From contig CAIKVR010000295.1 of NCBI GenBank assembly GCA_903830915.1, forward strand, positions 1 through 46,114: a stretch of DNA of 46,114 bases, given 5' to 3'. This stretch comes from an uncultured Bacteroidales bacterium (GTDB lineage: Bacteria > Bacteroidota > Bacteroidia > Bacteroidales > Paludibacteraceae). Made by a program: the position numbers and the translations under genes. This document shows positions 1 through 46,114 of the stretch, piece after piece; position 1 is the stretch's first letter, and every line of letters starts with the position of its first letter. Under the pieces are notes generated by a model, which was given only the letters and a program-made list of their open reading frames with translations, searched no databases and was not told the origin of the DNA.

Positions 1-1674
1 GGTAGCACCTGTAACGGTGTCGCCTCCTGCAAAAATAGATTCTACCGAAGTTTGCAGTGTTTTTTTATCAGCTACAATGGTTCCGTTTTTATTCAAATCA
101 ATTTGTCCTGCAAAAGGCGAAGTAGATGGTTTCAAACCAATGGCTTCAATTACATAATCTACATTTTCGATGTACTCGGAACCTTTTACAGCTTCCGGAC
201 TACGGCGACCGCTGGCATCTTTTTCGCCCAACTGCATTTTTACAAGCTGCACTTGTTTGATATGTCCATTTTCGCCAATATATTTTACCGGATTGCGTAG
301 AATCATTATTTCAACGCCTTCTTCTTCCGCTTCGTGAATTTCAGGAGCAAAACAAGGCATCTCTTCGCGACTACGACGGTAAATAACTGTAACTTTCGAA
401 GCACCCAAACGCAATGAAGTACGTGCAGCATCAATGGCCGTGTTACCACCACCAATTACCATCACGCGTTTGCCTTTCAGGTCTTCTTTTTTACCGATAT
501 TCGATTCGCGAAGGAAATGAAGACAGTCAACAATTCCGTTCAGGTTTGAACCTTCCGTGCCCGATTTTACAGCATCGTGTGTTCCAACCGAAACAAATAC
601 AGCATCAAAACCTTGTTCTTTCAAAGATTTCAAATCAGTAATTTTCTGATTGCATTCAATCTTCACTCCAAGCACAGTAATATTTTTCAAATCACGATCC
701 ACCACACTTTTGGGAGCACGGTATTCGGGTAAAGCTAGTCGCAACATACCGCCGGCTGCAGGAGCTGCTTCGAAAATAGTCACACTATGCCCTTTTAACG
801 CCAAATGATAAGCGGCTGTAATTCCGGCAGGACCGGAACCGATAACCGCAATTTTTTTGTCGGTTTTATTCTTAATTTCCACTTCGGGAGCTTCGGGGTA
901 TTTTTCGTAATACCAGTCGGCAAAAAAACGTTTCGTTTTGCGAATATCCACCGCACCTTCCAAACTTGCACGTGTACAGGCATTTTGGCAAGGAGCGTAA
1001 CAGGCACGACCCAAACTTCCGGGGAAAGGAATATCTTCGAGGTGAAGCTTCATGGCTTCTTCGTACTGACCGTTGCGAGCCAACGTAATATATCCGTATG
1101 GTTTTACACCGCCGGGACATTCGTTAATACAAGGAGCAGAATGATCCATGCGGTCGATAGTGGCAATACGCGGATTGGCAAGATTGAACGGAATGTAAGC
1201 CACTTTTCGTCCGGCCAAATTAGCATTGTAATCATCGCTGCGCACTTCAGGGCAAACCGCCTCACATTCAGCACATCCGGTACAATCTTCCGCAATAATA
1301 TAACGTGCTTTTTTTGAAATTTGCACATTGAAATCTTCACCATCTTTGTTGATACTATCAATTTCGCTGTTAAGTGCAAGGGTGATGTTGGGATGACGAG
1401 CCGTTTCCGACATTTTAGGTGTAGTGATACAAGCCGCACAGTCGAGCGTAGGAAAAACCTTACTCAACTGAATCATTTTACCGCCAATTGATAAGGCTTT
1501 ATCCACCAAAAGCACTTCATGACCCATATCTGCAAGGCTCAAAGCCGCTTCCTGACCGGCGATTCCGCCACCGATAACGAGTGCGTCGTAGTTTTTACCA
1601 GAGCCCCCCCTCAATCCCCCCGAAGGGGGGAAGCTTGAGTTAGTATCGTTTGTTATTTTCTTTTCATTATTCAT
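1..1674 (-). CDS. HdrA-like / GltD-like fused FAD oxidoreductase (3' end outside window)
   Basis: Partial gene: 558 codons are visible and the C-terminus lies beyond the window edge. Seen: an N-terminal FAD-binding motif GGGIAG (residues 35-40), an HdrA-type Cys pair DCAAC (79/82), a 4Fe-4S motif CTGCAECEAVCP (C131, C134, C137, C141), a second cysteine set resembling the GltD/dihydropyrimidine dehydrogenase Fe-S domain (C182, C186, C225, C229, C233), a second Rossmann fold GSGPAG (279-284) and an NAD(P)-binding Rossmann motif GGGNTAIDAA (about 412-421). Known: HdrA-type flavoproteins pass electrons between pyridine nucleotide, ferredoxin and disulfide-type acceptors; GltD-type modules take electrons from NAD(P)H. 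Inferred: a cytoplasmic electron hub working with the FlpD-like protein encoded just upstream. Odd: residues 14-26 are encoded by a GC-rich intergenic repeat that runs into the gene, before the first beta strand of the FAD domain. The ATG at 1674 is the only good start before it. Confidence 0.85.
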   Translation of the reverse strand, partial: MNNEKKITNDTNSSFPPSGGLRGGSGKNYDALVIGGGIAGQEAALSLADMGHEVLLVDKALSIGGKMIQLSKVFPTLDCAACITTPKMSETARHPNITLALNSEIDSINKDGEDFNVQISKKARYIIAEDCTGCAECEAVCPEVRSDDYNANLAGRKVAYIPFNLANPRIATIDRMDHSAPCINECPGGVKPYGYITLARNGQYEEAMKLHLEDIPFPGSLGRACYAPCQNACTRASLEGAVDIRKTKRFFADWYYEKYPEAPEVEIKNKTDKKIAVIGSGPAGITAAYHLALKGHSVTIFEAAPAAGGMLRLALPEYRAPKSVVDRDLKNITVLGVKIECNQKITDLKSLKEQGFDAVFVSVGTHDAVKSGTEGSNLNGIVDCLHFLRESNIGKKEDLKGKRVMVIGGGNTAIDAARTSLRLGASKVTVIYRRSREEMPCFAPEIHEAEEEGVEIMILRNPVKYIGENGHIKQVQLVKMQLGEKDASGRRSPEAVKGSEYIENVDYVIEAIGLKPSTSPFAGQIDLNKNGTIVADKKTLQTSVESIFAGGDTVTGAT

Positions 1675-1742
1675 AAAATTCTGATTCTCTTTTTTGATAA
1701 TCAATACTATTATTAAAGTCCCCCTTCGGGGGATTAGGGGGC
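1603..1742. repeat. Composite inverted GC-rich repeat (copy 1)
   Basis: Two roughly 25-30 bp arms in opposite orientation (1603-1632 and 1718-1742) surround an AT-rich core. Each arm is itself a hairpin: C-run, GAAG or TTCG, then G-run. The outer ends read GCCCCC and GGGGGC. The right arm contains the stop codon of the FlpD-like gene; the left arm lies inside the coding region of the HdrA-like gene, whose start codon is in the core. Arms and outer ends match the other three copies; the cores do not. Confidence 0.85.
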
Positions 1743-2132
1743 TTCTTCTAAACTGGCTAAAATTTTCCCGTAGTTTTCCATATGGCTGGCAAACGGTTCG
1801 GCACAAACCGAGCAAAGAGCTGCCATGCGCACACGACGGGGATTAATATTTCTTTCTTTCATCAATGCTTGTGAGGTTTCCACAATGGTATTGGTATGCT
1901 CGGCACAACGTGAGCTGTAGGAACATTCGTGTCCATCGGCTGCAATGAAAACGCCGTCGAAACCATGTTCCAATGCGTGCAAAATCCACTTGGGTTTAAT
2001 ACCGGAGGAGCAGGGTAGGCTGATTACATAAACGGAAGGAGCGTAATGTATTTTACGCAAACCGGCCTGATCAATCCCCGGATCGGAGATTTTATCGGTG
2101 GAGAAAACCAGTATTTTAGGTGATGTTGACAT
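1734..2132 (-). CDS. FlpD/MvhD-type hydrogenase iron-sulfur subunit family protein
   Basis: 132 aa, the usual size of the FlpD/MvhD/FrhD family. Seen: conserved cysteines C41 (in LPCSSG), C70 and C76 (HECSYSSRC) and C107/C110 (CSVC), consistent with a small Fe-S electron-transfer protein; no signal peptide. Known: in methanogens and sulfate reducers this subunit bridges HdrA to a hydrogenase or formate dehydrogenase and passes electrons into the HdrA flavin. Inferred: partner of the HdrA-like protein encoded next in the operon. The start at 2132 lies 10 nt downstream of a repeat arm. The last codons and the TAA stop (GAA GCC CCC TAA) come from the right arm of repeat copy 1, so the C-terminus has been set by the repeat. 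Confidence 0.85.
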   Translation of the reverse strand: MSTSPKILVFSTDKISDPGIDQAGLRKIHYAPSVYVISLPCSSGIKPKWILHALEHGFDGVFIAADGHECSYSSRCAEHTNTIVETSQALMKERNINPRRVRMAALCSVCAEPFASHMENYGKILASLEEAP

Positions 2133-2142
2133 AGTGGTAGAA

Positions 2143-2263
2143 GCCCCCTAAATCCCCCAAAGGGGGACTTTTAGGTTAGCTCAATTAAAATTAATTGCTG
2201 TAAATTAGTGTCTCAATTCCGGTGAATAAGTCTTTTATTCCCCCTTCGGGGGATTTAGGGGGC
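2143..2263. repeat. Composite inverted GC-rich repeat (copy 2)
   Basis: Same architecture as copy 1: a left arm at 2143-2168 and an inverted right arm at 2238-2263 around an AT-rich core of about 70 bp. It fills the gap between the TusA stop codon (2 nt away) and the FlpD-like start codon (10 nt away). In the minus-strand transcript the right arm would come first, with CCCCCGAAGGGGG, and the left arm last, with CCCCCTTTGGGGG. The two arms are mutually complementary and could fold into one long stem. Confidence 0.85.
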
Positions 2264-2265
2264 TT

Positions 2266-2517
2266 TTATTCTTTGATTAAAAACAAGCGGCTGAAGCTAT
2301 CTTCGTCGTAGAAACCAAGATATTCGTGACCTACTTTTTCGCACCAGCGTGGAATATCGTTTTTAGTTCCTTCGTCAGCCGAAAGGATTTCCATTATTTC
2401 GCCTGATTCGATTTCGCCAATAGCTTTTTTGGCTGCCAAAAGCGGTCCGGGACAAGCTGTTCCACGGGCATCAACTACTAAATTCGATTTTACGTTTTTT
2501 AATTCTTCGGTTGTCAT
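2266..2517 (-). CDS. tusA: TusA-family sulfurtransferase
   Basis: 83 aa from the ATG at 2517. An upstream ATG at 2550 would read repeat-derived sequence (MGIRRGL...) and is not preferred. Seen: the TusA signature ARGTACPGPLL, with the active-site cysteine C22 in a CPxP motif, followed by the usual beta-alpha-beta-alpha-beta pattern with no extra domains. Known: TusA proteins carry a persulfide on this cysteine and hand sulfur to DsrE-type partners in tRNA thiolation, molybdenum cofactor synthesis or dissimilatory sulfur metabolism. Inferred: because it sits beside DsrE-, FlpD- and HdrA-like genes, a link between sulfur transfer and redox metabolism is more likely than a stand-alone tRNA modification role. 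The stop codon is 2 nt from repeat copy 2. Confidence 0.9.
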   Translation of the reverse strand: MTTEELKNVKSNLVVDARGTACPGPLLAAKKAIGEIESGEIMEILSADEGTKNDIPRWCEKVGHEYLGFYDEDSFSRLFLIKE

Positions 2518-2531
2518 AATTTTGAAATTAA

Positions 2532-2644
2532 GCCCCCTTCTTATTCCCACGAAGGGGGAAAGATTAGAGCAGTGTTATTAATAGATTTTGTAAAAAATAT
2601 AGAATTAGTCTTTAATCCTCCCCTTCGGGGAGGTTTGGAGGGGC
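2532..2644. repeat. Composite inverted GC-rich repeat (copy 3)
   Basis: Left arm at 2532-2560 (degenerate, with a broken inner hairpin: CCCACGAAGGGGG) and right arm at 2615-2644 (CCTCCCCTTCGGGGAGG, so compensatory changes keep the stem). It fills the gap between the DsrE-like stop (2 nt away) and the TusA start (14 nt away). The compensated stem in the right arm suggests that structure, not sequence, is conserved. Confidence 0.8.
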
Positions 2645-2646
2645 TT

Positions 2647-3213
2647 TTAAATAAACAGTTGCATTGCACTTTCCCCTGCATCAGCCACGAAAGTAGCCGC
2701 ACCGGCGTAGCGCAAATGTGGGTAATCAATCATTTCTTCGGCTTTGAAGCCCATAAGTCCCATCGACATTTCGCAAATGGTAATTTCAACGCCCAGTTCA
2801 CCGGCTTGTTTGAACATTTCGCCCAATGACATTACATTTTGCTTTTTCATAAGCATTTTTATCATCATCGGTCCCATACCTCCCATGTTCATGTTCGACA
2901 ATGACAATTTATCTTTTCCTGTTGGAAGCATCATTCCAAACATTTTAGAGATAAAATCTTTCCCTTTTGGATATTTTTTCGGATCGCGAAGGGCAGAAAG
3001 AGACCAAAAAGAGAAGAAGAGTTTAACTTGCGTATCCATAGCGGCAGCAGCCAATGAGATAACCATTGCGGCTAATACTTTGTCCAAATCACCCGAAACA
3101 ACTGCTATTGATAATTGATCTTTGCGGTTTTTTTCAAGTTTTCCAACTTTCTTGCTTAATGCATCTACTTGTTTTTGAAGCATTTCGAGAGTAATCTCAT
3201 TTGAAGTTTCCAT
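2647..3213 (-). CDS. DsrE/DsrF-like family protein
   Basis: 188 aa from the ATG at 3213 (METSNE); longer starts upstream add residues with no family character. Seen: an N-terminal heptad-like helix (about 8-30), then a DsrE-type fold with strand LSIAVVSGDLDKV (34-46), an Ala-rich helix, the FFSFW strand (66-70), a Met-rich central loop (104-124), and the conserved cysteine C147 in ITICEMSMGLMG. Known: proteins of this type accept sulfur from TusA or bind it for transfer in anaerobic sulfur metabolism; the exact substrate is not established. First gene of the four-gene cluster, with its own promoter-like box and a CRP/HcpR-type palindrome upstream. The Met-rich insert is typical of the larger DsrE-like proteins found beside HdrA-like genes. 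Confidence 0.8.
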   Translation of the reverse strand: METSNEITLEMLQKQVDALSKKVGKLEKNRKDQLSIAVVSGDLDKVLAAMVISLAAAAMDTQVKLFFSFWSLSALRDPKKYPKGKDFISKMFGMMLPTGKDKLSLSNMNMGGMGPMMIKMLMKKQNVMSLGEMFKQAGELGVEITICEMSMGLMGFKAEEMIDYPHLRYAGAATFVADAGESAMQLFI

Positions 3214-3255
3214 ATAAGTTAAATTAAAGTGAGTTTGATTGTGGAAATTTTTCAG

Positions 3256-3263
3256 CAAATGTA
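3256..3263 (-). promoter_or_regulatory. Putative Bacteroidota -7 box of the DsrE-like gene
   Basis: On the minus strand the site reads TACATTTG, a perfect match to the TAnnTTTG box of the primary sigma factor of Bacteroidota. It lies 42 nt before the start codon at 3213. No convincing TTG element is seen at -33, which fits a promoter that needs an activator. Confidence 0.5.
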
Positions 3264-3317
3264 TTGCAGAAAAATTTATTTATTCATAATAATCACGTGC
3301 ATGTAAATACATTATTT

Positions 3318-3333
3318 TGTGATATGTATCACA
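3318..3333. promoter_or_regulatory. CRP/FNR-family palindrome (CRP- or HcpR-like)
   Basis: TGTGATATGTATCACA: perfect 7-bp arms with a 2-bp centre, matching TGTGA-N6-TCACA. Flanks extend it (AAATGTGAT on the minus strand), so it closely resembles the textbook CRP site and also the HcpR site TTGTGA-N6-TCACA. Its centre is about 60-65 bp upstream of the -7 box of the DsrE-like gene, an activator-type position. HcpR regulates nitrosative stress and sulfur genes in anaerobes, which suits the cluster, but the regulator is inferred. Confidence 0.6.
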
Positions 3334-3481
3334 TTTGTAAAAATGTAAAAAGTCGGAATGCAACTTTAAGAGGCTGTGTAAAAACTCAGTGATATAATTT
3401 CAGAACATCAGAATCTACGTCAATCAACTTCTAAATATTAAATTATTTTTGATTTATTCGTAAATAGTCTGTTTATTACAA
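3334..3481. other. Gap without a gene
   Basis: I see no coding sequence. GAGGCTGTGTAAAAACTC at 3370-3387 resembles the terminal repeat of some Bacteroidota insertion sequences, but no partner copy or transposase is visible. An 11-bp perfect inverted repeat starts at 3463 and ends at 3496, with its right arm inside the pseudogene fragment. Confidence 0.4.
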
Positions 3482-3678
3482 ATAGAACAGACTATTAAGG
3501 CGTGCTATTCATTTGATAATGAACTTACTATAAAACGTTAAATCGAAGGCTTGGCAGAAACTTTAAATACCTATAATTTAGCGAAGGGTTGATATTAACC
3601 TTGGATTTTGAAGAAAACATTATTGTTAACAACCTTTCTGTCCGAATAATTCCTGTTTGGAAATGGTTGCTTGAGTAA
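3482..3678 (+). pseudogene. C-terminal remnant of a DUF4143/AAA_14-type ATPase
   Basis: The only coding trace on the plus strand. Frame 1 from 3482 reads ...IKACYSFDNELTIKR, an in-frame TAA at 3539, then IEGLAETLNTYNLAKG. A one-base shift at about 3586 continues as LILTLDFEE...IIPVWKWLLE and stops at 3676-3678. Known: ATPases of the DUF4143 family end in a restriction-endonuclease-like domain with this order of motifs, including KREIEGL, EGLIITLD and IPVWKWLL. The TAA replaces the Glu expected in KREIEGL (GAA to TAA), so one nonsense change and one frameshift break the gene. No N-terminal P-loop part remains in the window. Identification is from motif order only. Confidence 0.6.
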
Positions 3679-3819
3679 TTGAGTTATAGGAAGATGGATT
3701 ATCACGATTTTCATATCTAACTTGCACAGTTAATATTAGTTCCAATTCCTATTGGTTTTGTTCCATTTCTAACAGGAAATTGTAATTTTCCAGTTAGATT
3801 CGGTATAATTGGTCTTTTG
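3679..3819. other. Gap without a gene
   Basis: AT-rich spacer between the pseudogene remnant and the GH43 stop codon. A minus-strand frame is open through it and into the GH43 gene, but has no family character. No strong terminator is seen after the GH43 gene. Confidence 0.4.
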
Positions 3820-5559
3820 TTATTTCTCAATCCTGAACCAATCAAAATCAGCATAACCGCTTTCGTAGGTTTTACCTTTTCGTACGGCAAAAATACCAAC
3901 TTTTGCACCAATCCATTTTCCTTTTTTGGCAGCAAATGAATCTCCGATTTGCTTGAAATTGGTTCCATCGGTACTATAACTAAAAGTGCATTTGGCATTG
4001 CCCCATCTGCTGTTCTCAGCAGTATTGTAGGTATTGAACTCTGGCGAATTTGGATTTATATTTTCAACTTTTACTTTGAAATAAACGGTATTGGTAAATA
4101 TATATTCTTCAGCACTATTTACTTCAGGCTTGCCTCCTTCAGCATCAATGCAAGTGGATTTATATACCACCATGCCTTTGTCAGTTTTTTTTAATGAAAT
4201 TCTACTATAATCGATTCCCATTACAATAAGACCGGCTTCTTCATCTATCGTTTTGGCTGTAAACGTGAATTTTGTTACGGCACTGAAATCGGGTGCAGGG
4301 AATTTTTGTGTCAGTAAATTAGGCACATTCCACCTGTTCTGTATACCATCACGCATAGGTACATTAAACAAGCGGAGAAATCCGTAAGCCGCACCTGCCG
4401 GAAAACACCAGTTGCTTTTTGGATTGGCAGGCCATTGCCATTGAAGTCCGATTTTTGTATCGTTGAATTCATCCGATTCCTGTGGTGTTTCCACGAGATA
4501 GGTTTTACCCACATTTGGTTTTTTATAAGTTAATACCGGTTCACCAATTCCGTTTCCGTCGGTATCAACCCCTATCAAAGGCCAGTCGTTCACCCATTTT
4601 ACAGGTTCTAAATGAAGAATGCGACCATAAGCATCTTTGTCCTGAAAATGCATAAACCAGCTTTCGCCTGTTTGAGTATCTACCCAGCCACCCTGATGTG
4701 GTCCGTTGGTAATGGAAGTTCCTTTTTCCAGCACTACTTTCTCTTCGTACGGACCATAGATATTTTTGCTGCGCAAAACCAATTGCCATCCCGTACCAAC
4801 TCCACCTGCCGGTGCCAGAATGTAATAATAGCCGTTTCGTTTATACATTTTCGGGCCTTCCACGGTGGGATGATTTTCATGACCATCAAACACAATCACA
4901 CCATTATCGAGCAGGCGTGTACCATCTTCGCTCATACGGTTCATAATCAAAACACTTTTTATTCCCGAACGACTTCCTGCCATACCATTTATAAGATATG
5001 CATTCCCATCTTCGTCCCAAAACGGGCAAGGATCAATCCATCCAAGCGATTTCTTTACCAATAAGGGTTCACTCCAGTGTCCGGCAGGATTAATGGCCTT
5101 CACCATCCATATTCCATAATCAGGATCGGGGTAATAAATATAAAATTCGCCTTTGTGATAACGCATGGAAGGTGCCCAAACTCCTCCACCATGTATTACC
5201 GAATCATAACATGCAAAGGGCTGTTGGTTTTGAAACACATTTCCAACAATTTGCCAATTAACTAAATCTTTGGAATGAAGAATAGGCAAAGCCGGAACTT
5301 CGTTAAAACTGGAAGCTGTCATATAAAAATCATCTCCTACACGAATTACATCGGGGTCAGAGTAATCGGCATGAAGTACCGGGTTTTTGTATGTTCCATC
5401 ACCGTTATCGGATAACCAAACTTTGGAAATGTAGTTTGTTGGTTGATTGTTGGCTGTACCAAGCGGTATGGCAGATTGAGTTGAAAGGTTGACTGTTTGA
5501 GCATTGGTGACATGCACAAATACAAAAAATACTGCTAAAAATAAACTGATTTTTCTCAT
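3820..5559 (-). CDS. Secreted GH43 (subfamily 12-like) beta-xylosidase / alpha-L-arabinofuranosidase
   Basis: 579 aa with a cleavable signal peptide (about 1-20, ending TNA|Q). Seen: a five-bladed beta-propeller with the three GH43 acidic residues, D68 (base, in YSDPDV), D176 (WIDPCPF) and E234 (acid, in PTVEGP), followed by a C-terminal beta-sandwich (about 370-579) of the kind common in this group. Known: such two-domain enzymes remove xylose or arabinofuranose from the non-reducing ends of glycans. Inferred: a periplasmic exo-enzyme of the PUL; the exact sugar cannot be told. It is the most distal PUL gene, 235 bp after the preceding lipoprotein gene, with a terminator-like hairpin in the gap, so it may be expressed at a different level. 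The shared PUL operator is not found upstream. Confidence 0.85.
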   Translation of the reverse strand: MRKISLFLAVFFVFVHVTNAQTVNLSTQSAIPLGTANNQPTNYISKVWLSDNGDGTYKNPVLHADYSDPDVIRVGDDFYMTASSFNEVPALPILHSKDLVNWQIVGNVFQNQQPFACYDSVIHGGGVWAPSMRYHKGEFYIYYPDPDYGIWMVKAINPAGHWSEPLLVKKSLGWIDPCPFWDEDGNAYLINGMAGSRSGIKSVLIMNRMSEDGTRLLDNGVIVFDGHENHPTVEGPKMYKRNGYYYILAPAGGVGTGWQLVLRSKNIYGPYEEKVVLEKGTSITNGPHQGGWVDTQTGESWFMHFQDKDAYGRILHLEPVKWVNDWPLIGVDTDGNGIGEPVLTYKKPNVGKTYLVETPQESDEFNDTKIGLQWQWPANPKSNWCFPAGAAYGFLRLFNVPMRDGIQNRWNVPNLLTQKFPAPDFSAVTKFTFTAKTIDEEAGLIVMGIDYSRISLKKTDKGMVVYKSTCIDAEGGKPEVNSAEEYIFTNTVYFKVKVENINPNSPEFNTYNTAENSRWGNAKCTFSYSTDGTNFKQIGDSFAAKKGKWIGAKVGIFAVRKGKTYESGYADFDWFRIEK

Positions 5560-5595
5560 GGCGTATAACTGATTTTAATGAACCTCTAAAAATAC

Positions 5596-5646
5596 AAAAA
5601 AAAACGATTACAACAATCAATATCACTATTAATATGCTGTAATCGT
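5596..5646 (-). terminator. Terminator-like hairpin before the GH43 gene
   Basis: On the minus strand, 9-bp perfect arms (5638-5646 and 5604-5612; ACGATTACA and its complement) with a 25-nt loop are followed by a run of T (5604 down to 5596). This is the form of an intrinsic terminator for the susC operon, although the stem is AT-rich and the loop long. It ends only about 37 nt before the GH43 start codon, so it may act as an attenuator or processing site. Confidence 0.5.
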
Positions 5647-5759
5647 CCTCATCAATCAAAAATTCACACTTCTTCTCTCAAACAAATTATATAAGTCAGG
5701 TTTAGTTATTGGTTAATCTGGAAATTTGATAAAATGACTATTTACTGCTTCACTCTCCT

Positions 5760-5790
5760 TGTATCCTCGTTTACCTGTATCCTCGTTTAC
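5760..5790. repeat. Short tandem direct repeat
   Basis: Two perfect copies of TGTATCCTCGTTTAC (5760-5774 and 5776-5790) with a 16-bp period, just beyond the stop codon of the DUF5017-like gene. No function is assigned. Confidence 0.8.
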
Positions 5791-5794
5791 TTTT

Positions 5795-6985
5795 CTACAA
5801 ATTATCAGTACTGCTCTTCACCAGTATCACGAATTCGCGGACTACCTTTGCTGTACCGTTTGTTCCTACATTCAATCCCACGAAGGTAGCTTTATAGATT
5901 CCTCTTTTTGTGTATGAAATCTGATAGAATTTCAGAGAACTCTGGTCGACTTTTTTCACCACTACCGGGGCATCGGAGAATAAGGTTGGACTCAGGACTG
6001 AATTACTGGGATCGACAGGTTTACAAATCAACCAGGATTCGGCAGGACTTGTTCCGGCATCGACAACTTTTGAAGCATCTGCGGGTATGGTAATAGAAAT
6101 AGGATATGCAGTTGCCAAAGTAAGACCATTTTTATTTTTAGCTACTGTACCACCGGTAATTGAAGGAGCATAACTCACTCCAATTTCACCTGTGTTCCAT
6201 GAGTAACCCGTTGCGTTCAATACATTAGCAGTACTATTAGGTGCTATAGTAGAATCGGGAGTATACTGTGCCCAACCTGCATCAGCATAAGCTGCTATAA
6301 CAGGATAACTGATTGTGTCTTTACTAACAACCGTCAGATTGTTTTTTGAATAGCCATAATTGCGAATTTCAGTATTAGTTACCGTGAACCCAGTTACAGA
6401 AAGCAGGTTTTTCGTAGCATCGGCACTTTTTGATACAATTCCCCAATTTATATTCCCCACGAACAGGTTAACAGGTGATGTGTTCTGATTTATCGTAAGT
6501 GTATCGGCAAGTACTGTTGCCAAAGTGGTATTTTTAGTACGTAACGATTTGGCTAGTATCTTCGTTGCAGCCTGAAAATCAGATGTAGTAGAATTGCCCA
6601 TACCCGAAATTTCGTACAACGAATAACTTCTTACCACAGAAGGATCAAAACCGTTAGTATTTATTACTGTATTGATAATTACTTTTGATTCGAATACTGT
6701 TCCATCTTCAATTCGATAAAGTCCCAGTCTGTTGGCAAACCTATATTCTTTTTTGGATTCGCCCGAATAGAACAAAATTTCATCAGGACATCCATCCGGA
6801 AAATTAAAGGTTACTTTGTCATTTACATTTACCACAAAAGTATCAGTCAACATCTTCTGATAATCCGAAACTTTCACTTGAAAATTGTCAGGAGCAACCG
6901 CCAAAGCCCGGTCGTCGGTACAACTGCTCATTGCATAAGCCAAAACTGAAAGCAGCATTATACTATTATTTAAAATCTTTCTCAT
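5795..6985 (-). CDS. PUL surface lipoprotein, DUF5017-like
   Basis: 396 aa. Seen: a lipoprotein signal with the lipid-attachment cysteine C22 (AYAMSSC), then a PKD/Ig-like domain with the pattern VNDKVTFNFPDGCPDEILFY (about 54-73), typical of DUF5017 proteins encoded after SusD, and a longer beta-rich C-terminal part. No catalytic motif is seen. Known: proteins in this operon position (SusE/SusF-like) are surface glycan-binding proteins. Inferred: it captures the target polysaccharide beside the SusCD transporter. It follows susD by 80 bp; a small hairpin lies in that gap (arms 7005-7009 and 7016-7020). The stop codon is TAG, followed directly by a tandem repeat. Confidence 0.75.
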   Translation of the reverse strand: MRKILNNSIMLLSVLAYAMSSCTDDRALAVAPDNFQVKVSDYQKMLTDTFVVNVNDKVTFNFPDGCPDEILFYSGESKKEYRFANRLGLYRIEDGTVFESKVIINTVINTNGFDPSVVRSYSLYEISGMGNSTTSDFQAATKILAKSLRTKNTTLATVLADTLTINQNTSPVNLFVGNINWGIVSKSADATKNLLSVTGFTVTNTEIRNYGYSKNNLTVVSKDTISYPVIAAYADAGWAQYTPDSTIAPNSTANVLNATGYSWNTGEIGVSYAPSITGGTVAKNKNGLTLATAYPISITIPADASKVVDAGTSPAESWLICKPVDPSNSVLSPTLFSDAPVVVKKVDQSSLKFYQISYTKRGIYKATFVGLNVGTNGTAKVVREFVILVKSSTDNL

Positions 6986-7065
6986 ACTATATTTTATTGC
7001 TTTAAGTCCTAAATGGGACTAAGTGTCTTTTAATTGTAAACTATTTACTATAAACTAAAATTTAT

Positions 7066-9051
7066 TTACCATCCCGGATTTTGATAGAATGTGTTTGAAG
7101 CACGTCCCAGTTCATTATTTGGAATAGGGAGTAGGGAGTATTTTGCATAATATCCCATCAAGGCTCGCATTGAATAAATAGGTCGATAATCGTTATTTCC
7201 AGCTGAATTCTTACCTGCATCGTTTTTATAGTTGCCTGCGCCATCTGAACCATACAGTTTGGTATCATTAACTGCCTGATCGTAAGCTGATTTGTATTTA
7301 TTATAACCCCAGCGGATCAAATCCATACGTCGAACGCCTTCGAAACAAAGTTCACGTGAACGTTCATCCTGGATATAGGTTAAATCGTACGAACTGATAG
7401 AACCAAGTCCTGCACGACCTCGAATCTGATTTAGATAAGTCAATCCGTTAGCAGTTGTAGCTCCTTGAGCTCCTTTCTTGAAAAGAGCTGCTTCGGCAGT
7501 CATTAATAACACATCGGCATAACGCAAAATGGGGAAATTACAGGAGGTATTATATTTTTCTCTGGCTGTAGCCATGAAGGATGGGATAACTTCAAATTCC
7601 CTGCGCCATTTGCCTATACCCCGGCTGTAAACATTCATGTAGCCCGAAGCCGATGTTCCGGTCATTTTTACAGATGTGATTGCTCCACCAGAAACTGTCA
7701 TGGTAAACAAAGTACCGCTACCTGTTGAAGTACTTACTGTTCCGGAAACCCAGGCATTGCTATAACCCTCTACTTTTACACCAGTAAAAGTTCCATCGGT
7801 ATATCCAACTCCTCCATTATCTATTACTGTTTCATCCACCAATTTGTCACCTTTTACCACAAAACGTAATTTGGCCGGTGTAGAAGGAACACCCATAGAA
7901 CTTGGCAAAGTGTATGAAGTATAGTAATAGCGTATGTTATTTGAGTTTTTATAAGCATAAGGAGCAATATTCCAATCGAGACGAAGATCGCCTTTCTCGT
8001 ATTTTGTCCAAAGTGTGGCATGTGGACGTAATTGAGACTCACAATAACCAATAGTACTTGTTGAATAATTTGGGTCAAGACAGTCAACACCTATAACTGA
8101 ACCCAGAGAATTCAAATATCCTCCGTTCCATGCCTGATAAGGACCTGTCAGATTTGATTTCATAAAGAACGAACAATCCCAGATTGCTTCTTTATTTTGG
8201 TCGGTACCCACCATATTCATCATATTGCTTAAGAAAACTATAGCATAACCGGGTATCTCAATTCCTTTATAAGTAAAGCCCGAAGTATTGAGCGAATGTA
8301 TGTTTCTGTCAATCAGTTGTTTCCCCCAAACAGCCACTGAATCATACATAGTTGAATCTTTTATTGCTTCATGTGAGGCCATAAATAATCCCACACGGAG
8401 TGATAGTCCTTCGGCCACTGATTTAGTGATATAGGTAGTTTTCTGTCTTTCGGTAATTTCTTTCAGGAGCGGAACTGCTTCACGAAGTTCTTTCACTGCA
8501 AAACCGCATACTTCTTTCATCGAATTACGTGGCAAATCCAGGTTTGTCATCTGATCCACTGGTATGTTGCGTATAGGCACCGGACCGTAATGTACGGCAA
8601 GCATGTAATGAGCAAAAGCACGCAGGGTTTTGGCTTGTCCTACCAAATCGGCTTTTTTGGCTTCGTCCATTTGTACAGATTTCGACATTTCAATCACGAT
8701 ATTGCAGGATTCTATGATTTCGTACATGGCGCGCCATAATTCCTGAATAAAGGGAGTGGTAGTACTGCTGCAATTGTGCAGACCTATATTTGTTTGATCA
8801 GTATTATTGGTTGTTTTATAAAACGATTCATCTGTATCACAGCCGTTTATTCCACCCCACATCCCATATCCAAACGTGCTACGGTCAGTGGTGAGGGTAC
8901 TGTATGCAGTAGTCAACATTCCTGTCATGAGTGCTTCGGAAGGATGCTGAAGATTTGGTTTGGTACTTGTAAGCGACAAATCGGAATCACATGCGGAAAT
9001 ACTAAAAAGTATAACCGGAATTAGTATAAGATTAAAATATTTAATTCGCAT
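7066..9051 (-). CDS. susD: SusD/RagB-family nutrient-binding lipoprotein
   Basis: 661 aa, longer than the usual 500-600. Seen: a lipoprotein signal (ISAC, C21), SusD-type TPR helices (about 90-250) and the C-terminal RagB/SusD pattern ILRYADVLLMTAEA, YLNQIRGRAGL and ERSRELCFEGVRRMDLIRWG. Known: SusD caps the SusC pore and binds the glycan at the cell surface. Odd: between about residues 390 and 470 there is an inserted module with Gly/Thr/Ser-rich repeats (GGVGYTDGTFTGV, FTMTVSGGAITSVKMTGTSA) of the kind seen in phage tail and surface proteins. This accounts for the extra length and may alter glycan binding. It lies 13 bp after susC. Confidence 0.95.
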   Translation of the reverse strand: MRIKYFNLILIPVILFSISACDSDLSLTSTKPNLQHPSEALMTGMLTTAYSTLTTDRSTFGYGMWGGINGCDTDESFYKTTNNTDQTNIGLHNCSSTTTPFIQELWRAMYEIIESCNIVIEMSKSVQMDEAKKADLVGQAKTLRAFAHYMLAVHYGPVPIRNIPVDQMTNLDLPRNSMKEVCGFAVKELREAVPLLKEITERQKTTYITKSVAEGLSLRVGLFMASHEAIKDSTMYDSVAVWGKQLIDRNIHSLNTSGFTYKGIEIPGYAIVFLSNMMNMVGTDQNKEAIWDCSFFMKSNLTGPYQAWNGGYLNSLGSVIGVDCLDPNYSTSTIGYCESQLRPHATLWTKYEKGDLRLDWNIAPYAYKNSNNIRYYYTSYTLPSSMGVPSTPAKLRFVVKGDKLVDETVIDNGGVGYTDGTFTGVKVEGYSNAWVSGTVSTSTGSGTLFTMTVSGGAITSVKMTGTSASGYMNVYSRGIGKWRREFEVIPSFMATAREKYNTSCNFPILRYADVLLMTAEAALFKKGAQGATTANGLTYLNQIRGRAGLGSISSYDLTYIQDERSRELCFEGVRRMDLIRWGYNKYKSAYDQAVNDTKLYGSDGAGNYKNDAGKNSAGNNDYRPIYSMRALMGYYAKYSLLPIPNNELGRASNTFYQNPGW

Positions 9052-9064
9052 AATATTTAGTTTT

Positions 9065-12000
9065 TTAGAAGGTTATATTAATACCACCACTTAAAATTAG
9101 CGAGCGTGGATAAGCTGCTTTGTCCAAACCTGCGGTCATCGAGGAATAGGAGGTAGTATTGGTAATTTCGGTATAACCTGTACCTCTCTTCTGATTAACT
9201 CCTTCATAGTTAGATACTTCTGGATCCTGTCCGCTATACTTCGTCCATAAAGCAAGATTCTGTGCCGACACATTCACCGAAATATTGGATAGTTTTAATT
9301 TCGATACAACTTTAGAAGGAATTACATAACTGAGCGAAAGCGTTTTGAAACGAATAAATGAACCATCTTCAACATATTTATCTGTAAAACGCGGCGTAGA
9401 AGTGCTCACATCACCAAAACCAGTCGATTCCAGAATACGTGGAATATCGGTATTGGTATTGGTAGGTGTCCAGCGGTTTGCAAACGATTCATTCATATTG
9501 CCACGAACCCAGTATCTGCCCGATTCACCTAATAAAAGTGCATAGGCATTCAATACTTTATTTCCGTAACTGTACTGGAAAAATGCTGAGAGCGAAAATC
9601 CTTTCCAGCTAATTGTGGACGAAATACCACCGGTAAGTAATGGAAGGGGTGAACCCAGTGTTGTACGGTCATTATCATCAATAATTCCATCGCCATTCAA
9701 ATCTTTGTATTTCCGATCGCCCGGTTGAGGACCATAATTGGCATTTTTCAGCGTGTTGAAACGTACTACACCCGGTTTCAGTGTATAGATTCCGTTTGGA
9801 TTAGCCGTAAAATCATCGTACTGATATAAACCATCAGTCATAAAACCGTAGAACTGGGAAATGTTTCCTCCTTTTTTGGCAATCCATAAGGCTGTAATAT
9901 CAGGGTTGGTTACTCCCTGAACCAACACATCATTTCCCTGAGCAATTTCAAGTACTTTATTGGTGTTGTAGCTACTATTCAGATTAACCGACCAATTCAA
10001 ATCCTTGGTTTGTATTAAAGTTGCTCCAATCGTAAGTTCCAATCCCTGATTCAGCACACTTCCCACATTTTCATAGCGGGTATTAGAGCCATTGAAATAG
10101 CCTGCAAAGTACGGAATATTTTTGGCCATTAAGAAATCAGAAGTGACTCTGCTGTAATAATCGGCAGTTAAAGTAATTCGGTCATTGAATAAACTCCAAT
10201 CAGTACCGATATTGTATTCGGTGGTTTTTTCCCAGGTCAGGTTTGGATTTGGATAGAAATACTGGGTTAATCCATGATTGAGAGTTGTTCCATCGTAAGT
10301 ATAAGATCTGAAACTCTGCAACTGTCCCAGTTCTAATAAATACGAAAAATCACTAACACCACGGTTATTACCTACCGAACCGGTACTTAACCGAACTTTT
10401 GCATCACTAACTACATCTTTTAGTGAATTCATAAATGGTTCATTAATTAGCTTCCAAGCAAATGCACAGGATGGAAAATATCCCCACTGATTAGGTTTAT
10501 AGAATTTGGAAGAACCGTCTGCACGGAAATTCACAGTAAACAAATAGCGGTCGAACAAGCTGTAATTGATACGTCCCAGATAGGATAACAACTGATTAGC
10601 CGAACCGTTATAGCCTGTTTGAGTACCCGATCCCGATGTTGTAACAGTTCCTGACGACAAATTGTATAAACCCAGGTATTCAAACTCAGGCGTCATGTTA
10701 ATCACACGTGTTGTTTGTGTTTTAAAGCCACTATATTGATAAGTAAGACCCACCATCACATCCAGCGAATTATCTTTATTGAATTTTTTTCTGTAGGTTA
10801 ATAGATTTTCATTAAGGAAGTTGCTTACATCCTGATTATCAACTGTACCATTAACTCCGTTGACATTAATCACAGATGTTGATGTCGAACTTGGATCGCT
10901 ACTAGATTTTCGTTGATATAGAAGTCCCTGTATCGTTTTTGAATTATAAAACTGCTCACGATTGGTATTGATAAAAGTACCTCCCACCGCAGTAGTAAAT
11001 ACAAAATCTTTTAGAAAACGGAGTTCAAGTTTGCCGTTTACGGTTGTTGTTCCCTGTGTACGCACATCGTATTCATTTTCTGCCTGTTGTAGTGGATTGA
11101 CCAAAACAGAAGGATCAATACCGTAGTCGAGGTTTCCTCCTGCTAACATGGAGCTATCGACTTCGGCCAATAACAAATCCTGTCCACCAAGACCCGATGT
11201 AGGTCGGTACTGACGCATATATTTCATCACCGAATTGGTTCGGGTAATAATGGTATTGTGTGTTGCTTTTAACTGAAGCTTAACTGATTTATTAAAACGC
11301 TGATCCAGACTGAATTGGGCGTTATAACGATTCATTCCGGTGTTTAGAATAACCCCTTTTTGGTCAACGTATCCGAGATTAAAATTATATTTAGTTTCGG
11401 CATTTCCTCCATTAATTGATAAGGAGTGAGTCTGAGTTGGTGAAGCTGCCATCAGCAAATCAGGCCAGTTATACCCGGCTTCATTTCTGTAATTATCCAG
11501 TGTAGTTGAGTCTTTTCCATTATTCAAATACATCTTGTAAAATGTATTATATTGAGATGAACCCTCTTTGGATGCAATTTCCTGTTGCATTTTTACATAC
11601 TCATAAGGTCCCATCATTTTAGGCATAGCAGGCTTGGCTGTCATCGAAAAATTATAACTGTAATCCACTTTGGTTTTTCCAACGGTTCCCTGCTTTGTAT
11701 TGATAATAATAACCCCATTTGCACCGCGTGAACCATAAATGGCTATGGAAGATGCATCTTTCAGAACATCAATACTTTCGATGTTTTTGGAATCGAGTGT
11801 TGCCAAATCAAAGTTCTCCATCGGAAAACCATCAATAACATATAAAGGTGAAGCATCCTGCGAGAGCGAACCACCGCGTATAGTTACCTGAGCCTGTGCT
11901 CCGGGTGCTGCATCAGCAGCAATTATGTTTACCCCTGCTATTCTACCCGCCAAGGCCTGATCGATTGTAGAAGTTGGAATTGAGTTTATTTCAACCATAT

Positions 12001-12385
12001 TCACCTTGCCCACAGAACCTGTAAGATCCTTACGGCGCACTGAACCGTATCCGATAGCAACTGCTTCGTTGAGCTGAAGTGCTTTGTCCTCGAGGCTTAC
12101 ATTAACTACAATACGATTTTCAATGGGAACTTCAAGTGTTTCCATCCCTAAAAAACTAAAAATAAGGGTTGCATTGGAACTGGACTTTATAGAATATGTT
12201 CCTTTAAAGTCGGTGATGGTGGCATCTTTAGTCCCTTTGACCTTAACCGTAACACCTGCCAAAGGTTCATTGGTTTTATCGGTTACAGTTCCGACAATTT
12301 GTTTTTTCTGTGCATGGAGCTCAAGTCCGAAACAAAGAAGCATCAAAAGCATAATCCACTTTTGTCTTTGAAATAAGTTGTACAT
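9065..12385 (-). CDS. susC: SusC/RagA-family TonB-dependent outer-membrane transporter
   Basis: 1106 aa. Seen: a signal peptide (about 1-25), a carboxypeptidase-regulatory-like domain (IVGTVTDKTNEPLAGVTV, about 30-105), a TonB-box-like stretch (EAVAIGYG), a plug domain with TSTIDQALAGRIAGVNI, LYVIDGFPM and YGSRGANGVIIINTKQG, then a long beta-barrel ending in the aromatic residue expected for an outer-membrane protein (GGINITF). Known: with SusD it imports oligosaccharides across the outer membrane using TonB energy. In this locus it is not the first gene: at least 16 enzyme and binding-protein genes are transcribed in the same direction ahead of it. It has its own promoter region with the shared operator. 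Confidence 0.97.
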   Translation of the reverse strand: MYNLFQRQKWIMLLMLLCFGLELHAQKKQIVGTVTDKTNEPLAGVTVKVKGTKDATITDFKGTYSIKSSSNATLIFSFLGMETLEVPIENRIVVNVSLEDKALQLNEAVAIGYGSVRRKDLTGSVGKVNMVEINSIPTSTIDQALAGRIAGVNIIAADAAPGAQAQVTIRGGSLSQDASPLYVIDGFPMENFDLATLDSKNIESIDVLKDASSIAIYGSRGANGVIIINTKQGTVGKTKVDYSYNFSMTAKPAMPKMMGPYEYVKMQQEIASKEGSSQYNTFYKMYLNNGKDSTTLDNYRNEAGYNWPDLLMAASPTQTHSLSINGGNAETKYNFNLGYVDQKGVILNTGMNRYNAQFSLDQRFNKSVKLQLKATHNTIITRTNSVMKYMRQYRPTSGLGGQDLLLAEVDSSMLAGGNLDYGIDPSVLVNPLQQAENEYDVRTQGTTTVNGKLELRFLKDFVFTTAVGGTFINTNREQFYNSKTIQGLLYQRKSSSDPSSTSTSVINVNGVNGTVDNQDVSNFLNENLLTYRKKFNKDNSLDVMVGLTYQYSGFKTQTTRVINMTPEFEYLGLYNLSSGTVTTSGSGTQTGYNGSANQLLSYLGRINYSLFDRYLFTVNFRADGSSKFYKPNQWGYFPSCAFAWKLINEPFMNSLKDVVSDAKVRLSTGSVGNNRGVSDFSYLLELGQLQSFRSYTYDGTTLNHGLTQYFYPNPNLTWEKTTEYNIGTDWSLFNDRITLTADYYSRVTSDFLMAKNIPYFAGYFNGSNTRYENVGSVLNQGLELTIGATLIQTKDLNWSVNLNSSYNTNKVLEIAQGNDVLVQGVTNPDITALWIAKKGGNISQFYGFMTDGLYQYDDFTANPNGIYTLKPGVVRFNTLKNANYGPQPGDRKYKDLNGDGIIDDNDRTTLGSPLPLLTGGISSTISWKGFSLSAFFQYSYGNKVLNAYALLLGESGRYWVRGNMNESFANRWTPTNTNTDIPRILESTGFGDVSTSTPRFTDKYVEDGSFIRFKTLSLSYVIPSKVVSKLKLSNISVNVSAQNLALWTKYSGQDPEVSNYEGVNQKRGTGYTEITNTTSYSSMTAGLDKAAYPRSLILSGGINITF

Positions 12386-12445
12386 TTTATAGTGTTAATT
12401 TAAGGTTTGTAAAAAATTATAATATTGTGATACAAAATCCTGACA

Positions 12446-12512
12446 CAAAAATAGAGATTCAACGGGTTAAATGTCGTAAAAATAGTATCAAAAGCTGGGA
12501 ATTTTGTTTCAT
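12446..12512 (-). promoter_or_regulatory. susC promoter with paired 21-bp-spaced operator half-sites
   Basis: The -7 box on the minus strand is TATTTTTG (12446-12453), 60 nt before the susC start. Half-site A (plus-strand reading AAAAATAGTATCAA) is at 12478-12491, 24 nt from the box; half-site B (GAATTTTGTTTCAT) is at 12499-12512, 45 nt from the box. Offsets are identical to three other PUL promoters. Confidence 0.65.
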
Positions 12513-12574
12513 CGCGTTTTTTTGTTAGTTTTAAACCTATATTATTCAGTTTTTTATGTTTAATGTATGTGTTT

Positions 12575-14251
12575 TTATTTCTTTTGAACAATAAAAAAAG
12601 TTAGCTTTACTATTTCTGCCATTCTAATTCTTGGTTCGGTCAATCGTCCCCATTGCCAAGCAGCAACAGTTACTTGTATCGGGAGCTTTGATTTTGGTGG
12701 AATCTTTGTAAAGATAAGTTTTTTGTTTTCAATAATTGCAGGACCAGCCACCACATAAAACTCTACCGGTAAACCTGAATCAGAAGTGGCATTCAGAGTA
12801 ATTGATTTAGTGCCAACTATCACATCAGATATTTTCTCAAAGGTGATTTTTTGAGTTTTACCTGAGGTGTTTTTAGGCAGGGTTAATCCACAAGGTTGGA
12901 ATACGGCTCTTAAACTATCACTTCCTGCTATTCTTACTCCCAAATAATTGGCTGTAGCCGGCCAACTTCTGTCCAATGCTATTCTGAAATGGTTATTTCC
13001 TATGGGCTTGAATTGTCCGCAAACCCACTCAAGCGAGGGTTTTCCAATGGTTTTTGCAAGTTGATCTCCAGCTCCCACTGTGAAATTTGCCGGAATTTTC
13101 TCTAATAATATAGGTTTCACGCTGAATGTAATACCATCTTCACCCATATCGGTTGGAATGAGTTTGGATATGCCATTGAAGATAAACGGTGCAATTTTTC
13201 CACTGTCGTTCAGAAAGGCGGGAATTTGTGTAGCTGCCTTCCAATTTATAGCCGCAAAGGATTGTGCATTTTGTGCGCTTGGTTTATCGAAAAACCAGGG
13301 TAAAGCCTCTGAATCAGTTTTTGTACCAGAACAGACTACAACAGGATGATTCTCATGACCGGGCAAAGGCATATCGGCTAAAAATCCCTTTTCCAGCTTA
13401 ACAGGTTTAAGCTTCGGACTTCCATCTTCAGAAAGTCGCGATTTTGCTACTAAATCAATGTAGTTTGCAAAATAGTTGGCTAATTTCTCCGAGCAATCAA
13501 AATGGCCGCTCGACCCGTCAATAATATAGCTCAATGGCCAGTTCGGATTTTGTTTGCGTTGAGTAAGAATCGCCTCATAAGCAGTATTTACATCATTCCA
13601 ACGTGTACGGATATCCACTTTATCCTGTCCCCATTCCTGAGCTGTTCCAAAAGCCACTAAAGTTGGTACTTCCCTGTTTCTTGGTGGCAAATGATTATTT
13701 TTTATAAAAATCCCGGCAATACAGCGTTCAGGACAATATTCCATTAACGCATCCACCATTAACAAATGACCAGATTCACCCATCGGCAACCAAGGAACAG
13801 TAGCCACTTCAGCATAACCCGAAGTTTCAGCCAGTTTGGTGAGTATTTGTTGAAGGAAATCAACGGTAGTTTTATATTCCAGCGCCATATTCAGTGTTTT
13901 TCCCTCTTTGGTGGATTTGCGAAAATTCATAAAGGTTGGTGTGCTCCAGATGATTCCCAAATCATTCGCTTCGCAGACTTTTCGAATAGCTGTATGACCT
14001 ACCAGCATGTGCTCAGGCACATTGGTACACATAATGAGCAACCCACGAAGTTTTTTACAATTTTCAGGAATCCAGAGATAAAGCGTTGCATTGGTTTTGG
14101 AACTGTCAGCCCAGACTGTACAGGTTCCGGTTTGCATAAACTGAAATACCTGATTAACAGGAGAACGTTTGGATTCGGGGGTTTCCTGAGCTTTTACCTG
14201 AAAACAAAGGCAAAGAATAAAGAGGCTGAGGAATTTTAAAATATTTCTCAT
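12575..14251 (-). CDS. Secreted alpha/beta-hydrolase with C-terminal Ig-like domain (putative esterase)
   Basis: 558 aa with a signal peptide (about 1-21). Seen: an alpha/beta-hydrolase-like N-terminal domain (about 40-275) with a candidate nucleophile S160 in PMGESGH, a non-canonical elbow that lacks the usual GxSxG, and a candidate catalytic H250 in DGSSGHFD; a middle beta-rich region; and a C-terminal Ig-like domain (about 460-555, LNATSDSGLPVEFYVV) common in Bacteroidota PUL proteins. I do not recognise a CAZy esterase family. Inferred: removes acyl groups from the target glycan. Transcribed 42 nt after the 1045-aa lyase gene and before susC. The modified elbow leaves open that it binds rather than cleaves. 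Confidence 0.65.
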   Translation of the reverse strand: MRNILKFLSLFILCLCFQVKAQETPESKRSPVNQVFQFMQTGTCTVWADSSKTNATLYLWIPENCKKLRGLLIMCTNVPEHMLVGHTAIRKVCEANDLGIIWSTPTFMNFRKSTKEGKTLNMALEYKTTVDFLQQILTKLAETSGYAEVATVPWLPMGESGHLLMVDALMEYCPERCIAGIFIKNNHLPPRNREVPTLVAFGTAQEWGQDKVDIRTRWNDVNTAYEAILTQRKQNPNWPLSYIIDGSSGHFDCSEKLANYFANYIDLVAKSRLSEDGSPKLKPVKLEKGFLADMPLPGHENHPVVVCSGTKTDSEALPWFFDKPSAQNAQSFAAINWKAATQIPAFLNDSGKIAPFIFNGISKLIPTDMGEDGITFSVKPILLEKIPANFTVGAGDQLAKTIGKPSLEWVCGQFKPIGNNHFRIALDRSWPATANYLGVRIAGSDSLRAVFQPCGLTLPKNTSGKTQKITFEKISDVIVGTKSITLNATSDSGLPVEFYVVAGPAIIENKKLIFTKIPPKSKLPIQVTVAAWQWGRLTEPRIRMAEIVKLTFFIVQKK

Positions 14252-14293
14252 GATTTCAAAATTATAAGATTTGTATGGTATTAACGCTTTAAA

Positions 14294-17200
14294 CTACTTG
14301 CTTTCCAAAATCATTTTTCCATTACGACTGGTCAGCACTTTAGTCCGGTTATTTTTCACGTCAAAATTTAACTCGTCCGTTTGGTCAGTCCATTTGATAA
14401 TGGCTTTACCGTTGGCAAATTTAATTTCCGGCAATTTTTCGCCATTATAAAACGGAATCAGCAACACTTTATCGTTCAACTGAATACCTTTCTTTTCAAT
14501 AGTCAGGCGGTTGTAGTCTTTACCGTCTTCATCTTTGAGCGTGTTGACGGCCACTTCGGCTCCATTTGCAACGTCGAGGGAGCAAACAAGCAAGAGCGGA
14601 TCACCACTTGCAGGTTCAATGGTTTGATAAGTTTCGCCTTTTTTGAGTGTAACTTGTCTGTCATCGTATCCCAACACGGAACATCCGGCAGGGGTATTCG
14701 GGTAGTTAGCCCTGAAAACGCCTTTGGCAAGCATACCTGTCCATTGATAAAGATGTTGTTTGTCGTCTTTTTTCAAATCATCTACAATCAATCCGTACGA
14801 ATGTTTTCCAAGAATCATACCGGTTGAACGAAAAGCATATTCTACCGGATTCCACAACGCCCGCAGCGTGGGGATAAAGTTGGAATAATTGTATGTTGGC
14901 CACCAGGGACGCATTTTGTAATGGGTTGTTCCCTTGAAAATGCTAAATGTAGCAGAATCGGTTTCGAGTTCCCAACCGTTTTTGGCTACCGTGCTATCGA
15001 TTTTACTGAAACCGGTTCCCCATTTTTGCACCTGGGTGCACCATTGATAGCTGTAACTATACGTTTGATCGACCGAGCCCAAAGCACCGTTTTCGTTCAT
15101 CGACGCTCCGATATAAATGCCTTTGGCGGCAGGTGTTTCGGGTTCTGCTTTGCCGTCGATAATCACTTCGCTGTGGTAACGTCCGGAGTATGTTTTAGGC
15201 ATGGATTCAGTAATCCAGTTCACGCCATTCCCCGAGAAATAAAACATCCCCACATCGGCGTGGTGATGACCGGAGCCGATGTAATGATTGGGGCGAACAT
15301 GCAAACAGAGCCAGGAAGCCTTATCCGAATTGTCGCTCGAAGCGGACATGATTCCATGTACTTCGGTATTCCAGTTGAGGGCTAAATTCAAATCGGCTTT
15401 GGTGGTTGGTTTCCAGTCGGCAACGTAAGGAAATCCAATACCAAAACCGGGATAGGTTGGTCCGGGAAGTCGTACACCTGATATTTTTTTCTCCAAAAAA
15501 GCACGATAAGCCGGCAAATCGAATTTGGCAGGATCTTTTCCCAATTGTTTGTGATAGGGATAATAAGATTCAAAAACATTGGAAATAAGGAAATCGGCGT
15601 TTCGGTCATTCGGGAAAAATGCTTTGAGTTCGGTCACCAACTGCAATGATAAAGGTGTACCACCCCAGGTACCGCTGCTCAGTGTTTCTTTTCCGTTGGG
15701 AGAGGTCGTATAGGTTTGCGCGGTCAGCATTTTGCGCAAATGCGGATGTCCGAACAGGTTATCTCCGCGACGCGCCTGCACCAGCATGGCCAGAAACTCA
15801 AATTGCCAACCACCACCGCTTTTGCCGTTGCTTTCAAACATCTGTCCGTTTTTGTCGATGCCCCATTCTAAGAAGTCTCTTGTCAGTTCGCAACCCGATG
15901 CATACGCTTCCGGGTCAAAACCATCCAATCCTTCGATGGTAGCCATGGCAATGTGTTGGGTCAGATGCCAGGTCATGTGGTTGATATCGCGCCAGGCACG
16001 ACGTGGTCCGTCACCGGCATTCGTTCGGCGGCCATAGGTGGCTTTGGCAATAAAGTTCTGCATAAATTTCTTTTGTTCCGCCGTCATGTATTTCCCTGCA
16101 AAATCGAGCGAAAATGCCAAATCCATGTGCGGCAGTACCCCAACCATGCCACGCCATTGTGTCGAAGCATTGTTTGCGCCATCGGTGCTGATACCAAATT
16201 CTGAATCAGTAGTTTGGATGTAGTTGTCTATTTTCGGCTCTATCACTTTGTAAAAGGTAACCAATGCATTAGCAACGCGTTTACCGAGTTGTTCGTTATC
16301 AGTCAGCAAAGCATACAATGCCATGGTTGTCAGGCAGTTGGTCACATAGGTGATATGCGAATTATGGATGCCCGGTTTGTGGTCTTTGGTGAGTTTAGCG
16401 ACGTGATAGGCTGCCGGTCCTTCGTTTTTGAAATCCTGCAGACTGCGTATTTCATCTACCCGACCTTCTTCAAGGAGTTTGAAAATCTGACCATCGCTGG
16501 TTGTGGGTTCCCACCATGTTTTTTTGAACAAGACTTCGATTTCAATCATCGATTTCTGTGCCGATCTGTTTTCCTGAATGTGTTGTTTCAGCATCGGAAT
16601 ATCTTCGGGACTAAACAACAAACGTGGATAAATACCCGGTGCAGGCACTTTTGAACCCAGTAATTTGAAATTAAATCCACTAAAATCATACGCACTGCGG
16701 GCTGTCTCAGGCCATACGGTTTCGGGACCTTCCTCCAGTTCTTTGAGTTTTTCGGGTGATACACGGGCATGTTCCGTCCATTTTCCCTGCTCTTTTAAGG
16801 TTGGGATGTATTTCATGGTCATATCCGGTTCCATCAGTTTCTCGGGCGTATCAAATGCAGCAACAATACAATCAGAAAGCACCTGATCGTTGTCGTTGTA
16901 AACAATTGGATTATTGCTGATTAACAACAGTCCCCGTTTGGTTTGCAGCAGCTGTTTTCCTAAACTTTTAGCAAATACGGCAGCATCAATATATTTCGTG
17001 CCGTTGATTAAAATCGATGGAACAGTTGCCGGAACATCCGTTTTTGTTCGGCTGAAATCATACACCCAACGCGGTTCAAGAATTTCAAGACCAGCAGGAA
17101 TTGGTTTGGGATTGAACTTGTTGGCAACAAGCATACAGGCAAAACTTTCAGGAACATAGATTGCTCCGTTTTGCAGTACGGCATCACCCCGCAAGATATC

Positions 17201-17431
17201 TTTGTCATCCAGACGGACTTTAAATCCGTTGACATACCCATATTTACTTCCGGCAAAAATGGCGGTGTAATTTTTCAAAGCTTCCATGGCATGTGCCCGG
17301 GCTGAACGGGTATAGGGCAAGCCTTTGTCCTGTTGTGGTATGGACAAATTTTGTGATTGAGTACTTTGAGTGATGAGAAACAGGCAAATGTTGATGGCGA
17401 TTCTTTGGAAAGGGATAACTGATTTTTTCAT
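14294..17431 (-). CDS. Heparinase II/III-like putative polysaccharide lyase (1045 aa) with Cu-amine-oxidase-N-like domain
   Basis: Seen: a signal peptide (about 1-27); a copper-amine-oxidase-N1-like region (about 64-175, KVRLDDKDI, GAIYVPESF); the entry motif shared by the four paralogs, PAPGIYPRLLFSPED (263-277); an alpha/alpha-toroid with Asn-His N484/H485 in DINHMTWHL; and a C-terminal beta-sheet domain with GHHHADVGMF (721-730) and the paralog motif [18 protein letters not shown]. Known: lyases of this fold use Tyr and Asn/His to cleave uronic-acid glycosides by beta-elimination. The Tyr position in the toroid reads GQMFESNG, so Phe may replace the catalytic Tyr. No sorting domain, so probably periplasmic. 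First gene of a transcription unit with the alpha/beta-hydrolase; its promoter carries the shared operator. It is not assigned to a known PL family. Confidence 0.75.
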   Translation of the reverse strand: MKKSVIPFQRIAINICLFLITQSTQSQNLSIPQQDKGLPYTRSARAHAMEALKNYTAIFAGSKYGYVNGFKVRLDDKDILRGDAVLQNGAIYVPESFACMLVANKFNPKPIPAGLEILEPRWVYDFSRTKTDVPATVPSILINGTKYIDAAVFAKSLGKQLLQTKRGLLLISNNPIVYNDNDQVLSDCIVAAFDTPEKLMEPDMTMKYIPTLKEQGKWTEHARVSPEKLKELEEGPETVWPETARSAYDFSGFNFKLLGSKVPAPGIYPRLLFSPEDIPMLKQHIQENRSAQKSMIEIEVLFKKTWWEPTTSDGQIFKLLEEGRVDEIRSLQDFKNEGPAAYHVAKLTKDHKPGIHNSHITYVTNCLTTMALYALLTDNEQLGKRVANALVTFYKVIEPKIDNYIQTTDSEFGISTDGANNASTQWRGMVGVLPHMDLAFSLDFAGKYMTAEQKKFMQNFIAKATYGRRTNAGDGPRRAWRDINHMTWHLTQHIAMATIEGLDGFDPEAYASGCELTRDFLEWGIDKNGQMFESNGKSGGGWQFEFLAMLVQARRGDNLFGHPHLRKMLTAQTYTTSPNGKETLSSGTWGGTPLSLQLVTELKAFFPNDRNADFLISNVFESYYPYHKQLGKDPAKFDLPAYRAFLEKKISGVRLPGPTYPGFGIGFPYVADWKPTTKADLNLALNWNTEVHGIMSASSDNSDKASWLCLHVRPNHYIGSGHHHADVGMFYFSGNGVNWITESMPKTYSGRYHSEVIIDGKAEPETPAAKGIYIGASMNENGALGSVDQTYSYSYQWCTQVQKWGTGFSKIDSTVAKNGWELETDSATFSIFKGTTHYKMRPWWPTYNYSNFIPTLRALWNPVEYAFRSTGMILGKHSYGLIVDDLKKDDKQHLYQWTGMLAKGVFRANYPNTPAGCSVLGYDDRQVTLKKGETYQTIEPASGDPLLLVCSLDVANGAEVAVNTLKDEDGKDYNRLTIEKKGIQLNDKVLLIPFYNGEKLPEIKFANGKAIIKWTDQTDELNFDVKNNRTKVLTSRNGKMILESK

Positions 17432-17450
17432 ACTACATAGATTTGAGCAA

Positions 17451-17517
17451 CAAAAATAGCTTTATATCCGGCACAACAATCTGTGGAATGTATCTAAAAA
17501 CAGAAGATTTGTTACAT
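17451..17517 (-). promoter_or_regulatory. Promoter of the 1045-aa lyase gene with paired operator half-sites
   Basis: The -7 box TATTTTTG (minus strand) is at 17451-17458, 19 nt before the start codon, with a TTG 18 nt upstream of the box. Half-site A (GTGGAATGTATCTA) is at 17483-17496 and B (AAGATTTGTTACAT) at 17504-17517, at the same 24- and 45-nt offsets as the other three promoters. An inverted repeat GGAATGTA/TACATTCC (17485-17492, 17513-17520) overlaps both half-sites. Confidence 0.6.
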
Positions 17518-17579
17518 TCCGGTTAATTTGCTAACTGAAATTATTGTATTTGCTATCTGTTTAAACAAGTCAGTTACCG

Positions 17580-19697
17580 TTATTCAATTTTCAACAGCCT
17601 GTAGCCCATTGGTTTAACTGATGTGGATATAGAAAATTTCTCGTTTGTAAGCACATCGGTCACTGCTTTATTCAATCGGATGGTTTGAGTTTTATTCGAG
17701 AAATTGAGTGCATACAAATACTTTCCGGAGGCACCGGCTACTTCGGTAAGTTCCATTAATTCATTGTCTGAAACTGCCATAGGTTCAATTCCTGCAGATT
17801 TCAGAACATCCCGAAGCAAAATGGAAACCACTTTATCTTCAACCACCGATCCTACGTACCACACAGTGCCTTTTCCAAAACTATTTTTAGAAATAACACA
17901 GCGACCTTTCATGAAACGGCTATCATAACGGGCTACCGGAATGGCTGATTTCAGGGAAAACACATCGTGCCATAAACTGCAGCTGTAGTTTGTGCTGTCT
18001 TTTTCAAATTTTAACGCGGTGCTTTCCAGTCCAATCAGGGCGTGTTGCTCTTCCATTTCAATTCCGGCCAGTTCTTCTACAGAACGGTTCAGGATTCGTC
18101 CGAAGGATTTTACATCTTCGTTTCGTAAACCGGTCATGCAGCTGATTACAAGCGTACAACCATTTCGGGTAGCTGTTTTGAGTCGTTCGCAGAAATCCTC
18201 GTTCAGCAGTACCAGCGACGGAACCACAATCAGTTTGTATTTTTCAAAATTTTCATCCGGAGAAATAATATCGGTAGTTACCGAAGCATTTCGCAGCGCC
18301 CGGTAATAGCCGAAAATGTGCCGCATATACCTGAAGTCCTGAGCAAAACGTCCATCTTCAAAAGCCCAGTCGCACTTAAAATTGCGAATTACTGCTGCTT
18401 TAGCTACAGGCATGGTTTCGCCGGTGAGTTTTTTAATCTGTTGTGCCTCGGTAGCCACCTGTTGTGCCTCCAGAAAACGTCGTCGCGGAACGTTATCTTC
18501 ATCCAGCACACCCACCATTACATGTTCGTGTCCGGCCGGAAAGGTTTTGAACGGAAAGAAATTGATTCCCATGGCTCCCTGCGCCATTTCCTGTATCGAC
18601 CACAACCGTACCATTCCCGGTTCCACGATTTTGCGTTGGTTGCCAGCAGTGCGTCCGATTTGTGCTTCAGTCACCCAGAATGGTGTTTGCTTAGCTCCGC
18701 GAAGTTGCGAAAGTGCCAGCGAAACCATGTGAGGCGAAAAAGTAAACGGTCCTTTGTTGCCGTACTCATTTTCGAGTGTCCAGCCGTAAGGATAATTGTC
18801 GACTGACATAAAATCGCAGCTTTTTGCCATTTTGTACAAATCCAAAAGGTACAAAAAACCGCTCGAACAGATATTGTGAGATACCTTTACTGCGGGGTCA
18901 ACAGTTTTAATGGCATTTCGTTGTAAGTTATAAAAATCGATGGCGCAATCGGAATTAAATTCCATGAAATTCTGAAAACATGAAGGATTATCACCTTTCC
19001 GGGGCAGGTATACTTCATCAAATGAACGCACATTCTGACTCCAGAAAGCAAGATTCCATGCTTTGTTCAGGTTCTCAACGGTTTTGTATTTACCGGCCAG
19101 CCATTGCGAGAACTTTTTCTGACAAAAAGAACAGTAGCAATACGGTTCTTCGGCCATCAACTCGTTATCTATCTGATAGGCAACAACATTGCTGTTTCCT
19201 TTAAACTCATTGGCCATGGCGGTAGCTATTTTGAGGCAGTAATCACGGTAAACGGGATTATTCAGACAGGCATGACGGCGTTTGCCGTAAGGTTTTCGCT
19301 CGCCAGAAGCAGTAAGCTGCATAATATCAGGATGTTTGTCGTACATCCATTTGGGGATGGCAGCCGTAGGTGTGGCCAGAAAACTTTGAACACCGGCTTT
19401 GCTTAATATATCCACAGCCGAATGCAGCCACGAAAAATCATACCTTCCCTCCTGCGGTTCCATTAAATCCCAAACCAGATCACCCATCCGCGCCACATTA
19501 AATCCGGCCTGCTTCATCAGTCGGGCATCCTGTTCAATTTCTGTTTTTGCAGACAAATTCGGATAATAATCGGACCCGATAAACATGGGCTGTGAGGATA
19601 GTTTCTGATTTACATCCTTTTCACCTGCAGCAAAAACAGTGCTTGAAATGCACAGCATTAGAACCGGAAGAACCGATATTTTTTTAAGATTTTTCAT
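17580..19697 (-). CDS. GH42 beta-galactosidase (secreted)
   Basis: 705 aa from the ATG at 19697 (MKNLKK), which gives a good signal peptide (about 1-23). An open frame extends further upstream but only overlaps the next gene. Seen: the GH42 TIM barrel with acid/base E179 (AYQIDNEL) and nucleophile E344 (WVTEAQ); the GH42 zinc-site cysteines C144 and C187, C189, C192 (YCYCSFC); and the trimerisation and C-terminal beta domains to residue 705. Known: GH42 enzymes release beta-linked galactose from short galactosides. Many GH42 enzymes are cytoplasmic; the signal peptide places this one in the periplasm. Last gene of the unit that begins with the 919-aa lyase. With the GH43_24-like enzyme next to it, it argues for beta-galactan in the substrate. 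Confidence 0.92.
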   Translation of the reverse strand: MKNLKKISVLPVLMLCISSTVFAAGEKDVNQKLSSQPMFIGSDYYPNLSAKTEIEQDARLMKQAGFNVARMGDLVWDLMEPQEGRYDFSWLHSAVDILSKAGVQSFLATPTAAIPKWMYDKHPDIMQLTASGERKPYGKRRHACLNNPVYRDYCLKIATAMANEFKGNSNVVAYQIDNELMAEEPYCYCSFCQKKFSQWLAGKYKTVENLNKAWNLAFWSQNVRSFDEVYLPRKGDNPSCFQNFMEFNSDCAIDFYNLQRNAIKTVDPAVKVSHNICSSGFLYLLDLYKMAKSCDFMSVDNYPYGWTLENEYGNKGPFTFSPHMVSLALSQLRGAKQTPFWVTEAQIGRTAGNQRKIVEPGMVRLWSIQEMAQGAMGINFFPFKTFPAGHEHVMVGVLDEDNVPRRRFLEAQQVATEAQQIKKLTGETMPVAKAAVIRNFKCDWAFEDGRFAQDFRYMRHIFGYYRALRNASVTTDIISPDENFEKYKLIVVPSLVLLNEDFCERLKTATRNGCTLVISCMTGLRNEDVKSFGRILNRSVEELAGIEMEEQHALIGLESTALKFEKDSTNYSCSLWHDVFSLKSAIPVARYDSRFMKGRCVISKNSFGKGTVWYVGSVVEDKVVSILLRDVLKSAGIEPMAVSDNELMELTEVAGASGKYLYALNFSNKTQTIRLNKAVTDVLTNEKFSISTSVKPMGYRLLKIE

Positions 19698-19725
19698 TGA
19701 ATCAGTGTGATAAATTTCATTCAAT

Positions 19726-20967
19726 TTATTTTTTCGCATTAAAAACCGACAAATCCCAGGCATTGAGCCACGAAATGCTGAAACGGTCTTTTTCAAACCT
19801 GATGGGCAACCAAACATAGCCGCTGGCAATGAGATTCTCCGGTCGCCAGGTATCAAAAAGGGCAATAAAAGCCCCGGGCTGTCCTTGAACCGGAAGTATG
19901 AAAGTGCTCTGAGCGCCAAAAGTAAGTTCCGGTCCGAGATGATTGCGTGGTGTTGCGCCAGTGCAGGGATTTCCCAAATCTTTCCACGGTCCCCAGATAG
20001 ACTCAGCCACTGCTGAACGTGAGGCGTTGGGGTTCCAACCCGTGCAATTGGATGTAAGCATCCAGTAACGACCTTTGTACTTACATACAGCAGGTGCTTC
20101 GTGCCACAAGTATTCAAAAACGCGGGTCCACTTTCCGGTGTGCGACAAATAATCGTCGCTCAGTTCAGAGATGTGCAAAGTGGCATTTTCCTCGGATGAA
20201 AAAATATGATAAGCTTTCCCGTCGTCATCCACAAACAGGGTCATATCTTTTGCCATTTGTCCACCGGCAAAATCACGCACCATAAAAGGAAGTTTTGCCC
20301 TGTCGGGATGCGGACTCCCGATAAACGAAGTGCCAATCAGCTTTTGCGCTTCCGGCAGACTTGCTTTTTGTTCGTCGGTTACGTTAAGCGGCCAATGCCC
20401 GGCATCCGGATGTTCGGAATGAAGGTATGTGAAAGGCCCTGTCGGTTGGTCGGAAACTGCAACTCCGCTTCGACCGGATTTTCGGAGCTGATTTTTCAAC
20501 TCCAGATGAAACCACATCACAAACTTTTGAGTCTTTTGGTTGTAAATCACTTTGGGTCGCTCAATGATACAGCCGGCAGAAATTTCAGAGGCTGAATCGT
20601 CGGAAGTCGATAAGGCAGCACCTTCATCTTTCCAGTTATACAAATCGGTGGATGAATAGCAGTGAACGGCAATTTTGCCTACCGTTTCTCCGGCAAGTTT
20701 GTGTTCGCCATACAAATAATACGTTCCGTTGTGATACAAAACTCCGGCACCATGGGCATTCAGATGCACCCCGTTGTTATCGAGCCAGGGCTGATCGGGT
20801 AAGAATTTTGATAGGGTTTTACCTTCGGTTGCCGACTTCTGCTCCTTCGTTGTATTATTCGCTGAAGTGTTTGTTCTGATTGTTTTTTCAGCAGCAATTG
20901 TTTGATAAACAAACAGTTGAAAGATACAAACGATAGCTATGAATGTTTTGGAATGCATATTTTTCAT
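19726..20967 (-). CDS. GH43 (subfamily 24-like) putative exo-beta-1,3-galactanase
   Basis: 413 aa from the ATG at 20967, which overlaps the TGA of the preceding gene (TGATG), so translation is probably coupled. Signal peptide about 1-26. Seen: blade 1 reads LNAHGAGVLYHNGTYYLYGE (69-88), without the DPD motif of the GH43 catalytic base; D241 (AKDMTLFVDDDG) and the probable acid E290 (HEAPAV) are present. Known: GH43_24 exo-beta-1,3-galactanases lack the usual base Asp and use another residue, and share the motifs IERPKVIYNQKT and TSNCTGWNPNASR. Inferred: trims beta-1,3-galactan, as in arabinogalactan. A related GH43 subfamily (such as 34) cannot be ruled out. Confidence 0.8.
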   Translation of the reverse strand: MKNMHSKTFIAIVCIFQLFVYQTIAAEKTIRTNTSANNTTKEQKSATEGKTLSKFLPDQPWLDNNGVHLNAHGAGVLYHNGTYYLYGEHKLAGETVGKIAVHCYSSTDLYNWKDEGAALSTSDDSASEISAGCIIERPKVIYNQKTQKFVMWFHLELKNQLRKSGRSGVAVSDQPTGPFTYLHSEHPDAGHWPLNVTDEQKASLPEAQKLIGTSFIGSPHPDRAKLPFMVRDFAGGQMAKDMTLFVDDDGKAYHIFSSEENATLHISELSDDYLSHTGKWTRVFEYLWHEAPAVCKYKGRYWMLTSNCTGWNPNASRSAVAESIWGPWKDLGNPCTGATPRNHLGPELTFGAQSTFILPVQGQPGAFIALFDTWRPENLIASGYVWLPIRFEKDRFSISWLNAWDLSVFNAKK

Positions 20968-22202
20968 CAATTAAAAATAAATCCACCAGAAACGCTCAGA
21001 TTGCGTACATCTTTCAGGCTGAAAAATCCGATTTTGAAATCCGGTTTTTTGCATACGATGGTTTTGCATTTGTTATCAACCCTTGCTTTCAGTTCTTTCC
21101 ATTCACGTTTCGTATTCGGACTTGTCAGGTCGTTTGAATAATAAAATGAAGCCGACGAAACAGTGATATCGGTCTGAAATGGCAGAATCATAAGCGAATC
21201 AGTGCGTTGAACCTCACGGGTTTTTACAAGCGGATAGCCATCGTTCAGCACACTTTCGAAAAAGCATTTAATCTCTTCGGGTGCCCAACCATCTGGATGA
21301 CTGTGTTTCATATCGGGAAAGATAGTAACCGTTCTTTGTTCCGGTTTTATCAGAGAGCAGGTTTTATGATAAGCATTTACGTAGAACCAGGCGTCTTTGT
21401 TTCCGTTGATAAACAGAAATTTAGGTTGAGCAGAAGCTAAATATGCTGATGGATCAAAGTTCTTCAACCATTTCAGGTTATCAGCCGGACTCATTTTAGC
21501 CAGATCGCTCCGAAACACACAGTCGCTGTAAAAACCGCAGCCATAGACTGGAGCAGCAGCTTTAAACCTGTTATCGAGCGAAGCTGCGATGCAAGTGAGA
21601 TATCCACCCCAACTGATTCCGGTAATCACCGTTTTATCAGCATCCACCTCAGGCAAGCTCAACAACAGTGAATGAGCCAGAATCACATCGGCCACAGCAT
21701 GGTAGCTCCACATATTGTGTAAATCCCCTAGGGCAATATCCTCAAACTTCTCTTTTTTATCCTGTCCCGGCCCTCTGCCATCAAATTTATCCTCATTACC
21801 ACCCGTGGCGCTTAAATCGACTGCCAGAGCAGCATAACCACTTGCAGCCCATTTTTCCACCCATTCTTTGAAGGCTTTTCCACCACCGCCGTGAATCAGA
21901 ATGATTCCCGGATATTTAGGTTTTTCAGTCTTAATGCAACTCAGCAGTGCCGGATTGGAATAATAGGCAAAAACACGGGTCGGCCTGCCGTTGTAAATCA
22001 GTCCGTCAAAAGCCAGTGAACTAACCGGATTTTTGGTGTTCAGCCAGCTAAAAGCGGGTGCATCGCTTAGTTTCTTTAAATCCCACAGCAAACTGTCAAC
22101 TTTGATTGCTGAGACGTCAATCGGATGCCCGTTCCGGGCTTCTATCTGATTTACAGACAAAAACAAACAGATTACAAGAATTCTGGCGCTGATTTTGTTC
22201 AT
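20967..22202 (-). CDS. Secreted alpha/beta-hydrolase, acetyl xylan esterase-like
   Basis: 411 aa; signal peptide about 1-22. Seen: oxyanion motif HGGGG (104-108), nucleophile S197 in GISWGG, Asp D270 in NGNKD and His H300 (MKHSH), giving a complete Ser-Asp-His triad in the order of the S9/acetyl-xylan-esterase group; a short C-terminal beta extension (about 330-411). Known: such enzymes remove acetyl or other acyl groups from glycans or are dipeptidyl-peptidase-like; the PUL context favours a carbohydrate esterase. Overlaps the GH43_24-like start by one base and follows another hydrolase by 17 bp. Confidence 0.75.
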   Translation of the reverse strand: MNKISARILVICLFLSVNQIEARNGHPIDVSAIKVDSLLWDLKKLSDAPAFSWLNTKNPVSSLAFDGLIYNGRPTRVFAYYSNPALLSCIKTEKPKYPGIILIHGGGGKAFKEWVEKWAASGYAALAVDLSATGGNEDKFDGRGPGQDKKEKFEDIALGDLHNMWSYHAVADVILAHSLLLSLPEVDADKTVITGISWGGYLTCIAASLDNRFKAAAPVYGCGFYSDCVFRSDLAKMSPADNLKWLKNFDPSAYLASAQPKFLFINGNKDAWFYVNAYHKTCSLIKPEQRTVTIFPDMKHSHPDGWAPEEIKCFFESVLNDGYPLVKTREVQRTDSLMILPFQTDITVSSASFYYSNDLTSPNTKREWKELKARVDNKCKTIVCKKPDFKIGFFSLKDVRNLSVSGGFIFN

Positions 22203-22219
22203 GGCTTCAGTTCTTAGGT

Positions 22220-23257
22220 TTACTTTTGCTTTCCTTTAGGAATCCACGCCGGAGTTTTCGACACCACTAGTGTTGGTTCTCCTTTCAGAAAGCCAAGTGA
22301 AATCAGAAACTTATCTGCTTCGCGAATGGCACTGACCACCACTTCTTCGGGCGCTTTCCAGTTGGCACACACGAAAGCATGGGTCGTATTAGGTAATAGT
22401 ATCAGTTTACATGAATTGCCTGCTTTTTTCAAGGCTTCAGTAAATTTTACCGATTGTTCAGGAAGAATGACAGTATCATCAGTTCCATGCAGTACCAGCG
22501 TAGGAGGCTGGTTTTTATGTACATTATAAATTGGAGAAAGCTTTCTCGCCAACTCAGTTTGTTCGTTGGTTGGAATGAGACTTTCCGGCGCAGGTTTTTT
22601 ATCGAGCGTAGCTCCGCCAATAATCCGATTCATAAAAACACTTGTTGTAAAGTCGGATAAAGGATTATAAAGCACCATGGCATTGGGTTTGGGGCTGATT
22701 TTCAAATTATCAGCGGGGTCATCAAAACCCTCAATTGTACCCAAGCAAGAGGCTAAATGACCACCGGCCGAATCTCCCATCACAATGATTTTATCAGGGT
22801 CGACTCCCAATTCAGCTGCATGTTCGCGAATATATCGAATGGCTGATTTGCTGTCGGCAAGGCAATCGGAAACAGTAGTACCGTATGCTTTCACAAGGCG
22901 GTATTGAATGCAAAAACCTACCGCACCACGGGCTGCGAAATATCGGGCATGCAGAAAAAAACTTTCGGTAGTTCCACCCGTCCATCCACCTCCGTGAATC
23001 CACACCACAGCTGTTCGTTTTTCACCGGGTTTAAAGTCGGCAGGTTGTATGTAAAAGATTTTGACTTCTTCATTATTAATGGTTTTTATTATGACTTCAC
23101 ACATTTTCGGACCACGCAGAAGAGAATCCGGAGATATGCTTTTCTGAATTCTCTCAGAAGGCATCAAAACCGTTTCGGCAGTCAGTTCAATGCAGAAAGT
23201 GATGAAACATAACAGCAATATCCGAAAAACCATGCGGGAAGTACAGAATTTCTTCAT
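22220..23257 (-). CDS. Secreted alpha/beta-hydrolase (HSL / BD-FAE-like carbohydrate esterase)
   Basis: 345 aa; signal peptide about 1-27. Seen: oxyanion motif HGGG (88-91), nucleophile S163 in GDSAGG, acid D260 or D261 (HGTDD) and H293 (TTHAF), the classic hormone-sensitive-lipase-type layout found in feruloyl and acetyl esterases of PULs. No binding domain. Known: BD-FAE-type enzymes act on feruloylated or acetylated xylan or pectin fragments. Inferred: periplasmic de-esterification of imported oligosaccharides. It lies 10 bp after the 919-aa lyase gene and 17 bp before the next esterase, so it is in the same operon. Confidence 0.8.
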   Translation of the reverse strand: MKKFCTSRMVFRILLLCFITFCIELTAETVLMPSERIQKSISPDSLLRGPKMCEVIIKTINNEEVKIFYIQPADFKPGEKRTAVVWIHGGGWTGGTTESFFLHARYFAARGAVGFCIQYRLVKAYGTTVSDCLADSKSAIRYIREHAAELGVDPDKIIVMGDSAGGHLASCLGTIEGFDDPADNLKISPKPNAMVLYNPLSDFTTSVFMNRIIGGATLDKKPAPESLIPTNEQTELARKLSPIYNVHKNQPPTLVLHGTDDTVILPEQSVKFTEALKKAGNSCKLILLPNTTHAFVCANWKAPEEVVVSAIREADKFLISLGFLKGEPTLVVSKTPAWIPKGKQK

Positions 23258-23267
23258 AATTAGCTTT

Positions 23268-26027
23268 CTAATTCTTTATCAGTAATTTAGCCTGTCTTTC
23301 TGATACACCCTTCGTGATTTTTAAAATGTAATAGGCTGATGGCAGGGTGGAAACATTGATATCAATATCGTTGTTTTTACAAAGAAATTTCATTTTTTCC
23401 CTGCCGGATAAATCGGAAATTGTAATCGTCGAATCAGCAACATCCTTCAAAATAATTGTTTTCGATGCCGGATTGGGTAAAATAATCAAATCTGAGTTTT
23501 CTATATTTAGTGCTGTGACGTAGGTTGGCATCATACTTACATTGGTACGACCATTGGTCACAATGAAAGCCAAGTTAGCTGTCTGATCGGTCCAGTTTAC
23601 ATTCAGATTGGTTTTATCGGCATTCCAGCTTGTTGAAGGCAGCGATTCCCCTGCAAGATGTGGAAACAAAAGCACTTTAAAATCAGGCGAAACGCTTTTC
23701 GATTCACATACCAGTCGGTAATTTTTATAACTTTTACCATCGCCGGTTGTGTACCACGTGGTGTCAATTTTTGCCGGAACAGTTCCTGAAACATAATCGC
23801 TCTGATTCAGCATCCTGACCAGCAATTTCCGGTTTCCGGAACTTTCCTTTAGCACCACATCGTACATGCCGTTGCCCTTGTCGGTTGTCGATTCAATCAG
23901 CACATCGGTGGCCAGTTGCATCGTCCATTTGTAGGTATGTGTTTTTGTATCTTTTTTGGCATCATCCACTACGAGCAGGGCCGGATGATTGCCACGTATC
24001 ATAGCCATCGTTCGGTACACTTTTTCCATCGTGTTGTAAGGTCGTTTAATGATGGTTTCGCGGTAACCGGCCGGTGAATTCCAGGCAGCAAATTCATAAA
24101 AAGGTATGGAGTAAAAATTTTCGGATGACTGATTTACACGGAATGTATTCAGATTTTCGCTTACTTTCGTCCATGCTTTTTTTCCTGCATCTACTTTCCC
24201 CAGCAACGAATTATCTTTTCCGGCTGCAAGTGCACTCCAGCTCCATTCCCACGAATAAGCATAGGTGGCATCGCCGGTGGCTTGCGAAAATTTATCACTG
24301 CCCGACCAGCTGAGCAGTTTTGCAGGTTGACGAAGTTTGTTTCCTTCCAGATTGGTAATTATCATGGCCGAATCGTCGACAAACAAACAGCTGTGAGCTT
24401 CCGATACATCATAATAGGCACTTCCCGGTGCTGAACGCAGAGGAACCCATATTCGTCCGTGCGAACTCAGCGTGAAGCTGTTACGGTCGGCATTGGTATG
24501 TCCACCCAGATTCTGACGCACATTGAATATAGTCTGTAGGGCATTTTTATTCCAGTCGCTGCGCAAAATGACTTGTCCGCGGTCGGTCTCGAAAAAATCT
24601 AGGTTTTTTAAGGCAGCTTGTGCTTTGATGCTGAAATCGACCGCTGCCCAATCGCTGACATAAGCCTGAAGCACTGCAAAATAGTCGTGATAACTGGTTG
24701 TACAAGGATCCATTACACCACCCGCATAATCAGCCACTTCTTGATTGTTAACCGTATTTCCTACATAATTTCGCCACATAAAATCCACACCATCATCATT
24801 CGGATAAGCCCATTTGAGCCCCACAGCATCGATGACTGAAAATTTATATTTTCCAAGCTGCACATTTGTTCCGCTTCCGCCCAAAGCATCATCTCCTGTA
24901 AACGAATAACCGAAAGGCTGACTTAGTGTCGGCAAATAATTGTTTCCAAAAGCCCGCAAATGTGGATGTCCCAACATGCTGTAACCGCGTTTGGCCATAG
25001 CAATCTGATAACCGGTATTCATGTAGTTTTTCCCGAGTCCTTCCCAGCCACAACCGCTGTTGTAAAATCCGTAAGATACAAATTTATAAAACACTTTTGC
25101 CCACTCGTGTGTGAGAGTTGGTTTGTATCCGGTTTCCCCTTCGATTGCCAGATTGGGAATAATTTCAAAACTGTTTAGGGCAGTCCAGTTGCTCAGGGTA
25201 GCATACGGTTCCACCGTGTTTCCATACCGAGGATCAACCGGAACTATCACTGCAATGGCTTTACGAATGGTATCGCGCTGCCCGTTGGTCATAGCCCAAT
25301 AATTCAGGTCATAAGCAATTGGGAAAGCCATTCCGCCGATTTTGGTATAATTCACGGCACTCAATCCATAGCACGATGCCGCAAAAGCATAAGCCGTCAT
25401 AGCTTTGGCTAATTTTTTTGCTCGTGCCAAATAAGTCATTTTGGTATCGGGGTCGTAATTGTTTTTGTAAATCAAACATTCAAAGGCTTCCATCGAAAGC
25501 ATATTCGAGAAAGCTCCGGTTGCACCACCGTTTTTCAGTTTTACCAAGGTATAACCTGTTGTATCACCGGCAGCAAAAGTATCGTATATGGGTTTCATAT
25601 CCCAATAACCGGGATTGGAAACATAAGTCTGACCCAAACTGTTTTTGGCATAGGAAGCGTTGTTGCTGAAGGTTCCGCCGGTATAACCCAGATTTAACAG
25701 CGTGGTAAAAGCATGACGTTTGCGGTTCAGTTCTTTGCCATTTATGGTGGTATTGAGACGGATGCGGATATCGGAAGTATCTTCGGGATTGAAAAAAATG
25801 CGGGGATGTACCCCAACCGCAGGTGCATGTTTAATGGTACGAACTCCGGTATAGTCAAAAGTCCAGATACGGGTTCCCACTTCGGACGACGTGAAATTTT
25901 TCCACTGATAATCAAATCCTCCGGTCTGCGACTGACCGATTTTGCTTAGGTCGGCTTCCCAGGTTTGAGCAGTTAAACCAGAGAAAATAAAAACAAATAA
26001 TGTAAAACTAAAAAAACTCTTTTTCAT
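23268..26027 (-). CDS. Heparinase II/III-like putative lyase (919 aa) with T9SS sorting domain
   Basis: Signal peptide about 1-20. Seen: paralog entry motif VGVHPRIFFNPED (71-83), alpha/alpha-toroid, GLGKNYMNTGY (331-340) at the Tyr region, the beta-sheet motif GGHTNADRNSF (509-518; H510, D514), LLVVDDAKKDTKTHTYKW, VNWTDQTANL, and a C-terminal T9SS sorting domain (about 845-919; LPNPASKTI, DLSGREKM, AYYILKI). Odd: where the other three paralogs have Asn-His, this one has N280-W281 (LSNWTALN), so the neutraliser His is missing. Known: T9SS cargo is exported across the outer membrane and often anchored. Inferred: a surface lyase or a binding variant acting before import. First gene of a five-gene unit. 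Confidence 0.75.
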   Translation of the reverse strand: MKKSFFSFTLFVFIFSGLTAQTWEADLSKIGQSQTGGFDYQWKNFTSSEVGTRIWTFDYTGVRTIKHAPAVGVHPRIFFNPEDTSDIRIRLNTTINGKELNRKRHAFTTLLNLGYTGGTFSNNASYAKNSLGQTYVSNPGYWDMKPIYDTFAAGDTTGYTLVKLKNGGATGAFSNMLSMEAFECLIYKNNYDPDTKMTYLARAKKLAKAMTAYAFAASCYGLSAVNYTKIGGMAFPIAYDLNYWAMTNGQRDTIRKAIAVIVPVDPRYGNTVEPYATLSNWTALNSFEIIPNLAIEGETGYKPTLTHEWAKVFYKFVSYGFYNSGCGWEGLGKNYMNTGYQIAMAKRGYSMLGHPHLRAFGNNYLPTLSQPFGYSFTGDDALGGSGTNVQLGKYKFSVIDAVGLKWAYPNDDGVDFMWRNYVGNTVNNQEVADYAGGVMDPCTTSYHDYFAVLQAYVSDWAAVDFSIKAQAALKNLDFFETDRGQVILRSDWNKNALQTIFNVRQNLGGHTNADRNSFTLSSHGRIWVPLRSAPGSAYYDVSEAHSCLFVDDSAMIITNLEGNKLRQPAKLLSWSGSDKFSQATGDATYAYSWEWSWSALAAGKDNSLLGKVDAGKKAWTKVSENLNTFRVNQSSENFYSIPFYEFAAWNSPAGYRETIIKRPYNTMEKVYRTMAMIRGNHPALLVVDDAKKDTKTHTYKWTMQLATDVLIESTTDKGNGMYDVVLKESSGNRKLLVRMLNQSDYVSGTVPAKIDTTWYTTGDGKSYKNYRLVCESKSVSPDFKVLLFPHLAGESLPSTSWNADKTNLNVNWTDQTANLAFIVTNGRTNVSMMPTYVTALNIENSDLIILPNPASKTIILKDVADSTITISDLSGREKMKFLCKNNDIDINVSTLPSAYYILKITKGVSERQAKLLIKN

Positions 26028-26054
26028 TCTGTTTTGTGATTAAATAGTAAGTTC

Positions 26055-26121
26055 CAAAAATAGGTCAATTTTATATGAAACTACCCGATTATTGTTTCAA
26101 TTTTTATGATTTTTGTTTCAA
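26055..26121 (-). promoter_or_regulatory. Promoter of the 919-aa lyase unit with paired operator half-sites
   Basis: The -7 box TATTTTTG (minus strand) is at 26055-26062, 27 nt before the start codon. Half-sites GATTATTGTTTCAA (26087-26100) and GATTTTTGTTTCAA (26108-26121) are near-identical direct repeats with a 21-bp period, the clearest pair of the four. Offsets from the box are 24 and 45 nt. Confidence 0.7.
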
Positions 26122-26133
26122 CTTATAAAAGTA

Positions 26134-26172
26134 AAAAAGCCCTGCAGTCAGATAACTTGCAGGACTTTTTCT
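26134..26172 (-). terminator. Intrinsic terminator after the beta-helix gene
   Basis: Arms AAAGCCCTGCA and TGCAGGACTTT (one mismatch) with T-runs on both sides, 20 nt beyond the stop codon at 26192. On the minus strand the stem is followed by TTTTTT. It separates the single-gene beta-helix unit from the next promoter. Confidence 0.75.
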
Positions 26173-26191
26173 TATCAAATCAATACATAAA

Positions 26192-28006
26192 TTACTTCAC
26201 AAACTTCAATCTTTCATTACCAATGGTGAGAATATAAACTCCTGAATGTAAATTATTCAACTTTAGGTTATCTGATTTTGCTACCTGATTTAAAAGGCTC
26301 TGACCTGAGGCATTATATAATCCAACTTTTGTTCCAAGCTGAACACCGCTGATTGTTACATTATCGTTCAGGATATTAATTTTGATCGTTGATTCCTTAG
26401 CCAGATTAGTTCCGGTAGTTAAATCAACAGCATAAGTAATTACAGGATCGCTAACTGAAGCTGGAATATTAATGCTATGTAATCCGGCACCTTTATAATC
26501 AACACCATCCACCGTAATCATATATCCGCTACGGATGGTAGCGTTCAAAGTCATAGCTTTTCCTGTGTTTCGTTTTACATCAAATATCTGGGTGTGAGTA
26601 TATGTCCCAACATTTTCTGTAGCCTTAAATGTTTTGTTTAAAACAATTTTATCTGTAATTTTTAAATCACCTGATAAAGCGAGTGCGATTGTTGAATCTT
26701 TTAAATAACCCGTAGTGGCATATAAAATAGAAGGAGAAACGGCATCAAATGTATTACTTGATGTAAAATAGACTCCATTCAAAATCGAATTTGTAAATGT
26801 TGAAGAAGTACTTGCAGCAGTTGATGTAATACTCATTACATCAGCTTTATTACTGGCTTTTGCACCTCCAGAATAGTTGTAATTAGACAGAACACATCCG
26901 TTTAATGTTACGGTTAGATTATTTGTAGTGGCAGGAGTTGTAGCATATTGATCGGCATCAATAGCTGCACGTGCAACAGTTAATCTTTTGGCATAATTTC
27001 CAATCAAACTACAATTTGTCAAATTGAGATAGTTGGTAGGAATTGTATTAAACCAAAATACAGACCCTTTGGCCGTACAACTATTATTGACAAATATTGA
27101 ACGGGTCACATTGAATGTACTACTATACGTTCCGCTAGTAATATAAAAACAACCGCCACTGGTTACATTATCTGCTGCATTGGTACAGTAATTTGAATCA
27201 AACACACAATCACTAATGTTAACAGTCATATTAGCAGTAAAGTAACCAGCACCCCCACGACCATAAGCCGTGTTGTTTTTGAATGTCGAATTCTTAATGT
27301 TTATAGTCTTTGCTGTTGCGCCATTATTAAAATACATTGCCCCACCGTATCCGTTGCCAGTTGTGAAGTTTGCCTGATTGCCTGTAAAAGTACAACCGTC
27401 AAATGTAATGATGCCATTATAGACAAAACTTGCCATTACAAATGCGCCTCCAACTGCATTTAGCGAAACATTGTTGATAAAATTCAAATTTTTGAAGTCA
27501 ACATCACTTTGTGCTGATGTTAGTGTGATTGCTACACCAGAATTAGCTGTCGTCATGGTAAAACCCTTAAAATTTAGTCCATCCAACACAATTTTTTGAC
27601 CTGCAACAGTTGGTGCAACTGTTGCGTTTATTGAAAGGCAGCGTGATGTGCCACCCACTGAAGGAGCAAATATGGTTGAATCAGCAACTAAGTTACGCAA
27701 AGTTAAATCAGTACCTGTAGAGCTGGCAGCATAACCACCATAAATAGAAATGTACTTGGCAATAGTCTTAGATGCCGAACTTAAATACGTTCCAGCAGCG
27801 AGGTATACCACATCACCATCTGCAATCCCCGAAGGATTTGTCCCTGTAATTACTGATACATTACAAGCGTTTTCCCAACTATCACCGGCACTTGAAGTAG
27901 ATGCACCAGATTTTACAAACCAGTCTCTAGCAGACAACATGCTAATAAATAAAAATGATAGCACAACTGCACTCACCACTCTTTTTGAAAGTACGAATTT
28001 TTTCAT
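26192..28006 (-). CDS. T9SS-secreted right-handed beta-helix protein (604 aa)
   Basis: Signal peptide about 1-26 (SMLSA|R). Seen: a start typical of polymorphic-membrane-protein/pectate-lyase-like helices (DWFVKSGAS, GDSWENA, GGYAASSTGTDL), repeated beta-helix coils with N-, G- and F-rich turns (about 60-450), a linker, and a C-terminal T9SS sorting domain (about 535-604; GVQLGTKVGLYNASGQSLL, GVYILTIG). No catalytic residues can be pointed out. Known: such helices serve as polysaccharide lyases, hydrolases or surface adhesins. Inferred: surface-exposed, used for binding or degrading the target glycan. It stands alone between a promoter with the shared operator and a terminator. Confidence 0.75.
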   Translation of the reverse strand: MKKFVLSKRVVSAVVLSFLFISMLSARDWFVKSGASTSSAGDSWENACNVSVITGTNPSGIADGDVVYLAAGTYLSSASKTIAKYISIYGGYAASSTGTDLTLRNLVADSTIFAPSVGGTSRCLSINATVAPTVAGQKIVLDGLNFKGFTMTTANSGVAITLTSAQSDVDFKNLNFINNVSLNAVGGAFVMASFVYNGIITFDGCTFTGNQANFTTGNGYGGAMYFNNGATAKTINIKNSTFKNNTAYGRGGAGYFTANMTVNISDCVFDSNYCTNAADNVTSGGCFYITSGTYSSTFNVTRSIFVNNSCTAKGSVFWFNTIPTNYLNLTNCSLIGNYAKRLTVARAAIDADQYATTPATTNNLTVTLNGCVLSNYNYSGGAKASNKADVMSITSTAASTSSTFTNSILNGVYFTSSNTFDAVSPSILYATTGYLKDSTIALALSGDLKITDKIVLNKTFKATENVGTYTHTQIFDVKRNTGKAMTLNATIRSGYMITVDGVDYKGAGLHSINIPASVSDPVITYAVDLTTGTNLAKESTIKINILNDNVTISGVQLGTKVGLYNASGQSLLNQVAKSDNLKLNNLHSGVYILTIGNERLKFVK

Positions 28007-28055
28007 AATTTACTTTGATTTTAAATATTAATTGATTCTGTTTGATTTTATAATG

Positions 28056-28122
28056 CAAATGTATGGTGAAATTGAAAAATACAATAGAAAAATAATTTCA
28101 TTTATTGGTAGAAATGTTACAT
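28056..28122 (-). promoter_or_regulatory. Promoter of the beta-helix gene with paired operator half-sites
   Basis: The -7 box TACATTTG (minus strand) is at 28056-28063, 49 nt before the start codon, with a -33 TTG at 28082-28084 (18-nt spacing). Half-sites AAAAATAATTTCAT (28088-28101) and TAGAAATGTTACAT (28109-28122) sit at the same 24- and 45-nt offsets as in the other three promoters. Half-site A directly abuts the -33 element. Confidence 0.6.
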
Positions 28123-28371
28123 CGGTCAATAAAATTGAAACTTATTGCATTTTTTGTGTTTGTAACCAACTAATTTACATGTTATTGAAGACCATATTTC
28201 CTGACAGAAAATAAGTGTGTTCAACTAATAATTTTTACGTATTTGATTGAAATTCAGCTCGATTAGTTTATAGTTCTATACTATTAAATGCCTTTTATGA
28301 TATGAAATTTAATATTTGCGCCTACTATAAGCTTTTCTGCTTCCTCATTTTAATCCATAATGATTTCTTCT
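28123..28371. other. Gap without a gene
   Basis: AT-rich spacer between the 854-aa lyase gene and the beta-helix promoter. I see no open reading frame with family character and no strong terminator; only a small hairpin-like ATAGT/ACTAT near 28270. Confidence 0.4.
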
Positions 28372-30936
28372 CTAAAAATCAAAAACTACTTTAGCATCCC
28401 TTACCATTTTCACATGTGTGCGTTTGTCGGTTCCGGTTTTAAAACTAAATTCATCCTTTTGGTCGCTCCAGCTGATGGTGAGTTTCGTGCGGTCGGTGTT
28501 CCATTCGGTTAGGGGTTGTTCTTCGCCCTGCAGGTAGGGAAAAAGCAAGACTTTGAAGTTGGCCGCATTTCCGCGTGAAGGAATAACCAACCGTTTAACC
28601 GGTCCCATGGTGCGGAGGTAAAACTGGTGCATATCTTCCGTTTTGATATTTTCGAGCACTTCCAGTCTCGGGTTGGGTTCAAGGTTTGGACGTGGAGCAA
28701 GGGTTTTATCCAGTACTCTGACCAACAATTGCGGATCGCCTTTGGAAGGTACATACCGACCTGTATTCCATTCGCCACCACCGGTATTATCAACAGCGCG
28801 GTTATCACGTTTCATCCGTTTATCACCCAGAATCAGGTCATAATCACCTGCTTTCCGGAGTCCGGAGATTTTATTAAAGCCCAGATTCAAAGACGAAGTC
28901 TGCATCTCCACTTCTGCCAGTTGTTTAATGCTAACCAGTTCCACGTCCATTGGCATCGGCAAATTCCATTCGTACAGTCGCTCCTGGTTGTCTTTTTTCA
29001 AATCATCGACAATCAGCACATAGCTGTGTTTTCCTTTTACCAATCCGGCTGTGCGAAAGGCATATTCCACCGGAAAGTTTTTCAGGCGCATAGGCCAGCT
29101 GTCTTCGCCCCAGTAAAGCGGATTGGTTTGCAGATTGCCGCTGTACATTTCAGCCACTTTCCGAAGCGGATCACGTTCCGGTTTTTCGCCGGGATAATAT
29201 CGCATCAGATTGTTGGCCGTTTCGGCATAAACACCTGTTTTCCAACGTGGCGAAACTTCTTTTCCGAGCATAATATCAGCCACCGGACTCTTCACCCACA
29301 TCCAGTCGAAACAATATTTGTAATCAATCAATCCGAAAGTTGCATTCTGATTATCAGCATAGTCAAGCCACGTAGCGGGAGTGGCAAAATAACCCTGACC
29401 ACGTCCGTCGATGGTAATGGCCGAATGATACTGAGTTTGTGTGCTGCGGAAACCATCCACCACCCATTCTCGACCACCTCCCGAAAGTGTGAATGAACCC
29501 CGGTCGCTATGATCGTGTGAGATAAAGTAAGTATCCTGACGACCTTCCAGTCCTAACTTAACCGCCTGTTTTCCCCAACCGTTGCGAGCAATAAATGCGC
29601 CACGTGATGGCACACTGTAAGTCAGCGGCAGTTCTACCGGTGGAATTCCGTTATATGCTTCTTTGGTTTTATCAGGATCCGTGGCGTAAATGTATGCAAT
29701 GATATTCGGAACAGTTTTAATGCTTTTGGGAAGCGTGTTGGCATATAAATAATCAACTTTTGCATCCCGAGGGAAGAAGTATTTATATACCAGCATTATC
29801 GTCCAGGGCAACTGGGTGCGGGTACCGGTATCGCCGGAAGTAAACCACAGACCATCAGGTTGAACCGACATGGAATAAACTGCCCAATCGACAAATTTGC
29901 GGAAATGCGGATGGGCAAAGAAATTTTTATCGCCACGGCGCACCATCGCTGCCAGAAAACCATTGTAGGATTCCGTCTGACCAATGGTATAATTCATGCC
30001 TTCGGTACTCATCCCCTCAGGCGAAAACTGGTAACTGAAATAATTCTCAGCCATTTCGCGGGAGCGATCCAATAGTCGTTTATCCAGCGGAATTTCATTT
30101 TCCACCGAAAATAAAGTGAGTGGAAAACTGAGCGACATGGCCATGTGATTCCAACGTTGCCAGTGCGGAGGCAGATCCATACCGTGCAGATAGTTAGCTT
30201 TCAGATTTTTGGCAACCATATTCCGATACACATCTCTGTCCTCGTTTTTCATGCCTGCAGCAGCAAAATCATAAAGCCGGGGCAAATAGCCAAACCAGAA
30301 AAGAGCTTGTTTGATTTCATTTTCTTCACCCGGAACCGTTTCCAGTCCATCAAGATAGTTGTCATAACTGCGGATAAAATTAGCGGCCACCCGGGCACTT
30401 TCGTCAAACAGGGCTTTATCGCCAAAAAGCTGCGCCAGATAAGCCTGAACAGTGAGCAGATTGACGAAATCAGTGGAATATTTTTTGGTATTTTCGGTAT
30501 TTATTTCTCCCTGAAGTAATTGCGCGTACACTTTTCCGAACTTCCCTTTTCCTTCACGCATTTCTTTAATGGAACGATTGGCGACTTCGGTTATTTGCTT
30601 TCCAAGTTGTGTGGTTTCGAGACGCTTTTTTGCCTCCGCAAACTCAGCAGGTGAAGTGAAAATACGTGGATGAATGCCTTTAGCAGGAGTTTTTCCCAAA
30701 CGGTTGAAATCAAAACCTTCGGTATTATATTTCAGAACTTCCCTGTAAGGATTGTTCCATTTGAGTGTTCCGTTCAATACTTCTTCTACTCCGGCTTTGC
30801 GAATAGGTTGCTCGTTCAGTCGTGGGTCGCCGGCAGCTAATTCATCATTGGGAAATGAAGTAAAACTCAGGATTTGAGAAAATGCCATTAAAGCTGAAAA
30901 TAAAAGAAAACTGCTGATTATTATTTTTTTAAGCAT
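28372..30936 (-). CDS. Heparinase II/III-like putative lyase (854 aa)
   Basis: Signal peptide about 1-20. Seen: paralog entry motif [16 protein letters not shown] (84-99), alpha/alpha-toroid with N263/H264 (RWNHMAMS), candidate catalytic Tyr Y316 or Y324 ([15 protein letters not shown]), beta-sheet motif [10 protein letters not shown] (473-482; H474, H476, D478), [18 protein letters not shown] and [10 protein letters not shown] near the end. Of the four paralogs it has the most complete lyase-type residue set. No sorting domain, so probably periplasmic. Known: related lyases cut heparin, alginate or other uronic-acid glycans; this one fits none that I recognise. Its start overlaps the end of the GH95 gene by 16 bp, so the two are probably translated together. 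Confidence 0.78.
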
Positions 30937-33293
30937 TTTGAATCAATTTGTTTTTTCTCTCCATTTATAAAAAGAATTACTTTTTTCGGTTTGTCAGACA
31001 TAATCTGATAATCAGTTACTTTGCCATTCTGCCAACTAATATTTACAGTAAAACCTCCACGCGCTTTCAATCCTTTTACCGAACCCTCTTTCCATGCATC
31101 GGGCAAAGCAGGCAACAAATGAATTCCTTCATCGTCCGACTGCAAAAGCATTTCAGCCACTGCAGCCGTTCCACCAAAGTTTCCATCAATTTGAAATGGT
31201 GGATGGGCATCAAGCAAATTCGGATAAGTTCCTCCACCACCTCCATAATTAATGGTCAATTTATCAGGTTCTTTGTATTTCAGCAGTTCGCGATACATTT
31301 TGTAGGCATGGTTTCCATCTTGCAATCGCGCCCACAGATTGATGCGCCAGCCTTTGCTCCAACCAGTTGTTTCGTCACCTTTTATTTCAAGGGTTTTCTT
31401 ACAAGCCGCAGCGAGTTCAGGTGTTTTTTCCACCGAAATATGTTGTCCGGGAAATAATCCTATCAAATGCGATTGATGGCGATGTTTCGGTTCCGGGTCC
31501 TTCCAGTCGTAATACCATTCCTGTAGATTTCCTGCCGTACCAATCTGATAAGGGTGCATATTGTCCAATGCTGTTTCTAAGGTTCTTGCAAATTCTTCAT
31601 CCATTTTCAAAACTCTAGCAGCTTTGATGGTTCGGATAAAACATTCACGGACAATGGCTAAATCGGCTGTTCCACCATAAAGTGTAGCACCACTAAAGCC
31701 ATCGGGAGTCAGGTATTTATTTTCGGGGGAAGTGGCAGGAGAAGTTATCAACTTACCTTTTTTATCCGGAATCAAAAAATTGAAGCAAAACTGAGCAGCT
31801 CCTTTCAGCAAGGGATAAGCTGTTTTGCGAAGGAAAACTGTATCCTGAGTAAAGGTAAAATGTTCCCACAAATGCATGCTGAGCCAGGCGCCACCCATCG
31901 TAAAGTTCGACCATTGCGGATTACCTTTGCCATCGCCGACCGGATTGCTCATCGCCCAAATATCGGAATTATGAGCTGCCATCCAGCCATCACAGTTGTA
32001 GAAATTACGTGCATTTTCAGTTCCGGTTTTAGCAATATTCTCAATCAGGCCAATAAGCGGGTAATACAAATCGGAAAGATTCGTGATTTCGGCAGGCCAG
32101 TAATTCTCCTGTAAGTTGATATTGATGGTGTAATTTGAATTCCAAGGCGGACGTACCTGATAACTCCAAAGCCCCTGTAAATTTGCGGGAACTCCTGCCG
32201 TACGCGAACAGCTAATTAATAAATATCTTCCGAAATTAAAATAGAGCTCTTCGAGTCGTTTATCGCTTTTTCCGGCAGCATAGCGTTTCAAACGTTCATC
32301 GGTGGGCAAATTGATTGCTGAATCTTTTCCCAAATTCAACCGAACTCGATTAAAAAAAGTTTGATAATCAGTAATATGCATTTTTTCTAACTGCTCAAAT
32401 GTTTTCGAAGATGCATTTTCTAACTGACTAGCCACAAGAGTTTTAAAGGGTTTTCCTTCAGTTACCGGATTTTTATCAAAACCGTTGAAACTGGTGGCAA
32501 TTGAAACATAAATAGTTGCTTCGGTTGCCGATTTCACGCTAAGAACGGAATCAGATCCGGCTACTTTTCCATCTGATTTAATCTTAATTTGCGTGCTGAA
32601 ATGAATGCCCCTGTTTGCATCGAAAAAGATTTCACCAGGTACTCCGCCAATCGATGCCTTTTGATTATAGGGTGCATAACCATTTACAATCAGCTGATTA
32701 GTTTTGGCTTCAACTGCAAATTTCATTACACTACCAAAACCCAGTTTGAAGTTCAAACTTCCCTTTTTATCAGCTTTCAGTTTGATAATAAATATTTTAT
32801 CCGGATTGGAAACAAAGTATTCGCGCGTGTAATTCACCTTATTTGCCGAATAACTAACCTTCGAAACAGCATTATCAAGATTCAATTCGCGATAATAATT
32901 TGTCACGACTGAATCATGATCAAAATGCAAAAAGAGTGTTCCCAGCGCCATGTACGACTGACTGAAACGTCCCTGAAGTTTTTTCACCAGCTCATTGGCC
33001 GAACGGTAATCTTCCTTAGCCAATGCTTCGCGAACGGCAGGCAGATTTTGCCATTTTCCTTTGTAAATTGAGTCGTTGACAGATTCACCCGACCATAAAG
33101 TCAAATCGTTCAGACAGATTTTTTCGTCTTTCGTGCCACCAAAAACACTAGCTCCCTGTGTTCCGTTTCCCAATACCAGACTTTCTTCAAAAAACCTTGC
33201 CGGTTGCTTGTACCAAAGCGTTTTGTCGGGTTCTTGTGAGAATAAACTTAAACTTAAAATAGATGCAAAGACGATTAAACTTAATTTCTTCAT
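30921..33293 (-). CDS. GH95 alpha-L-fucosidase / alpha-L-galactosidase
   Basis: 790 aa from the ATG at 33293 (MKKLSLIVF), which gives a clean signal peptide (about 1-19); a start at 33314 would overlap the previous gene. Seen: the GH95 N-terminal beta-sandwich ([15 protein letters not shown]), then an alpha/alpha barrel with the catalytic set: N391 and N393 ([12 protein letters not shown]), acid E524 (SPENKY) and base-assisting D703 (FQIDGNFGG). Known: GH95 inverting enzymes cleave alpha-1,2-L-fucose, or L-galactose in some members. In the fucosidase AfcA a His precedes the first Asn by two residues; here that position is Thr (T389), as I recall for the characterised alpha-L-galactosidase, so L-galactose is a possible substrate. 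Between the 1458-aa and 854-aa lyase genes. Confidence 0.92.
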
Positions 33294-33300
33294 AGTATCT

Positions 33301-36300
33301 TTATTTTTCTTCATACATTTTCTTTACCTCAAAATCTTCCAAGGGTCTATCAAAAACCTGCAATCTTGCAATGCTGGCATTATGTCCGAAGAAGAAATCG
33401 AGTGCATCGGTAGATATTTCTTTCGTTCCAACAGCTGTAGACACTTTCTCACCGTTCAGATACAAACTCATTTCCTTTTCGCTTGCCGTTAGCACCACAA
33501 ATTGCCAACTTCCCGCTTCAATTTTTCCACCCCGTAAACGATTTGGGGATGCCATCAACTGTCCGTTTTCAAGACTGCACGAAACGGTTTTATAGCCCTT
33601 CCCAAATGCATTGTAGCCATCTTTCCCGAAAATTTTGCCTGATTTTTCATCGGTTTTGAACCAAAGTGCGATGGAAATTGCATTTTCACGCATTTTCAAA
33701 TGATAAAGTTTAAAACCGGGTTTTGCATTTCCCCGCGATACATTTACATCCACAGCAGCAGCCAGTTTCGAATCATTGGGTCGCATTTCGAGTGCTTTGC
33801 CATACGGACTATTTACTAGTTTACCCGAAGGATTTATCCAAATCTGAAAATCTCCAATTATAGGGTATTCTGGTGTTTTTCCATCCCATTTGTCAAATGT
33901 TACCTGACCTAAGAAGCCTTCCTGTGGGTTAGTTTTCAGCTTTAGGTTGGTTTTTCTGAAAACAGTTTGTCCGTTTAGTTCAATGCTTTGTCCATCGGGA
34001 AGAACCGTTTTTACAGTAGTTTCGCTCGAACCAAAACGTATGGAAACCGGATACCATCCTTCTTTCAAACCAATTTTTCCATCGGGATTCCGCCCAAAAA
34101 CGCCGTGCTGAACTACAACTTCGTTATTAATACGAATCTGATTCTGACAACTGGCTTGCTTTGCTGTCAAACCGGCACTTTCGCCTATACGTTTGGTCGT
34201 TTGAAACTGATAGATTCCGGTCATCGGTGCATGAAAATACCCCGAAAATTCACGTACCACATTCCGGCTTTCAGACGACTCGAGGTTCTGAGAAAGACTC
34301 ATTTTATAGGGTTCTGCATCATCAATGTCTAAAAAATCAGCATCGCGACGTTTCCCGGTCCGGTCAAAACTCTGCGCAACAAAGCCGGATTCAAGAGCAG
34401 GAATATTCTGAATAGGTTCAAGCCATTTTACTTCGGGTTTTGGGATTAATTGAAGTTTCGCGTCAGGGACAAACCGAAAGTCGGAAGTGCTTATTTCCTG
34501 AAGAGTGCCTCCATTCACGGAATATTTTACTTCAAAAATCATAGGTTCCAGACTGTTGATATTCCAGAATAACGGATCACAAATCACTAAATCTAACGAA
34601 TGCCAGCCTTTGTCCAACACCACTTCGCCCTGACGATGAGCTTGTTGCTGGTGGAAAACTCCGGTATGTTCAATCACGGATTGGCCGGCAATATCCATTG
34701 TCACCGGTCCGCAGGAATTGACATCGAACTTGTAAACACCTTTTTCCTTTGCAAAAAACAAACCGTTAAAGCGGTAAAAACCTTTACACTGCTGCTCCAG
34801 CGCCTGTTTTGAAATGGCAGCCGGAAGTTCAAAACCTTGCACCACTGTAGTCATAATAGCCATTTCCTGATTCAGGTCGGGCATCATCACTTTCGACGCT
34901 TCAAAAAAACCTTTGTCGTTGTAGAGTTTTGTGTTTTTTTCATAAACCCGTGCCAATAAACCTGCTTTGCTGTTGGACGGAGCTTCTGCAAGGCCTTTCT
35001 CAGGAGTTTTCAGCACTAAATGAGCCGAAATTACTTCACTTTTCGACGGTCCGAATTTCCATTGCGGATTATAAACAATGGCTTTCAAATCACAACTTTT
35101 GTACACCACAATTGTTTTTTCGTATAAAGTGGAAGTTTCCGACGGTTCAGTTCCATCCAACGTATACCGGATTTGTGCCGGTGCTGCGACGCGTTCCAAT
35201 GGGATATTTTCAGTTACGTTTATCAAATAAGTCGGTACTATATTTTCGTTGCGGGTATAGCGTAAATCGTTGATATCAAATCGCTCACCACGAACCAATA
35301 ATACCGGTCGGTCAGGACGTGCTTCACTTGACAATATTTTTTTGTCGTTCCTTTCCATTTCAATCACTGTTCTTCCACCATCCGTTTTGGCAAAATGATA
35401 CACATCGGTTTTGTCTTTAATTTTCACTGTCAGTTCGGTGCGGTCTTCATTCCAGGTTGTAACCGGAACAGGTTCACCGAATTTATAGGGATAAACCATC
35501 ACTTTGAATTCAGGAGAAACAGACTGAGCCGGAATAACTACCTCGCTATAACCCTGATAGCGTTCGAAACGCGGTACCGGAAAACCATAATCGGTGTTGC
35601 GCCACAACACCCGAATCAAACAAAGAGGATCGCCTTTTTGCGGTTTGTATTTTCCGGTTTTTTCATCCCGCTGCATCGTGTTTTTACCCAAAATCAAATC
35701 ACCCATTCTGTTTTCGGAAGGATCAGTGAGTTGAAACTGAATTTCTGGAGTAATGGCTTCTACCAAATCCACATCCTGCGGAACTGAAATATTCCAGTTG
35801 AAATTATGCGTTTGTTCATCTTTTTTGGCATCGTCAATCACCAGAACGTATGGATTTTTACCTTTGGCCAGATGTACAGTCCTATACCATTGCTGCATCG
35901 GATTCCAGAGTTTGTAACCTTCAACCAATCTTGTCTCAGCACTCCATGGACCGTAATCGGTGTGTGCATAACCGTCGTTAAACTTCACTGTTCGTGGGTT
36001 GAAAGCCACCTGAATGTCGCGGCTCAAATCGAAATTTCCTTCGGCAAAGGGCGCATAATACGGAATTTTAGTGGATGGAAAATAAAGCGGATGCACCTGC
36101 ATGCTTTTGGTATAAGAAAAACCATCCTTCCCGTCACCGCAGGCAATGAGTCCTTCGGGCGATTCCTTCACACCCAACCAGGTTCCGGCAACCGGTGGCC
36201 AGTGACAACCTTTACCATCCACAGTGAGCATATTTTGCAGAAAAGTGGCTTTGGTAACCAGCATATTATTATCCTGAATCCAGTTTACACCGTCTTTCCA

Positions 36301-37677
36301 GAGCGTAAGGCGGTTATTTTCAGAACCTTCATGTCCACCGTAAAAGAAATCCTGTTTGCAGACAAAACCGAGATGCAAATCGTCTTTTATCCAGGAATTG
36401 CGCGTATCAACATAACCCCGCTGGTTATCATTCCACGTCAATGGCAAGTTAAGCTTATCTATATTTTTCTGATTTGTCCAATCAATCGTTTTTCCGGACT
36501 TGTCAGTGATTCCCGCATCGGCATAAAGCAACAACAATTCGGTGCAAATTCCCACCGGATTTGGCCATTTGGCATTCGGATCGGTTAGGAAATCGTGTGT
36601 GGAGAAGGTTGACTGATACAGAAAATCAATAGCTTCATCGGTTGGATGATAATAATGCATCATCCAGATTACGTGAAAAGCCGAAGCCCGCATTTCGTCA
36701 CGAATCATCCATTTATCATTTTCCCAACGAATCGCAGCACGGAAAAAGCGCATCTTGGCCTGCAAATGGTCGTGTTTCAGCAAATTTCGCTTACGAAGTC
36801 CTACTGCGGTAAATGCCGATACATTCAGCCAGCCTTTAATCGATTCATAACACATGCCATCATCGTCCAGAAACCAGTCGAGCATGGCATTGGCTTTGTG
36901 GCACGATTGTTCAAAAAGGTCTTTGTTAAATCCTTTTTCGCCTTCAATCAGGAGCATCATCCGGATATATTCCATGCCAAATCCCTGATGGTTATTGATC
37001 ATAAAATGGTCGGGATAACAGAGGTAATTGGAAATGCGGTGCTCAATAATACGGGCAATAACTTTCCGGGCCAGTTCGCGCTGATCGGCTGTCATCCAGC
37101 CACTTAAGTAGTCGTAATCCAGTAAATCCCATATTTCGGTTGGCGGATCAGGTTCTCCCATAGCCACTATGGATCGTTCGACTGCCCATAAATTATGACT
37201 ATCGGGCTGGTTGTCCATGAAATCAAGCTTTTTATCCAGCGATTTTATTTTTTCGACCAATTGAGCAGCCAGTTCTTTTCCCAATTCTTCGTTTTTAGTT
37301 ACAAGAGCATAAAACGGACTTTTCAATTTGCTTACCCTTGCCCACATCGACTGAAATGCTATGGGTGCTTTATCACCCAGCAAAACTTTGGTACGGATTT
37401 TTTCCATATCGTCGGGGGTCACCAAAACGCGTGGATGAACACCGGGTGCTGGAACTTTACTAAGACGCTCTTCGCTAAAACCGGGGTCGTTGTAGTTGTT
37501 ATTCACCTTGGGCGATTCCGGCCAGAATTTTTCACTGATAGCATCTTCGTAGGGTAGAATTGCACGGGGTTTCCACGCAGGTTCCTGATAATATTGACGG
37601 CTTAATTGTTGACTATAAATTATTAACTGCGAAGAAACAAATATGAAAAAAAAAAGAAACCGATTGGAGAATTTCAT
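33301..37677 (-). CDS. Giant multi-domain heparinase II/III-like protein (1458 aa) with PA14-like and LamG-like domains
   Basis: 1458 aa from the ATG at 37677 (MKFSNR), giving a signal peptide (about 1-22). Seen: paralog entry motif [15 protein letters not shown] (76-90); alpha/alpha-toroid with N229/H230 (INNHQGFG) and Y277 (GMCYESI); beta-sheet motif GGHEGSENN (447-455), where the usual Asp is replaced; [18 protein letters not shown]; a chitobiase-C-like domain (about 785-885, [11 protein letters not shown]); a PA14-like domain (about 910-1040); a second PA14-like domain (about 1095-1215); and a concanavalin/LamG-like domain (about 1253-1458). Known: PA14 and LamG modules bind carbohydrates. 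Inferred: a glycan-tethered lyase. No T9SS domain is present. It lies 46 bp after the Ig/MBG gene and 7 bp before GH95. Confidence 0.78.
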
Positions 37678-37723
37678 TGAATGGAAGTTTGATTGGATTA
37701 AGGTTTTCAAAATTACAGAAATT

Positions 37724-38593
37724 CTAACGATTTATCAAAAACTTATGGCATACTAAATTATTATTTCTCCGAAAAACAATATAATAACTACCTACCTGAA
37801 GTGCGGAAACATCAAATTTAGTAAAATCAGTTGTTGATTTTACTTTTAAAACACTAATCCCTATCAAATCATAAATTGTAAGTGTTTCATTTCCTGTATT
37901 TTCCACTGTAATGAAATCAGATGCGGGATTAGGATATACTTTAATACCAGATTCTTCATTATTAGTTGTAGGTATATAGGTGACTGGACTTACAGTTAAA
38001 GTTCCATCAACGAGCATAAATTCATAATTTGTAGCTGTCATTGTTCCCTGATTGATTACTATCGGATATGAACCCGAGGAAAGATTTGTTCCGGGCGATT
38101 GAATTACCGGAGTACCTGTTATAACAGAAGACGTTTCACTTTTCTTGTATCCGGCGATGGAATAAGTCAAAGCAGGAGTAGTTGTACCGGCAGTAATCGT
38201 TTTATTATCTGCCGTAACTGTCAGGGTTGCTTTCGGACATACAACCAATAATTGAGGAACAGGTGTTGCAGGAGCGTAAGTAGCATTTCCGGCCTGATAT
38301 GCTGAAATAACGGAGTATCCGGTGGTTTTAATGGTGACTGTGCTACCACTTACTGTTGCTACGGTTGTGTTTGAACTTACATACATTACCGCCAAACCCG
38401 AACTGGAAGTGGCATTTAAGGTATATGAAGTATCACCATAGCCTTTCACCGGAATATCGGGAAAAGTAATGGTTTGTGGAGTTTGAGCAAAGGAAGAGAT
38501 GGACAAAAGCAATAAAATAAAAATGCCCCCCAACCCCCTTAAGGGGGAGTTGAAGTTAGTTTTGTTTTTAATCTCCTTTTTTATATTTTTCAT
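37724..38593 (-). CDS. Ig-like / MBG-domain T9SS cargo with repeat-altered signal peptide
   Basis: 289 aa from the ATG at 38593 (MKNIKKEI). Seen: a signal peptide with an unusually long n-region, residues 16-23 (SPLRGLGG) of which are encoded by an arm of the GC-rich repeat; then an Ig-like domain (LNATSSSGLAVMYVSSN), an MBG_2-type domain (LTVTADNKTITAGTTTPAL to NYEFMLVDGTLTV) and a C-terminal T9SS sorting domain (YPNPASDFITVENTG, VGSYYIVFR). No catalytic domain. Inferred: a surface glycan-binding or spacer protein, or a detached C-terminal part of the neighbouring beta-helix protein, which lacks a sorting domain. The repeat-extended signal may still work, since the hydrophobic core IFILLLLSIS is intact. 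Confidence 0.7.
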   Translation of the reverse strand: MKNIKKEIKNKTNFNSPLRGLGGIFILLLLSISSFAQTPQTITFPDIPVKGYGDTSYTLNATSSSGLAVMYVSSNTTVATVSGSTVTIKTTGYSVISAYQAGNATYAPATPVPQLLVVCPKATLTVTADNKTITAGTTTPALTYSIAGYKKSETSSVITGTPVIQSPGTNLSSGSYPIVINQGTMTATNYEFMLVDGTLTVSPVTYIPTTNNEESGIKVYPNPASDFITVENTGNETLTIYDLIGISVLKVKSTTDFTKFDVSALQVGSYYIVFRRNNNLVCHKFLINR

Positions 38594-38656
38594 TTCATTC
38601 AATTTATAACTATCAATACTAATATTTCTTACTCCCCCTTTAGGGAGTTGAGGGGC
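38525..38656. repeat. Composite inverted GC-rich repeat (copy 4)
   Basis: Left arm at 38525-38555 (GCCCCCCAACCCCCTTAAGG and on) and inverted right arm at 38631-38656, around an AT-rich core of about 75 bp. The start codon of the Ig/MBG gene (38593) is in the core and the left arm runs into its signal-peptide coding region. Same layout as copy 1, 36 kb away and in a different functional region. Confidence 0.85.
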
Positions 38657-38672
38657 AGCTTTAGTGGTAATA

Positions 38673-40721
38673 TTACGACCCATAAACTCCTGAAAGTGTT
38701 GGATTTACTTTGTAATTCGCCGGTAAAGATTTTGATATGCGATACAAATCAATGTAAAGCCCTACACTCGAAGCTGGAAAATTCACAAAAGTAGGTATAT
38801 CTTTTAAAATCTGCGAAGTGGGCAATAAACTGAAATCGAAATTTGATTCGTCTGCAAATTTGAGGTTCATTGTATTATATTTTTTATTCGAGGCATCCAA
38901 CGTTCCATTTGAAAGTGTATATTGAGTGGCATTTCCTAAAGCTACATTATTGGTAGCATTTGCTCCCGGAAAACCCATAGCCAGTAGAAATCCGCTTTTG
39001 CATTTATAAGCAATATTATTATCTACGTCCTGATTCCAGTGAACGCGAAAAATATAACCCCGATTTAGCTGATATGCCACATTAGAATATACTTTATCAT
39101 TCAGTCCAAAGTGATCAAAATAAACTCCATCACCCTGCAAGGAATTATGCATCAGGTTATAACGAAGTGTATTCCCACCATTGGCATTCGAGTCGGTAAA
39201 ACAATAAAATGCTCCCATATCGTCGGAACATTTTGACGTATGAAAAACATCGTTGTATTCAAACAGGTTGTTCGATCCACCATGTAACACACCTGCATGA
39301 GGGCAATCATGAATCAGATTATGATCGGCTTTAGCACCGAAAAGCGCTATATTTTTATAGGCCAGATTTATGGAGGCCGCATAAATATTATTCTGGTAAC
39401 CAAAGTTATAAATATGACAATTTGAAATGAAATGATTACTTGGAGAAGTAGCTGAACCTGCCGTACCGACTAATACACCCGTTGCCCCTAAATCATACAA
39501 ATTCGAACTCAATACACCACAATTTGTCCCACCGGTTATCACCACTGCATCATACTCAATGTCGTGAATCATGCAACCATTTATTTGCACATTGTTGCAG
39601 TTTGTAAAATTAAAAGCATTTCCAAGATTATCTATAACCTCAATTCCGATAAACTGAATATAGTTGGCAGAATTCATACTAAACATTGGACTTTTATTGT
39701 CAGAAATTGAAAGATTGGCTGTTGTTATAGTTGTTGGCGCATAGATATACATTTTTCCATCAAGCACATCAATACACCATTCGCCGGGTTGATCAATTTC
39801 TTCGAGCAGATTAACCACGTAATATGGCTCATGACCATCACCGGTAGGTAATTTATACTTATTTCCGAGTGTTACCCCGGGACTTAAAGTAAAGGTTTTA
39901 GCAGTTTGGTCAATGGCAGTTACTTTTAATGTGGTAATTTGCCAGTTACATCGCCAATAACCTTTCAGATAAACTCCGTGAGAAAGTGCTGCTGCCCAGG
40001 CAGCTTCCCGACCGGAAACCTTATTCATGTTGGCATCGTAAAGTTCAGATGTAGCTGCTTTATATTGAAAAACTCCTGCTGAACTAGCATCTCCTCCGGT
40101 TACGACCGTTTTTACTTCCATATAATTGGGATAATCATTGGGGAAACGTGAAAGTTTCTGACGAGAACCATTCCAGTAAACTCCCGGTAGATTAGTGTAC
40201 TGATAATATGCATTATTGACATCATTAATCATATTGGGCATGATTCCTGTTACTGACATACCGAGATTGGTAAGTGTACATTCCTGAATCTGACTGGCAG
40301 ATACTGCCGGATTTAAACGCGATGTTGAACCCGAGTAAGCAACCCATTTCGATGGTTTTACAGGCTTTGCTCCCGTAAAAATCACATTTTCATTAGTGAA
40401 CGCACGATAAATAATGGGTTTAGTTGCTGTTCCGGCATCAGAACTTGTAAATGAAACTGTTGTAGGTATAGAATAAGTTCCTCCACGAAACCAGATAGTT
40501 ACACCACTTGTACTGCTGGCTTTAATAGAGTTTGCATAGGTTTTTGCTTTAGTTAATGTTAGAAATGGAGAACCTAAAGTACCTGAATTAGAATCGCTTC
40601 CTGTTGTGGCTACATAAATATTTTTATCAGTGGTTATGGTTGGACCCCAGCCGATATCTGTATCGCGCGCATTAACCCTGAAAATTTGAATGACAAGTAA
40701 GATTAGAATAATTTTCCTCAT
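38673..40721 (-). CDS. Secreted right-handed beta-helix enzyme, GH141-like
   Basis: 682 aa; signal peptide about 1-18 (VNA|R). Seen: N-terminal DUF1565-like start (NIYVATTGSDSNSGTLGSPF, about 34-53; GGTYSIPTTV), an inserted beta-rich domain (about 120-330), then regular beta-helix coils with asparagine-rich turns (NNVQINGCMIHDIEYDAV, NHFISNCHIYNFGYQNN, KADHNLIHDCPHAGVLHGGS). No T9SS domain. Known: GH141 and related helical enzymes have this order and include an alpha-L-fucosidase acting on rhamnogalacturonan II. Inferred: a glycosidase or lyase of the PUL. I cannot name the catalytic residues, so GH141 is a family resemblance only. 28 bp after the next beta-helix gene. Confidence 0.7.
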   Translation of the reverse strand: MRKIILILLVIQIFRVNARDTDIGWGPTITTDKNIYVATTGSDSNSGTLGSPFLTLTKAKTYANSIKASSTSGVTIWFRGGTYSIPTTVSFTSSDAGTATKPIIYRAFTNENVIFTGAKPVKPSKWVAYSGSTSRLNPAVSASQIQECTLTNLGMSVTGIMPNMINDVNNAYYQYTNLPGVYWNGSRQKLSRFPNDYPNYMEVKTVVTGGDASSAGVFQYKAATSELYDANMNKVSGREAAWAAALSHGVYLKGYWRCNWQITTLKVTAIDQTAKTFTLSPGVTLGNKYKLPTGDGHEPYYVVNLLEEIDQPGEWCIDVLDGKMYIYAPTTITTANLSISDNKSPMFSMNSANYIQFIGIEVIDNLGNAFNFTNCNNVQINGCMIHDIEYDAVVITGGTNCGVLSSNLYDLGATGVLVGTAGSATSPSNHFISNCHIYNFGYQNNIYAASINLAYKNIALFGAKADHNLIHDCPHAGVLHGGSNNLFEYNDVFHTSKCSDDMGAFYCFTDSNANGGNTLRYNLMHNSLQGDGVYFDHFGLNDKVYSNVAYQLNRGYIFRVHWNQDVDNNIAYKCKSGFLLAMGFPGANATNNVALGNATQYTLSNGTLDASNKKYNTMNLKFADESNFDFSLLPTSQILKDIPTFVNFPASSVGLYIDLYRISKSLPANYKVNPTLSGVYGS

Positions 40722-40749
40722 AAGTAGTTATGTGTTAAAGGCTTATATT

Positions 40750-43641
40750 TTACTGAATAAATTTAGTTACCATACTTTTACCGTTTTCGGAGATACTTTC
40801 CAACAAATAAACACCTTTTTTGAGTGAGGGAAGATTTATTTCATTTGTACCTTCATTCATCTGTATATTTCTGCTACACATTAATTCTCCGTTAATAGAT
40901 AAAATCCGAATACTACATTTTTCTGAATCAGGACAATAAATATTCAGTTTCAACGGTTCTGAATTAGTATTAGGCGAAGGATAAACCCTCAAACTTTCAT
41001 TAGAGGTTTTGTCCGCATTTTGATTTATGGTAGTCAATGAGTAACTCTGTAAAATTTTTGACCCGTAAGGTTCAAGTGAATAAGTTCCTGAATATGAATT
41101 TCCATACACATCTTTGAAGGTTGACGTTCCGAGATTTATCTGCATGGGGTTTTCGGTTGGATTTACATCAAAACGCATGACTGTTGCCGGAGTAGTCTGA
41201 TTGACAGTCACTTTCTGAATGGTTATATTGTCGAGCCAAACCTTCGTTCCTTTATCGTGCAGGGTAAAATACAGGTATTGTCCTGAACCTCCACCATTAT
41301 CATTGAAAGTAATCGGAATGGAATATTCTTTCCTTGTAGTGCTGGTTGTGTAGGTTTTAGGGCTTGTGCCGGTTGTACCTGTATAATTTATACACAGTTT
41401 GGCAGTATTTGAATTTGAAATGGCAGAGAAGTTGAGCAAATACACATCTCCTTCATTTACTGTGCCAATCATCCGGTAAAAGCGCACGCTAGACAAAAAT
41501 ACAGGCGAAGAATTGGCAGTAGTCAAATCAAGCAACGCACATCCGCCATCCAAACCACCTGAACTTACCCAGCTTCCGGGACTGGTCACGTTCTCGTAAT
41601 CATAATACCAACCTGAAATGCCGGAATTGAATGTGGAATTGGATGCAAAAAGATTGGTCTGAGGCGAAGAGAAAGTGGCAGGATAATCTCCGTACTTAAA
41701 AACAGAATTCGGTTCAAAGCTTTTTTTCCATTGATTCAACCCATAAACCAGTCGGCGGGTTTTGGTATAACCACTGTCAGCAACGGCAGCCACCATCGTG
41801 TCTAGTGCAAAAGGTTGCCAGTAGTAGTTACTATCGCAAACTCCAAACAATTGTTTGTAATTCTTAAATCCGTAGGTAAAATTCATAGCAGGTTGTCGGG
41901 TATTTCTGTATGAATAAAATATGTTCTTTGTTACTCGATGTCCCTGATTAGTCATAGGTGGAATAGTGTCTTTAGTCCTGCCCACACTAAAGCCGTTATA
42001 AGGGTTGAATACAATTTTAAAGGTCGAATTGTAAAAGGTGTTTCGGGTTATGGTTTGATAAGCTGAAGTTGCCTCCATCGAAATGGTAAGTTTATCGGGA
42101 TGTGCCGAATTAAAGGCATCGCTGTTATAAATCGTATTGTCGGTTACGGTATGATGGTGATTGGAAGCAAGCAAAATACCGTGCGTGTTATAAAGCACAT
42201 TTTTGCGGACAGTATTATATTCTGTAAGTTGATCGTTGTAAATCCCCGGACGGCGGTTGTAAGAATCACCTTCGTTTGTTCCTAACAGATAGCCTATGCC
42301 ATCGTGGATATAATTATTTTCAATTAGGTTGTTGCCATACTTGTTGGTGTTCAGTGTAGGAACCCAGGACCAGGTTCCGAAACTGTAAATACCTCCGCCA
42401 TCAAACATCCGCATATTGAAATTGCCGATTTTATTATGCGAAATCGTATTTCCATATCCGTTATAATAAATGCCGATGTAACCACAACTGTCGATATCGT
42501 TGTAGGAAATAACTGCACCGGTACAATACAGCGATATAGCAGCTTTGTAGGCATTATTGGTTATATCGCTCATGCCCGGATTCAGAAAATTGCGTTTGAT
42601 AGTATTATTATTGGCAGTAATGTATAAACTCGAATAGGTTGAGCCAATCGAGATATTGTAAATGTCCGTGAAACTGCTGTTTGTTACGCTGATATTACTA
42701 CTGCCAGATGCCCAGATACCGTATAATGTATTAGAGAGAGTGCAGTTATCTATGCAAATATAACTGCCTGATGTTATTGAAACTGTTATACTGTCTGCGT
42801 GCTGAAAGGCTATTTTTTTAATACTGACGCCGGTAACTCCTGAACTAAACAATATTCCGTATTTTGTTGAACTTGCCTGTACTTTTACGGTAGATGGATT
42901 GTAGGTACTATACAAATATAATTTTTTGGCTGCCTTATCGAAATACCATTCACCTTGAGTTGTGAGTGTTGCCAAATGATTTTGAATTATATACCCGTAG
43001 CCAACATGAATGGCTGCTGTAGTTGGATTTGTGGTAATAGTGTCTAATTGATGTTTCAGAATTTTTACTCCTTCGATTCGGTAAGGTTTTGTGTACATTA
43101 CTGCTGTGGCTCCTGTCCAGTCCTGCGTACTTACATTCAATGTAGCATCTCTGAACTTATTAAAACCCCAACACGCATCATTATACAAAAACCCATCGTT
43201 AGAAGCAGTCACATCGGGGTAACGACCTATTTGCTGAATTTTATCATTGATAGTAACAAACCGGATATCGGAAAGTGCTCCGGTATAATTTGCCACCCAA
43301 ATTTTAGGATTAGAAGTAACCGTCCAACCCGTAAGTGTTATGGCCGTATTCAGGAGTGGTTTTGAACCTGTACCATAACTCGAAAAAACGATAGGCGAAG
43401 TCGATGTTCCTGATTTTGAGATATTCAGCTGATCAGTAAACGTATCACCACATTTAAAAAACACACTATCTTTCGATACAAAGTTACCCATCGATGAGTT
43501 AACTTTAGAAATAGTTTTCCACGGAAGTAAGATTGATTTTCCGGAATTTACATCACTTCCACTGGATGATGACACATAATAGTTTGTCGCTGAAGCAACT
43601 AAAACAAAGGAGAGAAAAATACTGAGGATAAATTTTTTCAT
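40750..43641 (-). CDS. T9SS-secreted beta-helix protein with CBM-like domain (963 aa)
   Basis: From the ATG at 43641 (MKKFILSIF), with signal peptide about 1-18. Seen: DUF1565-like start (NYYVSSSSGSDVNSGKS), long parallel beta-helix (about 60-600) with NNTIKRN, NNLIENNYIHDGIGY and HHTVTDNTIYNS turns; a jelly-roll CBM4/9-like domain (about 650-810, FNSGISGWYYDYENV to GTKVWLDNITI); and a C-terminal T9SS sorting domain (about 885-963, VYPSPNTNSEPLKLNIY, KGVYLLESIS). Known: helix plus CBM plus sorting signal is common in surface pectin- or alginate-degrading proteins. Inferred: acts at the cell surface on long polymer. Encoded 27 bp after the sialate O-acetylesterase-like gene. Confidence 0.75.
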   Translation of the reverse strand: MKKFILSIFLSFVLVASATNYYVSSSSGSDVNSGKSILLPWKTISKVNSSMGNFVSKDSVFFKCGDTFTDQLNISKSGTSTSPIVFSSYGTGSKPLLNTAITLTGWTVTSNPKIWVANYTGALSDIRFVTINDKIQQIGRYPDVTASNDGFLYNDACWGFNKFRDATLNVSTQDWTGATAVMYTKPYRIEGVKILKHQLDTITTNPTTAAIHVGYGYIIQNHLATLTTQGEWYFDKAAKKLYLYSTYNPSTVKVQASSTKYGILFSSGVTGVSIKKIAFQHADSITVSITSGSYICIDNCTLSNTLYGIWASGSSNISVTNSSFTDIYNISIGSTYSSLYITANNNTIKRNFLNPGMSDITNNAYKAAISLYCTGAVISYNDIDSCGYIGIYYNGYGNTISHNKIGNFNMRMFDGGGIYSFGTWSWVPTLNTNKYGNNLIENNYIHDGIGYLLGTNEGDSYNRRPGIYNDQLTEYNTVRKNVLYNTHGILLASNHHHTVTDNTIYNSDAFNSAHPDKLTISMEATSAYQTITRNTFYNSTFKIVFNPYNGFSVGRTKDTIPPMTNQGHRVTKNIFYSYRNTRQPAMNFTYGFKNYKQLFGVCDSNYYWQPFALDTMVAAVADSGYTKTRRLVYGLNQWKKSFEPNSVFKYGDYPATFSSPQTNLFASNSTFNSGISGWYYDYENVTSPGSWVSSGGLDGGCALLDLTTANSSPVFLSSVRFYRMIGTVNEGDVYLLNFSAISNSNTAKLCINYTGTTGTSPKTYTTSTTRKEYSIPITFNDNGGGSGQYLYFTLHDKGTKVWLDNITIQKVTVNQTTPATVMRFDVNPTENPMQINLGTSTFKDVYGNSYSGTYSLEPYGSKILQSYSLTTINQNADKTSNESLRVYPSPNTNSEPLKLNIYCPDSEKCSIRILSINGELMCSRNIQMNEGTNEINLPSLKKGVYLLESISENGKSMVTKFIQ

Positions 43642-43668
43642 TAGACGGTATATTAACACATTTGAAAT

Positions 43669-45186
43669 TTATTTTGAAACATCCCAATCATCAGACCTGA
43701 AAGGAGATGCCGGAATTCCTTCTTTATTAAACAGATTGACAGACGGGAAATCAGCCCAGCCGTAACGAACCGCAACAGGCTGAGGTACATTCGCTGAAGA
43801 AATAATCACCGTATTTCCTACAATCCGTGCTTCTGCAAAACTAAACTTTTTATCTGTTCCTGAAACGACAAAACCCTTCAGTCTATCACCTTTTTGCATT
43901 ATTCCGGAAGCAGCATGGCTGAAATCGATGCTGATTTTGTTTCCATCCACCTTCATCGATTTGTAAATCGGTCCGCAGTATTCAATATTTTTTCCGTAAG
44001 CCAGACTCATTGCAGCTTTGAAGGCGCGTTCACCAACCGGTTGTTTATTTTTGTAATGCACATCGCTTTCGGCCACATCCATAGTTGTTACCAGGGCAGT
44101 ATAAGGAATAGTTTGACAGGTTTTTAACTGAGCTTCCTGCAGCACGGCAATTCCACTTTTTTCGTTCGGGTCGGTTTGCGGTTTGCGGTTTGGCGTAATC
44201 TGAAAAATAATAAACGGCAAATCGGGTCGGTTCCAGTCGGAACGCCAGAGTTTGATCATAGCCGGAAGCAATGCAGCGTAAGTATCCGCCCTTTTCACAT
44301 ACGCATTGGATTCACCCTGATACCAGGCGATTCCTTTTACGGCATAAGGCACAATCGGACAAATTTCGCCGTTGTAAATGGTGGTTGTTCCCTTAAATTC
44401 ACTGGGTAAAACCGTTGGACGCAGAGGTGCTGGCAGATTATTGGTTTTGCAGGAATCCACCGCTTTCAGCCAGGCATCTTTTATGGGTTTCAGTTTGAGT
44501 TCGTTGGCTTCGTATTCGGCTTTCATCGTTGCCAGATCCATGTATTTATCTTTTACCGGCATAGCGTTAAGCACATCCTGACTAATCCATGATTCGATCA
44601 CAGTTCCACCGAATGCCACTTCAAGCATTCCTACCGGCACATTCAATTCCTTTTGCAGTTTGCTCAGGAAATAATACCCAACGGCCGAATTCATTTTGGT
44701 GGTTTTGGGTTCCGAGAGTACCCATTTGGCATTCACATTGTCCACCGGTTTCATTTGCACATTATGAGGTACCACAAACAAGCGTAACTGGTCGTTGGTG
44801 CTGTTGGCCACCGCTTCTTCACCACCCGTAGTTCTTGACAATGCCCATTCCATATTGCTCTGACCACTGCAAATCCACACTTCGCCAATCAGTATGTTTT
44901 TGATTTTCAGCGTATTTTTTCCTTTTACAGTCATTTCCTGCGGCTGACTGTTTTCCTTCATGGGTTTCAGTTTCAGCATCCATTTACCATTTTTGGCAAT
45001 AGTACTTACTTTCTGCCCGACAAATTCTACGGTCACTTTTTCGCCCTCATCAGCCCAGCCCCACACGGGAACCTCTGCATTACGCTGAAAAACAGCATTA
45101 TCACTAAAAAGCGCATTGAGTTTTACATCGGCATAAGTTATGACCGAATAAAAAACAGTCAGGATTAATAAGATTGATTTTTTCAT
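43669..45186 (-). CDS. Sialate O-acetylesterase-type SGNH esterase
   Basis: 505 aa; signal peptide about 1-19. Seen: N-terminal beta domain (LNALFSDNAVFQRNAEVPVW), catalytic S110 in CSGQSNMEW, WYQGESNA (288-295) as the conserved block, D375/H377 (ESDVHYKN) as the acid/base pair, and a C-terminal beta domain. The SGNH layout and length match the SASA/CE20-like family. Known: despite the name, PUL members usually remove O-acetyl groups from plant glycans such as xyloglucan or pectin. Inferred: deacetylates the target polysaccharide. It follows the GDSL-type esterase gene by 6 bp, so two SGNH esterases are in tandem. Confidence 0.88.
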   Translation of the reverse strand: MKKSILLILTVFYSVITYADVKLNALFSDNAVFQRNAEVPVWGWADEGEKVTVEFVGQKVSTIAKNGKWMLKLKPMKENSQPQEMTVKGKNTLKIKNILIGEVWICSGQSNMEWALSRTTGGEEAVANSTNDQLRLFVVPHNVQMKPVDNVNAKWVLSEPKTTKMNSAVGYYFLSKLQKELNVPVGMLEVAFGGTVIESWISQDVLNAMPVKDKYMDLATMKAEYEANELKLKPIKDAWLKAVDSCKTNNLPAPLRPTVLPSEFKGTTTIYNGEICPIVPYAVKGIAWYQGESNAYVKRADTYAALLPAMIKLWRSDWNRPDLPFIIFQITPNRKPQTDPNEKSGIAVLQEAQLKTCQTIPYTALVTTMDVAESDVHYKNKQPVGERAFKAAMSLAYGKNIEYCGPIYKSMKVDGNKISIDFSHAASGIMQKGDRLKGFVVSGTDKKFSFAEARIVGNTVIISSANVPQPVAVRYGWADFPSVNLFNKEGIPASPFRSDDWDVSK

Positions 45187-45192
45187 GATTGG

Positions 45193-46114
45193 TTAATTGA
45201 CTATGTTTTTAAAGGTTTTGGTATATGTTTTTCCTGACAGTTGGATAATATAAAATCCTACGGGCAGTTTGTCTGATTTAAACTGCTGATTTGCAAACTT
45301 ATTTCTGCAAATAATCCGTCCGTTCACATCATAAATATTTATTATTTCAGTTTCATTCGTTTGATTTTTATCTTCCAGAATAATATGTCCATCCTTTGAA
45401 TAACAAACAAAATCCGATGAATTATCCGAAACTGTATTCACAGCCGTAGAAGCATCTACCGTTCCAACAATCATAATATGACTGAAAATCAGATTATTGT
45501 AGCAATATTTTGCCGGATTGGCGGCAATGTCGGTTGCGGTACGGGCGGTTGTTTTTTGAGCAATGGTCATAGTATCGGTCGATGGATATGCCTTAAAGCT
45601 ATGCGTTCCCTGCGGCAAATCGATGGTTTTGAACTGCTGACGGTAATAAGAACAGTAATAATCGAACGCCGTTTGCGGATAAGTAACCTTATCTATTTCA
45701 ATCACATACTTGCCAACCGAGGGACCGATAAGCAGCGCCAGTCCGATTTTATTTCCGGTAAACGTAAAACTATAACTGCTGTTTGGGTTTTCGGAGCAAA
45801 CGTAGGTAGCCGAACCTACAAACGAATCCATAAAGTCGTAAATTCCCTTCTTATCCACCCAGGTCATACCATTGTTTTGAGCCTTGGAAATGGCAACCAT
45901 ATGCGCATTTTCAAAATTATTGGCAACAATAGAAGCCGGAATTGTGTGAATGAATGTGCTCTTCACATTCTCCATTTTAGCCATCGAACGGGCAATGATT
46001 TTAGTGTAAAAATTATGTCCGAAAATGGTTGGATGCGTATTGTCGCCCGTGAAAACATACTGACCCTGAGCATTTTTCTCATTTTTCGTATCGGTAATGG
46101 GTGTGTACCACGAC
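45193..46114 (-). CDS. GDSL/SGNH esterase with T9SS sorting domain (5' end outside window)
   Basis: Partial: the last 307 codons are visible and the frame is open to the window edge; an internal ATG at 45984 is not the real start. Seen: GDNTHPTIFGHNFY near the visible N-terminus, the DxxH block V of GDSL esterases such as rhamnogalacturonan acetylesterase; then a beta-rich accessory domain (SYSFTFTGNKIGLALLIGP, TIDLPQGTHSFKAYPS) and a T9SS sorting domain (IINIYDVNGRIICRN, LPVGFYIIQLSG). Known: such enzymes remove acetyl groups from pectic or other glycans. Inferred: a cell-surface deacetylase acting ahead of the lyases. The catalytic Ser block is outside the window. Confidence 0.8.
   Translation of the reverse strand, partial: SWYTPITDTKNEKNAQGQYVFTGDNTHPTIFGHNFYTKIIARSMAKMENVKSTFIHTIPASIVANNFENAHMVAISKAQNNGMTWVDKKGIYDFMDSFVGSATYVCSENPNSSYSFTFTGNKIGLALLIGPSVGKYVIEIDKVTYPQTAFDYYCSYYRQQFKTIDLPQGTHSFKAYPSTDTMTIAQKTTARTATDIAANPAKYCYNNLIFSHIMIVGTVDASTAVNTVSDNSSDFVCYSKDGHIILEDKNQTNETEIINIYDVNGRIICRNKFANQQFKSDKLPVGFYIIQLSGKTYTKTFKNIVN

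Follow-up and report, generated by a model that had tools for sequence, protein, structure and literature searches.

At araI1-I2 in Escherichia coli, AraC, a soluble sugar-binding regulator that acts at a sigma-70 promoter, occupies half-sites in direct orientation that are spaced by about 21 bp, with the proximal half-site adjoining the -35 region. The sites described here resemble araI1-I2 in half-site spacing and in the position of the proximal half-site and differ from it in regulator type and promoter type. In Bacteroides thetaiotaomicron, the motifs of hybrid two-component (HTCS) regulators are direct repeats averaging 21 bp (Ravcheev 2013, PMC3878776), and the passages of that study on HTCS motifs give no distance from the repeat to the -7 box. 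Bacteroidota primary sigma promoters are described as carrying TAnnTTTG at -7 (PMC7366714). No paper among those listed appears to report a footprint of an HTCS site; PMC12125979 concerns a Vibrio AraC-type regulator and not an HTCS.

The window, a 46,114-nt stretch from an uncultured Bacteroidales bacterium, carries a PUL in which four promoters combine a 21-bp direct repeat with this -7 box. They are most likely activator-dependent promoters of one HTCS regulon, and their probable reader is an HTCS encoded on another contig, C277. HTCS sites in the form of 21-bp direct repeats are already known; the proposed regulon is a new one of this familiar type. Like the B. thetaiotaomicron HTCS regulons as the passages of PMC3878776 describe them, it would combine an AraC-type HTCS, repeats of about 21 bp, and several PUL operons plus distant genes; it differs in the organism and in that the regulator is unlinked to the PUL. 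In the terms of the promoter passages of PMC7366714, the -7 box is the same and the upstream repeat replaces the fixed -33 TTTG.

Architecture of the four promoter modules

The four intergenic promoters (Table 1) share the coding-strand pattern WTGWAACA-N13-WWGAWAYW-N30-TAnnTTTG, a 21-bp direct repeat of half-sites B and A at a single constant spacing to the Bacteroidota -7 box. On the plus strand the B octamers read TGTTTCAT at 12505, TGTTACAT at 17510, TGTTTCAA at 26114 and TGTTACAT again at 28115, in agreement with the letters of the first-pass annotation. The A octamers lie 21 bp downstream on the coding strand and read TTGATACT, TAGATACA, TTGAAACA and ATGAAATT, and the -7 box is TATTTTTG in three modules and TACATTTG in one. 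The same annotation had proposed identical offsets before all four genes, which are indeed equal to the base in four of four; its values of 24 and 45 nt have to be replaced by octamer-to-box gaps of 30 nt for A and 51 nt for B, which keep the difference of 21.

Table 1. Promoter modules and genes of the cluster, in window coordinates
Feature	Position	Strand	Details
susC promoter module	12446..12512	-	B 12505-12512, A 12484-12491, -7 box 12446-12453
1045-aa gene promoter module	17451..17517	-	B 17510-17517, A 17489-17496, -7 box 17451-17458
919-aa gene promoter module	26055..26121	-	B 26114-26121, A 26093-26100, -7 box 26055-26062
604-aa gene promoter module	28056..28122	-	B 28115-28122, A 28094-28101, -7 box 28056-28063
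susC	9065..12385	-	TIGR04056 832 bits; Pfam
susD	7066-9051		after susC; Pfam
DUF5017 gene	5795-6985		after susC and susD; Pfam
1045-aa lyase-like protein gene	14294..17431	-	
558-aa gene	12575-14251		after 1045-aa gene
919-aa T9SS-exported lyase-like protein gene	23268..26027	-	Por_Secre_tail
Esterases, GH43-like and GH42 genes			after 919-aa gene
604-aa protein gene	26192..28006	-	DUF6383 / T9SS-type tail

This geometry is narrowly fixed. In 259 kb of own-genome loci, some of which were chosen for the matches that they contain, 21 is the sole period (16-26 tested) and 31 the sole TGAWAC-to-box gap (26-37 tested) that give matches with at most one mismatch, seven in each case. A SusR-like membrane regulator could be considered as reader, since SusR-like motifs are likewise direct repeats before PULs, but the spacing reported for them is 67 or 77 bp (PMC3878776). 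We rejected this reader on the 21-bp period between half-sites, and the genomic association with an HTCS group given below is independent evidence against it; it is extremely unlikely. The period is instead that of HTCS target promoters. Among the minus-strand genes between 3820 and 45984, four of the five intergenic gaps longer than 100 nt hold a module, and the fifth (5560-5794) has no site.

The 1045-aa protein has no Pfam match; a profile made from it together with its paralogs hits chains of dermatan-sulfate epimerase, PL35 chondroitinase and oligo-alginate lyase. The phmmer searches of the PDB with the 1045-, 919- and 604-aa proteins found nothing. The 604-aa protein had been called a T9SS beta-helix protein. 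Its T9SS tail stands, barely above the NCBIfam cut-off, and Pfam did not confirm the beta-helix.

Recurrence of the pattern in the genome and the genus

With at most one mismatch, the 4.74-Mb assembly contains seven matches, namely the four in the window from which the pattern was taken and three new ones upstream of other secreted or carbohydrate genes. The counts at up to one, two and three mismatches are 7, 8 and 31, compared with 0, 7 and 98 in 24 Mb of simulated sequence (three-base contexts, both strands). Because the simulation leads one to expect 19.4 genome matches at up to three mismatches, about 18 of them in the three-mismatch class, the 23 own-genome matches in that class are background and were dropped. 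The two-mismatch match (C112:11753) runs antisense within an ORF and was set aside as a chance occurrence. Across 48 genomes the pattern gave 65 matches, some of which belong to other motif classes, and the reversed pattern gave three. The pair did not turn up before many unrelated genes, and all seven matches with at most one mismatch precede susC, secreted-type or carbohydrate-type genes.

A matrix was built from 16 sites in six other genomes, with none from the own genome. Its four top matches in the own genome are C148:26177, C295:28056, C148:7797 and C295:12446 (E = 9.5e-9 to 1.1e-4), C295 being the contig of the window; 53 matches were obtained in all, and those on C295, C148 and C118 were inspected. 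The 604 module (one mismatch, 32.1 bits) thus ranks second genome-wide and the susC module (no mismatch, 24.9 bits in the window) fourth. The 919 module, whose A and B octamers are identical, has no mismatch and scores 26.8 bits over its full length in the window; genome-wide it appears only as a partial match at rank 8 (E = 0.033), with a partial match on C377 and another on C270 ranking above it. The 1045 site (one mismatch) is the weakest of the four and does not rise above background with the matrix, scoring 10.3 bits in the window, where the two matches that follow it reach 9.9 and 9.8, and being absent from the genome-wide list at E ≤ 10. Taken alone, it could be non-functional. Chance agreement in AT-rich DNA would suit this near-background score, and the half-sites are short and AT-rich, but for the set as a whole the simulation, the reversed-pattern control and the cross-species matrix reject it, and we give it almost no credence.

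Before orthologous PUL genes, sites are kept for susC, 604 and 919 and not for 1045. In G041 a site precedes susC, and G001 and G045 also have one there, with a box gap one base longer. The G041 ortholog of the 919-aa gene keeps its site with two mismatches, divergent from an HTCS gene. Sites of the 604 type recur before homologs in G001, G018 and G041 (by tblastn) and in G025, G042 and G045 (homology by N-terminal likeness). No site was found upstream of the G041 ortholog of the 1045-aa gene, which lies inside a longer operon there.

The first-pass annotation had taken the promoter of the neighbouring sulfur cluster as an internal control. It is correct that positions 1-3800 contain no full-length matrix match, but a single neighbouring promoter is a weak control, and the best partial match of that region (9.8 bits) is near the 10.3 bits of the 1045 site. 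The real tests of the site set are the scan of the whole genome and the matrix from other species, and they support the proposal that four or more transcription units belong to one regulon. Eight candidate sites in the own genome, two of them weak, would join several transcription units, and one regulon would then span operons on at least three contigs.

A second motif class and the spacing to the -7 box

A second motif class of the genus has the same repeat-to-box distance in 16 of 16 copies (three independent), 13 of which were found with patterns that already demanded the box at this distance. Such a constant distance to the -7 box might also arise if the octamers were not an activator site but belonged to the core promoter, to an ECF-sigma promoter or to an upstream element general in the genus. 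This is very unlikely: with at most one mismatch the pattern occurs at just seven places genome-wide, an ordinary TAnnTTTG box follows the repeat, and a different sequence class with the same geometry is to be expected where several activators work on a common core promoter.

The constant repeat-to-box distance, which two of the genus's motif classes have in common, offers a testable rule for locating HTCS-controlled promoters. HTCS promoters across the Bacteroidota might even share two regulator-specific half-sites with a 21-bp period, the TGnnA(C/G) core of the proximal one ending 31-32 nt upstream of TAnnTTTG, an extension that we regard as doubtful. Nine contigs of the own HTCS paralogs have a period-21 repeat at one of 36 boxes, with a different gap, and ten congener HTCS loci have one at two of 20 boxes, of which one repeats a sequence already seen; these tests do not support the general rule. 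Were such a grammar true, sequence alone would suffice to predict target promoters and, for PULs that lack a regulator, the regulator that serves them.

The candidate regulator

The expectation that an AraC-family or HTCS regulator reads the sites is supported, and an HTCS with an AraC-type domain is the best-supported form of it, with orthologs beside sites in four congeners and an ortholog presence that tracks the sites. The further expectation of a regulator encoded near the locus fails. All 29 HTH_18 matches of the genome lie elsewhere, on which ground a regulator on the contig of the window was rejected, and the candidate is a 1347-aa HTCS (G000:C277:4124-8167) among housekeeping-type genes, with no site within four mismatches around it. 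A regulator is thus proposed for a PUL whose contig encodes none. The C277 protein and its G041 ortholog have Pfam matches to Reg_prop, Y_Y_Y, HisKA, HATPase_c, Response_reg and HTH_18, which places a propeller sensor, kinase domains, a receiver and an AraC-type HTH in one protein.

The ortholog group of this HTCS occurs in six of 48 genus genomes, the own included, and its members share 62-73% identity with the own protein (next best 40%). In four of five testable genomes (G001, G042 and G045 with one mismatch, G041 with two) the intergenic region between the HTCS gene and a divergent neighbour contains a site, so in four congeners the regulator gene adjoins a putative target promoter; in the own genome it is unlinked. 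Excluding the own genome, at least two zero-mismatch sites occur in 4 of 5 genomes with the ortholog and 1 of 42 without it (Fisher p = 1.4e-4, a test that disregards phylogeny and the resulting non-independence of related congeners, with only the 13 best first-look candidates scored among genomes without the ortholog). At the beta-helix gene, G001, G042 and G045 have almost the same site, so these counts are not independent. Genus-wide, the matrix has matches in 9 of 48 genomes, six of them training genomes, and all six ortholog carriers are included. G032, which has the closest HTCS beyond the group (40%), carries a zero-mismatch site between its HTCS gene and a susC; this site did not reach E 0.002 in the genus-wide matrix scan. 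Identity to the C277 DNA-binding domain is 74-77 of 85 residues in three orthologs, 43 in G032 and 26-35 in nine own paralogs.

The sites could be genuine HTCS or AraC-type sites that another such regulator reads, and the assembly, at 87% completeness, might lack that regulator. The incomplete genome with its 29 HTH_18 matches, the unlinked position of the C277 gene, and G018, where sites are present and no ortholog was found (assembly 83% complete), would all fit this. It is nevertheless fairly unlikely given the divergent sites in four of five testable genomes and the tracking of sites by the ortholog. In addition, G001 contigs with sites (at most one mismatch), C36 excepted, have no HTH_18 gene among the matches listed, and the two G041 sites that share a contig with an HTH_18 gene among the matches listed are more than 7 kb from it.

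If the C277 HTCS, presumably a membrane sensor-regulator, is the reader, its propeller sensor would recognise a glycan fragment as inducer, and the kinase would phosphorylate the fused receiver. Two AraC-type DNA-binding domains could then occupy the half-sites, which are 21 bp or two helical turns apart on the same DNA face, and activate transcription. Relative to the predicted transcription start, the TGAWAC of the proximal half-site would span about -48 to -43, just upstream of the expected position of a -33 element. The aligned sites show no fixed -33 element, so it would be the regulator that brings the primary sigma factor to the TAnnTTTG box. The -33 TTTG was likewise not found in Flavobacterium johnsoniae, by the promoter passages of PMC7366714.

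In a receiver loop motif, a serine or cysteine (S/CHIP) is reported in 84% of HTCSs and is common but not universal (PMC11253607), whereas the C277 ortholog group has D or N at this position, with DHIP in the own genome, G001 and G045 and NHIP in G041; the G032 protein has AHIP.

Promoter geometry in the PUL

The window spans the entire contig C295. The genes assigned to the PUL between positions 3820 and 45984 lie on the minus strand and encode susC, susD, DUF5017, GH43, GH42, and GH95 proteins, as well as esterases and a number of large proteins of lyase-like and beta-helix type. The first operon of the window (45193-46114) reaches the contig end, and its promoter would fall beyond the sequence. 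Upstream of susC and the genes for the 1045-, 919-, and 604-aa proteins (1045, 919, and 604), the distal half-site octamer (B), 13 nt, the proximal octamer (A), 30 nt, and a TAnnTTTG -7 box follow one another along transcription. The first-pass annotation had proposed that four PUL promoters share this box and two half-sites, and the common geometry holds in four of four, each in an intergenic position. In the 919 promoter (26093-26121), both octamers are identical (TTGAAACA) and exactly 21 bp apart.

A cross-species matrix was built from 16 sites of other species, none from the own genome and all picked with this geometry. In unfiltered scoring of the window alone, the four sites were the top four of the 66 matches listed (32.1, 26.8, 24.9, and 10.3 bits); the fifth match reached 9.9 bits, so the 1045 site at 10.3 bits does not stand out. 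Among 23 aligned sites (seven of them from the own genome), no more than seven share a G at any position between columns 28 and 58; a fixed -33 TTTG is therefore absent.

When the four lyase-like paralogs in the window are combined with three homologs into a profile, it matches dermatan-sulfate epimerase at E 2.8e-9, with weaker matches to PL35 chondroitinase, oligo-alginate lyase, and one heparinase II/III-like chain. The lyase label is profile-based and the activity is predicted; no Pfam family matches the catalytic part of these four paralogs at cut-off.

Candidate sites, related features, and their positions
Feature	Position	Remarks
susC site		leader (box end to start codon) 60 nt
1045 site		leader 19 nt
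919 site		leader 27 nt
604 site		leader 49 nt
New site, at most one mismatch	C148:7797	before SASA-type esterase
New site, at most one mismatch	C148:26177	before 1940-aa protein with fn3 and below-cut-off T9SS tail; 152 nt to start codon
New site, at most one mismatch	C118:5668	before 789-aa T9SS protein; divergent GH88-GH43 operon
Weaker candidate	C118:5787-5852	before GH88-GH43 operon; matrix E 0.019; five mismatches to simple pattern
Large lyase-like protein	14294-17431	mutually homologous with next three, one PUL
Large lyase-like protein	23268-26027
Large lyase-like protein	28372-30936
Large lyase-like protein	33301-37710
Second motif class	L227-L242	G001, G016, G017, G025, G029, G032, G033, G037

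Sites elsewhere in the genome and genus

The own assembly (4.74 Mb, 436 contigs, 87% complete) was scanned with the simple pattern TGWAACA-N14-TGAWAC-N31-TANNTTTG, which matched four times exactly, three times with one mismatch, once with two mismatches, and 23 times with three; reversing the pattern yielded 20 matches at up to three mismatches. Simulated sequence (24 Mb) had none at up to one mismatch, or fewer than about 0.6 per genome (95%), and predicts 1.4 per genome at up to two and 19 at up to three. Counting C118:5787-5852, the genome has eight candidate sites, of which this one and the 1045 site are weak. The former resembles a stretch (C269:21855), likewise with five mismatches, before the corresponding operon of the congener G041, whose GH88-like gene was judged by eye from its N-terminus; in both, the box is TTAATTTG and lies one base more distant. 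The region C118:5640-5960 carries back-to-back candidate sites at divergent promoters, one for the T9SS gene and one for the GH88-GH43 operon.

The four highest-ranking genome-wide matrix matches are the 604 site, the susC site, and both sites on C148. The 919 site is a partial match only (rank 8, E 0.033), with partial matches on C118, C377, and C270 ahead of it, and the 1045 site is absent from the matches listed at E<=10. In congeners, sites precede 604-family genes in G001, G018, and G041 (tblastn) and also, judged by eye from N-terminal resemblance, in G025, G042, and G045. They also precede a very large secreted-type protein, likewise matched by eye, on own C148 and in G001, G018, G025, G041, and G045; susC in G041 and, with a gap of 32, in G001 and G045; the esterase in G018; and the 919 protein in G041.

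Repeat-to-box distance in a second motif class and beyond the genus

For a second motif class, TGTATCAAAANTACACGATGATG, nine genomes were searched with a pattern that did not include the box, most of them picked because the motif had already been seen there. It occurs at 16 places in eight of the nine; there is none in the own genome. In all 16, the TGNNAC position is followed by TAnnTTTG at a distance of exactly 31 nt, none lacking the box, although 13 had previously been met through patterns requiring it at that distance; the three new copies (G016:C17:129, G016:C21:6963, and G037:C314:8572) have it as well.

In the flanks of 56 distant HTCS-relative loci (L136-L191), some outside Bacteroidota, a period-21 repeat precedes 13 of 59 intergenic boxes, in nine loci, versus 0-2 boxes at every other period from 12 to 30. 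The 8-mer gaps range from 23 to 52. Six control boxes also show period 21 (1-7 each; TTTG..TA, 7/62), so part of this signal is independent of the box. TGNNA(C/G) pairs at period 21, several possibly from one locus, occur before the box at gaps 31 (two) and 32 (four) and at no other gap from 20 to 45; they are absent from nine own HTCS-paralog contigs and ten congener HTCS loci. The repeat-to-box geometry has been observed in two motif classes of the genus and is only suggested beyond it. The surveyed literature, drawn mostly from outside subscription journals, yielded no statement of such a fixed distance.

A candidate HTCS reader

In G041, a hybrid two-component regulator (HTCS) is divergent from the 919 ortholog. 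The only own-genome member of its ortholog group is G000:C277:4124-8167 (73% identity), between what we take to be housekeeping-type genes (rplT/infC-like and gltX-like, from sequence starts). A site lies in the intergenic region divergent from the HTCS in four of five testable genomes, the exception being the own C277; the G025 copy is cut by a contig end. With A widened to TGAWAY after the 604 site was known, orthologs scored among the 13 best candidates per genome, and the own genome excluded, at least two zero-mismatch sites occur in 4/5 ortholog carriers versus 1/42 others (G018; p = 1.4e-4), and at least one in 5/5 versus 6/42 (p = 3e-4). A stricter genus-wide matrix scan (E<=0.002) matched nine of 48 genomes, six of which had supplied training sites: the six carriers, G018, G027 (degenerate, ~0.7 kb beyond its own HTCS of 37% identity), and G044 (partial).

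The proposed AraC-family or HTCS reader has a plausible HTCS candidate with genomic association, but one unlinked to the PUL in its own genome. We consider the HTCS-type regulon real and the unlinked regulator plausible. The 21-bp HTCS repeat period was published in 2013 (PMC3878776). The receiver loop of the C277 HTCS and its orthologs reads DHIP or NHIP rather than the S/CHIP present in 84% of HTCSs (PMC11253607), which may bear on the inhibition mechanism of this group.
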